From: a virus
Reading direction: 5' to 3' (one strand)
IMG/VR virus record: IMGVR_UViG_3300044644_001332
Location: 1 to 42,955 of that record
DNA: 42,955 nucleotides
Positions 1 through 42,955 of the stretch are shown in pieces. How positions within the stretch are numbered: position 1 is the stretch's first letter; every line of letters starts with the position of its first letter. Below the pieces are notes generated by a model. That model did no database searches and was not told where the DNA came from. It saw only the letters and a list, made by a program, of their open reading frames with translations. The translations under genes and the position numbers were made by a program.

Positions 1-127
1 GGAATCGCCGCCTTCATGGCTGGCATAACCTGCCCGGCGCATGATCGGAAGTTTCTAAGCGCAGTCACTGGCACCGGTCGTTTCGTGCCATTAGCTGAGG
101 CTTGGAACCACGGCCACACGATTGCCA
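1..127. repeat. Terminal direct repeat (assembly overlap), left copy
   Basis: The first 127 bases are identical to the last 127 (42829-42955). An exact repeat of this size at both ends of a contig is what a circular or terminally redundant molecule gives when an assembler with a 127-base word stops after closing the circle. The repeat cuts through one open reading frame that is intact when the ends are joined, which supports circular closure rather than a genuine 127-bp phage terminus. Confidence 0.9.
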
Positions 128-195
128 AGCTGGCCGCAGGCGCTCCGCCCGAAATGCCGAGCAGCCAGCGGCTCATGCAGATCCTGGCCGCCTGA
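1..195 (+). CDS. Small cassette protein, 3' part (gene split by the join)
   Basis: This is the 3' part of a gene that starts at 42802; the frame continues exactly across the circular join to give a 73-aa protein. The product is soluble, slightly basic and unrecognised. Its middle (PLAEAWNHGHTIAKLAAG) looks helical. It is the first gene after the cassette promoter at 42701-42750. The stop codon (193-195) runs straight into a hairpin that follows two other cassette genes too, and then a terminator-like stem at 241-260. No Shine-Dalgarno sequence is apparent. Function unknown; a host-takeover role is only a guess from its position. Confidence 0.75.
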   Translation, partial: GIAAFMAGITCPAHDRKFLSAVTGTGRFVPLAEAWNHGHTIAKLAAGAPPEMPSSQRLMQILAA

Positions 196-226
196 CCCCC
201 ACGGCCCGCCGGGAGCCCATCCCGGC
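193..226 (+). repeat. Post-stop hairpin repeat, copy 1
   Basis: The stop codon TGA is followed by CCCCCACGGCCC and then a perfect stem, GCCGGGA (208-214), loop GCCCA, TCCCGGC (220-226). The same stop-plus-hairpin block follows the genes ending at 593 and 1686. It probably stabilises the 3' end or helps termination. Confidence 0.75.
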
Positions 227-239
227 AACCCATCCCACT

Positions 240-267
240 ACCCCCGGCCACCTGGGGGGCTTCTTCA
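240..267 (+). terminator. Terminator-like GC stem, copy 1
   Basis: CCCCC (241-245) pairs with the G run at 254-259 and is followed by CTTCTTCAT. Two more copies lie at about 1735-1760 and 2092-2119. The tail is pyrimidine-rich rather than a pure T run, so termination strength is uncertain. Confidence 0.5.
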
Positions 268-276
268 TGGCTTGGC

Positions 277-293
277 CAGATTGCGACAATCTG
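277..293. promoter_or_regulatory. 17-bp palindromic operator, copy 1
   Basis: CAGATTG-CGA-CAATCTG is a perfect 7-3-7 inverted repeat directly abutting the GTGAAC box of the cassette promoter. An identical palindrome lies at 1769-1785 in the same relation to another promoter copy. The layout suits binding of a dimeric repressor or activator. Confidence 0.6.
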
Positions 294-386
294 TGAACCG
301 GCCACCCTGATCCCTCCCATGCCGTCACGGATGGACTAAGATAAGTTTATCGGGGGGAGAGATCCCGCCACCACCCACCGCCAGCC
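291..386 (+). promoter_or_regulatory. Cassette promoter, copy 1
   Basis: GTGAAC at 293 lies exactly 44 nt before TAAGAT at 337, with the 9-bp palindrome CCGTCACGG between. A conserved leader (ATCGGGGGGAGAGATC) and a CA-rich stretch ending CCGCCAGCC follow, directly before the ATG at 387. Four other copies keep the 44-nt spacing (1433, 1785, 42299, 42701). TAAGAT can act as a -10 box; there is no recognisable -35 at the usual distance, so recognition by a non-housekeeping sigma factor or an activator is inferred. Confidence 0.7.
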
Positions 387-593
387 ATGACCACCACCAT
401 CAACGGCCGCACCTTCCAGCTCACCGAAAACACCGACAAGCTGGCCAACCTGCGCAGCCACCTGATCGACAAGGGATTTGACGGCAGCATCTGGGAAGGA
501 TTCAGCGCTCGCGCCGGTCGCCAGCGCAAAGACCTCCATTCCATGATCTACCGCAAGCCCTGCGGCGAGTTCGTGATCGCTATTTCTGTCTGA
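387..593 (+). CDS. Small cassette protein, 68 aa
   Basis: Unrecognised soluble protein of 68 aa beginning MTTTINGRTFQL. It looks like a short beta strand, a helix (LTENTDKLANLRSHLIDKG), then a basic stretch (SARAGRQRKDL) and a C-terminal strand. It is the only gene in its cassette: promoter copy 1 immediately upstream, post-stop hairpin copy 2 immediately downstream. The start is fixed by the conserved CA-rich leader; no Shine-Dalgarno is seen, as with the gene at 1525. Function unknown. Confidence 0.7.
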   Translation: MTTTINGRTFQLTENTDKLANLRSHLIDKGFDGSIWEGFSARAGRQRKDLHSMIYRKPCGEFVIAISV

Positions 594-624
594 CCCCCAC
601 GGCCCGCCGGGAGCCCATCCCGGC
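591..624 (+). repeat. Post-stop hairpin repeat, copy 2
   Basis: Begins at the TGA of the preceding gene. The stem GCCGGGA (606-612), loop GCCCA and TCCCGGC (618-624) are identical to copy 1, but no GC terminator follows here, so transcription may continue into the gene at 650. Confidence 0.7.
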
Positions 625-649
625 AAACCATCCCATTGCATCTCCTCCA

Positions 650-922
650 ATGTCTCTGTCCGTCATCCGTCGATTCACCACCGACGACCAAAAGCGTCTT
701 GATGCTTCCGCCCTGCGCTTTGCCGATCGCCACGGCATCAAGCTGGGCCTTGACGACCTTGGGCCAGCAGAAGCGCTCGACATGCACTTGTCGTGGCTCA
801 CATCACAGCAGCGCAGCGAACTGAAGCCGCTCTGGCAGGCCTGCCGCTGCCGCGCTTTGTGCGTCAAGGTTAACGCCAGTATCACAGTTGGTCATGGCTA
901 CGTCGGCTATTCGGTTTCCTGA
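650..922 (+). CDS. Hypothetical protein, 90 aa
   Basis: Unrecognised 90-aa protein (MSLSVIRRFTTDDQKRLDA...). The first 70 residues look helical and contain three Cys near residues 64-70 (QACRCRALC). The C-terminus is small and Gly/Ser-rich. It has no cassette promoter of its own, lies 57 bases after the preceding gene, and the next gene starts 3 bases after its stop, so it is likely transcribed from the promoter at 291. Function unknown. Confidence 0.6.
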   Translation: MSLSVIRRFTTDDQKRLDASALRFADRHGIKLGLDDLGPAEALDMHLSWLTSQQRSELKPLWQACRCRALCVKVNASITVGHGYVGYSVS

Positions 923-925
923 CCC

Positions 926-1219
926 ATGCCTGCCCCCACCAACGCCGCATTATTCCCTATGCCCCCAATCACATTCTTGTCCTTAACCCCCAATGGCGGC
1001 AGGTTCGGCCGCATCGCCTGGAGCAACGGCAACGGCAAGACGTGGGGCCACATTCGCTGGGACCACTGGTGGCCACGCAACCCCCCAACCCCGGCGGAAG
1101 CGACTAAGGCTGCCGCGATGATTGGACACACCATGAAGGTGCTAGGGGTCAGCCTTCGGCAGGCAGCGGAAGCAGCCCGAGCGCTTAGCGCAGCCATGGC
1201 CAATGCTGATGCCTACTGA
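926..1219 (+). CDS. Hypothetical protein, 97 aa
   Basis: Unrecognised 97-aa protein with a Pro-rich start, a Trp/His-rich centre (GHIRWDHWWPRNPP) and an Ala-rich helix at the end. An internal ATG at 959 would give an 86-aa form; the upstream start is preferred because it sits 3 bases after the previous stop. The 3' end overlaps the next gene by 17 bases. Function unknown. Confidence 0.55.
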   Translation: MPAPTNAALFPMPPITFLSLTPNGGRFGRIAWSNGNGKTWGHIRWDHWWPRNPPTPAEATKAAAMIGHTMKVLGVSLRQAAEAARALSAAMANADAY

Positions 1220-1436
1220 CCCCACCAGCGCCGCCCGCAGCCGCCGCTACCGCGAGCGCAAGGCAAAGCGGCTACCCCCGGCGGTGCGCGTGCCCTGCCA
1301 AGCCTGCGGGATCCTGCACACCGGAGCCCACAAGCTGCTGTGTTGCAGGTGCTGGCGCCGGCTGACCCCAGAAGGCCGGGCCGAACGAGCGGCCGGGGTG
1401 CGGCGAGCGCAGAAGCGCAAGCGTGACGGATTGTGA
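1203..1436 (+). CDS. Small basic zinc-finger protein, 77 aa
   Basis: Strongly basic protein (SRRYRERKAKR near residues 13-23; RRAQKRKRDGL at the end). A compact zinc-binding module has C32 and C35, H39/H43, and C47-C48/C50, the arrangement of a zinc ribbon or treble-clef finger. Basic arms flanking a zinc finger suggest DNA or RNA binding. A second ATG at 1209 would remove only two residues. The stop TGA lies inside the GTGAAC box of the next promoter. Family not identified; possibly a transcription modulator. Confidence 0.65.
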   Translation: MLMPTDPTSAARSRRYRERKAKRLPPAVRVPCQACGILHTGAHKLLCCRCWRRLTPEGRAERAAGVRRAQKRKRDGL

Positions 1437-1524
1437 ACTGGCCACCCTGACCCCTCCCAGACCGTCACGCGTGGCCTAAGGTAAGTGCATCGGAGGCGAG
1501 AGCTTCCACCACCCACCACCAGCC
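1431..1524 (+). promoter_or_regulatory. Cassette promoter, copy 2
   Basis: GTGAAC at 1433, 44 nt before TAAGGT at 1477. The intervening element reads CCGTCACGCGTGG, differing from copy 1 around the palindrome. The leader ends in the same CA-rich stretch (CCACCACCCACC...) right at the ATG at 1525. The box overlaps the stop codon of the upstream gene, which fits a transposed or duplicated unit. Confidence 0.7.
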
Positions 1525-1686
1525 ATGACCGCCACCCAACGCAAGCAAGCCCTCCGCCACGACATCATGAATGTCATTAAGGCCAACAATTTTGAAGTCA
1601 CCGGAGATTTCTGGCTCATGCTGATCTTCCGCACTGAATCCGAACTTAAAGAGATCGCTCGGGGCTTCCACATCAAAACTGCCTGA
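1525..1686 (+). CDS. Small cassette protein, 53 aa
   Basis: A 53-aa protein (MTATQRKQALRHDIM...FHIKTA) supported by context: it begins exactly at the end of the conserved cassette leader and its TGA opens hairpin copy 3. It appears to be two helices separated by a short strand; the C-terminal segment (RTESELKEIARGFHI) is amphipathic. No homologous family recognised. Its architecture (promoter, single small gene, hairpin, terminator) is the clearest single cassette in the window. Confidence 0.7.
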   Translation: MTATQRKQALRHDIMNVIKANNFEVTGDFWLMLIFRTESELKEIARGFHIKTA

Positions 1687-1718
1687 CCCCCACGGCCCGC
1701 CGGGCGCCACAGCCCGGC
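1684..1718 (+). repeat. Post-stop hairpin repeat, copy 3
   Basis: Same position and flanks as copies 1 and 2 (TGACCCCCACGGCCC), but the stem is GCCGGGC (1699-1705) and GCCCGGC (1712-1718). The paired change on both arms is compensatory and argues that the RNA fold matters. Confidence 0.7.
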
Positions 1719-1734
1719 AACCCATCCCACCGCC

Positions 1735-1760
1735 GCCGGCCACCCGGGGGGCTTCTTTAT
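1735..1760 (+). terminator. Terminator-like GC stem, copy 2
   Basis: A CCGG-CCAC-CCGGGGGG stem followed by CTTCTTTAT. It corresponds to the stem at 240-267 and is likewise followed by the 17-bp operator and a promoter copy. Confidence 0.5.
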
Positions 1761-1768
1761 GGCTTGGC

Positions 1769-1785
1769 CAGATTGCGACAATCTG
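1769..1785. promoter_or_regulatory. 17-bp palindromic operator, copy 2
   Basis: Identical to 277-293: CAGATTG-CGA-CAATCTG, abutting the GTAAAC box of the following promoter copy. Confidence 0.6.
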
Positions 1786-1883
1786 TAAACCGGCCACCCT
1801 GATCCCTCCCGGACCGTCACGCGTGGCCTAAGGTATGTGCATCGGGGGGAGAGATCCACCCGGTTCCCATCGCTTCCCCGTCC
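1783..1883 (+). promoter_or_regulatory. Cassette promoter, copy 3
   Basis: GTAAAC at 1785 (one base different from the other copies), 44 nt before TAAGGT at 1829, then the ATCGGGGGGAGAGATC leader. The leader diverges after that and lacks the CCACCACCCACC stretch before the ATG at 1884. Confidence 0.7.
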
Positions 1884-2069
1884 ATGCCCGCCGCTCGCTT
1901 CCACGTCATCATCCGCCGCCCCAACACCACGGGGCCCGCTGACATCCTTTGGCACTTCTTCGCCAAAGACAAAATCGAGGGCCGCATCAAGCTGCAAGAG
2001 GAGTTGGCCCTGATGTCTCACTACCCCTATCGGCCCGAGGTTCAAATCTTCGATCTCCATGCGGCTTGA
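1884..2069 (+). CDS. Small cassette protein, 61 aa
   Basis: Unrecognised 61-aa protein. It shows an N-terminal strand (ARFHVIIRRP), an aromatic turn (WHFFAKD), a helix (KIEGRIKLQEELALM) and a C-terminal strand, a plausible small alpha/beta fold. It follows promoter copy 3 directly and is followed by a perfect GC terminator stem at 2092-2111, so it forms its own unit and is the last plus-strand gene of the cassette region. Function unknown. Confidence 0.65.
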   Translation: MPAARFHVIIRRPNTTGPADILWHFFAKDKIEGRIKLQEELALMSHYPYRPEVQIFDLHAA

Positions 2070-2091
2070 GGCGCAAGCCACAGAAGCCACC

Positions 2092-2119
2092 GCCCCCGGC
2101 CACCCGGGGGCTTCTTCAT
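2092..2119 (+). terminator. Terminator-like GC stem, copy 3
   Basis: Perfect 8-bp stem GCCCCCGG (2092-2099) and CCGGGGGC (2104-2111), loop CCAC, tail TTCTTCAT. It ends the plus-strand cassette region. Confidence 0.6.
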
Positions 2120-2129
2120 GCCCTATCCT

Positions 2130-2231
2130 GCGCCTGGCGTCGGGTCGGCCCACACCGCAAGGAGGGAGCCGTGGCTGGTTTTGTGGGGCCAGCCTGCAAC
2201 GGAATCGAAGGCCAGGCGCCACCCCACAAAA
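2130..2231. other. Structured intergenic segment with overlapping inverted repeats
   Basis: About 170 bases between convergent transcription units hold three inverted repeats: GCGCCTGGC (2130-2138) with GCCAGGCGC (2211-2219); GGCTGG (2173-2178) with CCAGCC (2189-2194); and TTTTGTGGGG (2179-2188) with CCCCACAAAA (2222-2231). The first two are compatible as a nested fold with a 9-bp outer stem; the third is an alternative pairing. No tRNA cloverleaf and no convincing gene seen. It may be a small RNA or a site used for replication or packaging. Confidence 0.4.
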
Positions 2232-2270
2232 AATCCCGGCCCCCGTCAGAAGGGCCGGGACTTGTTTTCC
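2224..2270. terminator. Bidirectional terminator
   Basis: TCCCGGCCC (2234-2242) pairs with GGGCCGGGA (2252-2260). On the minus strand the stem is followed by TTTTTTGTGG, a good intrinsic terminator for the leftward operon ending at 2287. On the plus strand it is followed by CTTGTTTTCC and would also stop the cassette transcripts. Confidence 0.85.
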
Positions 2271-2286
2271 CATGCACCCGCGCAGC

Positions 2287-2880
2287 TTAGGTGATGCGGC
2301 GATACCGGCGGCCATTGGCGGTGCCACCGGAGGCAAGCACCACCGCCAGGCGCTGGGGGGTGACATAGGCTGCCCTGGCCGCGGCCTTGATCGATGCGTA
2401 CCGGCGGCCGGTGTCGATGCACTCCACTGCAACTGGCTGGCGGGGCCGGGGGAGCTCCATTGCGGCGATCTGGGCGGCCAGTGCCTCGGAGTCCAGTAGC
2501 TCCACCAGCTGCCTCTCGCTCAGCCCGCCGAACAGCGCCGGGTTGGCCGCGGCAAACGCCCGCAGGTCGCGCCTGTGGATCCAGTACGGGAACGCCCGGC
2601 CATTGCCCCATCGGCGCGCTGGGAGCTGCATTGTCGGGTCGAGGATCCACCTGCGGACCTGCTCATAAGAGATGCCCATCAGCGACCGCAGCGCGCCTGA
2701 GGTGATGTACTGCCCCACGCAGCGCCGCAGCAGTCCCATTCCCTCCGCTTTCCGCCGCAGCGCCGTGGCCGTCCGATGAGGCCGGCAGTTGTTGAACTTG
2801 CCCGGCACCATTGGCCAGGGGAGATCACCGGCCAAGCTGCTGAGCATCTCGATGTCTTCGGTCGTCCAGGGGCGGCTCAT
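2287..2880 (-). CDS. SANT/NUMOD-like DNA-binding protein, 197 aa
   Basis: The start at 2880 overlaps the stop of the upstream zinc-ribbon gene (ATGA). The N-terminus (PWTTEDIEMLSSLAG...RTATALRRKAEGMGL) matches the SANT/Myb-like helix pattern seen in phage and homing-endonuclease accessory proteins. The middle resembles a helix-turn-helix (SYEQVRRWI) followed by an aromatic-rich segment. The last 45 residues (IDTGRRYASIKAAARAAYV...GRRYRRIT) resemble a NUMOD1 repeat. No nuclease motif (HNH or GIY-YIG) is visible, so a sequence-specific DNA binder, perhaps a degenerate homing-endonuclease relative, is the best reading. It is the last gene of the leftward operon before a strong terminator. Confidence 0.65.
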   Translation of the reverse strand: MSRPWTTEDIEMLSSLAGDLPWPMVPGKFNNCRPHRTATALRRKAEGMGLLRRCVGQYITSGALRSLMGISYEQVRRWILDPTMQLPARRWGNGRAFPYWIHRRDLRAFAAANPALFGGLSERQLVELLDSEALAAQIAAMELPRPRQPVAVECIDTGRRYASIKAAARAAYVTPQRLAVVLASGGTANGRRYRRIT

Positions 2881-3092
2881 GGCTGGCGCAGCCATGGAAT
2901 GCGCTCCGACCATTGAATCTGATGCGATTGAATGGCGGTGGGATCCGGCTGAAAGGTATAGAAGCGATGGCCGCAGGATCGGCACTGATGGCGCCGAATG
3001 GTGCCGATGCCGGTGCCTTCGCGGCGGGTCGTCAATCCCTTCGGTCCCAACGCGTCGCACTCAGGGCAGGCAATCTCAGACACAACACTCAC
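2877..3092 (-). CDS. NrdR-like zinc-ribbon protein, 71 aa
   Basis: Short protein with a four-cysteine zinc ribbon (C9, C12, C37, C40) in the form CPEC...CRSCGHRFYTF, closely resembling the N-terminal zinc ribbon of the regulator NrdR. The ATP-cone domain of true NrdR is absent. It overlaps its neighbours by 4 bases on both sides, so it is translationally coupled. A DNA-binding or regulatory role is inferred from the ribbon. Confidence 0.65.
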   Translation of the reverse strand: MSVVSEIACPECDALGPKGLTTRREGTGIGTIRRHQCRSCGHRFYTFQPDPTAIQSHQIQWSERIPWLRQP

Positions 3093-3544
3093 GATGCCAT
3101 CTCCTCAGGGTCAAACGTCAGCAGCCGCTCGATCTCCTCAGCCGATCGCGGCGGCGGCGCCGGCAGTGGGTCGGGCTCTGGCCAGCATCTGCAGGTCAGC
3201 AGGCGCTGCCGCAACCGCTCGCGTTGCTCGGGCGTGAGCAGGTGCGTGAGCGGGTCCAGAACCACCGCCTCAGGCCCGGCGTTCCAGTCGGGCCAGCGGT
3301 CGCAGCCGTAGGTCCAGTGGGCGCCATCCGGTGCCCATGCGTCGATTAGGCGATCCATCACAGCGCCTGAGTTCCAGCAGACGCACAACCTCCATCCGTT
3401 CTGCAGGTCCACCATCTGTGCGCACCACTCATGCGGATCCACCGGCCGATCCGCCAGCAGCGGCTCACCTTTGGCGGCCCGAGCTAGCACGGCCGCCAGG
3501 GCGGCGCGGCTGGGCCGGGTGGGGGGCAGGGTGGGGTCATTCAT
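3089..3544 (-). CDS. Hypothetical protein, 151 aa
   Basis: Unrecognised acidic protein with a helical N-terminus (SRAALAAVLARAAKGE), a Trp-rich core containing Cys (WRLCVCWNSG, HWTYGCDRWPDW) and a C-terminal helix ending in ERLLTFDPEEM. No catalytic motif recognised. It overlaps the downstream zinc-ribbon gene by 4 bases (ATGA) and the upstream gene by 4. Function unknown. Confidence 0.65.
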   Translation of the reverse strand: MNDPTLPPTRPSRAALAAVLARAAKGEPLLADRPVDPHEWCAQMVDLQNGWRLCVCWNSGAVMDRLIDAWAPDGAHWTYGCDRWPDWNAGPEAVVLDPLTHLLTPEQRERLRQRLLTCRCWPEPDPLPAPPPRSAEEIERLLTFDPEEMAS

Positions 3545-3891
3545 GGCTCAGCTGGTGGTGGGTTGGGGGTGTCGCCCTGGGGGCGGGGCTGGGGTTTGAT
3601 CGGCAGCTTGGGGGCGGTAGGGCCACCGTTGTCGTTGCCGCGTTGGGTTTGGCCCTCGTCGAAACGAATCGGATCATCAAGCCCCAGCGCCCGCCGGACC
3701 TGATCTTTCTCCTGTGCCCAATAGCGAATCAGCTGGGCCGTTAGCGGCTGCTCAGGCGGTCCAGCCGGTGGCGCTGGCTTGCGGCCTGGCGGGGGTGGGT
3801 TGCCGCCACGGCGGAGGGGCTGCCTCAGTCGCCGCTCTAGCAATGCTCGCAGAATCCACGCGGACAGGAAGCCGGCCACAAAATCAACCAT
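3541..3891 (-). CDS. Proline-rich membrane-anchored protein, 116 aa
   Basis: The first 16 or so residues (MVDFVAGFLSAWILRAL) form a short hydrophobic segment followed by RRLRQPLRR, the pattern of an N-terminal membrane anchor with positive inside residues. The rest is largely Pro-rich and probably disordered, with a helical part (PLTAQLIRYWAQEKDQVRRAL) in the middle. A spanin-like or membrane-tether role is possible but not shown. It overlaps the upstream gene by 8 bases. Confidence 0.6.
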   Translation of the reverse strand: MVDFVAGFLSAWILRALLERRLRQPLRRGGNPPPPGRKPAPPAGPPEQPLTAQLIRYWAQEKDQVRRALGLDDPIRFDEGQTQRGNDNGGPTAPKLPIKPQPRPQGDTPNPPPAEP

Positions 3892-4138
3892 GGAGCACCT
3901 CCTGCACGGTTTGCACGGTTCCCTGTAGCTCGGCGCCGGACTGAAGGCGCTCCCATGCGTCGGTCATGTCTCTGCCGGTGTCCCAAACTCCACGCCATTG
4001 GGTGGTGCGCTGGTTGCCCACGATGCGCAGCAGCCTGACGTGGGGGCCGACAACCTTGTCCACCTGCCAATCCTTCCCGCGAGGGAATCGCCAGATGTCG
4101 CCAAGGCGGAAGCGGTCGGCGGGGGTGGGGTTAGCCAT
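3884..4138 (-). CDS. Hypothetical protein, 84 aa
   Basis: The start at MANPTPADRFRLGDIWRFP is chosen because it overlaps the stop of the upstream gene by 8 bases, the spacing seen elsewhere in this operon. The protein looks like a small beta-barrel: DIWRFPRGKDWQVDKVVGPHVRLLRI reads as alternating strands, as in SH3- or KOW-like folds, followed by a helix ending at EVLHG. No family assigned. The N-terminal phrase resembles that of the next gene upstream (MADPTAADRLAL), suggesting local duplication of start regions. Confidence 0.6.
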   Translation of the reverse strand: MANPTPADRFRLGDIWRFPRGKDWQVDKVVGPHVRLLRIVGNQRTTQWRGVWDTGRDMTDAWERLQSGAELQGTVQTVQEVLHG

Positions 4139-4352
4139 GGGGCACCTCCAGTTCGGCGGCGAGGGCGCCGAGCTGGTCAACGTGCCAGTGTTTTGCGGAC
4201 CCGGCCTGCGCTGCCAGCTCGCGGACCACGGCAGCGGCGTCGCGGCGGCAGTCGCCGCAGATCGCCTCGTAAACCAGGCATGGGCCGCCGATTGGGCAAC
4301 CGCCACGACACACCGCCAGGGCCAGGCGATCGGCGGCGGTGGGGTCAGCCAT
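4131..4352 (-). CDS. Cys-rich hypothetical protein, 73 aa
   Basis: Four cysteines in the first half (CRGGCPIGGPC...CGDC, residues 15-35) could bind a metal. A helical half follows, ending ALAAELEVPHG. The ending closely matches that of the gene upstream (IAAELEVPNG), and the start resembles the gene downstream, so the three genes 3884-4743 share termini. This is either duplication or a maintained overlap sequence (GCACCTCCAGYTCGGCGGCG on the plus strand in both). Function unknown. Confidence 0.6.
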   Translation of the reverse strand: MADPTAADRLALAVCRGGCPIGGPCLVYEAICGDCRRDAAAVVRELAAQAGSAKHWHVDQLGALAAELEVPHG

Positions 4353-4743
4353 TGGGCACCTCCAGCTCGGCGGCGATTTCACGTAGGCGATCAGCGCAGT
4401 CGTTGATGCCCGTAGTGCGTTCTGTGACCGGCAGCGGCCCAATCTCGCCACGCCAGCTATTAGCAACGGCACGGAGTACGGCTGCAATCATTAACCTGTT
4501 TTGGCAAGGTGCTCTGTAGTAGGCATCCAGCACCGCCTGCGCGTCGAGGCTAAGGGGCCTAGCCTCAGTAGCGACGGAGGCCGGTTCCCTGCTCTGCACA
4601 GCCGATTCATCTGTCGCCCATGGCAACCCAGCCTGCGGCGCCGGGATCGGGCCGCCAATGGTGAGCCGCCGATATTGCCAGGATCCATCCGTGTTTTGGC
4701 GGACGGTCGAGCCGGCGGGGATGTCCGGGAGGCATTCAGTCAT
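4345..4743 (-). CDS. Hypothetical protein, 132 aa
   Basis: The ATG at 4743 overlaps the upstream stop (ATGA) and is preferred to a TTG 15 bases earlier. The N-terminus looks like beta strands (PAGSTVRQNTDGSWQYRRLTIGG). The C-terminal 70 residues are helical, containing LDAYYRAPCQNRLMIAAVLRA and ending RLREIAAELEVPNG. No family recognised with certainty; small phage proteins of this layout are common in accessory operons. Function unknown. Confidence 0.6.
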   Translation of the reverse strand: MTECLPDIPAGSTVRQNTDGSWQYRRLTIGGPIPAPQAGLPWATDESAVQSREPASVATEARPLSLDAQAVLDAYYRAPCQNRLMIAAVLRAVANSWRGEIGPLPVTERTTGINDCADRLREIAAELEVPNG

Positions 4744-4955
4744 GATTTTTGTTGCCAATAACAGCAGTGATCTTTTAATTCTTTGCGGCGACTAATGTCA
4801 CCACCAAAAAAGCAAGGCTCTAAAAACCAATGAAACGCTTGTGGCAGTTGCGGCAATTTAATCTTCTTGCCACACTTGCCCTCGCCGCTTGGATGGAGGC
4901 TGCCGGACTTTGTGCGCCGCCAGTTGGCATGAGCGCATTCAATGCAGTTTTTCAT
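4740..4955 (-). CDS. Cys-rich zinc-binding-like protein, 71 aa (AT-rich gene)
   Basis: Start at MKNCIECAHANW, preceded by GGTGGAGGG, a usable Shine-Dalgarno. Cysteines at 4, 7, 28, 48, 65 and 66 suggest a metal site (CIEC...KC...PC...HCC), consistent with a small zinc-ribbon or cysteine-cluster protein. The gene is visibly AT-richer than its neighbours (runs of A and T, AAA Lys codons), a sign of recent acquisition. It overlaps both neighbours by 4 bases. Function unknown. Confidence 0.65.
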   Translation of the reverse strand: MKNCIECAHANWRRTKSGSLHPSGEGKCGKKIKLPQLPQAFHWFLEPCFFGGDISRRKELKDHCCYWQQKS

Positions 4956-5611
4956 CCCTCCACCTCCCCGACCTGGGGCAGTGGGATGGCGCTGGCGGGG
5001 CGCCAGTGGCTGTGGTAAGGCTGCATGTGACCTATCCAGAGCAATGTCCAATTCGGGAATGGTGTAGCCGACCGTGGCATGAAGGCCCAGCACCTCCCCT
5101 CCGCATCGCAATCCCCTCCCTCCGACTCGGGGCGCGGGTCCGGCAGCCGCTCAGCCACCGCCACTGGCACCACCGCCGGGGCGGGTGCGGAGAGCTGCTG
5201 GAGCAGGGTGGCGGCGCGATCCGCTTGCTCGCATGTGATAGTTCTGTACTCGGGGAACGGGTCACCGGGCTCCATCAAGGCAGCCACCAACTCCACCACC
5301 TCCCCCACCTCCGGCGCTGGCGGGGTGGCGGGGCGGCCCCAGCGGGCGAGGGCTCGCAACACGATTCCTGACAGCTCATCCCTTGATGCACCGTGCCAAA
5401 GGGGCAGGCTGTTGATCCATTCGGCAACATCTCGCTCGCTCGGCACATCCCCCACTGCCTCAGCCGCCAGGGCATTGCGGGCGATGTTGGCGCGGTCGGC
5501 GATTTCCTGCAGCGTGATCGGGTCGGAGCTGCCATCTCGAATGCACTCCAGCAAATAAGCCACGTCGTTGACTTGGGCGGCACAGTGGTCGCGGATGGTG
5601 GGGGTGGTCAT
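4952..5611 (-). CDS. Hypothetical protein with DUF551-like C-terminus, 219 aa
   Basis: Good Shine-Dalgarno (GGAGG) before the ATG at 5611. The N-terminal half is helical with an HTH-like stretch (TLQEIADRANIARNALAAEAVG). An Ala/Pro-rich linker separates it from a C-terminal domain (GRCWAFMPRSATPF...SHWRPASAIPLPQV). The W...H...W-P motif resembles the DUF551-type domain found in many phage proteins (TLWxxxxxTHWMPLPEPP pattern); this assignment is by eye. Role unknown. Confidence 0.65.
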   Translation of the reverse strand: MTTPTIRDHCAAQVNDVAYLLECIRDGSSDPITLQEIADRANIARNALAAEAVGDVPSERDVAEWINSLPLWHGASRDELSGIVLRALARWGRPATPPAPEVGEVVELVAALMEPGDPFPEYRTITCEQADRAATLLQQLSAPAPAVVPVAVAERLPDPRPESEGGDCDAEGRCWAFMPRSATPFPNWTLLWIGHMQPYHSHWRPASAIPLPQVGEVEG

Positions 5612-5970
5612 GTTGCCTCCGTAGTTGTGGTGGTTTCAAGCTCGCCAACCGGCCTGCCCCGCAGCCAGGCTTCAACCTCGGCCAGCACGGCTGGCGGGAC
5701 CAGCCGGCTGCCGATCGGGTGCCAGCGGCCTTGATCCCAGGCCTCCAGCGTGGGCATCCAGGCCGCGCACTGGTCCAACATCTTTCCGTTCTTGCCCCAG
5801 CGAGTGAATTGGACCAGCCACTGCGCGCAAGGAGCAAACGTGGTAACTCTGAAGCCAGGCCTGGCGGCGATCACCAGGCGGCCGGTGCCGGCGGGGCCGT
5901 CGTAGAGGGTGTGGGCGATCACCAGGCGGCCGGTGCCGGCGGGGCCGTCGTAGAGGGTGTGGGTGGTCAT
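5608..5970 (-). CDS. Hypothetical protein with 16-aa tandem duplication, 120 aa
   Basis: Start at MTTHTLYDGPAGTG, where ATG overlaps the upstream TGA. Residues about 4-35 are two exact copies of the 16-residue unit HTLYDGPAGTGRLVIA, produced by an exact 48-bp tandem duplication in the DNA. The remainder (QWLVQFTRWGKNGKMLDQCAAW...GRWHPIGSRLVPPAVLAEVEAWLRG) looks like a small alpha/beta domain with many Trp. Because the duplication is in frame and uncorrupted it is probably recent. Function unknown. Confidence 0.65.
   Translation of the reverse strand: MTTHTLYDGPAGTGRLVIAHTLYDGPAGTGRLVIAARPGFRVTTFAPCAQWLVQFTRWGKNGKMLDQCAAWMPTLEAWDQGRWHPIGSRLVPPAVLAEVEAWLRGRPVGELETTTTTEAT
5867..5962. repeat. 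Exact 48-bp tandem duplication
   Basis: Two head-to-tail 48-bp copies (5867-5914, 5915-5962) that together encode the doubled HTLYDGPAGTGRLVIA unit. The length is a multiple of three, so the frame is kept. Confidence 0.9.
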
Positions 5971-6578
5971 TGGTCGGTCTCCTGCTCCAGGCTGAGCGCG
6001 GCGTGATAGCAGTCTTTCTTTCTGGGGCGCAATTCCCGCAACCACGCCGCCACCTCGCGGATTGCGGCGTGGCCATCACCGCCGGCGCGGGCTTCCACCC
6101 TCTCCACCAACCCCCCGGCAGGCGCGGCCGGCGGGGTGGGCTGGGCAGCTGGGGGCTGGGCGGCGCCGTGCTGGCGGTCGAGGTTGTAGACGGCGCGGAG
6201 GGCAGGCCCAAAGCCGTACTCTGAAGTGCTGTTGAAGGCGCGGCACAGCTCCTTATCCGTGGCCACCGGGGCGACCTCGGGGGTGGGCTGCTCCATCGGT
6301 TCCCTGATCGCTTGATACAGGGTGCGCTTGATCTCCGGCAGGATCGGCAGGGTTTTAACCATGTCCAAGGCGATACCGTGGAGCGTTCGCAGATCGTCGT
6401 CGTCGCCGCGGTCCTGCTCAATCAGCCTGTCGAGCTTGTCCTGATGCGGTTGCCGCTGCGGGGCCTCCAGCGCCTCCAGGCGCTCCAGGATGTGCAACGT
6501 CAGCTGCGCATCACGCTGGCCGCAGCTTGCGGCGTGGCGCAGCCAGGCCAGGGTTTCGGGGGGCGGGGAATCAGGCAT
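5967..6578 (-). CDS. Hypothetical protein, 203 aa
   Basis: Largely helical and acidic. The N-terminal 60 residues contain several amphipathic helices (AWLRHAASCGQRDAQLTLHILERLEALEA). A middle portion (DKELCRAFNSTSEYGFGPALRAVYNLDRQ) and a Pro/Ala-rich linker lead to a C-terminal helix (AAIREVAAWLRELRPRKKD). No catalytic motif seen. It ends with ATGA overlap into the next gene. A structural or adaptor role is possible; function unknown. Confidence 0.6.
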   Translation of the reverse strand: MPDSPPPETLAWLRHAASCGQRDAQLTLHILERLEALEAPQRQPHQDKLDRLIEQDRGDDDDLRTLHGIALDMVKTLPILPEIKRTLYQAIREPMEQPTPEVAPVATDKELCRAFNSTSEYGFGPALRAVYNLDRQHGAAQPPAAQPTPPAAPAGGLVERVEARAGGDGHAAIREVAAWLRELRPRKKDCYHAALSLEQETDQ

Positions 6579-6744
6579 GGGGGTCTGAGTGGGTGGTGAG
6601 AGTGGAAAAGATCAGGGACTTACGGGCGCCGCGCTTACAGCTGCTCCTCGGATGACTCCTGGCACCAGCAGCTGACCTCGATGGGTCCATGTTCGTGGGA
6701 GAGGCCGTTACCACCCACCGCCTGGGCCGGGCAGTGGTCGGCAT
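6571..6744 (-). CDS. Possible small basic protein, 57 aa
   Basis: A frame of 57 codons (MPTTARPRRWVVTA...) that starts after AGGTG and ends by overlapping the next start by 8 bases, the spacing used elsewhere in this operon. It is Ser/Arg-rich without a recognisable fold, and codon bias alone can open such frames in GC-rich DNA, so it may not be real. If it is not a gene, the 219 bases from 6579 to 6797 hold no other convincing feature. Confidence 0.25.
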   Translation of the reverse strand: MPTTARPRRWVVTASPTNMDPSRSAAGARSHPRSSCKRGARKSLIFSTLTTHSDPHA

Positions 6745-6797
6745 CACCTAGGAGCGCGGGTGATCGGCCAGGGTGGGCCGGCCATGCCCTGGGGGGG

Positions 6798-7310
6798 TTA
6801 GGTGCGACCGGCCGCCACCAGCTGCTTGGCCTTCTCCAGGTGGTCGGCAGCCTCTTCCATACGTGGCCGGTGATCAAAGGGAGAAAGCGCTCTGATCCGC
6901 TCCAGCTGCTGCTGAGCGCTGATCAGCCGAGCCAAGAACAAAGACTCAGCTTCCCGGTAAAGCTCCACGGAGCGAGTCACCCGGCCATGGCTGAGATAAC
7001 CCTTCTGGGACGGAATGTTGACATAGGCAATCTGTGCGACCTGCGTAGAGTCGTGGCGCTTGTCGATGACAACTTCCACGCAGCGCACAACGCGGCGAGC
7101 CTGCTCGACGCGCCACTTCTCAGCGGCTATCTCATCGCGCCACTCAAAGACGGGGTGCAGTGGTGCATTCTCAGGCCTTGATTCATCAACGACCGTGCTG
7201 GGGTCAATGACCCCATGCCGGTCCTCGATGTCGGCCAATGCTTCGCCGATGACCTGGGCGCTTAGGCCCCCAGTATCAGAACGGTGCTCACGAAAGCGAT
7301 ACTCAGCCAT
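6798..7310 (-). CDS. Conserved phage protein of unknown function, 170 aa
   Basis: The sequence pattern (a helical N-terminus with GEALADIEDRHGVIDPSTVVDESRPENAPLHP, then VFEWRDEIAAEKWRVEQARRVVR, then a beta segment ending in YVNI) resembles a protein that recurs in phages and integrative elements next to a relative of the gene at 7759; this is recalled from general knowledge, not searched. No enzymatic motif. The C-terminal third is a long helix or coiled coil (EAESLFLARLISAQQQLERIRAL). Its start lies just after the 49-bp repeat array. Confidence 0.7.
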   Translation of the reverse strand: MAEYRFREHRSDTGGLSAQVIGEALADIEDRHGVIDPSTVVDESRPENAPLHPVFEWRDEIAAEKWRVEQARRVVRCVEVVIDKRHDSTQVAQIAYVNIPSQKGYLSHGRVTRSVELYREAESLFLARLISAQQQLERIRALSPFDHRPRMEEAADHLEKAKQLVAAGRT

Positions 7311-7342
7311 TGTTCAGAAAGCGAAAGAATTGTGAGAGAAAT

Positions 7343-7360
7343 GGGGCAGTTGCCTGCCCC
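7343..7360. terminator. Hairpin before the 7310 gene
   Basis: GGGGCAG (7343-7349), loop TTGC, CTGCCCC (7354-7360): a perfect 7-bp stem. On the minus strand ATTTCTCT follows, so it could attenuate leftward transcription that has passed through the repeat array. No true U run, so this may be an attenuator or mRNA-end structure. Confidence 0.4.
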
Positions 7361-7369
7361 GGTTGTTGC

Positions 7370-7740
7370 TGCGCTATGCCTCGGCTAGCCGGGACAAGCC
7401 CTGCCTCGCCTGCGGTGCCACGTCTAGCCGGAACATGCCCGGCCCAGCCGCGCCTTGCCTGCGGTGCCCCGCCAGGTCGCGCCGCGCCGCGCCACGCCAA
7501 GCCTTGCCTGCGGTGCCCGGTCGGGCCTGGCCGGGCCAGGCCTAGCCAGCGGTGCCGCGCCTCGCCGTGCCACGCCTGCGGTGCCTTGTCCTGCCGCGCC
7601 GTGCCTCGCCGAGCCAGGCCACGCCTGCGGTGCCATGCCTCGTCGCGCCGAACCCTGCCAAGCCCTGCCAAACCTTCGATGCGCTGTCCTGCTCCGCCAC
7701 GCCGAGCCTTGCCAGGCCTTGCCTGCGATTCCATGTAATG
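7370..7740. repeat. 49-bp tandem array with five-base internal rhythm
   Basis: The core GCCTGCGGTGCC recurs at 7408, 7457, 7506, 7545 (GCCAGC variant), 7574, 7623, about 7672 (degenerate) and 7721. Most steps are 49 bp, and the two short ones are 39 and 29, i.e. shortened by multiples of ten. Between cores the DNA runs in GCCNN pentamers. Several frames stay open on both strands, giving low-complexity ARG/PAL-rich translations, but no start signal or codon constancy supports a protein. It fills the 448-bp gap between the genes ending at 7759 and starting at 7310. Confidence 0.8.
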
Positions 7741-7758
7741 CCGTGTCGGTTGAAATCA

Positions 7759-8382
7759 TCAGACCAGCTCAAATAGGCCGTTGCCGATCCCGTTTGATTC
7801 CTTGGAATCTGGGCGCCCTTCACCAATGCCAACCTGCATCCCGGCGCGGGCCAGGAGGTTGGCAACGTCGGTTTCGGACATGATCCCCGCGTCGAACTTC
7901 ACCCGCAGCTGAGCGCTCCAAGGGAAGTAAGTCGGCCGGGGGCGAAGGTCAATCACACCTGACGCATTGCGGCAGGGGCTGATCACGTTCTTCGGCTCGC
8001 CATAGATCCGAACCAGCGGGGTCAGGTCGTCGGCGTCGAACCCATCGGGCTCAATGAAGACGCAGAGCTTGGCGCGGGTCATCACGAAGCCAGCAGCACG
8101 GCAAGCACTGATGCAAGCGTTGCGGAACGCGGCGGCGTGGACACCATCCCAGCCTTCGTCGCTGATGTGGCGGGCACCGTTGTAAAGGGCCTCGAAATCC
8201 TTAGGTTCGCGGACCTTCTTGCTCTTGGCCTGGCTGCCTGCTTCTTGGGTGGCGATCATTGCGTCCCGCGCCTTGGCACTGAAACGGTTGATCACCAAGG
8301 GGGCGCTGCCTTGGATCTTGAACTGAATGGTCCTGATGTCCGGTGGGGTGATCACCAGAGCGGTTGCGGTGGCTTTAGCCAT
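7759..8382 (-). CDS. Conserved phage protein of unknown function, 207 aa
   Basis: An alpha/beta protein with features common to a phage protein family I recognise by pattern only: an N-terminal strand with PLVINRFSAKARDAM, a basic KSKKVREPKDFEALYNGA stretch, AFRNACISACRAAGF, FIEPDG...PLVRIYGEP, and a C-terminal GIGEGRP block. It commonly travels with the protein encoded at 6798-7310. No nuclease or polymerase motif is evident. The promoter is probably upstream of 8857. Function unknown. Confidence 0.7.
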   Translation of the reverse strand: MAKATATALVITPPDIRTIQFKIQGSAPLVINRFSAKARDAMIATQEAGSQAKSKKVREPKDFEALYNGARHISDEGWDGVHAAAFRNACISACRAAGFVMTRAKLCVFIEPDGFDADDLTPLVRIYGEPKNVISPCRNASGVIDLRPRPTYFPWSAQLRVKFDAGIMSETDVANLLARAGMQVGIGEGRPDSKESNGIGNGLFELV

Positions 8383-8452
8383 TGAGAGAGGTTGCGGGTG
8401 GGTTTGTGCCGCGCTTGAGCTGCGGCGAAGGGTGTGCGGCCGCGCTGCCTCG

Positions 8453-8842
8453 CTATCGGGCAGGGCGGCCGGCTGGTAGGGGTTGGCCGGGTTGCGCCCC
8501 GGTGGGCGGGGGTGTTAGGGCATGGCGGGGGGGGGGCGGGGTTGAGGGTGGAACTCCTTGGGGTAGTGGCGGGCAGACCTGATGCTCCCACCATTCGGAA
8601 CCGTCGTATTCACGACGGTCAGACCATGTGCCATCGAGATACCAGACGGTGCCGAAAAGCTCCTGGCCACCAAATCCGCTGTCGTAATTGAAATCAAGCA
8701 GGGGCAGCACTTCTTCAAGCGTGCCCACAAGCGGTTTTTTGTGTGGAAAACAAGATTTGTCGAAGGAGACAGAAACGTAATAAACCGCTGGAGCGCCGAT
8801 GCTTTCAATGTGGCTTTGAAGCTCGGCCTTGGCGTTGGTCAT
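8453..8842 (-). CDS. Hypothetical protein, 129 aa, flanked by direct repeats
   Basis: Start taken at MTNAKAELQSHIESIG (8842); an ATG at 8857 would add five residues. The first 90 residues look like a real acidic alpha/beta protein (YYVSVSFDKSCF, TLEEVLPLLDFNYDSGFGG, GTVWYLDGTWSDRREYDGSEWWEH). The last 40 are Pro-rich and come from translation through a repeat copy, so the original stop may have been lost. A second copy of the same repeat lies just upstream of the start. Function unknown. Confidence 0.6.
   Translation of the reverse strand: MTNAKAELQSHIESIGAPAVYYVSVSFDKSCFPHKKPLVGTLEEVLPLLDFNYDSGFGGQELFGTVWYLDGTWSDRREYDGSEWWEHQVCPPLPQGVPPSTPPPPRHALTPPPTGAQPGQPLPAGRPAR
8465..8536. repeat. Direct repeat, copy 1
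   Basis: About 70 bp (GCGGCCGGCT ... TTAGGGCATGGCGGGGGGG) that recurs 431-432 bp away at 8897-8967 with a few changes. It contains the hairpin CCGGG-TTGCGC-CCCGG. Just outside it lies CGCTATCGGGCAGGG (8452-8466), found inverted at 8880-8894 beside the other copy. Confidence 0.8.
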
Positions 8843-8896
8843 GGTTGGGGTGGGCATGGGTGGGGTGGGATGGTTGCCGCCCTGCCCGATAGCGGG

Positions 8897-8967
8897 GCGG
8901 CCGGCTCTAGGGGTTGGCCGGGTTGCGCCCCAGCGGGTGGGGTTGTTAGGGCATGGCGGGGGGGGGC
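8897..8967. repeat. Direct repeat, copy 2
   Basis: Partner of 8465-8536. The hairpin is weakened here (CCGGG with CCCAG). It lies in the 182-bp leader between the palindromic operator at 9000 and the 8857/8842 starts. Confidence 0.8.
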
Positions 8968-8999
8968 TGGTGCGCTGACCGTTGAACCGTAGCAGATCC

Positions 9000-9039
9000 G
9001 TAGACACCCTGTCTACAATGGTCGGGAACGCAGAGCCGC
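9000..9039 (+). promoter_or_regulatory. Palindromic operator with overlapping -10 box
   Basis: GTAGACA-CCC-TGTCTAC (9000-9016) is a perfect 7-3-7 palindrome. Its right arm overlaps TACAAT (9014-9019), a good -10 box for the plus-strand operon starting at 9040; no consensus -35 is visible (AGCAGA at the expected place). It lies between the divergent operons and next to a ribbon-helix-helix gene, so autoregulation by that protein is a natural inference. Confidence 0.65.
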
Positions 9040-9210
9040 ATGCACCCCGTACCCGTTCGCCTCACCCCGCAGCAGGCCACCTGGATTGAGCTCCAGGCCC
9101 GTTGCGGCAGTCTCACCCGCTCCGCCGCCATCCGGCTCTGCATCCAGCGGGCCATGGAATCCCCAGCGCCCCTGCTGGCTCAGCATGCCGAGCCGGAAGC
9201 GCAGACGTGA
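9040..9210 (+). CDS. Ribbon-helix-helix (CopG/Arc-like) protein, 56 aa
   Basis: A 56-aa protein with the ribbon-helix-helix pattern: a short N-terminal strand (VPVRLT, residues 4-9), helix A (PQQATWIELQARCG, 10-23) and, after a turn with SLTRSAA, helix B (IRLCIQRAM). Such proteins bind DNA as dimers through the beta strand and usually autoregulate. It starts 23 bases after a perfect 17-bp palindrome, and its TGA overlaps the ATG of the primase gene by one base. Likely role: repressor of the replication operon; inference from fold and position. Confidence 0.75.
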   Translation: MHPVPVRLTPQQATWIELQARCGSLTRSAAIRLCIQRAMESPAPLLAQHAEPEAQT

Positions 9211-11423
9211 TGACCCTCACTCCTGAGCTCCTGGCGGAGCTCCAGCAGGTGGACGCCGATTGGCGCCTGATCCCCTGCGATGGCCTTAAGCGGCCTGTGG
9301 ACCCGGCCGACGGCGGCGCGAAAACCGACTGGGCACATCACACCTACGACGCCGACGGGATCGCCGAGCTGGCCGATTCCACCTTCGTTAAGGCCGTGGG
9401 GCTGGTGCTCGGCGAGCCGTCCGGTGTGATCGCCGTCGACTTCGACGGCACCGGTGCCGTGGCCAAGTTCAAGGAGGTCTACGGCCGGATCTGGTCTGAT
9501 CTGCCCGCCACCGTGGCATGGAGCAGCGGTGTGATCAACCGCCGCCAGATGGCCTTCAGGGTGCCGGCTGAGCTGTGGCCCCACCTTCGCGGCCGGCGGG
9601 TTTGGCACAACGACGCCGGCCGCACGGTCCTAGAGCTGCGTGGCACCGGGCATCAGTCCGTGATCGCCGGGGCGCACCCTGACACCGAGGGCTACCGCTG
9701 GATCGATGGCCGCTCCCCTGCTGATCTGCAGGTGGCCGACGCGCCGGACTGGCTGCTGTGGCCCATGCTCAAGGCCTCCACCGAGCCGGCCGCGGCAGAT
9801 CACCAGCCCGCCACCGAGGACGACGTGCCGAGGTCTCAGGAGCTGCTGCGGCACATCCCGCCCCTCGACGACTACGACCGCTGGCTGCGGGTCGGGATGG
9901 CGCTGCACAGCGTCTCCGCGGGCCTGCTCAGCGATTGGGTGGAGTGGTCGCGGGGCTGCAGCAACTTTGACGAGGAGGAGTGCATGGCGAAGTGGCAGAC
10001 CTTCAAAAGCAGCGGCACCACCATCGGCACCCTGCACTACCTGGCCGACACCCTGGGCGGGTTCCGTTACCGGCGGCCACAGGAGCAGCCGCCGGGAAAG
10101 GCCCCAGGCGCAGCCGCTGACGCCGGGGCGGCTGACGCTGATGAGCAGCCACCGGCCACCTACCGCGAGCTGCTGGCGGTGACGCTGGCGGCCATCCGTG
10201 AGCAAGACGACGACACCGAGATGGAAGCCCGCGCCGAGATCATGGCGCGGTTCCGCCGCACTGATGGCCAGATCAGCGCGGCACTGTTCCGGCTGCTTAC
10301 CGAGCAGGAGCAGCGCCAAGCCGGCACCGCCCCGAAGGAGCGGCCCACCTACCGATCGATTGATCTCTCCAAGGTGGTCAGCCTCGACTGGCTGCTTGAG
10401 GGCTTCCTGCCTGCCAACGACCAGGCACTGCTCTACGCGCCGGCCGGCGCTGGCAAGACAACCGCGGCGCTGGCCATGGCGTTCGCCATCATCGATGGCA
10501 CCGGCTTTCTGGACCGCGAGGCACAGCCCCAGTCCGGCAGCGTGCTGATGGTCGCCACCGACTCAGGCCCGGCGCCTTTGATTCGAACCCTGCAGGATCT
10601 GGGCAAGGCCGAACACCCGGCGCTCAGCCCGGGCCATGAAGGGCTGCGGCTTCATGTCTGGGCCCACGATCCCGATCAGGCGGCGCTGGGCTGGGAGGCC
10701 AGCCTCCGCGGCTGCCTGGCGCTGCTGGACTTCGTGCGCAGCGAGAAGATCGCCCTGGTGATCATCGACAGTTGCAAGGCCGCCACCTCTAGGGCCGATC
10801 TCAACTACTGCGACAACGGCCAGGTGACCGCGCTGCTGACCTTCGTCAAGGAGGTGATCTGCCGCCATACGTCGGTGCTCTGGCTCAACCATGACGGGAC
10901 CGCTGGCGGCGAGGCGGCCGGCGCCAAGGCGTGGAAGGAGATCCCCTCCATCGTGCATGGCATCCAGCTCGTCACCGAGGGCGACGACGAGAACGATGGC
11001 TTCGAGGGGCCGCCAGCCAAAGGCGTGAAGAAGCGCATCAGCGCCTGGCGCCGGACCTGGATCGTGCGGAAGTGCAGGCAGGGCACGGCCCGCGAGTTCA
11101 ACTATCAGATCGATGAGGACACCGGACGGCTGGCTGTCACCGCCATGACCGAGGTGATCCGCGACGTGCGGCACGGCGTCGGGAAGCTGCTGTGGGAGGC
11201 ATTGCAGGCCGGAAAGCCATCACTGCACCGCCGGGAGATCATCGCCCAGATGGGCAAGGCCAAGGGCTACAGCAGCGGATCGGTGGCCAACAGCCTCACG
11301 CGGGCCAGCGGCGGCCGGCGGCCCATGGTGGCCAGGGTTGGCCCGATGCCTGGCCATTGGAAGCTCACGCCGGTGGCCAGGGAATGGTTCGAGCGGCATG
11401 GGGATCAGCCGATGCCGCCGTGA
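9210..11423 (+). CDS. Primase-polymerase / RepA-type helicase fusion, 737 aa
   Basis: Replication initiator enzyme. Start at MTLTPELLAEL (9210), which overlaps the RHH stop (TGATG); an in-frame start further upstream would run through that gene. The N-terminal prim-pol domain (about 1-175) has DFDG at 77-80, SSG at 105-107 and ELRGTGHQ at 142-149 followed by HP and Y162, the pattern of archaeo-eukaryotic-type primases. Residues about 200-290 resemble a PriCT-2 domain. A RecA-fold ATPase follows (Walker A APAGAGKTT near 409-417; Walker B VIIDS; LWLNHDG), like RepA/AAA_25 helicases. The C-terminus looks like a winged helix. No other DNA polymerase is encoded, so host polymerase is presumably used. 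Confidence 0.9.
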   Translation: MTLTPELLAELQQVDADWRLIPCDGLKRPVDPADGGAKTDWAHHTYDADGIAELADSTFVKAVGLVLGEPSGVIAVDFDGTGAVAKFKEVYGRIWSDLPATVAWSSGVINRRQMAFRVPAELWPHLRGRRVWHNDAGRTVLELRGTGHQSVIAGAHPDTEGYRWIDGRSPADLQVADAPDWLLWPMLKASTEPAAADHQPATEDDVPRSQELLRHIPPLDDYDRWLRVGMALHSVSAGLLSDWVEWSRGCSNFDEEECMAKWQTFKSSGTTIGTLHYLADTLGGFRYRRPQEQPPGKAPGAAADAGAADADEQPPATYRELLAVTLAAIREQDDDTEMEARAEIMARFRRTDGQISAALFRLLTEQEQRQAGTAPKERPTYRSIDLSKVVSLDWLLEGFLPANDQALLYAPAGAGKTTAALAMAFAIIDGTGFLDREAQPQSGSVLMVATDSGPAPLIRTLQDLGKAEHPALSPGHEGLRLHVWAHDPDQAALGWEASLRGCLALLDFVRSEKIALVIIDSCKAATSRADLNYCDNGQVTALLTFVKEVICRHTSVLWLNHDGTAGGEAAGAKAWKEIPSIVHGIQLVTEGDDENDGFEGPPAKGVKKRISAWRRTWIVRKCRQGTAREFNYQIDEDTGRLAVTAMTEVIRDVRHGVGKLLWEALQAGKPSLHRREIIAQMGKAKGYSSGSVANSLTRASGGRRPMVARVGPMPGHWKLTPVAREWFERHGDQPMPP

Positions 11424-11573
11424 TCCCCCTTAATAGCGTCCGTTCCCAAGTGACTCTATGTACTAAAAACCCTGTCATAGAGAGAGTTTTAAGGAGATCA
11501 CCAGCCAGTCATCATGTGACTCCGCTAGTCCAATTCCAAAATTGACACAGCGTGATCACATGGTGATCCCCTG
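11424..11573 (+). promoter_or_regulatory. AT-rich intergenic region with inverted repeats and a TTGACA box
   Basis: CTCTATG (11454-11460) pairs with CATAGAG (11476-11482), followed by AGAGTTTTAAGG, possibly a weak terminator. AGTCA-TCATG-TGACT lies at 11507-11521. TTGACA (11542-11547) is a perfect -35 hexamer, and GATCAC-ATG-GTGATC (11554-11568) is a perfect 6-3-6 palindrome in the spacer, suggesting an operator-controlled promoter; no clear -10 is seen about 17 bases on. The segment is AT-rich compared with its surroundings. Confidence 0.45.
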
Positions 11574-11672
11574 ATGACAAGGCCAAACGCAAGTCAGGCT
11601 CTGGAGTCTGAGCTAATGGAGTCACCTGGAGCCATTCACCACGCGCGCGCGACCCCCACACCACCCCCACCC

Positions 11673-12368
11673 ATGCCCACCCCAACCACCTGGCTTCCAC
11701 CCATCGCCGGCCTGCACCGGCGCGACCCCGAGCACCGCTACTGGCTCGGCGACGTGGAGTTCCCCGTGAGCGTCACCGGCGTGCTCGGCTGCCTGAAGTC
11801 CGATTACGCCCTCGATCGCATCGAAGCCACCCGCCCTGTCTGGGAGCCCAGAGGCAACAGCTGCCACCGAGCGCTGGAGCTGCTCTTGCGGCTGCCATGC
11901 CGGGACATTGACGACGGCATGACCGTGGCCGCTGATCGATCCGTGCTGATGGAGCTTGCTGGGCTGCTGCAGGGCGATTACGCCGACTGGATCCAACCCC
12001 TCGTCACCCATGAGCGATGGAGCCAAGTCGATGTGATCGCCAGCGAGCGCCCAACCTGCTGCCTGGCCCGCAAGGTTGCCGGCACCTTCGACACCGCCTA
12101 TATCGACGAGCAGGGCCGGCGCATCCTGGCCGACCTCAAGAGCCTGGGCGAGAACGGATCGACCTACGACACCCGGGCGCAGATCGGCGGCTACATGGCC
12201 CTCGAAGCCACCTGGGGCAACCACTACGACGCGGGGCAGACCATCTGGGCCAGGCCCGGCAGTACGACCTTCTCGCCGCTCTACAGCCGTCAGGAGTGCC
12301 TGCTGGCGTGGGCTGGTGCCTGGGCAACCTGGAAGGTTCGGCGGCATGAGCCGGGTTTCACTTTGTAA
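11673..12368 (+). CDS. PD-(D/E)XK nuclease (RecB/Cas4-like), 231 aa
   Basis: Predicted DNA exonuclease. Start at MPTPTTWLPPIAG (11673) because the frame further up to 11574 is Pro-rich and poorly constrained; 11574 cannot be excluded. Motifs: GNSCHRALE (61-69), GTFD (137-140), ILADLKSL with the D-x-K pair at 154-156, and Q170-IGGY-174, the order of RecB-family PD-(D/E)XK nucleases. It follows the primase-helicase, as in phages where this nuclease acts in recombination or replication. The stop codon TAA (12366-12368) lies within the GTAAC box of the next promoter-like region. Confidence 0.8.
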   Translation: MPTPTTWLPPIAGLHRRDPEHRYWLGDVEFPVSVTGVLGCLKSDYALDRIEATRPVWEPRGNSCHRALELLLRLPCRDIDDGMTVAADRSVLMELAGLLQGDYADWIQPLVTHERWSQVDVIASERPTCCLARKVAGTFDTAYIDEQGRRILADLKSLGENGSTYDTRAQIGGYMALEATWGNHYDAGQTIWARPGSTTFSPLYSRQECLLAWAGAWATWKVRRHEPGFTL

Positions 12369-12434
12369 CGCCCGGTACGCAGCCCCTCTTAGCGACACGC
12401 TAAGGTCTGGCCGTGCCCCTCTTCCCGCGCACCC
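12361..12434 (+). promoter_or_regulatory. Palindromic promoter of the second class, plus-strand copy
   Basis: TTTGTAAC (12362-12369) lies 36 nt before TAAGGT (12401). Overlapping the latter is CTTAGCG-ACA-CGCTAAG (12388-12404), a perfect 7-3-7 palindrome. The following leader (TAAGGTCTGG...CTTCCCGCGCACCC then ATG) closely matches the minus-strand leader before the gene starting at 42223. Shared half-site, shared leader and similar distance to the ATG (34 and 32) indicate one regulatory element used twice. Confidence 0.7.
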
Positions 12435-12551
12435 ATGATTCCCCGACACTGCCTTGACCCAAGGCGCCAGGCTCAGCTAGGTGACCTGGCGCTACTCCTA
12501 GCTTTTACTGCGTTCTTCGCTTTTTTCGCGGCGGTGATTCTTCATGGCTGA
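12435..12551 (+). CDS. Single-pass membrane microprotein, 38 aa
   Basis: MIPRHCLDPRRQAQ followed by a hydrophobic segment of about 22 residues (LALLLAFTAFFAFFAAVIL) and HG. The N-terminal positive charges predict a cytoplasmic N-terminus. Support comes from the start, which sits at the same point of the conserved promoter leader as the start of the 42223 gene, and from the stop, which overlaps the next start by 8 bases. A terminator-like stem (12475-12502) lies inside the coding region. Possibly a membrane modulator or small holin-like protein; function unknown. Confidence 0.55.
   Translation: MIPRHCLDPRRQAQLGDLALLLAFTAFFAFFAAVILHG
12475..12507 (+). terminator. Possible attenuator stem
   Basis: AGCTAGG (12475-12481) pairs with CCTAGCT (12497-12503), followed by TTTAC. 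It lies between the promoter at 12361 and the gene at 12544, inside the 38-aa reading frame, so it might couple translation of the microprotein to downstream expression. The stem is only moderately stable. Confidence 0.35.
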
Positions 12552-12909
12552 GATCACCTACACCCTCGACCTACAGAACCTGAACCTAGAGAACCTGAGC
12601 GCTGATCAAACCCTCGACGCCTTGCTCGACGTTCGCCTGGCCCTGGCCCGACTCAAGGCCACCGACGAGGCCTTGCTGGATCGGCTGGATCAGCTAGCTG
12701 CCAGCGGCGAGATCGACCAAGGCGGCTTCGCGCACAACGACTGGGCGTTCAGCTGGAGCGCCGGCCGCCGCAGTTGGTCCTACCCCCCTGGCATCCAGGC
12801 GCTCGAAGCACAGACCAAGGCCGCCAAGAAAGCCGCCCAGGCCGATGGCACCGCCACCGCGACCCTTGGTGACTCGTTCTGGACCGTCACGCCCCCCAAC
12901 AAGCCATGA
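12544..12909 (+). CDS. Hypothetical protein, 121 aa
   Basis: Acidic N-terminal half, helical and Leu-rich (TLDLQNLNLENLSADQTLDALLDVRLALARLKATDEALLDRL, suggestive of a helical hairpin), then a Trp/Gly-rich part (GGFAHNDWAFSWSAGRRSWSYPPGIQ), a Lys/Ala helix and a C-terminal strand (DSFWTVTPP). No family recognised. It lies between nuclease and helicase genes in a plus-strand operon with 4-base overlaps, so a role in DNA metabolism is possible. Confidence 0.65.
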   Translation: MAEITYTLDLQNLNLENLSADQTLDALLDVRLALARLKATDEALLDRLDQLAASGEIDQGGFAHNDWAFSWSAGRRSWSYPPGIQALEAQTKAAKKAAQADGTATATLGDSFWTVTPPNKP

Positions 12910-13142
12910 GCATCCAGGAAACCACCCAAGACACCCTTACCGATCGACTGGTGAGCACGGCAACTATCGCCATTGTCGAATGTGAAACGGTTGACAACAG
13001 CCCCGGCAGCTGGATCAGGCCCACCGTCCTGGCCATCCTTGAGCACCTGGCGGCTGAGCTCATTGCGCATGAGCAACTGCAGGGCCGGCCCCTCGCCCTT
13101 CAGGACGCGGCGGCGTTTCTGTGCAGGGAGGTTGAGGCATGA
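12906..13142 (+). CDS. Hypothetical protein, 78 aa
   Basis: Small acidic, mainly helical protein (MSIQETTQDTLTDRLVS...), with a helix of the form RPTVLAILEHLAAELIAHEQL and a C-terminal helix around QDAAAFLCREVEA. The start overlaps the previous stop (ATGA) and the stop overlaps the next start (ATGA), so it is translationally coupled in the replication operon. Function unknown. Confidence 0.6.
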   Translation: MSIQETTQDTLTDRLVSTATIAIVECETVDNSPGSWIRPTVLAILEHLAAELIAHEQLQGRPLALQDAAAFLCREVEA

Positions 13143-13498
13143 GCCACGTTGAGTTTCCAAAGCTGACACCGGAGGCACGGGCGGCGTTCGACGCAGCCAT
13201 AGACGCCATCCGAAACGATAAAGCCACGATTTCATGCGCCGATCTTTCGCGCGCCTTTGCCGCTTTCCTGCGGGAGGTGCTGAAGCAGGCGGGGCTTCGC
13301 TCGAATCCCGAGTTGGGCGAAAACTCAATCACTGCCAAGCTCTTTGCCATCGCCAACAATCTCCACAACCCCCCGCCGCCCCCGCCCCCGCCCCCGCCAA
13401 CCCTGGCCGAAGCTCGGGCCGCCGATCTGGAAACGCAAGAGGGCATTGAAGCGGTTCGCGACTTCCCGGCGTTCCTGGGGGAGGGGACGCAGTCATGA
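13139..13498 (+). CDS. Hypothetical protein with polyproline run, 119 aa
   Basis: Two helical segments (SHVEFPKLTPEARAAFDAAIDAIR and DLSRAFAAFLREVLKQAGL) lead to an uninterrupted run of ten prolines (about residues 78-87), coded by a C-rich tract, and an acidic helical tail. Polyproline runs stall ribosomes unless relieved by EF-P, and the length of the run is likely variable between isolates. The gene overlaps both neighbours by 4 bases. Function unknown. Confidence 0.6.
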   Translation: MSHVEFPKLTPEARAAFDAAIDAIRNDKATISCADLSRAFAAFLREVLKQAGLRSNPELGENSITAKLFAIANNLHNPPPPPPPPPPTLAEARAADLETQEGIEAVRDFPAFLGEGTQS

Positions 13499-14997
13499 GC
13501 TACTCCGATTTTCTGGATCAAAAGAGCCATGCCGGAGCCGCCCATGGTTTTGAGCCGGTTTGGATGCCTGATGCCTTGTTTGATTTTCAACAATCGCTAG
13601 TCGGTTGGGCGATCAAAAAGGGCCGCGCTGCAATCTTTGCGGATTGCGGACTAGGTAAAACTGCCATGCAGCTTACTTGGGCTGAAAACGTGGTCCGCTA
13701 CACCGATCGCCCGGTGCTGATCCTAACGCCGCTGGCCGTTGCCGCTCAGTCCATCCGCGAGGGTGAGAAGTTCGGCATTGAATGCGCCCGCTCATCGGAT
13801 GGCGCTATCAACAGCAGGATCGCGATCACCAACTACGAGCGGCTGGAACACTTCACCGCCGCCGACTTTGCGGGGGTGGTCTGCGATGAGTCAAGCATCC
13901 TTAAGAGCTTCGACGGTGCCCGCCGCAGTCAGATCACCGAGTTCATGCGCAAGGTGCCCTACCGGCTGCTGGCCACCGCTACCGCCGCGCCGAACGACTT
14001 TATTGAGCTGGGCACCAGCAGCGAGGCTCTCGGATACATGGGCTATATGGACATGCTGGCGCGGTTCTTCAAGAACGACCAAAGCAACCTGACCAGCCGG
14101 CGCATGTACGGGGAGGCTCCGAAGTGGCGATTTAAGGGCCACGCCGAACAGCCGTTCTGGCGGTGGGTCACCAGCTGGGCCAGGGCCTGCCGCCGCCCGT
14201 CAGATCTTGGCTTCGACGATGGCCGGTTCATCCTGCCGCCGCTGAACGAGATCGACCACCTGATTGAGACCAGCACCGTCCCCGAGGGCATGCTGTTCTC
14301 CATGCCTGCCACCGACCTACGGGAACAGCGGGCCGAGAAGAAGCGCACCGTCCAGGAGCGCTGTGAGCAGGTGGCCGCCATGGTTGGCAACACCGGTCAA
14401 CCAGCCCTGGTGTGGTGCCATCTCAACGAGGAAGGTAACTTGCTTCAGCAGCTGATCCCTGACGCCATTCAAGTGTCAGGCTCCGACCGTGACGACGTGA
14501 AGGAAGCCCGGCTGATTGACTTTGCCGAGGGGCGATCCAGGGTGCTGATCACGAAGCCGAAGATTGGTGCATGGGGTTTGAACTTCCAGCAGTGCAGCCA
14601 CATCGCCTACTTCCCGTCCCACAGCTTTGAGCAGTATTACCAATCCGTCCGACGCTGCTGGCGGTTCGGGCAGAAGAACCCTGTGACCGTTGACATCATC
14701 CTCACTGAGGGCGAGCGCCGGATCATGGAGAACCTTCAGCGGAAGCGGGGCCAGGCCGAGCGGATGTTCGCCAGCCTGGTTTCCGAGATGAACAATTCAC
14801 TGGCCATCACCAAGTCCAGCTACCGATCACAACCCATCGCTATCCCCTCATGGATGTCCTCACCGACCGTTACGCCATCTACAACGGAGATTGCATCGAG
14901 GTCATGCGAGACCTCCCCAGCGCTTCAGTCCACTTCTCGATCTACTCGCCACCGTTCGCCGGTCTCTACGTCTACAGCTCCAACGAGCGCGACATAA
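13495..14997 (+). CDS. SNF2/DEAD-type helicase, 500 aa
   Basis: Superfamily 2 helicase of the phage type usually paired with a DNA methylase. Motif I FADCGLGKT (48-56), motif II DESS (131-134), motif III TATAAPND (161-168), motif VI QSVRRCWRFGQ (about 385-395). The conserved domain ends near residue 450; the last 50 residues (PTVTPSTTEIASRSCE...) are Ser/Thr-rich and read out of frame through the start of the methyltransferase gene, a 148-base overlap. The tail is therefore either a consequence of stop-codon loss or an overlapping coding region. Likely acts on phage DNA during replication or modification. Confidence 0.85.
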   Translation: MSYSDFLDQKSHAGAAHGFEPVWMPDALFDFQQSLVGWAIKKGRAAIFADCGLGKTAMQLTWAENVVRYTDRPVLILTPLAVAAQSIREGEKFGIECARSSDGAINSRIAITNYERLEHFTAADFAGVVCDESSILKSFDGARRSQITEFMRKVPYRLLATATAAPNDFIELGTSSEALGYMGYMDMLARFFKNDQSNLTSRRMYGEAPKWRFKGHAEQPFWRWVTSWARACRRPSDLGFDDGRFILPPLNEIDHLIETSTVPEGMLFSMPATDLREQRAEKKRTVQERCEQVAAMVGNTGQPALVWCHLNEEGNLLQQLIPDAIQVSGSDRDDVKEARLIDFAEGRSRVLITKPKIGAWGLNFQQCSHIAYFPSHSFEQYYQSVRRCWRFGQKNPVTVDIILTEGERRIMENLQRKRGQAERMFASLVSEMNNSLAITKSSYRSQPIAIPSWMSSPTVTPSTTEIASRSCETSPALQSTSRSTRHRSPVSTSTAPTSAT

Positions 14998-15815
14998 GCA
15001 ACTGCACCGACTACGAGCAGTTCTTTGTTCATTACGGTTTCGTGGTATCCGAACTGCACCGGCTGACCTTGCCGGGGCGTCTGACGGCTGTTCACTGCAC
15101 CGACATCCCGACTGGCAACAGCGGCCAAGATGCGCTGATGGACTTGCCGGGGAAGATCATTGCGCTCCACGAGCGGGAGGGCTGGCACTACGTCGCCCGC
15201 CACACCATCTGGAAAGAGCCGCTGTGGGTACGGAACCGCACCATGGTGAAGAACCTTGCCCACAAGACCATCGTTGATGATGCCGCCTTTGCAGGGGTCG
15301 CATCAGCCGATTACCTGCTAATCTTCCGGCGCAGCGGTGAGAATCAGATCCCGATCGCACACCCTATCGGGCTTGATCACTACGCCGGTGAGTGCCCGAT
15401 CCCGCAGGAACTGCACCGATACAAGGGGTGGAGAGGGAAGCAGACCGAAAACCGTTTCAGCCACTGGATCTGGCGCCGCTACGCCTCCTCCGTCTGGGAT
15501 GACATCAACATGGGTCGGGTGCTGCCGTTCCGTGATGGCAAGGATCCAGACGACGAGAAGCACGTCCACCCGCTGCAGCTGGACGTGATCGACCGCGCCA
15601 TCTGCCTGCGGTCCAACTTTGGCGAGACGGTGCTTACCCCGTTCATGGGTGTCGGCAGCGAGGTCTACGGGGCCGTTTCTCTGGGTCGCCGTGGCATCGG
15701 CATCGAGCTGAAGGAGTCCTACTTCAAGCAAGCGATCAAGAACATGGAGATCGCCGTGGAAGACACTCGCGCACCGGATCAGTCGGACCTGTTTGATTTG
15801 GATGCAATGGGATGA
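14850..15815 (+). CDS. DNA methyltransferase (N4-cytosine/N6-adenine, beta-type order), 321 aa
   Basis: Transfers a methyl group from S-adenosylmethionine to an exocyclic amine of a DNA base. The catalytic motif SPPF is at 33-36 and the AdoMet-binding FMGVGS at 265-270, followed by RRGIGIELKESYF. With the catalytic motif first and the AdoMet site last, this is the beta arrangement (N6_N4_Mtase family). SPPF favours, but does not prove, N4-cytosine. Start at 14850 gives YAIYNGDCIEVMRDLP in the usual place. No cognate restriction enzyme is adjacent, so it is probably a protective orphan methylase. Confidence 0.88.
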   Translation: MDVLTDRYAIYNGDCIEVMRDLPSASVHFSIYSPPFAGLYVYSSNERDISNCTDYEQFFVHYGFVVSELHRLTLPGRLTAVHCTDIPTGNSGQDALMDLPGKIIALHEREGWHYVARHTIWKEPLWVRNRTMVKNLAHKTIVDDAAFAGVASADYLLIFRRSGENQIPIAHPIGLDHYAGECPIPQELHRYKGWRGKQTENRFSHWIWRRYASSVWDDINMGRVLPFRDGKDPDDEKHVHPLQLDVIDRAICLRSNFGETVLTPFMGVGSEVYGAVSLGRRGIGIELKESYFKQAIKNMEIAVEDTRAPDQSDLFDLDAMG

Positions 15816-15841
15816 CCACCAGCACCCCGTAGCCTGACCGC

Positions 15842-16177
15842 ATGGCAAACCCCCCGAAGAAAAAGGGCGACCGCGGCGAGCTAGAGGCCGCGGCGATCCT
15901 CACCGACATGCTGGGGGTGCCGGTGCGGCGCAAGCTAGGCGCCGGCCGCATTGACGACACCGGCGACCTAGACGGCGTCCCCGGCCACGTGGTGCAGGTG
16001 GCCAACTGGGCCGACACCGCCGCCGCGGCCAGGGTCAAGCCGAAGGAGGCTGAGCAGCAGCGCATCAACGCCCAGGCTGCCCATGCCGCCTCGCTGATCC
16101 GCTTCCGGGGCGGCACCTGGCGCGTGGTCCTGACCCTGGAGCAATGGGCGCGCTACCTGCGATGCACTCAACCCTGA
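15842..16177 (+). CDS. Resolvase-like PDDEXK nuclease, 111 aa
   Basis: Small nuclease-fold protein with KGDRGELEAAAIL (E13), RRKLGAGRIDDTGDLDGVPG (D42/D44) and VVQVANW (52-56), the motif pattern of phage Holliday-junction-resolvase-like PDDEXK proteins. The lysine usual in the last motif is replaced (QVAN), so activity is uncertain. The C-terminal helix-strand (ASLIRFRGGTWRVVLTLEQW) completes the fold. Position at the end of the replication operon fits a role in resolving branched DNA before packaging. Confidence 0.7.
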   Translation: MANPPKKKGDRGELEAAAILTDMLGVPVRRKLGAGRIDDTGDLDGVPGHVVQVANWADTAAAARVKPKEAEQQRINAQAAHAASLIRFRGGTWRVVLTLEQWARYLRCTQP

Positions 16178-16320
16178 GCCCCTACTGGATCTTGGTCGAG
16201 CACCAGCGCGGCCGCACCGCTGACCACCGCATCATGGCCCGCAGTCACTGGTCCGCTTGGTGGCTGGGCTGTCAGCTCTGGGGGCGCCAGACTGTGGTGC
16301 ATGTGCGCGAGGTGCGGTGA
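16162..16320 (+). CDS. Hypothetical protein, 52 aa
   Basis: MHSTLSPYWILVEHQRGRT... is a small Trp/Arg/His-rich basic protein. It overlaps the nuclease gene by 16 bases, and its TGA overlaps the next ATG by one base (TGATG), which supports it as a genuine coupled gene. No domain recognised. Confidence 0.5.
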   Translation: MHSTLSPYWILVEHQRGRTADHRIMARSHWSAWWLGCQLWGRQTVVHVREVR

Positions 16321-17150
16321 TGGCGGGGATCACGTTGACGGTTGACACCAGCGAGGTAAGCCGCCTGTCGGTGACGCTGGCTCGGCTCATGGGCCAATAC
16401 GAATGGATCGCAGCGCGGGCCATGACCGAATCGGCCAAGATCACCCGAACAGCACTGCAGCGCGAGATCCTGCCCAAGATCGAAGGCGGGCCGACTAACT
16501 GGACCAAGCGAGGCCTGATCGTCCGGTACGCCAGCCGCAACAACCTGCAGGCCATGGTCGGCTTTCAATATGGCGAAGGCAACTTCAACGATTCGGAGTT
16601 CACCCGCAAAGCCGGAGGCATCCCAGCCGGTCGCTACATGGGCATCAACGCCAGGGGCGGGGATAGGCGGCCCAAAGGGTCAGAGCTTCAGCTGCGCCGC
16701 GCTGGGTTGATCGACAACGATCAGTTCCTGGTGCCCAACAAGAAAGGCGTCCGGCTCAACGCTCAGGGCAACCTGCCTGGCGCCGAGTACCAGCGCATCC
16801 TCAGCAGGCTCAAAGGGTTCAGCGCAGCAGGCAGCAACCAGAACACCACAGCCGGCGCTGGCTCGCGTGGTCGCTCAGCAGCCAAGCGCAAGGCGAACGA
16901 TTATTTCGTGATGCGCTACGAAGGTGGGCGGCCGGCCAACCGCCACACCCTCGGCGCATCGCCTGCCTTCATCGCTCGGCGCGTCGGCCGTCGGGGCTTC
17001 GTGCCTGCCCTGTGGATCACCGATCAGCCCAACTACGAACGCCGCTTCCCGATCCGTGTGGTCGCTGAACGTGAGTTCGCCCGCGCCTTCCCGATCCAGT
17101 TTGAGCGCGCGCTGGCGAAGGAGCTTGAGTTTCAGAGCCGCCGGCGGTGA
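16320..17150 (+). CDS. Putative minor tail / neck protein, 276 aa
   Basis: Start at MAGITLTVDTSEV (16320), coupled to the upstream stop. The N-terminal third (VSRLSVTLARLM...RAMTESAKITRTALQREILPKI) resembles phage minor tail or neck proteins of the HK97-gp10/lambda-Z kind, in which a helix-rich start is followed by a strongly basic beta region. The C-terminus (RRFPIRVVAEREFARAFPIQFERALAKEL) fits that comparison. The location before the terminase, not among tail genes, is unusual. Assignment is by pattern and moderately uncertain. Confidence 0.5.
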   Translation: MAGITLTVDTSEVSRLSVTLARLMGQYEWIAARAMTESAKITRTALQREILPKIEGGPTNWTKRGLIVRYASRNNLQAMVGFQYGEGNFNDSEFTRKAGGIPAGRYMGINARGGDRRPKGSELQLRRAGLIDNDQFLVPNKKGVRLNAQGNLPGAEYQRILSRLKGFSAAGSNQNTTAGAGSRGRSAAKRKANDYFVMRYEGGRPANRHTLGASPAFIARRVGRRGFVPALWITDQPNYERRFPIRVVAEREFARAFPIQFERALAKELEFQSRRR

Positions 17151-17335
17151 GGCCCCCAGTCGTCGGGTCCTTCCGGCGCCGTGGGCTCGAGGGTGTATTC
17201 AAACCGCGGTTTTTTTCTAGCGGGAGGGCCGAAACCCGCTTAAAAGTGCTGCAGCGCAGTCGCAGTGTCCCCCTCCCCTTGGTTCTTTTAAGGGGGATCG
17301 GTAGCCTTTAACTTAAAGGAGGATCCGGCTAAAGA
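17151..17335 (+). promoter_or_regulatory. Structured leader before the terminase; candidate packaging site
   Basis: 185 bases without a gene. AAACCGCGGTTT followed by more T (17204-17217 area) may terminate the upstream operon. CTTAAAAG (17239-17246) can pair with CTTTTAAG (17285-17292). CCTTTAA-C-TTAAAGG (17305-17319) is a perfect palindrome that contains part of the Shine-Dalgarno AAGGAGG (17316-17322), so folding could hide the ribosome site of the small terminase. Regions like this just upstream of terS often hold cos or pac; that role is inferred from position only. Confidence 0.5.
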
Positions 17336-17869
17336 ATGCCCCTGGTCACCAAGAGTGCCTACGCCCGCTCGCGTGGTTGCAGCCCGGCGGCGGTAACCAC
17401 TGCGATCAAGTCGGGTCGGATCAAAGCGGCCGTGGTGACCAGTAACGGCAAAGAGCTGCTGGACCTTGACAAGGCAAACGACCTGTGGACCCGCAACACC
17501 CAGCAGCAACCGCCATCAACGCAGGCTCCCTCCGCACCATTGAATCCGCCGGCCGATCGAGACTTGCGGGCCTTTATCGAAGGGCTGCCGGAAGACGAGA
17601 TTCCTGACCTGAACTGGAGCCGTGCCAGGCGCGAGCACTACAGCGCCGAGCGAGAGAAGATCGGAGCGCTGAAGGATCGGGATGAGGTCACCGTGCGATC
17701 AGAGACGAGGGCCGAAGCGTTCGCCTGCGCGCGTGCGGTGCGTGATGCGCTGCTGAGCCTGGCTGATCGACTGGCGCCGATGCTGGCCGCCACCACCGAC
17801 GCGCGCGAGTGCCATCGGCTGCTGACGGAAGAGCACCGGATCGCGCTGCGGGGCCTGGCCGATGGCTGA
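17336..17869 (+). CDS. terS: Terminase small subunit (Nu1-like), 177 aa
   Basis: DNA-recognition subunit of the packaging motor. The N-terminal 50 residues form a winged-helix-like module (VTKSAYARSRGCSPAAVTTAIKSGRI...GKELLDLDKANDLW), typical of Nu1-type small terminases. A Pro-rich linker and a long helical region (DLNWSRARREHYSAEREKIGALKD) for oligomerisation and contact with the large subunit follow. It overlaps terL by 8 bases and has a strong Shine-Dalgarno partly buried in a palindrome. Confidence 0.85.
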   Translation: MPLVTKSAYARSRGCSPAAVTTAIKSGRIKAAVVTSNGKELLDLDKANDLWTRNTQQQPPSTQAPSAPLNPPADRDLRAFIEGLPEDEIPDLNWSRARREHYSAEREKIGALKDRDEVTVRSETRAEAFACARAVRDALLSLADRLAPMLAATTDARECHRLLTEEHRIALRGLADG

Positions 17870-19721
17870 CGCAGCGACGGTCTACCGGCAGGCATTCCGC
17901 GAGGGCCTGATGCCCCCGGCCGCTATGACCGTGAGCGAGTGGGCCGACGAGCACCGCATCCTCAGCGGCAAGGGTTCAGCCGAGAAGGGCCCGTGGCGCA
18001 CCAGCCGGACCCCGTACCTGCGCGAGCCGATGGACTGCCTGAGCCAGAGCAGCCCCACGCGCCGGGTGGTGCTGATGTTTGGCAGCCAGATGGGCAAGAC
18101 GGAGGTCATTCTCAACGCCCTGGGCGCCGTGATCGAGCTATGGCCTGCGCCTGTGCTGCTGGTGCAGCCAACGCTCGACATGGCCAAGCGCCTGAACCGC
18201 CAGCGCCTGGAGCCGTTGCTAAGGGAGACGCCGGCACTGGCCGAGCGGATCGCGCCAGCGCGCAGCAGGGACAGCGGCAACACGATGTTCCTGAAGGAGT
18301 TCACCGGCGGCATGTATGTGCTGACCGGGGCCAACAGCGCCAGCGGCCTGCAGTCCATGCCGGCCGCTTACCTGTTCGCCGACGAGGTGAGCAGCTACCC
18401 GCTCGAGGCCGACGACAAGGGCGACCCGCTGGAGAACGCCGAGGCCCGAACCCGGACCTTCCCCATGGGGAAGGTGCTGATCACCTCCACCCCAGGCACG
18501 CGCGGCGCCTGCCGGATCACCGAGGAGTTTGAGAAGCGATCGGACCAGCGCCGCTACGCCGCATTCATGCCGTGCTGCGGCGCCCATGAGGTGTTGCGCT
18601 GGCGTGAGCACATGGTGTGGGACCGGCCTGATGGTGAGGTGTTCTGCCAGTGCCCAGCCTGCGGTGAGCGGATCGCGCAGCACCACAAGACCACCATGCT
18701 GGCCGGCGCCGAGTGGCGCGCGCATGCCGCTGGCGATGGCCAGACCGCTGGCTTCCATCTGCCGAGCTGGTACGCCCCGGCCGGGTGGACGCCATGGGAG
18801 CAGATCCGCGACGACTTTTTGCGGGCCAAGGGTGACCCGCTGCTGCTCAAGGGCTGGGTCAACAAGCACGCCTCGGCGGCGTGGGAGGACGAGGCCGTAG
18901 CGCGTGTCAATGCCGACGGCCTGATGGAGCGCGCCGCCAAAGAGCCGTATCCCACCGGCCATTGCCCTGCCGGCGTGCTGCTGCTGCTGGCGGCTGTTGA
19001 CGTTCAAGACACCTGGCTGGAGATCAAGGTGAAGGGCTACGGCAGGGGCGAGGAGTCATGGTTGATCTGGCACGAGAAGGTCTATGGCGACCCGGCACAG
19101 GATAAGGTGTGGAACCAAATCGACAGCATCCGCCGCACAGAGTTCCCCCTTGAGGGCGGCGGCACCCTGAAGGCCCGGCACACGGCGATCGACACCGGCG
19201 GCCACTTCACCAACGAGGCCTACGACTACTGCCGCCGCAACGCCAAGGAAGGCGTGGTCGCCATCAAGGGCAGCAGCACCAGGTCGGCACCGGCCTTGGG
19301 CAAAGGGAGCAAGCAGGATGTCAACCTGAAGGGCCGCACGGTGAAGGGTGGCGTCACGCTCTACATGGTCGGCACCGACACCCTGAAGCGCACGATCTAC
19401 GCCCGCCTGAAGATCAGTCAGCCGGGCCCAGGCTTCTGCCATTTTGGACAGAACGCGACTGGTGAGTACCTGGAGGGCCTGACCTGCGAGCGGCTGATCC
19501 CGCGCACGGTGAAAGGCTTCCAGGTGCTGGAGTGGCAGAAGCCCAGCGGCGCCCGCAACGAGCCGCTCGACCTTGAGGTCTACTGCCTGGCAGCCCTGGA
19601 GCTGGTGAAGCGCCACTACAACCGCGCCACCATGTGGGACCAGCTGGAGGCGCAGCTCACCAAGCCAGCCGCCCCGCAGCGGCAGCAGCCACCCCAGCGC
19701 AAGGCAAGCAGCTACTGGTAA
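17862..19721 (+). CDS. terL: Terminase large subunit, GpA family, 619 aa
   Basis: Packaging ATPase and nuclease. Walker A GSQMGKT at 74-80, Walker B LFADE (D174, E175), followed by TSTPG, the coupling motif of GpA-like terminases. A small zinc-ribbon insert (CC...C..CPAC) follows, and a C-terminal RNase-H-like nuclease has AAVDVQD (D380) and AIDTGGHFT. Length and domain order match the lambda gpA family (PF05876), whose members usually cut at cos sites. A Pro/Gln-rich tail ends the protein. Confidence 0.95.
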   Translation: MADAATVYRQAFREGLMPPAAMTVSEWADEHRILSGKGSAEKGPWRTSRTPYLREPMDCLSQSSPTRRVVLMFGSQMGKTEVILNALGAVIELWPAPVLLVQPTLDMAKRLNRQRLEPLLRETPALAERIAPARSRDSGNTMFLKEFTGGMYVLTGANSASGLQSMPAAYLFADEVSSYPLEADDKGDPLENAEARTRTFPMGKVLITSTPGTRGACRITEEFEKRSDQRRYAAFMPCCGAHEVLRWREHMVWDRPDGEVFCQCPACGERIAQHHKTTMLAGAEWRAHAAGDGQTAGFHLPSWYAPAGWTPWEQIRDDFLRAKGDPLLLKGWVNKHASAAWEDEAVARVNADGLMERAAKEPYPTGHCPAGVLLLLAAVDVQDTWLEIKVKGYGRGEESWLIWHEKVYGDPAQDKVWNQIDSIRRTEFPLEGGGTLKARHTAIDTGGHFTNEAYDYCRRNAKEGVVAIKGSSTRSAPALGKGSKQDVNLKGRTVKGGVTLYMVGTDTLKRTIYARLKISQPGPGFCHFGQNATGEYLEGLTCERLIPRTVKGFQVLEWQKPSGARNEPLDLEVYCLAALELVKRHYNRATMWDQLEAQLTKPAAPQRQQPPQRKASSYW

Positions 19722-19734
19722 CTAGACTTCAGGC

Positions 19735-19938
19735 ATGAACTACTCGGCACAGCAACTGGCGGATCTGCGCTCGGCCATTGCCGAAGGCGTGTTGAAGGTC
19801 AAGTTTTCGGACGGCCGAGAGCTGACCTATCGCAGTCTGGCCGAGATGCTGGAGACCGAACGGAGGATGGCCGCTGAGGTTGAGACGGCGCAAGCCAAGC
19901 CAGTCCGTCGGATCTATCAGACCTTCCAGAGAGCGTAA
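19735..19938 (+). CDS. gpW-like head-tail joining protein, 67 aa
   Basis: Small protein between terminase and portal in the position of lambda gpW. The sequence (QQLADLRSAIAEGVLKVKFSDGRELTYRSLAEMLETERRM) has the helix-hairpin-helix layout of the gpW family, which plugs the portal and joins head to tail. Length (67 aa) equals that of typical family members. Confidence 0.85.
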   Translation: MNYSAQQLADLRSAIAEGVLKVKFSDGRELTYRSLAEMLETERRMAAEVETAQAKPVRRIYQTFQRA

Positions 19939-19941
19939 GCA

Positions 19942-21429
19942 GTGGCAAAACGCAGCCGGGCAACGCTTGAAAACAATCTGAAGCTTGCACAGTCTGAGCT
20001 GTATAAGGTCAAACTGCGCGCCTACGAAGCCGGCAAGCAGTCCCGCCGCACGGATGGCTGGCACGAACGCAGCCGGGGGCCTAACGCTGACTTGCGGCAA
20101 GTGCTGCAGCGGATTGTCTCAAGGCATCAGGATCAAGTTGATTCTGACTCGTGGGCGAACAAAGCGATTAGCGTAATCGTAAACAACTGGATTGGCGAGG
20201 GAATTGTAGGGGAACCAGTTAATAAAAACAAGAAGTATTCTCAACTGTGGAACGATTGGGCCGATTCTACAGCTTGCGACTTCTACGGCAAGCTCAACTT
20301 TTATGGGCTGCAAGCGCTGGTGGCTCGAACCATTGCAGTTCGCGGCAGCTGCCTGGTCAGGCGGCGAATCGATGAGCGGCTGATGTTGCAAGGCTTGCCG
20401 CCGCTGACGTTGCAGGTACTAGAGCCCGACTGGCTTGATATGTCGAAAGACAATGGATCTTCGATTGTGTTCGGCAAGCAATACGACGACGAGGGCCGAT
20501 TGACCGGCTATTGGATCAGGAAGAATCATCCCGGCGAAAGCGACTGGCGCCAATCGCGGTTGACATCCGATCTGGTTGAGGCATCGGAGATTTGTCACGT
20601 CTACGACGTGCGCCGGCCAGGGCAGGCGACCGGTGTTCCATGGGGCGCGTCGTCGCTGCTGACTCTGCGGGACATCGGAGACCATGCCCAGGCCCGCCTG
20701 ACGCTTGACAAGGTAGCGGCCTGCTTCACCGCGTTCATCACCGACTCCAACCCGGAGGATGCACCATCTGACCCACTGGACCCGGACGCTTCAATCCCGA
20801 CCCTGTTTGAGAAGCTGGAGCCCGGCGCCATCGAGGTGCTACCGCCAGGCAAAGAGATCAGGTTCAGCAATCCGCCCAGCGCTGGCAATTTCATCGAGAT
20901 GCAACGCCACCACCTGCATTCAGTAGCGGCCGGCTATGGGATCACGTTTGAAGCACTGACCGGGATCCTGTCCGAGGTCAACTTCTCCAGCGGCCGAATG
21001 GGCTGGCTGGAGTTCCACCGGAACGTGGGTCACTGGCGCTGGAACATCGCCATCCCGCAGTTCCTGAACCCCGCTTCGCAATGGTTTGCGACTGCTGTTC
21101 TGCAGGCAGGGATGGCTAACAGGGTCAACAGCCGGATGCTTTGGACGCCTCCACGCCGGGAGATGATCAACCCCGCCGAGGAGATCCCGGCATTGGTGGC
21201 GGCGATCCGTGGCGGCCTTATCAGCCTCTCTGAGGTGCAGCGCTCACTCGGCTACGTGCCTGCCCAAGTGCTGGAGGAGCTGGCTAAGGATCTGGCCAGC
21301 GCCCGCGAGAAAGGCCTGGCTCTGTCCGTTGACGCCAAGCTGGTCTCTGCCACTGGCGTTACCCAGGCCCGCCCGCCAGGGTCCGGGTTCCAGGATCCGG
21401 GGTCAACTTCTGCGCAGTCCCTAACCTAA
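19942..21429 (+). CDS. Portal protein, lambda type, 495 aa
   Basis: Twelve-fold ring at the head vertex through which DNA enters and leaves. The length and segments (RDQVDSDSWANKAISVIVNNWIGEG; the central VYDVRRPGQATGVPW; EVNFSSGRMGWLEFHR; LMWTPPRREMINP-like TPPRREMINPAEEIPAL) match the lambda gpB portal family (PF05136). It starts 3 bases after the gpW-like gene. The N-terminal third is AT-richer than the rest, without change of frame. Confidence 0.93.
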   Translation: MAKRSRATLENNLKLAQSELYKVKLRAYEAGKQSRRTDGWHERSRGPNADLRQVLQRIVSRHQDQVDSDSWANKAISVIVNNWIGEGIVGEPVNKNKKYSQLWNDWADSTACDFYGKLNFYGLQALVARTIAVRGSCLVRRRIDERLMLQGLPPLTLQVLEPDWLDMSKDNGSSIVFGKQYDDEGRLTGYWIRKNHPGESDWRQSRLTSDLVEASEICHVYDVRRPGQATGVPWGASSLLTLRDIGDHAQARLTLDKVAACFTAFITDSNPEDAPSDPLDPDASIPTLFEKLEPGAIEVLPPGKEIRFSNPPSAGNFIEMQRHHLHSVAAGYGITFEALTGILSEVNFSSGRMGWLEFHRNVGHWRWNIAIPQFLNPASQWFATAVLQAGMANRVNSRMLWTPPRREMINPAEEIPALVAAIRGGLISLSEVQRSLGYVPAQVLEELAKDLASAREKGLALSVDAKLVSATGVTQARPPGSGFQDPGSTSAQSLT

Positions 21430-21433
21430 GACC

Positions 21434-23386
21434 ATGCCAGACTCCATCCCTACTACGGCTACACCGCTGGAAACAGGCGACCGAACCTGCCAGCGGATGG
21501 CGTTAATCTCTCCGTCCTCATGGGATGAAGAGAGCAAGACTGCGACGGTGATCGTTTCAACCGATGCAGATGTGGGCGATGGTGTGCAGCTGGTGCATGA
21601 GAGGTCGGCAATCCGCTGGCCCATGCGCCCACTGCCGACCGACATCGATCACCAGCGGTCTTCGGCTTCGTGCTGGGGAGCGATTACATCGATGGACCTG
21701 GGCCGCACTGATGACGGCGCTACTGCCCTGATTGGAACGGTTCAGGTCGACGGCCCTGAGGACGCGATGGCGATTGCCATCCCACGCCTCAGGAACGGAT
21801 CCGCGCGCTTCTCTGTTGACGCGCGAATCTATGGCTGGCAACGGGCCAGCGCATCGCAGCCTCTCGATCGGGCGACCGACTGGGAGCCGATTGCGGTTTC
21901 GCTGGTCATTGCTGGCCAAGATCCAGCGAGCGTTATGCGCTCGGTGGAATCAACAGAACAACCCTCTACGGAACCCCCGATGTCCACTGCTACTGAATTG
22001 GCCGGGGGCGACCCGGCTGCTACTGCCACCCCTGAGGCTGCTGCCGTGATTGAACCGACCCCTGCGCCCGCCGTTACCCAGACCCCCGAGCCTGGCGCTG
22101 ACGATGTGACCCGTGAGCTCCACATCCGCCGCGCCGCTGGCGCTGGCAACCTGCCAGAGGCCACCGTGCAGGAGCTGATCCGCACGACCGCCGGGAAGGA
22201 TCTCCCTGGCGTGATGGTTGAGGTTGTGCGCGCCGCTCGCCTCAAGACCGAAGCCGCGTCTCCTGTAGCCGCTGGCCACCCTGCCCGGATCGAGGTAACC
22301 CGCGACGCTGGGGACACCCTGCTGCGTGGCATCACTGCTGGCCTTCAGTCCCGCATCCGCCCCGGCCTGCTCAAAGGCGAAGCCGTCGAACTGGGACGCG
22401 AATACCGCAGCTACACCCTGCTGGAGCTGACTCGCGAGTATCTCGAATCGCGTGGCACCAGCACCCGCGGGATGAGCAAGACCGAGCTGGTGGAACGCGG
22501 CTTCCATAGCACCAGCGATTTCCCGCTGCTGTTCTCCAACCTGGCCGCCAAATCTCTTGATGCTGCTTATGAGGAAGAGCCCCACACCTGGACGCCGCTG
22601 GCCCGTCAGCGCAACTTGCCCGACTTCAAGAACGCCAGCGATCTGGTCGTAGCAGGCGACCTCACCCCTGAACTGCTTGGCGAAGGCGGCGAGTACAAGG
22701 CCGGCACACTGAAGGAAGCCCAGCACACCTGGAAGCTGGCCACCTACGCCCGCAAGATCAAGGTGACTCGTCAGGCCATCATCAACGATGACCTGAGCGC
22801 TCTTGAGACGGTTCCCGACATGCTCGGCCGCGGCTTCCGTCGACTGGAGAGCAACATCGTCTGGGCGTTGATCACCGGCAACGCCGTTACATCGGCTGAT
22901 GGATTGTCTCTGTTCAACTCTGCGCATAACAACAGTTCCGCGCAGAGCATCACCACCGCCGGTTTCAATGCCGCCAAAAAGGCGATGCGCAAGCAGACCG
23001 ACATCGCCGGCAACACGATCAACCTAATCCCCGGCTACATGATGGTGCCGACAGACCTGGAGGCCACGGCGCTCCAGTTCCTCGACCCGAACGGCTTCAT
23101 GGCAAACGCCAGGACCGGCGACAACGGCCCTGTGACCGTTCAGAGCGCAGGCGTCAGCCTGATCGTTGAGCCCCGGCTTGATGGTTCCGCTACCACCTGG
23201 TACTTGGCCGCGTCCACTGGCTCCGTTGAAGGCATCGTCTACGGCTATCTGGCCGGCGAGGAAGGCCCCACGGTAACCACCAACGAGAAGCGTGATCCCG
23301 ATGGCGTTGAGCTGTTGGCCCGCTTTGACTTTGGTGCTGCTGTCAAGGATTTCCGCGGATTCTTCCGCGCTGCCGCTGCTTCCTGA
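21434..23386 (+). CDS. Prohead protease - major capsid protein fusion, 650 aa
   Basis: One polypeptide combines a head protease with the coat protein. Residues about 20-170 show DIDHQ and NGSARFSVDARIYG, the His and Ser motifs of prohead proteases. An Ala/Pro/Thr-rich linker (about 175-225) follows, and then a capsid domain of the gpT-like type (SLDAAYEEEPHTWTPLARQRNLPDFK..., TRQAIINDDLSALE, LIPGYMMVPTDLE). Such fusions are known among phage protease-capsid proteins and imply self-cleavage during maturation. An ATG at 21980 (residue 183) could give a separate 468-aa coat protein. No separate scaffold gene is seen; the linker may serve as one. Confidence 0.88.
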   Translation: MPDSIPTTATPLETGDRTCQRMALISPSSWDEESKTATVIVSTDADVGDGVQLVHERSAIRWPMRPLPTDIDHQRSSASCWGAITSMDLGRTDDGATALIGTVQVDGPEDAMAIAIPRLRNGSARFSVDARIYGWQRASASQPLDRATDWEPIAVSLVIAGQDPASVMRSVESTEQPSTEPPMSTATELAGGDPAATATPEAAAVIEPTPAPAVTQTPEPGADDVTRELHIRRAAGAGNLPEATVQELIRTTAGKDLPGVMVEVVRAARLKTEAASPVAAGHPARIEVTRDAGDTLLRGITAGLQSRIRPGLLKGEAVELGREYRSYTLLELTREYLESRGTSTRGMSKTELVERGFHSTSDFPLLFSNLAAKSLDAAYEEEPHTWTPLARQRNLPDFKNASDLVVAGDLTPELLGEGGEYKAGTLKEAQHTWKLATYARKIKVTRQAIINDDLSALETVPDMLGRGFRRLESNIVWALITGNAVTSADGLSLFNSAHNNSSAQSITTAGFNAAKKAMRKQTDIAGNTINLIPGYMMVPTDLEATALQFLDPNGFMANARTGDNGPVTVQSAGVSLIVEPRLDGSATTWYLAASTGSVEGIVYGYLAGEEGPTVTTNEKRDPDGVELLARFDFGAAVKDFRGFFRAAAAS

Positions 23387-23422
23387 TCACCCTGACCACG
23401 CTGATTCCATCGCTTTCGTTCC

Positions 23423-23794
23423 ATGAAAAACTTCATTCAAGACGGCAACGTCGTCACGGTGGCGGCCCCCGCCGCTGTTGTCTCCGGCGACTTCGTGCAG
23501 GTGGGCCGCGTCCGCGGCATCGCCGTCACGTCGGCCGCCAGCGGTGCGCTGGTTGAGCTGCAAACCGTTGGCGTCTTCGACATCCCGAAGACCGGATCCG
23601 AGGAGTTTGCAACGGTGGGACTGCCCGTCTATGTCGTGCTCTCCGGCAACGGCGTCAAGACCGTCACGACCGCCAGCACCACCGCCAACGTGCTGGTGGG
23701 CATCAACCTGGCAACCTCTGGCGCTGTGACCGGCAACCTCCGGGTGAAGCTGATGCCCTCGGCTTCCAATCAAACCGCCAGCGCGGTGAGCTGA
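23423..23794 (+). CDS. DUF2190-like capsid decoration protein, 123 aa
   Basis: All-beta protein (NFIQDGNVVTVAAPAAVVSGDFVQVG...GIAVTSAASGALVELQTVGVFDIPK) of the DUF2190 family that follows capsid genes in many phages and is believed to decorate or stabilise the head. Its position straight after the capsid gene supports this. Its TGA is coupled to the next ATG. Confidence 0.85.
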   Translation: MKNFIQDGNVVTVAAPAAVVSGDFVQVGRVRGIAVTSAASGALVELQTVGVFDIPKTGSEEFATVGLPVYVVLSGNGVKTVTTASTTANVLVGINLATSGAVTGNLRVKLMPSASNQTASAVS

Positions 23795-24174
23795 TGGGCT
23801 GGGCCACCCTGGAGGCAGCAGCCAATCGGGTGGCCCTCGACCGCCTAGGCAGCGTCAGCGTCACTGCTGGCGCTGTGACCGGGCGCGGCTTTCTGAAGAT
23901 CAACAGCGAGGTCATTCTCGGCGGCGAGGTGACGGTGATCGACCACATGCTGGAAGTGCTGACCGCTGAGTTTGGCGGCCTTGGCTATGGCCAGCCAATC
24001 ACCGTTGGCGGCGAGTCGTTCAAAGTTGAGATGCAGCCTCAGCGGGTTGGCACGGGCATGTGGTGTCAGATCCCGTTGATCAAGTCGGCAGCCATCGCCA
24101 ACAACATCACCACCCTGAGCGGCTTGCGCCTGGTGACGCTTGATGGCCGGTATCTCGTCACCCTCGCTTCCTAG
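23794..24174 (+). CDS. Head-tail joining protein (gpFII-like), 126 aa
   Basis: Located between decoration protein and fibre genes. An N-terminal helix (LEAAANRVALDRLGSVSVT) is followed by beta segments, including VDEVILGGEVTVIDHMLEV-type strands and PITVGGESFKVEMQPQRVGTGMW; the pattern fits the FII-like head-tail connector family. It would form the ring to which the tail binds. Assignment rests on layout and a moderate motif match. Confidence 0.65.
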   Translation: MGWATLEAAANRVALDRLGSVSVTAGAVTGRGFLKINSEVILGGEVTVIDHMLEVLTAEFGGLGYGQPITVGGESFKVEMQPQRVGTGMWCQIPLIKSAAIANNITTLSGLRLVTLDGRYLVTLAS

Positions 24175-24183
24175 CCTGAGCCC

Positions 24184-25167
24184 ATGGCCGACGTCACGAT
24201 CACAGGGCTGCCCAACGCCTCGGCGCTCAGCGGGACTGAGCGGGTGCCGATGGATCAGGGTGGCGTCACGGTGGATGCGCCGCTCTCGGCGATCGTGGCG
24301 CTGCTAGAACCTGGTCCGGCCGGCCCGACTGGTCCGACGGGGCCAACCGGCGCCACGGGCGCAACCGGCCCGGCTGGAGCCCCAGGGGCGCCTGGGGCGA
24401 CCGGCGCCACGGGCGCCACGGGAGCTACAGGTGCCACGGGAGCCGCAGGCGCACCTGGTGCAACCGGTCCGGCTGGCCCAACTGGCGCCGCAGGGGCGGA
24501 CGGCAAGACGGTGCGATCTGGGTCCGGCGCGCCGTCCGCCGGGCTCGGCGTCGATGGCGATTTCTACATCGACACAGCTGCCGACACGATCTACGGCCCC
24601 AAGACCTCCGGGTCCTGGGGATCGCCAACGTCGCTGGTCGGACCCACCGGCCCGGCCGGTGCCACTGGCCCCACGGGCGCAACGGGCGCAACGGGCCCGC
24701 AAGGCCCCGCCGTGCCGCTCAGCAGCGCCGCCCCCCAGCCCCTGGCTGCCACTGCAGCGGCCGGAAGTGGCACCGATGCCGCCCGGATTGATCACACGCA
24801 CCAGCGGGACACCGATGTTTACAAGGTGCCAATAGGTGATGAAGGCACCGCAATTACCGCTGGGACAAACAAAGTAAGGTTCAAAGCAGATTTTCCTGGA
24901 ACACTTGTTGCTGTTCGCGCAGGAGTAAATACAGCGCCGACTGGCTCGACGCTGATTGTGGACATTAACAAAAACGGTGTTTCAATGCTAGGAACAAAGC
25001 TTAGTATTGACGCTAACGAAACAAGCAGCGCAACTGCTGCCAGCGCCGCAACAATTACCACCACCAGCATTGCGGATGACGATGAGATCAGTATCGACAT
25101 TGACCAGCCTGGCACAACAGTTGCCGGGGCTGGCCTCAAAGTCAGTCTGTTTGTGCGGAGGACATGA
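24184..25167 (+). CDS. Collagen-like fibre protein, 327 aa
   Basis: An N-terminal anchor (residues 1-40, VTITGLPNASALSGTERVPMDQGG) is the attachment module found on many phage fibre proteins. It is followed by two collagen-like Gly-X-Y blocks (about 44-105 and 150-176, mostly GAT, GPT, GPA) that form a triple helix. The C-terminal domain from about residue 205 is a beta-rich trimerisation or binding head and is markedly AT-richer. It sits between head-tail connector and tail terminator genes, so it could be a head or neck whisker as well as a side tail fibre. Confidence 0.85.
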   Translation: MADVTITGLPNASALSGTERVPMDQGGVTVDAPLSAIVALLEPGPAGPTGPTGPTGATGATGPAGAPGAPGATGATGATGATGATGAAGAPGATGPAGPTGAAGADGKTVRSGSGAPSAGLGVDGDFYIDTAADTIYGPKTSGSWGSPTSLVGPTGPAGATGPTGATGATGPQGPAVPLSSAAPQPLAATAAAGSGTDAARIDHTHQRDTDVYKVPIGDEGTAITAGTNKVRFKADFPGTLVAVRAGVNTAPTGSTLIVDINKNGVSMLGTKLSIDANETSSATAASAATITTTSIADDDEISIDIDQPGTTVAGAGLKVSLFVRRT

Positions 25168-25838
25168 TGATGCCCAACCTCGTCCTGCTCGACACGGAAA
25201 CCGGCCTGATTCGCAATTACCCCCGCCGCGATGAGGAGCCGGTGGAGGGCCTTGATTCGCGCTACGAGGTGCTGCGCATCGTGCGTGAAACGGCGCCTCA
25301 ATACGACCCAGCCACGCACAGCATCAGCGAAACCCGCGCCATCGACCGTGACGCTGGCGAGTGGCGCTGGGGCTGGGCAGTGGAGCCGCTGCCACCTGTG
25401 CCTCCGGTGCCGGACTGGCGCACGTTCAAGCGGACCCTGCTGGCCCATCCTGCAATCAATGCCCTGCTGGGCGGCAGCCTGAGCCAAGCCCCGGCGGCCG
25501 GCCTGAGCCTGCCTGCCACTCTGCTGGCCGCTGCGGGCGGTGGCGATGTTGACGACTTCCGGGGCGCCTGGCTGGCGCTGCGTCGCCTGGGGCTGGTGAA
25601 CTCTGCGCTGGTTCAGGAGGTGCGCGGACTGGCCCTGATGTTGAACTTGCCCGAAGCGTTTGTGGCGGCTCTGGGCGGTGCCACCCGCCCGGCTGCGACG
25701 GCACTGGGGCAGGAGTGGGTCGATGCTGCTGGGGATCTGTGGACTGTCGTGCAGGCTCGCGGTGAGGATGGCCAATTCCTGGCCGACGACCCCGAGACGC
25801 CCGAGCGTGAATCGCTGGCCTGGGAGCAGCAGGTATGA
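25164..25838 (+). CDS. Fibre-associated protein, possible assembly chaperone, 224 aa
   Basis: Overlaps the collagen gene by 4 bases. The first 80 residues (LVLLDTETGLIRNYPRRDEEPVEGLDSRYEVLRIVRETAPQYDPATHSISE...WRWGWAV) resemble the segments found in fibre-assembly proteins that accompany phage fibres. The C-terminal half is helical, with alternating Ala/Leu helices. A chaperone or linker role for the fibre is inferred from position and sequence type; not certain. Confidence 0.55.
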   Translation: MMMPNLVLLDTETGLIRNYPRRDEEPVEGLDSRYEVLRIVRETAPQYDPATHSISETRAIDRDAGEWRWGWAVEPLPPVPPVPDWRTFKRTLLAHPAINALLGGSLSQAPAAGLSLPATLLAAAGGGDVDDFRGAWLALRRLGLVNSALVQEVRGLALMLNLPEAFVAALGGATRPAATALGQEWVDAAGDLWTVVQARGEDGQFLADDPETPERESLAWEQQV

Positions 25839-26701
25839 GCATCATCTGGATTGATTCGGGGAGGTTTGCGGTGGCGGCGGCAAGCCTGCTGCTTGACACT
25901 TACACAGGCGCTGCCGCCGCCTATAGCTTGCGGCAACTTCGCACTGGTGTTACCAACGTGGTGCGCGTTCGGCGCAGCAGCGACAACATGGAGAGCGATT
26001 TCACCGCCACTCAGGTGGCCGATGGAACGCTCACTTCATGGGTTGGGGCTGGAGGCAATGGTTTCGTGTCCACCTGGTACGACCAAAGCGGCAACGGCAG
26101 AAATGTAACTCAAACGACAACTGCAAACCAACCGCAGATCGTCAGCTCCGGTTCGCTGGTTTTGCAAAACTCAAGGCCAACCCTGGATTTTGACGGAAGC
26201 AATGACCGGCTGATCAATAGCGCTTTATCGCTAAGCCAGCCTGAAACAGTTTTTGCAGTTGCAAGGCGCGATGTTGCTGGTTTCATTGCCCCTGACATTA
26301 TTATTGACTCTTACAACAGTGTTCGACACGCATTTTACAATCAAGGTAATCAAGAATCGCCTAATTCTCGTTGGGTAGCAACCGCAGGTACCAATAATGC
26401 AAACGAACTTTCCATAATTGCCTCTGAACTTGATAACACCAACCTCAATTTGTTTAGCGTTTTATTTAACGGCAATTCTTCGTCGATTTTTATTAACGGC
26501 AGTCAATACGCTAATGGCGCTTTAGGAGCTGATGGCCTGTCGGGTCTGTCCATTGGCGACATCAGAGGAAACCCGAGCCCTATAGTCAGCGGATACGCAA
26601 TGGACGGCAAGATTTCCGAGCTTATTATTTACGCTTCCAATCAATCATCCAATCGCTCGGCAATAGAGTCAAACATCAACGCCAACTATTCGATGTATTG
26701 A
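25835..26701 (+). CDS. Lectin-like tail/fibre protein, 288 aa
   Basis: The segment AAYSLRQLRTG...VVRVRRSSDNMESDF...FVSTWYDQSGNGRNV matches the arabinofuranosidase-B-type / concanavalin-like fold common on cyanophage and phage tips, which binds or cleaves surface glycans. A jelly-roll domain follows (PTLDFDGSNDRLI..., FSVLFNGNSSSIFINGSQYANG). The last 150 residues are encoded by clearly AT-richer DNA than the GC-rich surroundings, indicating module exchange. Likely a receptor-binding protein; enzymatic activity not shown. Confidence 0.75.
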   Translation: MSIIWIDSGRFAVAAASLLLDTYTGAAAAYSLRQLRTGVTNVVRVRRSSDNMESDFTATQVADGTLTSWVGAGGNGFVSTWYDQSGNGRNVTQTTTANQPQIVSSGSLVLQNSRPTLDFDGSNDRLINSALSLSQPETVFAVARRDVAGFIAPDIIIDSYNSVRHAFYNQGNQESPNSRWVATAGTNNANELSIIASELDNTNLNLFSVLFNGNSSSIFINGSQYANGALGADGLSGLSIGDIRGNPSPIVSGYAMDGKISELIIYASNQSSNRSAIESNINANYSMY

Positions 26702-26772
26702 GCCATGATCCACCCCTTCACCCTTCTCCGCAGGCCACCCCTACAAAACAGTTGCCCCGACCGTTTGACGCC

Positions 26773-26871
26773 ATGACGCTAATCCCGCCCGACCTTTGCA
26801 TCATGCCCCCCAGCGGCCCTACCCCGTCGCTCAGTTCCGCGCCGACGAGCAAAACAGCCGCCCCTGCCTAG
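26773..26871 (+). CDS. Possible small protein, 32 aa
   Basis: MTLIPPDLCIMPPSGPTPS... is a Pro/Ser-rich 32-residue frame in a 195-bp gap. A preceding 23-residue frame (26705) overlaps its start by 4 bases. There is no clear Shine-Dalgarno. It may be a real translated leader or chance; otherwise the gap holds nothing recognised. Confidence 0.25.
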   Translation: MTLIPPDLCIMPPSGPTPSLSSAPTSKTAAPA

Positions 26872-26896
26872 GCTGAGCGCAATCACCGCCGGCAGC

Positions 26897-27097
26897 ATGG
26901 GACTAGGAATCGTTGAAGTCACCGCTCTGGCGGGGCTAGGGATTGCAGTCACCACCCTGGCCAGCTCTGCCGTTAAGGCGCTCTGGAGCATCTCCAAGGG
27001 CCTTGGGAGTTTCGAGGGCAGGATCCTTGAGATGCTGGCCCAGCACAAGAACACTCTGGACGACCACGAAGACAGGCTGAGGAAGGGGCAGCTATGA
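26897..27097 (+). CDS. Small membrane protein (holin-like candidate), 66 aa
   Basis: An N-terminal hydrophobic segment (GIVEVTALAGLGIAVTTLASSAVKALW, residues 4-29) precedes an amphipathic, charged C-terminal helix (EGRILEMLAQHKNTLDDHEDRLRKGQL). One membrane pass with a charged cytoplasmic tail fits a holin- or XhlA-related protein, although the order is opposite to XhlA. It is coupled by ATGA to the next small gene. Role in lysis is a reasonable guess. Confidence 0.55.
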   Translation: MGLGIVEVTALAGLGIAVTTLASSAVKALWSISKGLGSFEGRILEMLAQHKNTLDDHEDRLRKGQL

Positions 27098-27312
27098 ACT
27101 GGCTAACCGCCGGGATGCTGGCCGCCTACATCGGCGTCTGTGAGTTCCGGGCGCCTTCACCACACCAGGCGTGCGAAAGCCGCTGGAACTGGGCACTGGG
27201 CGTGTTGGTGCCCAGCCCTGCCCAGGGCGCCATCACCGCCGCTGGGCGGATGCTGGGGCGCACCCGGCGGCGCTACTCCGATGCCATCCCTGATGAGGAG
27301 CCGCGGCCATGA
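27094..27312 (+). CDS. Small membrane-associated protein, 72 aa
   Basis: Moderately hydrophobic N-terminus (MNWLTAGMLAAYIGVCEF) and a second apolar stretch (NWALGVLVPSPAQGAITAAG), then a basic segment (RTRRRY) and an acidic tail. Two Cys (16 and 27) might form a disulphide. Overlaps both neighbours by 4 bases. With the previous gene it makes a pair of small hydrophobic proteins before the tail genes; function unknown. Confidence 0.55.
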   Translation: MNWLTAGMLAAYIGVCEFRAPSPHQACESRWNWALGVLVPSPAQGAITAAGRMLGRTRRRYSDAIPDEEPRP

Positions 27313-27752
27313 CACTGAGCAGATCGGAGACGATTCTGGCAGGGATCAAGTCCATCCTTGAGGCTGGCCTTACTGGCACCGCAGCCGCCGCCGTTTTCCG
27401 CGACCGTTACGAGGCGCTGGCTCGGAGCGAGATGCCGGCCGTTGTGATTGACTGGGACAACCAGAGCGACGAGGTGGAGAGCTTTTCAACCCTGGCCACC
27501 ACTATGCGGCTGTCGGTGGACATCCTGATCAACGGATCACCCCTGACCCTGCTGGCTGATCCGATCTGGGTCAAGGCCCATGATCTGTTGATGGCCGAAG
27601 CCACAGGCGTGCCAAGCCTGCCGGGGGTGGTCGGCATTGTGCCCACTGGCCGCCAGACTGATGGGGTGAGCGGCGAGATCGGAGTGCTGCGCTGTTCCTA
27701 CGCTGTGACGTATGGAACCTATCAGCTCGACGTGACCGATGGCCTCCCCTAA
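27309..27752 (+). CDS. Tail terminator-like protein (gpU-like), 147 aa
   Basis: Alpha/beta protein located just before the tail tube gene. The features (SRSETILAGIKSILEAGL at the start, then PAVVIDWDN...MRLSVDILINGSPL...DPIWVKAHDLLMA..., and a final strand RCSYAVTYGTYQLDV) fit the phage tail terminator family, which caps the tube and connects it to the head. Assignment by layout and fold pattern. Confidence 0.7.
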   Translation: MTLSRSETILAGIKSILEAGLTGTAAAAVFRDRYEALARSEMPAVVIDWDNQSDEVESFSTLATTMRLSVDILINGSPLTLLADPIWVKAHDLLMAEATGVPSLPGVVGIVPTGRQTDGVSGEIGVLRCSYAVTYGTYQLDVTDGLP

Positions 27753-27906
27753 ACCGCCGCTGCCGCTCCCCCCGCCGCCCACCGGGCCGGGAGAGTTTGT
27801 GCTCTCTGCCGACGGCAAGTCCTGGGAACTGGAAACACCAGCCGCCCGGCCGGTCTGCGCGGCCGAGCCCTCCGCCGAGGCAACCCCTACTCCTGGTGAT
27901 TCCTGA
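27739..27906 (+). CDS. Proline-rich small protein, 55 aa
   Basis: MASPKPPLPLPPPPTGPG followed by EFVLSADGKSWELET and an Ala/Pro/Thr tail. The short strand pair resembles the small beta motifs that decorate phage structural proteins. It overlaps the preceding gene by 14 bases and the next by one (TGATG), strongly suggesting real coupled translation. Function unknown. Confidence 0.55.
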   Translation: MASPKPPLPLPPPPTGPGEFVLSADGKSWELETPAARPVCAAEPSAEATPTPGDS

Positions 27907-28847
27907 TGGCCGTCTACCGGAAAACGATCGTTTGCTCCAAGGCCGAGGCCACCTACGGGCAGACGGCCAGCACCGCTGGCGCCGATTACCTGATCACCCT
28001 GGCTGATGCGTCAATCAGTCCGCTGGTTGCGGAATCGAAAGACGTGGATATTCTCGATGGCGCGTTCGGCTCTACCCGCTCGTCGATCATCGCGATGCGG
28101 AAGGTGGAGGCATCGCTGCCGATGCAACTCCAGGGGTCTGGCACTGCTGGCACTGCGCCGAAATTCAGCCATCTCCTGCTCGGGTCAGGGATGAACCTCA
28201 CGACTGCGGGGTCCGTCAACACCTTCAACCTGATCACCTCCGACGCGCCTGCCAGTTCTGAGCTGATGTGGTTTGGGGACGGCCAGCGCCATCAGGCGCT
28301 CGGCTGTCGTGGCGGCTTCGAGATGGCTTTCACTGCTGGCGAGGTCCCACGGATCACGTTCAGCCGCACCGGCATCTATGTCGAGCCGACCAACGTCGCC
28401 AACCCGACGGGAACGATCAGCAACCAGGCGGATGGAGTGGTGTTTGATTCTGCCAACACCCCTACGGCCAGCATCGGCGGCGTGTCGGTGTGCGTGCAGT
28501 CGATGACGGTATCCGTGGAGCCGGAGCTGTTTTTTCGAGACTACGCCGGTTGCAGCAAAGAGGTGCAGATCACCAACCACGTCGTCAGCGGCACGATCAC
28601 CATCGTCCGCCCGGCTGACCTGGCGACCTTCAACCCCTACGCGCTGTGCACCAACGGCACCCGCCAGGCAATCACATTCACCCATGGCCCCTCGGCGGGC
28701 TTTCGGGTGACTCCAACCATCCCCTATGCCGTGTTCGGGCCGCCCACCGAGGTAAACCTCAATGGCACCTATGGCCTGCAGCTGCCATTCGTGGCAAAGA
28801 ACAGCGCACCTGGGGTTACCGACTCCCTGACTCTGGCCTTCCCCTGA
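27906..28847 (+). CDS. Major tail tube protein, 313 aa
   Basis: Beta-rich protein of the size and position of siphovirus tail tube proteins: after the terminator, before the tail chaperones and tape measure. The N-terminal part (KTIVCSKAEATYGQTAS...VDILDGAFGSTRSSIIAMRKVEASLPMQLQGSG) has the conserved tube-like pattern, and the C-terminal domain is beta-sandwich-like (FGPPTEVNLNGTYGLQLPFVAKNS). Assembles into the hollow tube through which DNA passes. Confidence 0.8.
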   Translation: MAVYRKTIVCSKAEATYGQTASTAGADYLITLADASISPLVAESKDVDILDGAFGSTRSSIIAMRKVEASLPMQLQGSGTAGTAPKFSHLLLGSGMNLTTAGSVNTFNLITSDAPASSELMWFGDGQRHQALGCRGGFEMAFTAGEVPRITFSRTGIYVEPTNVANPTGTISNQADGVVFDSANTPTASIGGVSVCVQSMTVSVEPELFFRDYAGCSKEVQITNHVVSGTITIVRPADLATFNPYALCTNGTRQAITFTHGPSAGFRVTPTIPYAVFGPPTEVNLNGTYGLQLPFVAKNSAPGVTDSLTLAFP

Positions 28848-28868
28848 TCCCTTACCCCACGGCATTCC

Positions 28869-29267
28869 ATGTTTGAGATTGACAAGGGCGAAACCTACGA
28901 ATGGACGGTCACGCTCGGCGAGCCGTCCAACCGGACCAACAGGGCCGAATCTTTCGTGGGCCTGTTCAACCGCATTCCACAGCCACGGATCGACGAGATC
29001 AACGAGGCCATCCGACAACGGATGATTGCCAGCGCGGCCGGTGAGTCGGTCGAGGGGATGATCGATGACATGCGGCTGGCCGATGAGGTGTGGGCCGGAT
29101 GGACCAGCGGCATGAATCGAAACGGCCAACCGGTGGAGTTCACCGAAGGGCTGAAGCAGGAGCTCATCACCCGGGCAACGTTTGCCGCGAAGATCGTCGA
29201 AGCCTGGAATGAGTCCATCATCGGTGGGCGAAAAAAAACCTCGAGGACGCCGCAAGGCTTTTCCTGA
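28869..29267 (+). CDS. Tail assembly chaperone, short form (G-like), 132 aa
   Basis: Follows the tail tube gene and encodes an acidic helical protein (IDKGETYEWTVTLGEPSN...), the equivalent of lambda gpG. The ribosome meets CGA AAA AAA ACC near its end (29229-29240). Continuing in frame gives the 132-aa form; slipping back one base fuses it to the downstream frame. Chaperones of this kind bind the tape measure protein during tail assembly and are absent from the virion. Confidence 0.85.
   Translation: MFEIDKGETYEWTVTLGEPSNRTNRAESFVGLFNRIPQPRIDEINEAIRQRMIASAAGESVEGMIDDMRLADEVWAGWTSGMNRNGQPVEFTEGLKQELITRATFAAKIVEAWNESIIGGRKKTSRTPQGFS
29231..29238 (+). promoter_or_regulatory. Slippery site for -1 ribosomal frameshift
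   Basis: Eight A's give A AAA AAA in the zero frame, a classic slippery heptamer. The -1 frame then reads AAC CTC GAG and stays open to 29578, while the zero frame ends at 29267. The placement is that of the conserved G/GT frameshift. Confidence 0.85.
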
Positions 29268-29578
29268 AGAGTGGCGGCCCAACCCCTGGGGACGTTGAGC
29301 GGCTGGCAGAGCAGGCTGAGGGGCTGGGCATCGCCATGCCTGCCGAGCTGCTGGAGAAGCCCTCAGGGCCGTTCCTGGTGTGGCCCGAGAACTGGGATGT
29401 CGTGGTGATGTTCTGGCGACTGAGGAACCGCTGGAAGTTCGGGCCTAAAGGCCCGGTCGGGATCGACGCCGCCGCGATTGAGTGGCTCTTTAGCCTGTGC
29501 TCAGTGGCTGACCCGTTGGCGGCCTTAGACGATCTGGACATCATGCAAGACGCCTACCTGACGGAGCTTTACAGCTGA
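29237..29578 (+). CDS. Tail assembly chaperone, T part made by -1 frameshift
   Basis: This frame has no independent start near its beginning; it is read after the slip at 29231-29238, giving a fusion of about 236 aa (123 residues of the short form plus 113). The T part (KNLEDAARLFLKSGG...PFLVWPENWDVVVMFWRLRNRWKF...) has the Trp-rich pattern of such extensions. The ATG at 29336 could only give a truncated piece. The stop overlaps the tape measure start by one base. Confidence 0.85.
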   Translation, partial: NLEDAARLFLKSGGPTPGDVERLAEQAEGLGIAMPAELLEKPSGPFLVWPENWDVVVMFWRLRNRWKFGPKGPVGIDAAAIEWLFSLCSVADPLAALDDLDIMQDAYLTELYS

Positions 29579-31698
29579 TGGCCAACCTCGACGCGATCCT
29601 GAAGATCACGGCCAAAGGCGACGCGTCGGGTTTGGCTGGCCTGAACGCTGGAATCAAGGGGATTCAGAAGGCCGGCGAGCAGGCGAACAGCGCGCTGGGC
29701 GGCATGGGCAATATCCTGGGCGGCCTGACTGGTGGCGTGCTGGCACTGGGCGCGGGATTGTCTGCTGCTGGTCTGGCAGCGTTCGCCAAGGGCGCGATTG
29801 ATGCGGCCGACAACTTGCGCGACCTGTCGCAAAAGACAGGCGTGAGCGTGGAGAACCTGAGCCGATTCCAGCAGGCGGCAGAGAAGTCGGGGACGACCGT
29901 AGAGGGCGTCGGCAATGCCATGGTCAAGCTCAGCCGCGGCATGGCTGCAGCTGCCGAGACCGGCAAAGGCCCAGCGGCCGAGGCGCTGCAAACCCTAGGC
30001 ATCAGCGCAGTGGATGCCAGCGGCAAGCTCAGGGGCGTTGATCAGGTGATGCTTGAGGTGTCTGACCGATTCCAAGGGATACGAGATGGCGCCCGCCAAG
30101 CGGATCTGGCGGTGAAGCTGTTTGGCAAAGCCGGAGCCGACATGGTTCCGATGCTTAACGAAGGCCGCCAAGCCATCGAAGGACTGGCCGCCACGATGAG
30201 CACGGAGTTCGCCAACAAAGCCGACGCCTACAACGACAGCCTGGCCGCCACTCGGGCGGTGTTCGGCCAGATCGGCATGGCCATTGCCGACCAGCTACTG
30301 CCGTACTTGAGCAGCGCGGTGGACTGGATCTCAAGGGTCGGCATCGGCTTCCGAGATTACATCGTGGCCAACAAGGAGCCGATTCAGCAGACCATTGAGA
30401 CGATCGGCCGAGTGGGCGCAGCGCTGGCGCCGTGGGTGATGGGGCTTGGCGTTGTAGCCGGCGCCTACGCCGCCCTGACCGCTGCGATCAAAGGCGCGGC
30501 AATCGCCCAGGCCGTGCTCAAGGGTCTGATGGGCGATTGGAAAACGGTCATCCTCGCCGCCGGCATCGGCACCGCCGCCTACTTCGGATTGCAAAAGGCG
30601 CTGGAAGGCGCCAACAAAGAAGCCGCCGCCGCAGCCTTGGAAGCTCAAAAGCTGGCGGCTGAGATGGGCAACGCGGCCACCGCCGCTGGGGGAGTGGAGC
30701 CCCCCATTGACAACGCCAAGGCCAAGCAGGAAGCGTTCAAGGCTGCCGTGCAGCAGACCAACGCCGAGTATCAGCTGATGGCCGCCACGATTGACGCCAC
30801 TAGCCAGGCGATCCAGCGGCAGGGGCAGTTGAGAGATGCGGCGCTGAGTGCTGACATCGCAGTCAACAACGCCGCTAAATCTATCTTGGAGTACAAACTA
30901 AGCCAGGCAAGAACAGACGCTGACAAGATTCCCATCCTCCTGGAAATCAAGCAAATAGAAATGGAAAACGCCAGGCTTCAAAAAGAAGCGCTTGACGCGC
31001 AGATTATTCAGGAGACTGAGATTATTAACTTAAAGCGCCAGAAGGCATGGGAGGAGCTGCGCAGTGCTCAAAGAACATTAGACACAGCAAACGCCATGGG
31101 AGAGCAAACCGCTAGGCTCCAAGAACAAGTAAGGCTGATGCAAGTAGCGGCCAATTCGGCAGACACTGAATACAGGATTCAGCAAAAGATCGCAGCGGAG
31201 AAAGCCCGTGGCAACCAAGCTACCTACAGCGCCCAGCAGCAGATCATCGGAATGGGGATCAATCAGATCCAGAACCAGGGCGCCAACGCAAGGCCAACCG
31301 GCCGGACTTTCAACGGACGCCCCACCTACATGGAAAACGGGCGCGAGATGGGGGCATTCACCACCAATGGAGTCGTGCAGTACAAGCCGATTTCGTTTGC
31401 CGGCGGCGGCTACACCGGCAACGCCCCCAGGTCCGGCGGACTCGATGGCCGCGGCGGCTTCTGGGCGATGGTGCACCCCCGCGAGACGATCATCGATCAC
31501 ACCCGGGCCGCGGCCGGTGGGGGCGGTGTGCCCACCGGCATCACGATCCCGATCCAAACCGGCCCGGTCTACCAGCTGCCCGATGGCACCGACACGGTGA
31601 GCATGGCCGATTTCCAGTCCGGCATGCAAACCCTGGCCGATGGGATCCTAGGGGCGCTGCGCACACCTGGCGGGCGCATCGCGATGAGGGGCTCCTGA
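29578..31698 (+). CDS. Tape measure protein, 706 aa
   Basis: Long helical protein that sets tail length. Hydrophobic segments at about residues 43-80 (ILGGLTGGVLALGAGLSAAGLAAF) and 285-345 (APWVMGLGVVAGAYAALTAAIKGAAIAQAVLKGLMGDWKTVILAAGIGTAAYFGL) are typical membrane-insertion parts. Coiled-coil stretches lie at 385-545 and a Gly-rich C-terminus follows. The TMP motif SQKTGVSVENLSRFQQAAEKSG is visible near residue 85. At 0.15 nm per residue a tail of about 105 nm is expected. Residues about 430-540 are encoded by AT-richer DNA. Confidence 0.92.
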   Translation: MANLDAILKITAKGDASGLAGLNAGIKGIQKAGEQANSALGGMGNILGGLTGGVLALGAGLSAAGLAAFAKGAIDAADNLRDLSQKTGVSVENLSRFQQAAEKSGTTVEGVGNAMVKLSRGMAAAAETGKGPAAEALQTLGISAVDASGKLRGVDQVMLEVSDRFQGIRDGARQADLAVKLFGKAGADMVPMLNEGRQAIEGLAATMSTEFANKADAYNDSLAATRAVFGQIGMAIADQLLPYLSSAVDWISRVGIGFRDYIVANKEPIQQTIETIGRVGAALAPWVMGLGVVAGAYAALTAAIKGAAIAQAVLKGLMGDWKTVILAAGIGTAAYFGLQKALEGANKEAAAAALEAQKLAAEMGNAATAAGGVEPPIDNAKAKQEAFKAAVQQTNAEYQLMAATIDATSQAIQRQGQLRDAALSADIAVNNAAKSILEYKLSQARTDADKIPILLEIKQIEMENARLQKEALDAQIIQETEIINLKRQKAWEELRSAQRTLDTANAMGEQTARLQEQVRLMQVAANSADTEYRIQQKIAAEKARGNQATYSAQQQIIGMGINQIQNQGANARPTGRTFNGRPTYMENGREMGAFTTNGVVQYKPISFAGGGYTGNAPRSGGLDGRGGFWAMVHPRETIIDHTRAAAGGGGVPTGITIPIQTGPVYQLPDGTDTVSMADFQSGMQTLADGILGALRTPGGRIAMRGS

Positions 31699-32159
31699 TG
31701 GCCAGGGCACAGGTGGCACTGATCGAGCTGGGCGATGGGGCCGGGACGATGTTCGCTCGCTGGCAGACCCAGTGGATGAACCAAATCATCACCTTCGGCG
31801 GGGTGCAGTGGGCCTACCGGCAGCTCAGCTGGTCAGGACTGGTGAGCGGTCAGGGCCAGGGTGAGCAGGCCACCATCACCGTGCCGGCCACCAGGGAAAA
31901 CCACGACCTACTCGAGCGGGCGCTGGCCGAACGCTGGCTGTGCTGGATCACGGTCCTGGATTTTGACGAGGTGGCCGGAGACGTTGGGATCCCGGCCGCT
32001 TTCATCGTGGCCGCGGCGACGGTCGGCGAGGCGATCGGCGGCAGCGGCACACTGACCAGCCGCACCATTCAACTCGGCTCGGCCCTGTCGCCGATCGGCG
32101 CGCAGTTCCCGCCGCGCTCGGCTACCACCGAGTTGATCGGGGTGCCCTGCCGGCTATGA
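31698..32159 (+). CDS. Minor tail tip protein, 153 aa
   Basis: Between tape measure and J-like hub, the position of tail tip baseplate-hub proteins. Beta-rich sequence with GGVQWAYRQLSWSGLVSG and a strand pattern ITVPATRENHDLLERALAERWLCWITVLDFDE. It probably nucleates the tip; assignment to a named family is not possible by eye. The stop overlaps the next start by 4 bases (ATGA). Confidence 0.6.
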   Translation: MARAQVALIELGDGAGTMFARWQTQWMNQIITFGGVQWAYRQLSWSGLVSGQGQGEQATITVPATRENHDLLERALAERWLCWITVLDFDEVAGDVGIPAAFIVAAATVGEAIGGSGTLTSRTIQLGSALSPIGAQFPPRSATTELIGVPCRL

Positions 32160-34366
32160 CCGACACCGTTCGCTACGCGCTTCAAACCTTCAACCCTGAC
32201 GGCAGCCGCCGGTATGCAGTAGGCAGCGGTCGCAGTTCCGGGTCAATTACATCTGCCGGAGACGGCAGCTACAAGGGGCCAGCATTTTCAATCGGAGTGC
32301 CATCCGGCAGCAGGGCCCTGTCGTTTGCGCTCCCTGCCACCGGCCAGCTGCCGCCACCGGCCAAGTCCGCTGCCGCCGCCGGCAACTCACCGCTCCGGGT
32401 GCCGCAGCGGGCCATGGTGATAGGTGAGCCGATCCCAGTTGTGTTCGGTCGGCGGCGCGGAACCGTGGGCGGTGTGCTGGTGTTCCCGCCAGCGACTGAA
32501 GCCCGGTTCGAAAACACCAACAGCACCGTCACCAGCCGCTATCACATGGTGCTGGGCGAAGGCCAGATCGGTTCCGTGCAGGTGCGCGATGCCAGGAATG
32601 GTGAGAGCCGGATCGGCAGCTTCAGCCAGAACTACGGCAAACGGGCTGGCAACTGGACGCCCGGCAACTTCGCCACAAGCCACGGCGGAGTGACGCCGAT
32701 TTTCCCCCACTACACCGGCGGCGGCGGCAACTACAGCGGTATCAGTACCATCGAAGCTGGGGCCACATTCCACCATGATTCCGACGAGTGGAAGACCGCC
32801 TGGAACTTCTTTGTCCGCGAGGGCATGACGATCGAGCGGGGCCGCCTGGCGGATGGTGTAGCCGGCGCCTCTGACAACATCGCCGACCTGGTGCTGTGGG
32901 CATGGCAGCGCAGCTCCAGGGTGCCGCTGGCGATGATCGACATGGACTCCATGGTTGCCGCGGCCAAGTTTGTGGAGGCCAACGGTCTGTGGTGCAACGG
33001 GCTATTCGAGGATTCGGCCAACCTGGGCGATTTCGTGATCAGGATCCTGCCCTTCTTCCTGCTGCGGGAAACGAGGGTAGGAGGCAAGTATGGGCTGAGG
33101 CCGTTGCTACCGGCTAACGCGGACGGCAGCATCATCACCGATCCGATCGAGCCCCGCTGGCTGCTGGATGAGCGGATCATCAAGCCCGATTCGTTCCAGC
33201 GCACCAACGTCGAAGCGAGCGTCAGGCGAGCCCCGATCCTGAATGTGCTCTGGCGCCAGCAGGCAGATGAGACTGACATCGCGGTGCCTCGCACCTTGCC
33301 GATCGGAACGAGCAACGGGACGGACAAGCCGGAGCAGCGCGACCTCTCGCAGTTCTGCACCAGCGAGCTGCACGCCTCTAGGGCCGGCAGCTACGAATAT
33401 GCGCGGCGGGTGCTGACTGGGCATACAGCAACAGTGAAGCTTCGGACTGGCAGCCAAACCGGCCGGATCAAAGAGGGCGACGTGGTGCAGGTCTACCTGA
33501 GAGTCGAAGCCGATGGAGATGCGCCATGGTTTTACAATTACTACTACCAGGTCGAATCAGTCGGGCTCGACTTCACTGGAGAAGAGACGTTATCCCTTAC
33601 CCATTTCCCGGTAGATGCAGATGGCCGCAGCTTGCTGGCGGATGCTGTCGTCCGGGCGCCCGTAACTGGCATCATCCTCCCCAGCCAGCGGACCGGCCCC
33701 AGTGGTGACGTGGCCGGCCGCGACACAGACACCAGCGTGCCGGGCAGCCTTACTGGTGGGACCCCGCTCAGCCCTCCAGGCCAGCCCGGCTTGCCGCCGT
33801 TCACTCCACCTGAACAGCCGCCAGAGCCGCCAGCGCCTCCGGCGCCTGGGGATCCTGTCATCCCTGGCCGGCCTGTGCCGCCGCCGGCTGTGCCTAGGGG
33901 TTCGGAACAGGATGAGCAAACAAAGGTCTACTTTGTCGAAGGAACAACCTACACCGGGTTTAATACTCATTCAGGGTTCTGGTCGCTGGCTTATACCAAA
34001 CCAAAGCTAGAAAGCATTCAAAAGGCAAACACGGGAGCGGATGTAGTTCAGCCTTTGGTGTGGGGTGGTCAAATTCAAGAGGTAGGTATTGACCCGCAAA
34101 GAGTTACGCTTTCTTTTGAAACTGCGCTCGGCTCTTATTCAATTACTGCACATTATGCCTCTGGCAATGTTACTGTAACAAGTAGTCCTCCTGTGACCGT
34201 GGGGCTAATTTTTGGCAGGCATCAGCAATACAACAGTCCAATCTATGGCGGGCAGTTGTTGTGGGACAACGTTTACACGGCGACCGTGACTGAAGTGGGC
34301 ACAGTTGACGGCAATGGTCTTATCAGCTTCTACGCAGTTGCCAAGCCGGTCTATAGTTGGGGTTAA
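32156..34366 (+). CDS. Tail hub / host-specificity protein (J-like), 736 aa
   Basis: Central tail tip protein. Residues 80-480 contain the gpJ-type hub pattern (VIGEPIPVVFGRRRGTVGGVLVFPP, LGEGQIGSVQVRDARNG, LVLWAWQRSSRVPLAMIDMDSM, FCTSELHASRAGSYEYARRVLTG). A Pro-rich linker (about 540-580, LSPPGQPGLPPFTPPEQPPE...) is followed by a C-terminal module of about 150 residues whose DNA is distinctly AT-rich (about 33930-34360). Host receptor recognition is likely located there. Confidence 0.85.
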   Translation: MTDTVRYALQTFNPDGSRRYAVGSGRSSGSITSAGDGSYKGPAFSIGVPSGSRALSFALPATGQLPPPAKSAAAAGNSPLRVPQRAMVIGEPIPVVFGRRRGTVGGVLVFPPATEARFENTNSTVTSRYHMVLGEGQIGSVQVRDARNGESRIGSFSQNYGKRAGNWTPGNFATSHGGVTPIFPHYTGGGGNYSGISTIEAGATFHHDSDEWKTAWNFFVREGMTIERGRLADGVAGASDNIADLVLWAWQRSSRVPLAMIDMDSMVAAAKFVEANGLWCNGLFEDSANLGDFVIRILPFFLLRETRVGGKYGLRPLLPANADGSIITDPIEPRWLLDERIIKPDSFQRTNVEASVRRAPILNVLWRQQADETDIAVPRTLPIGTSNGTDKPEQRDLSQFCTSELHASRAGSYEYARRVLTGHTATVKLRTGSQTGRIKEGDVVQVYLRVEADGDAPWFYNYYYQVESVGLDFTGEETLSLTHFPVDADGRSLLADAVVRAPVTGIILPSQRTGPSGDVAGRDTDTSVPGSLTGGTPLSPPGQPGLPPFTPPEQPPEPPAPPAPGDPVIPGRPVPPPAVPRGSEQDEQTKVYFVEGTTYTGFNTHSGFWSLAYTKPKLESIQKANTGADVVQPLVWGGQIQEVGIDPQRVTLSFETALGSYSITAHYASGNVTVTSSPPVTVGLIFGRHQQYNSPIYGGQLLWDNVYTATVTEVGTVDGNGLISFYAVAKPVYSWG

Positions 34367-35739
34367 TGGCTGACTTTCCTGCCCTGATCCCAAGCCAGGC
34401 GCCGATCACCCCCGGCAACTGGCCCATGGCTGGCCATCAATCGATGGACGGGAAGCGCGGCAACGTCCGCACCGGTTCGCTGGAGATCGGCCGAACGTGG
34501 ACGCCAATCTTCGAGAACATCACCGAAGCCGACTACCTGACGATTCTGGCCCACTACCGGGCGCACCGGCTGCAGTTCGATCGGTTCGTCTTCACCGTCA
34601 CCACCCTGGCCGCTGCGCTCACGCCAACCGGCTACGCCTGGCGCTGGGCTGAGTCGCCCCAGGTGGTGGACCGTCATGCCGATGTGTTCGTGATCCGCTG
34701 CGCCTTCTCCTGCGTGCCCCGGCCGCTGGCATCGATGCGTGGGGGGCAGTGGAGATCGGCCGCATCTACGTTCACCCGTGGTGCGTTCGCTGGTGTGTTC
34801 GGCGCTTTCGAGACAGGTGGCCGGTGGGGCTCGGCCGCATCTACGTTCACCCGCGGTGCGTTCTCCGGGGGGCTGGGTGTGTTCGAGCTGGGGGGGCAGT
34901 GGGGTTCAGCGCAGACCACGTTCACCAGGGGGGCGTTCGCTGGTACCAGTGGCATCTTTGAGTCTGGCGCCCAGTGGGTATCAGCAGCAACGACGTTCGT
35001 TCGCGGGCGGATTGCCGGGGCGTCGGTGTTTGAGGCTGGGGCGCAGTGGGCGTCAGAGGCGACGACGTTCACCAGGGGGGCGTTCGATGGCGACTACTGG
35101 GATCCGTCCATGCTTTCGCCGGTGTTCTGGCTCGACTTCGCCGACACCTCTACGATCACCACTTCAAGCGGATCAATCACGCAGATCAACGACAAGGGCA
35201 GTAACGGGTACCACGCCACCTCAAGCTCTGGTAGCAGGCCAACCCAAGGAACCGTCAATGGCAACAACTGCATGGTCACTACGGCCAGCCAGTATGTTCA
35301 AACATCAGCATCAGTAGTCCCGCAATGTTTTATTATTGTGGTTCAGTTTACTGAACTTACAGGAGAGCAATTTATTGTAGGCAGCGGAGCCTACTATCCA
35401 TTTCACTGCCCGATACCTGGCGACAACGGATACAACGCAAACGACCACAAGCTAGTCGGCTTGCTTGCTGACAACAACGTCAAAAACGGCTCTGCATGGC
35501 AGAATGGTGTATCTACGGCGCCACTGTCTTTGACGCGCAGCCTAAGTCCAACCTGTTACGTTTTTAACCTTACGGGTGGCGTCTTTATCAATCAATTCTC
35601 AGCTGATAGAGGTAATTACTACAGAAACGCCGGCATTGTCGGCAAGACCTGCGAGATCATCGCACTGTCATCCAACATCTCAAGCACCGACCGGGCAAAG
35701 CTCGATGCCTACGTCGCCTCGAAGTGGGGCGCTTCCTAA
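34366..35739 (+). CDS. Tail tip adhesin with 25-aa repeats and lectin domain, 457 aa
   Basis: Start at MADFPALIPSQAP, where ATG overlaps the preceding TAA (TAATG). The N-terminal 120 residues are a tail-attachment domain. Residues about 126-242 hold five copies of a 25-aa repeat with consensus G-G/A-QW-SA-TTFTRGAFAG...FE, probably a beta-stack spacer. The C-terminal 210 residues (PVFWLDFADTSTITTS...INDKGSNGYHAT...SDRAKLDAYVASKWG-type ending) resemble a concanavalin-like lectin domain. The coding DNA becomes AT-rich from about 35290. Likely receptor-binding adhesin. Confidence 0.75.
   Translation: MADFPALIPSQAPITPGNWPMAGHQSMDGKRGNVRTGSLEIGRTWTPIFENITEADYLTILAHYRAHRLQFDRFVFTVTTLAAALTPTGYAWRWAESPQVVDRHADVFVIRCAFSCVPRPLASMRGGQWRSAASTFTRGAFAGVFGAFETGGRWGSAASTFTRGAFSGGLGVFELGGQWGSAQTTFTRGAFAGTSGIFESGAQWVSAATTFVRGRIAGASVFEAGAQWASEATTFTRGAFDGDYWDPSMLSPVFWLDFADTSTITTSSGSITQINDKGSNGYHATSSSGSRPTQGTVNGNNCMVTTASQYVQTSASVVPQCFIIVVQFTELTGEQFIVGSGAYYPFHCPIPGDNGYNANDHKLVGLLADNNVKNGSAWQNGVSTAPLSLTRSLSPTCYVFNLTGGVFINQFSADRGNYYRNAGIVGKTCEIIALSSNISSTDRAKLDAYVASKWGAS
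34741..35090 (+). repeat. 75-bp coding tandem repeats
   Basis: Five tandem units. The first two are nearly identical over TCGGCCGCATCTACGTTCAC (34756 and 34831, period 75 bp); the later ones are diverged at the nucleotide level but conserved as protein. Confidence 0.85.
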
Positions 35740-35764
35740 CCTGAACCAAGAACAGACCCCCCCC

Positions 35765-36193
35765 ATGGCTAGCCTCGTCTTCAACAGCTACCTAGGCGAC
35801 GTGTTCGCCGGGAACTGCAACACCAGCCACACCTACAAAATGACCCTGCACACCTCGGCATACACCGAGGACAGGGCCGCTCATTCCAGGTTCAGTTCGG
35901 TGACGAACGAGCTGGCGACCGGCAACGGCTACACCCAGGGCGGCGCCACCGTGACGCTCAGCTATGCCGTCAACAACACCACCAACATCAGCACCGTCAC
36001 AATCGGCGCCGCCAACTGGCCCAGCTCCACCCTCACGGTGCGCAAGGCGGTGATCCGGCGGGCCAGGGGTGGAGCCGCCAGCGCTGACGAGCTGGTGGCC
36101 GTGCTGGACCACACCACCGACGTGAGCAGCAGCGGCACCACCTTCAACATCGCGGCCAGTACCTGGACGATCCCGCTGCCCGCGCCCAACTGA
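35765..36193 (+). CDS. Phage virion-associated beta protein, 142 aa
   Basis: Start at MASLVFNSYLGDVFAGN. The pattern (short start, MTLHTSAYTEDRAAH..., VTNELATGNGYTQGGATVTLSYA..., and a late AVIRRA...LVAVLDHTTDVSSSGTTFNI) matches a small all-beta protein recurrent in phages, in which T-x-AYT, GTGYTAGG and DVSS motifs occur. Exact role unknown, perhaps a tail or capsid accessory protein. Coupled to the next gene by TGATG. Confidence 0.7.
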   Translation: MASLVFNSYLGDVFAGNCNTSHTYKMTLHTSAYTEDRAAHSRFSSVTNELATGNGYTQGGATVTLSYAVNNTTNISTVTIGAANWPSSTLTVRKAVIRRARGGAASADELVAVLDHTTDVSSSGTTFNIAASTWTIPLPAPN

Positions 36194-36561
36194 TGGCCAC
36201 CTTCCCCGCCATCGAACCGCTGGGGCGGGAGTACGGCCTGGGCGATCTGGTGGTGTCTGTCGTGGCGGCGCAGAACGGTGACTCGACCCCGTTCGCTCAT
36301 TCATCCGTGCCGCACGCCATCCCGATCAGCTTGCAATTCCCCGCGCTGACCCTGAGCGAGGTGCAGCAGATCCGCGACCACCACGCCGGGCAGCGGGGCC
36401 AGGTGCGGGAGTTTGCCCTTCCGCCAGAGCTGTGGCGGATGCACTCCAACCTCTACGACGTGTGGCCATCGGGGACCCTGTTCACCTACGCCGGCCCGCC
36501 CGCCGAGACCCCTCGATCCGGCGGGCTGTTCGATGTTTCCGTTCCCCTCTTGAGCATCTGA
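36193..36561 (+). CDS. Minor tail protein, 122 aa
   Basis: Beta-rich protein (MATFPAIEPLGREYGLGDL...FPALTLSEVQQIRDHHAGQRGQVREFALPPELWRM). The pattern of a strand, then L-T-L-SE-x-x-x-I-x-D-H and FxLP, is like minor tail (gpM-type) tip proteins. It lies 5' of the lysin and shares the compact spacing of the tail cluster. Moderate certainty. Confidence 0.6.
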   Translation: MATFPAIEPLGREYGLGDLVVSVVAAQNGDSTPFAHSSVPHAIPISLQFPALTLSEVQQIRDHHAGQRGQVREFALPPELWRMHSNLYDVWPSGTLFTYAGPPAETPRSGGLFDVSVPLLSI

Positions 36562-36565
36562 CCCC

Positions 36566-37297
36566 ATGACCTCCCCCACCCTTGCCTCAGTCCGCGCTGC
36601 CGTGCAGGAAGCCGTCAAGCGCGGCGAGCTGCTGCCCCACCAGCTGGCTGCATTCTCGGCCCTGGACGCTTCCCTGACGCCCACGCAGCGCGAGTCCTTC
36701 ACCGCCGACTGGCGGGCTAAGGGCAGCCCGGCCGCGGCGGTGCCTGCTCCAGCGGTCAGGCCCACCAACCCGCTCACGGGCTTTCCCTACTTCAGCCAGC
36801 TCGACAACCAGGGAGGGCAGGGCTACAGGGAATGTCAGAGCTCATCGATCGCCATGTGCCTGGCCTACCTCGGCGCCGGGGGCATTGAGACCGACGATCA
36901 ATACCTGAAGGTGGTGCGGCGCCACGGCGACACCACCAGCCAGGCGGCCCACCAAGGGGCGCTGCGTGAGCTGGGCGTAAAGGCCCGATTCGTGCAGTCC
37001 TGCTCAGCCGCTCAGCTACAGGCCGAGCTGCGCAGCGGTCTCCCGGCCGCGCTGGGCTATTACCACCGTGGCCCCGTGGGGGCGCCCAGTGGTGGCGGGC
37101 ATTGGCTCAGTGTCTATGGCTTCGATGCGCACAGCTGGATCGTGAACGATCCATACGGTTCCTGCGACCTGGTGCGCGGTGGTTTCACGGCAGAGGGCGG
37201 CACCAGCGGCCGGGCGCAGCGCTACAGCTACCGCAACTTCAACCCGCGCTGGACGGCCGAAGGTCCTAAGTCCGGCTGGGCCTGGTTGTTTTCATGA
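36566..37297 (+). CDS. C39-family peptidase, likely endolysin, 243 aa
   Basis: Cysteine peptidase domain in residues 65-240 with the triad C90 (YRECQSSSIAMCL), H179 (GGGHWLSVYGF) and D195 (VNDPYG), as in the peptidase C39-like family (PF13529). The N-terminal 55 residues are helical and could be a cell-wall-binding or regulatory region. No signal peptide. Located after the tail genes, it is the only lysis-enzyme candidate, so it probably cleaves peptide bonds in peptidoglycan; a virion-associated role is also possible. Confidence 0.75.
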   Translation: MTSPTLASVRAAVQEAVKRGELLPHQLAAFSALDASLTPTQRESFTADWRAKGSPAAAVPAPAVRPTNPLTGFPYFSQLDNQGGQGYRECQSSSIAMCLAYLGAGGIETDDQYLKVVRRHGDTTSQAAHQGALRELGVKARFVQSCSAAQLQAELRSGLPAALGYYHRGPVGAPSGGGHWLSVYGFDAHSWIVNDPYGSCDLVRGGFTAEGGTSGRAQRYSYRNFNPRWTAEGPKSGWAWLFS

Positions 37298-38451
37298 CGA
37301 ACGAGCGCACCTATCAATGCCGCCGGCTCCGCAGCTGCCGGGCCTGGGTAGGCGAAAGCGCTATCGAGTGGGTGGAGCAGCCCGGCGGCAACAAGCGCCC
37401 CTACTGCCTGCCGGGGATGTGCCCCAGCGGCAAACGGTCGGACACCAGCGCCGAACTGCTGGCGCTGCAGCTGGAGCTGCGCAAGATGCGCGAGGCGGCC
37501 CGCACGGCTGAGCGCGATCGTGATCGTGCGCTTGAGCAACTGGCCAGCACCATGGACTCACTGGTCACCGCGCTGGACATTCGGGAAATCGATCAGCCGG
37601 AGCCCCTGGCCGATCACCAGCCTGGTGTGCGCTCGGAATCGGTGCCGATCCTGCTTTGCTCGGACTGGCACTGCGGCGCCGTGGTCCGGCCGGAGACGGT
37701 GAACGAGTTGAACGCCTATGACGTGGAGGAGTTCCACCGGCGCGCCGCGGCCCTGTTCGTGAACGCCCTGAAGGTGATCCGGATGGTGCGCAGCAGCTGC
37801 GACGTTCGGCAGATGGTGCTGTGGCTCGGCGGCGATCTGATCGACAACTGGCTCCATCCGGAGCAGGCTCAGCTGCAGGAGCTATCGCCCACCCAGCAGA
37901 TCATCGAGTGCGAGCGCGCCATCGTGGCCGGCATCGATCACCTGCTGGAGCACGGCGGCTTTGAGCGGATTGTGATCCCCTGCAGCTACGGCAACCACGG
38001 CCGGACCACGCCGAAGATGCAGGCGGACAACGCCCACGCCACCAGCTACGAGTGGCTGATGTATCAAAGCCTGCGCCGGCATTTCCGGCATGAGGAGCGC
38101 CTTGAATGGCGCATCAGCGACGGCAACATCCTCTACGTCGAGGTCCTCGGCCGGCTGCTGCGCTTCCACCATGGCGATGCCATCCGCTACCAGGGCGGCA
38201 TCGGTGGGCTGACCGTGCCGCTGACGAAGTGGCAGCTCCGGCAGGATCAGGGCATCGCCGCTGACCACAGCTTCTTTGGCCACTTCCACCAACTCACCAT
38301 GGGGCCAGCCTGGAGCGTGAACGGCTCGCTGATCGGGCCGACCGCCTATGGGCTCAAGCTCGGCTTTGCCCCGGAACGCCCCCAGCAGCTACTCAGGTTC
38401 CTGGATTCTGAGCGTGGCTGGACTGGGGCCTTCCCGGTCCTGACGGACTGA
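37294..38451 (+). CDS. Calcineurin-like metallophosphoesterase, 385 aa
   Basis: Metal-dependent phosphoesterase with SDWH (123-126), GGDLIDN (179-185), GNH (233-235), HHGD (292-295) and GHFH (329-332), in the canonical order. The N-terminus carries a possible zinc cluster (C9, C15, C38, C43) and a coiled coil (53-90), unusual for the family, perhaps for DNA binding or oligomerisation. Such proteins in phages may act as nucleases or nucleotide phosphatases. The last plus-strand gene of the late block, overlapping the lysin gene by 4 bases. Confidence 0.85.
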   Translation: MTNERTYQCRRLRSCRAWVGESAIEWVEQPGGNKRPYCLPGMCPSGKRSDTSAELLALQLELRKMREAARTAERDRDRALEQLASTMDSLVTALDIREIDQPEPLADHQPGVRSESVPILLCSDWHCGAVVRPETVNELNAYDVEEFHRRAAALFVNALKVIRMVRSSCDVRQMVLWLGGDLIDNWLHPEQAQLQELSPTQQIIECERAIVAGIDHLLEHGGFERIVIPCSYGNHGRTTPKMQADNAHATSYEWLMYQSLRRHFRHEERLEWRISDGNILYVEVLGRLLRFHHGDAIRYQGGIGGLTVPLTKWQLRQDQGIAADHSFFGHFHQLTMGPAWSVNGSLIGPTAYGLKLGFAPERPQQLLRFLDSERGWTGAFPVLTD

Positions 38452-38626
38452 TCCCCTGGCTGATCAGCAGATCCCGGTAGCGCGCCATCAGTCGCACGCC
38501 GCAGCGGTCCTCGATGCAGGTGCCGCGCGAACAGATCCGCCAGGTGGCGCCGCCTGCAGCATCGACGACAACATGCAAGCCGTCGGGATCAGCAGACTGA
38601 GGGGCAGTCTCTGATGGTGCTGACAT
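38393..38626 (-). CDS. Possible small Cys-containing protein, 77 aa
   Basis: A minus-strand frame (MSAPSETAPQ...DGLHVVVDAAGGATWRICSRGTCIEDRCGV...) whose start codon overlaps the start codon of the plus-strand 38625 gene in the palindrome CATG. The central part (VVVDAAGGATWRICSRGTCIEDRC) has three cysteines. It overlaps 59 bases of the phosphoesterase gene. Weak evidence. Confidence 0.4.
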   Translation of the reverse strand: MSAPSETAPQSADPDGLHVVVDAAGGATWRICSRGTCIEDRCGVRLMARYRDLLISQGISPSGPGRPQSSHAQNPGT

Positions 38627-38894
38627 GAAGGCCTCCGAGGTGGTTTGGATTGATTCCGATGCGAGCCCATCGGTGCATTGTCATTTCGAGGCAGCCCGGC
38701 GGGCGGTGCCGATGCTCCCGCGGCCGGAACTGGAGCGGCAGCTCATCAACAGTCTGGCCGCCCAGGTCAACCAATCCCAAGCCCTAAAGCGCCAGCTGGG
38801 GCGGCTGCTGGAGCTGGAGGCTACGGTGGCGGCGATGGAGCGGCAGGCCCCAGGGGACTGGGATTTTCTGGCAAGGCTGGGGTTGAAAGGCTGA
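38625..38894 (+). CDS. Small coiled-coil protein, 89 aa
   Basis: After an N-terminal strand region (VVWIDSDASPSVHCHFEAARRAVP), the protein is a long helix or coiled coil (PELERQLINSLAAQVNQSQALKRQLGRLLELEATVAAMERQ). It is 174 bases from the phosphoesterase gene, and its end overlaps the 3' end of the sigma gene on the other strand by 74 bases, so the two transcripts are antisense there. Function unknown. Confidence 0.55.
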   Translation: MKASEVVWIDSDASPSVHCHFEAARRAVPMLPRPELERQLINSLAAQVNQSQALKRQLGRLLELEATVAAMERQAPGDWDFLARLGLKG

Positions 38895-39723
38895 GGCTCA
38901 ACTGACAGCACTGCTCCGGCCGCCATGGGGGCAGCGTGGGCGCCGGTGGCGGCGTTTCCCGGCGCAGCTTGCTCAGGGCCTGCGCCAGGATCACCTTCAC
39001 CTCAGCGAGGGAAATGGCCTCCTGGGCGGCCAGCGCCCGCAGCGTGGCGGGATCCGCCCGCAGCCCCCAGCGTCCCTCGATCAGCCGTTGCTCAAGCGGA
39101 TCGAGGGCCGCCATGCGCGTCGCCAGCTCATCAGCGTCTGGGTCTTGCTCATCGGGAGTCGGAGTCGCCAGGGTGTCGCCCAGGGTTAGCTCGCTGTCAC
39201 AGCCGGGAATGATGTGATCCAGCGAGCGCACAAACGACGCAGCTCGCCCGTCAGCCAGGAGATGCGCCGGGCAAGCGCCGTTGGTTGTGCCCCGAAGCGC
39301 GGCGAAAACATTCGAGGGGAGCTTAATTGGCGGCTCTGCAAACTCGCCGCGCCCGACCTCCGCCCTCAGCCACCAATATGCAAACGTGGAGAACCGATAC
39401 CCCCGCTCCGGGTCAAACAGCTCAGCAGCTCGGATCAGCCCCAGGGTGCCGTTCTGAAACCGATCAACAAGCGGCCCGGCGTGTGTGCGACTCTGGACGA
39501 ATTTCGCCACCAATCGAAGATTGGCCGCCACGATCCGATTGCGTGCCCGCAGGCCCCGCCGCTGGACGGCTGGCGGGGCTTTGTCGGGTCCATCGGGGTG
39601 CTGCTGCCATGCCTGCACCAGCGAGCTCAGGTGGATCTCCTCCGCTGGGGTCAGCAGGGGCACCTGCTGCGCCGCTTCGACCCATTGCCGTGCTGAGTCG
39701 GTGTCGGCGCTGGCGCTGGCCAT
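38821..39723 (-). CDS. Sigma-70-family RNA polymerase sigma factor, 300 aa
   Basis: Promoter-recognition subunit. Region 1.2-like residues 11-42, region 2 at about 58-127 (NRIVAANLRLVAKFVQ; LVDRFQNGTLGLIRAAELFDPERGYRFSTFAYWWLR) and region 4 at about 198-256 (LDPLEQRLIEGRWGLR...LAQALSKLR). The FSTFAYWWLR core is typical of cyanobacterial group 1/2 factors. Residues equivalent to Escherichia coli Q437 and T440 (-10 contacts) are A121 and G124; those at R584, E585, R588, Q589 (-35 contacts) are L239, A240, K243, V244. Region 3 is shortened, and a Pro-rich tail of about 44 residues is added. Likely directs host polymerase to phage promoters. Confidence 0.9.
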   Translation of the reverse strand: MASASADTDSARQWVEAAQQVPLLTPAEEIHLSSLVQAWQQHPDGPDKAPPAVQRRGLRARNRIVAANLRLVAKFVQSRTHAGPLVDRFQNGTLGLIRAAELFDPERGYRFSTFAYWWLRAEVGRGEFAEPPIKLPSNVFAALRGTTNGACPAHLLADGRAASFVRSLDHIIPGCDSELTLGDTLATPTPDEQDPDADELATRMAALDPLEQRLIEGRWGLRADPATLRALAAQEAISLAEVKVILAQALSKLRRETPPPAPTLPPWRPEQCCQLSLSLSTPALPENPSPLGPAAPSPPP

Positions 39724-39726
39724 GGG

Positions 39727-39870
39727 TCACTCGAACGGAGTGAGGAACACCGCCGCCAGGGCCAGGACCAGGGCGATCGCCAAGTACTCCCAGGTGAGCG
39801 GGCCAGCCCCGATTACCAGGGCCGCCACGGTGAGCGCCAGGGCGATGGCGCTGCAGATGGAGTCGGTCAT
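39727..39870 (-). CDS. Two-helix membrane microprotein, 47 aa
   Basis: MTDSICSAIALALTVAALVIG-AGPLTWEYLAIALVLALAAVFLTPFE: two hydrophobic segments of about 18 residues separated by a short loop, making a helical hairpin. The start overlaps the upstream stop (ATGA), and its end lies 3 bases before the sigma gene. Together with the next gene it is a pair of related-looking small membrane proteins; holin/antiholin-like or membrane modulators. Function unknown. Confidence 0.65.
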   Translation of the reverse strand: MTDSICSAIALALTVAALVIGAGPLTWEYLAIALVLALAAVFLTPFE

Positions 39871-40001
39871 GGGGTCACCAACCCGAGCCCAGCCAGCGCA
39901 AGCGCAGCCCCGGAGCAGATAAGCGCAGCCCATGGCGAGTGCGGACCGATGGCAAGCGACAAGCACGAAAGCGCAATGGAGGCGATCGTTATGCGCGTCA
40001 T
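39867..40001 (-). CDS. Two-helix membrane microprotein, 44 aa
   Basis: MTRITIASIALSCLSLAIGPHSPWAALICSGAALALAGLGLVTP, two short hydrophobic segments around a GPHSPW turn. The arrangement matches the following 47-aa protein although identity is low. The upstream gene overlaps by 4 bases. Both are translationally coupled in the early operon with sigma factor and SSB. Function unknown. Confidence 0.65.
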   Translation of the reverse strand: MTRITIASIALSCLSLAIGPHSPWAALICSGAALALAGLGLVTP

Positions 40002-40336
40002 GGCTGCCCCCGCTTCAGGATGTGCCGAGCCCAGGCAACGTGGGTGCTGATGGTGTGGTAGGCCGGGACGTTCAGGGGGTGAACGTGGACCTTCCACCAT
40101 GCTCGGAACTCGGCCTCAAGGGCCTCGTCCGAGATGGCCGCATCGGCGGCCCGGACGGCGGCGACGCTGGGGCGGTGGGCCAGCACCGCCCTGATGCCAC
40201 GCAGGTTGAACTCATCGGCGGTGCCGCCCTCAGCTAGGGCGGCCCGGTAGAACACCTCCAGCAACTCTCGATCCTCCCCCTCGTGCTCAGGGTCGATGAC
40301 GACAGGGGGCAGGGATGGTGGGGTTGTGTCGTTCAT
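39998..40336 (-). CDS. Hypothetical protein, 112 aa
   Basis: An acidic N-terminus (MNDTTPPSLPPVVIDPEHEGEDRE) followed by helices (LLEVFYRAALAEGGTADEFNLRGIRAVLAHR; ALEAEFRAWWKVHVHPLNV). No catalytic motif recognised. Start and stop are coupled to both neighbours. A function near DNA replication is conceivable given its place after the ssDNA-binding protein; unknown. Confidence 0.65.
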   Translation of the reverse strand: MNDTTPPSLPPVVIDPEHEGEDRELLEVFYRAALAEGGTADEFNLRGIRAVLAHRPSVAAVRAADAAISDEALEAEFRAWWKVHVHPLNVPAYHTISTHVAWARHILKRGQP

Positions 40337-40920
40337 CAGATCCCCAGCTCCTCGCCGCCGGCGGCGAACTCGTCAATGAAGCCGCCGGCGTCGGCAACGG
40401 CATAGCCGCCCTCAACCTCGTCGAAGCCCTCGGTGGCGTCTTCGTCTTCACGGGGCACGAACTTGACCACCTGGGCGGCTTTGGGCTGCAGGCTCAGGCC
40501 CGTGCCTTCGGGCCGCTCCCAGCCGTAGGTGGAGAACTTGATGATCAGCTCAGAACCGTTCCCGATCTGGCTGCCGTCCCACGGCTGACGCTTGGCGTCG
40601 ATGATCCGCGGGCCGCTGGCCTTGCTGCCGTCCTCGCGCACAAACTCGAGCGACTTGAACTTCACCACCGTCTTGGTGGCGTCTTCCTTGTCGAGCTTCC
40701 AGGGCTGGCCCTTGTCGCTGCGCTTCTTCTTGGTGCCGTGGGTTTCGGTGAAGATCGCGTCGAGCTTGGCAATGAAGGCCTTGTGCTTCGGGTCGTTGTT
40801 GTCCAGCACCAGCTCACAGGTCCAGGCTCGTGGCTTGGACTCGTCAAGCTGGGTGCGGGCCGTGATCAGATGCGCCCAGCGAACCGGGGCGGCGGGGCTG
40901 AAGTGGATGTCTGAAGCCAT
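40336..40920 (-). CDS. ssDNA-binding protein (DUF2815/gp2.5-like), 194 aa
   Basis: OB-fold protein of the type in phage ssDNA-binding proteins: N-terminal VRWAHLITARTQLDESKPRAWTCELVLDNNDPKHKAF, the basic loop THGTKKKRSDKGQPWKLDK, and a final acidic tail (DEDATEGFDEVEGG...DEFAAGGEELGI), as expected for SSBs that use the tail to bind partners. The family match (DUF2815-like) is by eye. It would coat single-stranded DNA at the fork with the PriPol-helicase. Confidence 0.75.
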   Translation of the reverse strand: MASDIHFSPAAPVRWAHLITARTQLDESKPRAWTCELVLDNNDPKHKAFIAKLDAIFTETHGTKKKRSDKGQPWKLDKEDATKTVVKFKSLEFVREDGSKASGPRIIDAKRQPWDGSQIGNGSELIIKFSTYGWERPEGTGLSLQPKAAQVVKFVPREDEDATEGFDEVEGGYAVADAGGFIDEFAAGGEELGI

Positions 40921-40926
40921 GGGAAT

Positions 40927-41127
40927 TCAGGGAAGAAGTGAAGGAAGGCCCGCACCAAGGCGGACAAGGTGATGAACGGCGCCGCTCTTTGAGAGGTTGT
41001 GCTCAGCCGCCACCTGTACGACGACGGCGGCGGCATCAGCGGCGAGGTGGACCGAAACCACAAGGGGCTCCGGCTTGCCGCCGCGCCCGTAGGGGCGGGC
41101 AGGATCAGAGGCAGGGGGCTGGGTCAT
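40927..41127 (-). CDS. Ribbon-helix-helix protein, 66 aa
   Basis: Start at ATG 41127 (a GTG at 41133 would add two residues). After a disordered basic N-terminus, VVSVHLAADAAAVVVQVAAEHNLSKSGAVHHLVRLGAG has the pattern of a strand, helix A, turn with SKSGA and helix B of the CopG/Arc family. It lies immediately upstream of the SSB gene and could autoregulate or repress promoters with palindromic sites. This is the second RHH protein of the genome. Confidence 0.65.
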   Translation of the reverse strand: MTQPPASDPARPYGRGGKPEPLVVSVHLAADAAAVVVQVAAEHNLSKSGAVHHLVRLGAGLPSLLP

Positions 41128-41434
41128 GTGCACGCCAGTTCCATGTGTGTTGGGCGAAGGTGGTCAAAGTGAGGCATTCGAGGCGGAGGTCGGCGGGATC
41201 ACCGAATACCCCATCACGCAGCAGCCGGGCCGCCGTCTCCGGAACCTGGCACTGCCAGGCCAGGTTGGGCGATGCCATCCACCGGCCGGACGGGTCGAGG
41301 TACAAGCCGTGGCGGTTCCGAACTACCCACGCCTGGCGGGTGATCGAGGAGGGCGTGGAGCTCGCTGAGGATGCGCTCCAGGGTGTCGATGGTGCGGCCG
41401 AGCTTAAGCAGTCGACCGATTGTGCGCTGGTCAT
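41105..41434 (-). CDS. Small protein of uncertain start (Trp-rich), 109 aa or shorter
   Basis: The C-terminal half (QAWVVRNRHGLYLDPSGRWMASPNLAWQCQVPETAARLL...LECLTL) reads like a genuine beta-rich domain, whereas the N-terminal 40 residues are Ser-rich and overlap the coding region of the 41214-41549 gene in another frame. The true start may be a non-ATG codon near 41330. The C-terminus overlaps the RHH gene by 23 bases. Function unknown. Confidence 0.4.
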   Translation of the reverse strand: MTSAQSVDCLSSAAPSTPWSASSASSTPSSITRQAWVVRNRHGLYLDPSGRWMASPNLAWQCQVPETAARLLRDGVFGDPADLRLECLTLTTFAQHTWNWRAHDPAPCL

Positions 41435-41549
41435 TGGTTGTAAGAAGGCGGATGAGGTCTTGCATGAGGCGCTGGCGATCGTCGCTGACCAGACGCAGTG
41501 CATCAATGGCCCGGTAGACCAACCCGTAGTTACAGGAGCCGTCGATCAC
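41214..41549 (-). CDS. Helical hypothetical protein, 111 aa
   Basis: GTG start at 41549 overlapping the upstream TGA (GTGA). Residues 1-75 are helical (YRAIDALRLVSDDRQRLMQDLIRLLTTNDQRTIGRLLKLGRTIDTLERILSELHALL). The last 35 are Pro/Gly-rich and read out of frame through the neighbouring gene, so the meaningful part may end near residue 76. No family recognised. Likely an early regulator or adaptor. Confidence 0.55.
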   Translation of the reverse strand: MIDGSCNYGLVYRAIDALRLVSDDRQRLMQDLIRLLTTNDQRTIGRLLKLGRTIDTLERILSELHALLDHPPGVGSSEPPRLVPRPVRPVDGIAQPGLAVPGSGDGGPAAA

Positions 41550-42223
41550 GGGGCAACACCTCCATTGGCTTCGATGGTGAAGTCGTTGATAAACTTAGCG
41601 TGCCTGATTTGCGTGATCAGAGGGATAATGGTCTTTTCCTCTTTGTCCACCCCGAAGGCATTTCGGAATGCAATGGCAAACGACTTGCGCTGTTGCGCTG
41701 TCAACTCCGCGACCGCTTGCTTTGCCTGGGCCTTCTCGTCGTCCGTCAACTGAGTCAGGTCCGGATCGCCCTCGGCCAACTCGAACACCGCGCCACCGGT
41801 GGCCGCGGCGAGGGATTCAGCAGCGACATGGGCGGCAGGGGGTTCGGGCTGGGCGGGGGGGATCGGGTCGGGCTGGGGGGCCGGTAGCGCTGAGTCGGGC
41901 TCGGGGTCAGGTCCGTCGGGATGAGGGGCAATGGTGCGGGCGTAAAGATCGGCAAACCCGAACCCGCCACCCAGCAGCCCCATCAGGAGCTGGGCGGGGT
42001 CGTCGCCGTGGGCGTAGTGCGTTTCGCCGCCAACGTGGCAAAGGACTACCTGCGTGCCAAGGGCATCAGTGGCTGGGCGGCTAAACCAGGAAAAGCCGTG
42101 CTCATGGGCAGATGCCAGCAGGGCCGCGGCGGATTCGTGGTCGCCTGCTTGTGCTTGGAATCGGCAGAGATCGACAGCGAAGGCTTGGGTGGCCTCCAGC
42201 TGCGTGGTCGGTTGTGGGGTCAT
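41546..42223 (-). CDS. Hypothetical protein, 225 aa, first gene of the left operon
   Basis: Begins 32 bases after TAAGGT of the minus-strand palindromic promoter. The N-terminal part is helical (LEATQAFAVDLCRFQAQAGDHESAAALLASAHEHGFSW). A long Pro-rich linker (about 105-130) separates it from a C-terminal helical domain (LTDDEKAQAKQAVAELTAQQRKSFAIAFRNAFGVDKEEKTIIPLITQIRHAKFI) of the sort seen in DNA-metabolism adaptor proteins. Unrecognised. As the first gene of the operon that also contains SSB and sigma, it is likely an early protein. Confidence 0.65.
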   Translation of the reverse strand: MTPQPTTQLEATQAFAVDLCRFQAQAGDHESAAALLASAHEHGFSWFSRPATDALGTQVVLCHVGGETHYAHGDDPAQLLMGLLGGGFGFADLYARTIAPHPDGPDPEPDSALPAPQPDPIPPAQPEPPAAHVAAESLAAATGGAVFELAEGDPDLTQLTDDEKAQAKQAVAELTAQQRKSFAIAFRNAFGVDKEEKTIIPLITQIRHAKFINDFTIEANGGVAP

Positions 42224-42293
42224 AGGGTGCGTGGGAAGAACGCCCCCAGACCTTAGCCTCTCGCTAAGGGGTCCGGGCGGATGCTGCGGTTAC
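42224..42293 (-). promoter_or_regulatory. Palindromic promoter of the second class, minus-strand copy
   Basis: Read on the minus strand: GTAAC (starting at 42293) lies 38 nt before TAAGGT (42255-42250). CCTTAGC (42251-42257) and GCTAAGG (42263-42269) form a 7-5-7 inverted repeat. The leader TAAGGTCTGG...TTCTTCCCACGCACCC precedes the ATG at 42223. The +12361 element shows the same half-site, the same TAAGGTCTGG start and almost the same end, so both are probably bound by the same factor. The region is divergent with the cassette promoter at 42299. Confidence 0.7.
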
Positions 42294-42296
42294 GGT

Positions 42297-42350
42297 TTGT
42301 GAACTGGCACAGGGTAGGCAGGGCTGAGCGTCACGGATGGGCTAAGGTAT
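42297..42350 (+). promoter_or_regulatory. Cassette promoter, copy 4
   Basis: GTGAAC at 42299 lies 44 nt before TAAGGT at 42343, with CGTCACGG between, as in copies 1 and 5. It is preceded by TTACGGTTT, shared with copy 5. It directs a long leader of about 140 nt towards the gene at 42493. Confidence 0.75.
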
Positions 42351-42492
42351 GGGCATCGGGGGAAACCCGATCGCCAGTCGGCCATAGGCGTTAAACCGGG
42401 CCGAACCGCTCCCAGCAGTCCGGGAGTAAATCATTTTCGTCCAACCGGCGAGGCCCTGAGCGGCCCCGGTTGGTCACCACCACCAACGAATC
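42351..42492 (+). other. Structured leader of the membrane-HTH gene
   Basis: ATCGGG-GGAAA-CCCGAT (42355-42371) is a perfect 6-bp hairpin at the expected transcript start. CCAACCGG (42441-42448) pairs with CCGGTTGG (42466-42473), enclosing a GGCC-rich loop. Such paired elements in a long leader suggest attenuation or protein-controlled translation; no known riboswitch recognised. Confidence 0.5.
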
Positions 42493-42681
42493 ATGACCAC
42501 CATTTCCTGCGCCCTTTTGTGGGCGCTCACACCCCTGTTGATTGTCCTGGCGGTGATCGCCTGGGCCACTGAAACCAACCGCGACCGGGCCCGGCGCTGG
42601 AGGCGCCAGGGGCTCAGCCAGGCCCGCATCGCTGAACGGCTGGGGTGCAGTCGCTGGAAGGTGCGGCAACTGCTGGCCTGA
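42493..42681 (+). CDS. Membrane-anchored helix-turn-helix protein, 62 aa
   Basis: An N-terminal membrane segment (residues 5-25, SCALLWALTPLLIVLAVIAWA) is followed by a basic stretch (TNRDRARRWRRQG) and a helix-turn-helix at about 40-61 (LSQARIAERLGCSRWKVRQLL) of resolvase/LuxR-like type. A protein with one membrane pass and a DNA-binding tail of this size is unusual; it could tether DNA to the membrane or act as a membrane-bound regulator. It is in its own cassette, and its stop precedes promoter copy 5 by only 19 bases. Confidence 0.7.
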   Translation: MTTISCALLWALTPLLIVLAVIAWATETNRDRARRWRRQGLSQARIAERLGCSRWKVRQLLA

Positions 42682-42696
42682 TGCGCTGGCGTTACG

Positions 42697-42801
42697 GTTT
42701 GTGAACTGGCCACCGCTGGGCAGGGCGGACCGTCACGGATGGACTAAGATAAGTTTATCGGGGGGAGAGATCCCGCCACCACCCACCGCCAGCCGCCCCT
42801 C
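42697..42801 (+). promoter_or_regulatory. Cassette promoter, copy 5
   Basis: GTGAAC (42701) lies 44 nt before TAAGAT (42745), with the CCGTCACGG palindrome. The following leader is identical to copy 1 through the CA-rich CCGCCAGCC. The leader is 7 bases longer before ATG 42802. Confidence 0.75.
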
Positions 42802-42955
42802 ATGACCATCAATGAAGCGCAAAAAATGGGAATCGCCGCCTTCATGGCTGGCATAACCTGCCCGGCGCATGATCGGAAGTTTCTAAGCGCAGTCACTGGC
42901 ACCGGTCGTTTCGTGCCATTAGCTGAGGCTTGGAACCACGGCCACACGATTGCCA
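42802..42955 (+). CDS. Small cassette protein, 5' part (continues at position 1)
   Basis: Start of the 73-aa protein that finishes at 195 after the circular join: MTINEAQKMGIAAFMAGITC... A second ATG at 42826 would remove eight residues. The terminal 127 bases are duplicated at the left end of the contig. Confidence 0.75.
   Translation, partial: MTINEAQKMGIAAFMAGITCPAHDRKFLSAVTGTGRFVPLAEAWNHGHTIA
42829..42955. repeat. Terminal direct repeat (assembly overlap), right copy
   Basis: Exact copy of 1-127. Remove one copy to obtain the circular unit of about 42,828 bp. Confidence 0.9.

Follow-up and report, generated by a model that had tools for sequence, protein, structure and literature searches.

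Phages gather small genes whose functions are unclear, many of them suspected blockers of host defences, and the movement of these genes between phages is seldom seen directly. The locus described here raises the question of how it takes place. Near-identical blocks of DNA recur around different small genes in one viral genome. What are these blocks, and are the genes between them exchanged? We conclude that the array is very probably a homologous exchange site for cassettes of early small genes in uncultivated cyanosiphoviruses, without a recombinase of its own.

A repeated array in a circular siphovirus genome

The window, which is the whole stretch of 42,955 nucleotides that we analysed, is a siphovirus genome of 42,828 bp with a further 127 bp of overlap at the ends. 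The genome is circular, because positions 1-127 are repeated exactly at 42829-42955. It encodes portal, head and tape-measure families and two predicted exonucleases. Its terminase is nearest to those of the S-CBS siphoviruses (75-77% identical to the S-CBS1 and S-CBS3 terminases). The hosts of this uncultivated virus group are most likely freshwater picocyanobacteria.

The array spans the contig ends and is bigger than the region at 193-2119 in which an earlier note on this DNA had placed it. It contains five copies of a promoter-like element, P (about 80 bp), three copies of a structured repeat, hp, three terminators and eight small genes. The P core, GTCACGNRTGGNCTAAGRTANGTNNATCGG, occurs five times in the window (at 324, 1464, 1816, 42330 and 42732) versus 0 expected. 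These are the promoters that the earlier note had counted at five sites; only the copies at 324, 1464 and 1816 are inside 193-2119, and those at 42330 and 42732 belong to the same array because the genome is circular. The features are as follows.

42283..42371, + strand: P1, promoter-like element (nhmmer E 4.7e-14; alignment of five copies)
42355-42371, + strand: 5' hairpin ATCGGGGGAAACCCGAT, part of P1
42366..42435, + strand: P1-type structured leader RNA (pseudoknot and hairpin) before gene A (alignment and pair counts)
42493..42681, + strand: gene A, 62 aa, kept in relative L009
42685..42775, + strand: P2, promoter-like element (nhmmer; alignment of five copies)
42802..42955 then 128-195, + strand: gene B, 73 aa, spanning the circular junction (1..195 including the duplicated 1-127), without counterpart in L009
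193..235, + strand: hp copy 1, H-type pseudoknot that follows the B stop codon (nhmmer E 1.5e-12)
241..265, + strand: terminator-like GC stem with T-rich tail (repeat and simple terminator scan)
283..367, + strand: P3, promoter-like element, 5' hairpin at 351-367 (nhmmer E 1.3e-16)
387..593, + strand: gene C, 68 aa, homologues in L009, L053, L079 and L088
591..633, + strand: hp copy 2 (nhmmer E 3e-12)
650..922, + strand: gene D, 90 aa, replaced in L009
926..1219, + strand: gene E, 97 aa, replaced in L009
1203..1436, + strand: gene F, 77 aa, zinc-ribbon-like (CxxC...CxxC), conserved
1423..1507, + strand: P4, promoter-like element, 5' hairpin GGAGGC-GAGA-GCTTCC at 1492-1507 (nhmmer E 1.6e-16)
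1525..1686, + strand: gene G, 53 aa, replaced in L009
1684..1727, + strand: hp copy 3, with a compensated C-G closing pair (nhmmer E 2e-8)
1735..1757, + strand: terminator-like GC stem with T-rich tail (repeat)
1775..1857, + strand: P5, promoter-like element with 5' hairpin (nhmmer E 1.1e-14)
1884..2069, + strand: gene H, 61 aa, identical protein in L009
2092..2118, + strand: terminator-like GC stem closing the array (repeat and simple terminator scan)

Promoter-like element, leader RNA and pseudoknot

P pairs a TAnnnT -10-like box with an upstream TGTGAAC box, and the distance between them is exactly 45 nt in 86/87 scorable elements of the survey described below. Some 40 nt or more separate the -10-like box from the start codon downstream. 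A promoter of the TTGACA/TATAAT type was rejected; a simple sigma-70 scan finds none. The last 65 nt of P2 with its leader are identical to P3 (42730-42794 = 322-386), and the upstream half of P2 resembles P1. P is probably an active early promoter, a reading that rests on the -10-like box, its position and the leader.

Covariation supports a 5' hairpin in the leader, at a constant distance of 9 nt downstream of the -10 box. Scored by an energy-like measure against whole-segment shuffles, this hairpin stood out weakly (mean z 1.3), and therefore we used a fixed-register arm-swap test. At one register only, 19 arm pairs were fully paired versus 2.1 after swapping (0/1000). Pair counts also support the P1-type leader: 99.3% of cells are paired, and in 5 cells both sides have changed (0/500 shuffles). 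This leader has no match in Rfam, permissive scan included. No Rfam family matched the window at gathering score, and a permissive RNA-family scan of 1-2300 gave two chance-level matches.

The hp repeat follows stop codons. Its 21-mer, TGACCCCCACGGCCCGCCGGG, is present in three copies in the window versus 0.01 expected by chance, which confirms the repeats of TGA plus hairpin that had been noted at 193, 591 and 1684. Compensatory arm changes, noted earlier at 1699, are real: the arms are GCCGGGC/GCCCGGC in the 1684 copy versus GCCGGGA/TCCCGGC in the copies at 193 and 591. Such changes also appear more widely, in the pair counts from 36 distinct sequences. This covariation shows that hp is an H-type pseudoknot. 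The description of hp as a post-stop hairpin of each cassette stands in that it is a structured repeat after a stop codon; it is an intercistronic pseudoknot, however, and not always the cassette end. A plain terminator was rejected for hp, which has no T-run and is followed by another ORF in 55/60 cases. A pseudoknot that begins about 12 nt past a stop codon, as hp does, resembles known readthrough stimulators. In principle, hp could be a recoding signal through which readthrough or frameshift fuses the first gene with the second, but the next ATG shows no frame preference relative to the stop (19/19/17), and we regard recoding as extremely unlikely. Instead, hp may protect or partition the mRNA.

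The GC stems reported at 241, 1735 and 2092 were recovered as repeats with a T-rich tail. The simple terminator scan flags those at 241 and 2092, with a regional total not above shuffles. A terminator is followed by P at 241-367 and at 1735-1857.

The fixed 45-nt spacing and the covarying leader and hp structures show functional selection on the elements. This agrees with a purely regulatory role, in which the repeats mark a regulon of small operons and are kept alike by selection or gene conversion, and in which cargo changes by illegitimate recombination elsewhere than in the repeats. Comparison of relatives bears on this point.

Exchange of cargo between relatives

The window and L009 are 99.5% identical over 33969-42794 (8.8 kb). 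L009 lacks exactly one cassette, P2-B-hp-terminator, and has other genes in two slots, in place of D and E and in place of G. A second pair, L102 and L103, is 99.4% identical over 10.9 kb, and one P-gene-terminator unit is present in one and absent from the other. The L102 promoter is a hybrid of two L103 promoters, located at the cassette junction. L036 and L041 have a like promoter region followed by different cargo, with the break in the leader. Cassettes are gained or lost and replaced; we recorded the events as presence/absence or replacement. The breakpoints of L102/L103 and L036/L041 are in the promoter or leader, and none of the exchanges seen breaks demonstrably inside hp or a terminator. 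Cargo is also reused in other slots. Gene C is on the same side of F in L009 and downstream of F in L053, L079 and L088; homologues of G are upstream of F in L012, L014 and L034, and B has a homologue in L092 (family 31).

We also surveyed 65 non-redundant arrays with 142 P elements and 85 first-gene families, a family count that is inflated by first-gene ORFs picked mechanically, a few of them probably wrong. Thirty families are common to at least two arrays, and 11/30 are found both upstream and downstream of F. In 94 element pairs, P is at least 85% identical but the cargo is unrelated (DNA identity 0.61 in the cargo versus 0.59 after shuffling), and identity collapses within about 10-20 nt of the ATG. 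Most survey loci were collected through F, which biases the set to arrays with F; the F-free P pattern gave the same picture in 16/16 loci.

These results support the proposal of the earlier note that recombination between homologous ends swaps cassettes, in the three pairs and in dozens of survey contigs. The comparison it had called for found, at one and the same locus, different cargo between flanks that are nearly identical, and the fixed gene content that would have spoken against exchange was not found. A solely regulatory role is unlikely, as junctions fall in P or the leader, including the hybrid promoter, and 94 pairs have a common P but different cargo.

All relatives are metagenomic contigs, and short repeats can cause misassembly. 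Chimeric contigs from repeats in mixed populations could therefore imitate exchange, the more so where a single genome holds exact repeats as long as 65 nt. However, identical layouts recur in contigs from separate samples (four P13-hp-F-P8-P0 and five related to P1-hp-hp-hp-F), and intact cargo families recur in distantly related genomes. We consider an assembly artefact very unlikely.

The cassette layout would also suit an integron-like or site-specific system, with a dedicated recombinase acting on hp or P, and a serine recombinase gene adjoins the array in L008. That enzyme, however, is best read as the integrase of its phage. In the window, neither PF00589 (tyrosine integrase; none at E <= 1, control matched in 14/14 genomes) nor PF00239 (serine resolvase) has a match, and because of this the earlier remark that the system has no recombinase gene holds. 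Junctions are not at one fixed point, and we saw neither identical junctions in many independent events nor a recombinase common to all members. Apart from the word cassette, nothing supports the comparison with integrons, and we give a site-specific system almost no credence.

Homologous recombination can swap cargo because the same promoter/leader, pseudoknot and terminator DNA flanks unrelated genes. In the proposed mechanism, a transcription unit would start at P, with its TGTGAAC box, 45-nt spacing and TAnnnT box. The mRNA would carry the leader hairpin 9 nt past the -10 box and then one or more small genes; a pseudoknot would follow the first stop codon, and the unit would end in an intrinsic terminator. 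General homologous recombination, with functions supplied by phage or host, would act between co-infecting phages or between copies within one genome. Cargo would be inserted, deleted or replaced while a working promoter remains.

Gene F was present in 16/16 loci fetched by the P pattern alone, and its stop overlaps the following P (P4 in the window). It has no match in phage records and plasmids, and 0/594 candidate prophages in genome contigs were confirmed by F alignment. An AlphaFold model (pLDDT 86) gave no significant PDB match (best probability about 0.15, mostly ribosomal zinc ribbons). F may be a nucleic-acid-binding regulator of the array. Among 48 cargo representatives, few have Pfam or PHROG matches. 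Gene A has a hydrophobic N-terminus and a helix-turn-helix-like C-terminus, with sub-threshold Sigma70_r4/HTH matches, and a cassette of one relative, L087, encodes an AcrIII-1-type ring nuclease. The small cargo proteins may act early against the host or its defences. We tentatively suggest a counter-defence exchange island of freshwater cyanophages, in which early small proteins are shuffled at the promoter repeats and hp, P1-type leader pseudoknots and invariant F form the control circuit. As a search handle, P leads to dozens of new small-protein families of picocyanobacterial phages, one recognisable as anti-CRISPR type, and brings to light hp and the P1-type leader, two RNA structures absent from Rfam.

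Comparison with known systems

The Synechococcus siphoviruses S-CBS1, S-CBS3 and S-LBS1 all have a phage sigma factor gene, as does the window, where it lies at 38821-39723 on the minus strand; P or hp above noise was found in 0/3 of them. Morons of lambdoid phages are single genes, each with a promoter and terminator of its own, that one phage may carry and its close relative lack. The P2-B-hp-terminator cassette, absent from L009 at the same place, is like a moron with its own putative promoter and terminator, whereas here several tandem units with near-identical flanks are in one array.

In cluster K mycobacteriophages, the 13-bp SAS motif GGGATAGGAGCCC is located at the translation start, with a proposed role in translation initiation, and SAS/ESAS resemble our elements as short repeated motifs, some with inverted repeats, ahead of a subset of small non-structural genes (PMC3203893). 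In contrast, P holds a -10-like box far upstream of the start codon and the array also has a post-stop pseudoknot; GGGATAGGAGCCC was absent, as read by eye, from the listed P-to-ATG stretches. In one half of the genome of the haloarchaeal myovirus HGTV-1, most genes are preceded by a conserved promoter-like motif that contains an inverted repeat, and roles in regulation and shuffling were proposed, according to the account in PMC3950731 (citing Sencilo et al. 2013). It shares with our array a PeSL-like repeated promoter-like motif with an inverted repeat before genes. The HGTV-1 motif, however, is of the archaeal TATA type, and in that account shuffling was proposed from likeness to T4, whereas here exchanges were seen between near-identical genomes.

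The promoter early stem-loop cassettes (PeSLs) of T4-type myoviruses are, as summarised in PMC4503421 and PMC3950731, composite promoter and stem-loop/terminator motifs between small accessory genes, which are shuffled modularly between related phages by homology (on Arbiol et al. 2010 and Comeau et al. 2014). Our array likewise has promoter and stem-loop/terminator motifs, in many copies, in the spaces between small genes, and the cargo between them differs among close relatives. In contrast to PeSLs, the carrier is an S-CBS-like siphovirus and not a T4-like myovirus, P has no blastn match at E 0.1 in 50,697 phage records (and no match in plasmids), and the array has three further components: a leader hairpin that covaries, a separate pseudoknot between cistrons, and F, the linked zinc-ribbon gene. 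The best reading is that the array works like PeSLs, although its elements differ and its phage group is unrelated. Exchange points are readable from near-identical genomes in this group outside the T4 relatives, and therefore promoter-cassette shuffling arose or spread beyond T4-like phages.

Close relatives and exchange of cargo

The window carries a continuous array with the order P1-A-P2-B-hp-T-P3-C-hp-D-E-F-P4-G-hp-T-P5-H-T, in which P1 to P5 are promoter-like elements of about 80 bp, A to H are small genes (proteins of 53-97 aa), hp is a structured element after stop codons and T is a terminator-like GC stem. The earlier note had described repeated promoters, post-stop hairpins and GC stems here, and counting bore this out: the promoter core occurs five times (0 expected), a 21-mer of the hairpin three times (0.01 expected) and the GC stem in three copies. 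The GC stems with their T-rich tails are likely the terminators of the array. Past the array terminator, at ~2141-2190, lies a stretch kept in most relatives (CCCGGTCGGCCCATCATCCGCAAGGGGGGCGCCGTGG...TTTGTTGGGG).

Near-identical flanks around different cargo had been proposed as the test of cassette exchange, and comparison with L009, a related viral contig, revealed this pattern. L009 is 99.5% identical to the window over 33969-42794. In a base-by-base alignment it lacks the unit P2-B-hp-T, so that gene A leads straight to the promoter of gene C; it has two other small genes in place of D and E and another gene in place of G, and retains C, F and H. The last 65 nt of P2, including the leader, are identical to P3 (322-386 = 42730-42794), and its upstream half is like P1. 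P2 is a mosaic of the kind that recombination inside the promoter would be expected to leave. L103 and L102 (99.4% identity over 10.9 kb) likewise differ by the presence or absence of one P-gene-terminator unit, and the single remaining promoter of L102 is a hybrid of two consecutive L103 promoters, its upstream half matching the first and its downstream half the second. L036 and L041 have like promoter regions and wholly different cargo, and the similarity breaks off in the leader.

Relatives were found by a DNA-pattern scan (L009 and L008) and by scans with the F protein, which gave 13, then 80 viral loci. Across these loci, some of which share a contig and overlap, an HMM detected 185 P elements; removal of near-duplicates left 65 arrays with 142 P elements. 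These arrays hold 85 first-gene families, of which 30 are common to at least two arrays, and 11 of these 30 occur on either side of F, upstream or downstream depending on the phage. In 94 element pairs, P identity is at least 85% and the cargo is unrelated (cargo DNA identity 0.61 vs 0.59 when shuffled); identity drops off within ~10-20 nt of the ATG. The same layouts were found again in contigs of separate metagenomes (four share P13-hp-F-P8-P0, for instance); this speaks against assembly artefacts being generally responsible for the cargo differences.

A P pattern independent of F picked up 16 stretches, each of them close to an F gene. Searches of 50,697 phage records and of plasmids gave no match to the P element, and in S-CBS1, S-CBS3 and S-LBS1 nothing rose above noise. 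No F relative was confirmed among 84,980 bacterial and archaeal species genomes or found in phage records. In L008, a serine recombinase gene (12570-13841; PF00239, E 4.4e-29) adjoins the array on the opposite strand, so this virus may be temperate.

The phage and its promoter-like elements

The window is a virus record of 42,955 bases. Bases 1-127 are repeated exactly at the contig end, so the assembly is circular, with a length of 42,828 bp. The contig cut falls within one small array gene; the array starts at 42283, crosses the circular junction and ends at 2118. The large terminase shares 75-77% identity with its counterparts in the Synechococcus siphoviruses S-CBS3 and S-CBS1. Together with a gene set including portal, head, tape-measure, primase-polymerase and helicase genes, this points to a picocyanobacterium as the most likely host. 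The window also encodes two predicted exonucleases and one DNA methylase; a family search of it found no tyrosine integrase or serine resolvase family. Further internal repeats lie at 7367-7749, 8439-8987, 24206-24782 and 34695-35104, and 7439-7724 also matches mycobacteriophage DNA (~70% identity).

The P element departs from the standard sigma-70 promoter and was not picked up by a simple promoter scan. TGTGAAC lies at a constant 45 nt 5' of a TAnnnT -10-like box in 86 of 87 scorable P elements. Also conserved in P are GTCAC(G) and, upstream, GTGAC-like boxes. Some promoters of the phage may be read by a sigma factor of its own, of a kind that S-CBS1, S-CBS3 and S-LBS1 also encode:

38821-39723, minus strand: phage-encoded sigma-70-type factor (PF04542, PF04545; phrog_351)

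RNA structures of the array

Arm-swap, loop-swap and shuffle controls keep relatedness in, and their figures are support rather than probabilities: for the hp stem (GCCGGGA/TCCCGGC), 8 cells changed on both sides vs 1.7 in shuffles, in line with the compensatory arm changes noticed earlier. The loop of hp also pairs, through GCC or GCT, with a GGC or AGC located upstream (7.6 for own loops vs 6.59 +/- 0.20 for swapped loops, 0/2000); stem and loop pairing together form an H-type pseudoknot. hp lies ~12 nt past the stop codon; the next ATG follows after a median of 58 nt, with no preferred frame (19/19/17). These features disfavour a recoding signal, and also termination as the main role. We favour, at roughly even odds, a role of hp in stabilising mRNA or in intercistronic partition. 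hp elements also occur in five contigs with no detectable F or P near by (L109, L117, L121, L122 and L129), and hp may be used outside such arrays too.

The P elements retain a 6-bp stem closed by a 4-nt loop. It sits at a single register, 9 nt past the -10 box; neighbouring registers show nothing comparable. Among distinct arm pairs, 19 of 76 are fully paired (2.1 with arms swapped), and mean pairing is 4.03 vs 3.38 +/- 0.08 (0/1000). Stems interchange, for example among GGAGGG/CCCTCC, GGCGGG/CCCGCC, GGAGCC/GGTTCC and GGGGCC/GGCCCC, and GNRR tetraloops are frequent (64 of 121).

Some P elements are followed, before the gene, by a further conserved RNA, the P1-type leader (window 42366-42435, CGATCGCCAGCCGGCCATAGGCGTNAAACCGGGCCGAA...), which is also present in L072, L074, L091, L092, L095, L099, L101, L103, L105 and L106 and precedes different cargo genes. 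It consists of a pseudoknot (CGCC/GGCG; loop CGGCY pairs with RGCCG) and a hairpin, with 99.3% of cells paired and compensated changes. It had no Rfam match and could be a riboswitch-like RNA.

Cargo, gene F and known systems

Most cargo proteins have no family match. A cassette at 5500 in L087 encodes, directly before F, a 133-aa STIV B116-like protein (PF08960, E 1.3e-22), whose best solved relative is AFV3-109 (E 4.4e-17). AcrIII-1 belongs to PF08960, and the protein is a predicted AcrIII-1-type ring nuclease. A GIY-YIG protein is found in L056. These families, the small gene size and the genes' own promoter-like elements fit early host-takeover or counter-defence functions. The F protein is conserved and zinc-ribbon-like, with no significant structural match to its fold; its likeliest role, put forward tentatively, is to regulate the array by binding nucleic acid. 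Of 86 distinct F sequences only one is long (L023, 7974-8615); in it an F-like domain is fused to a C-terminal region that by eye resembles an HNH nuclease.

The array works in the manner of the promoter early stem-loop (PeSL) cassettes found in T4-type phages and of the HGTV-1 motifs that resemble them (PMC4503421, PMC3950731). It is not a strict member of the PeSL family, since its carrier is not T4-like and no sequence relation to known phage motifs was detected for its P element. Its most novel features are hybrid promoters seen directly, the linkage to gene F and two RNA structures that Rfam lacks, hp and the P1-type leader.
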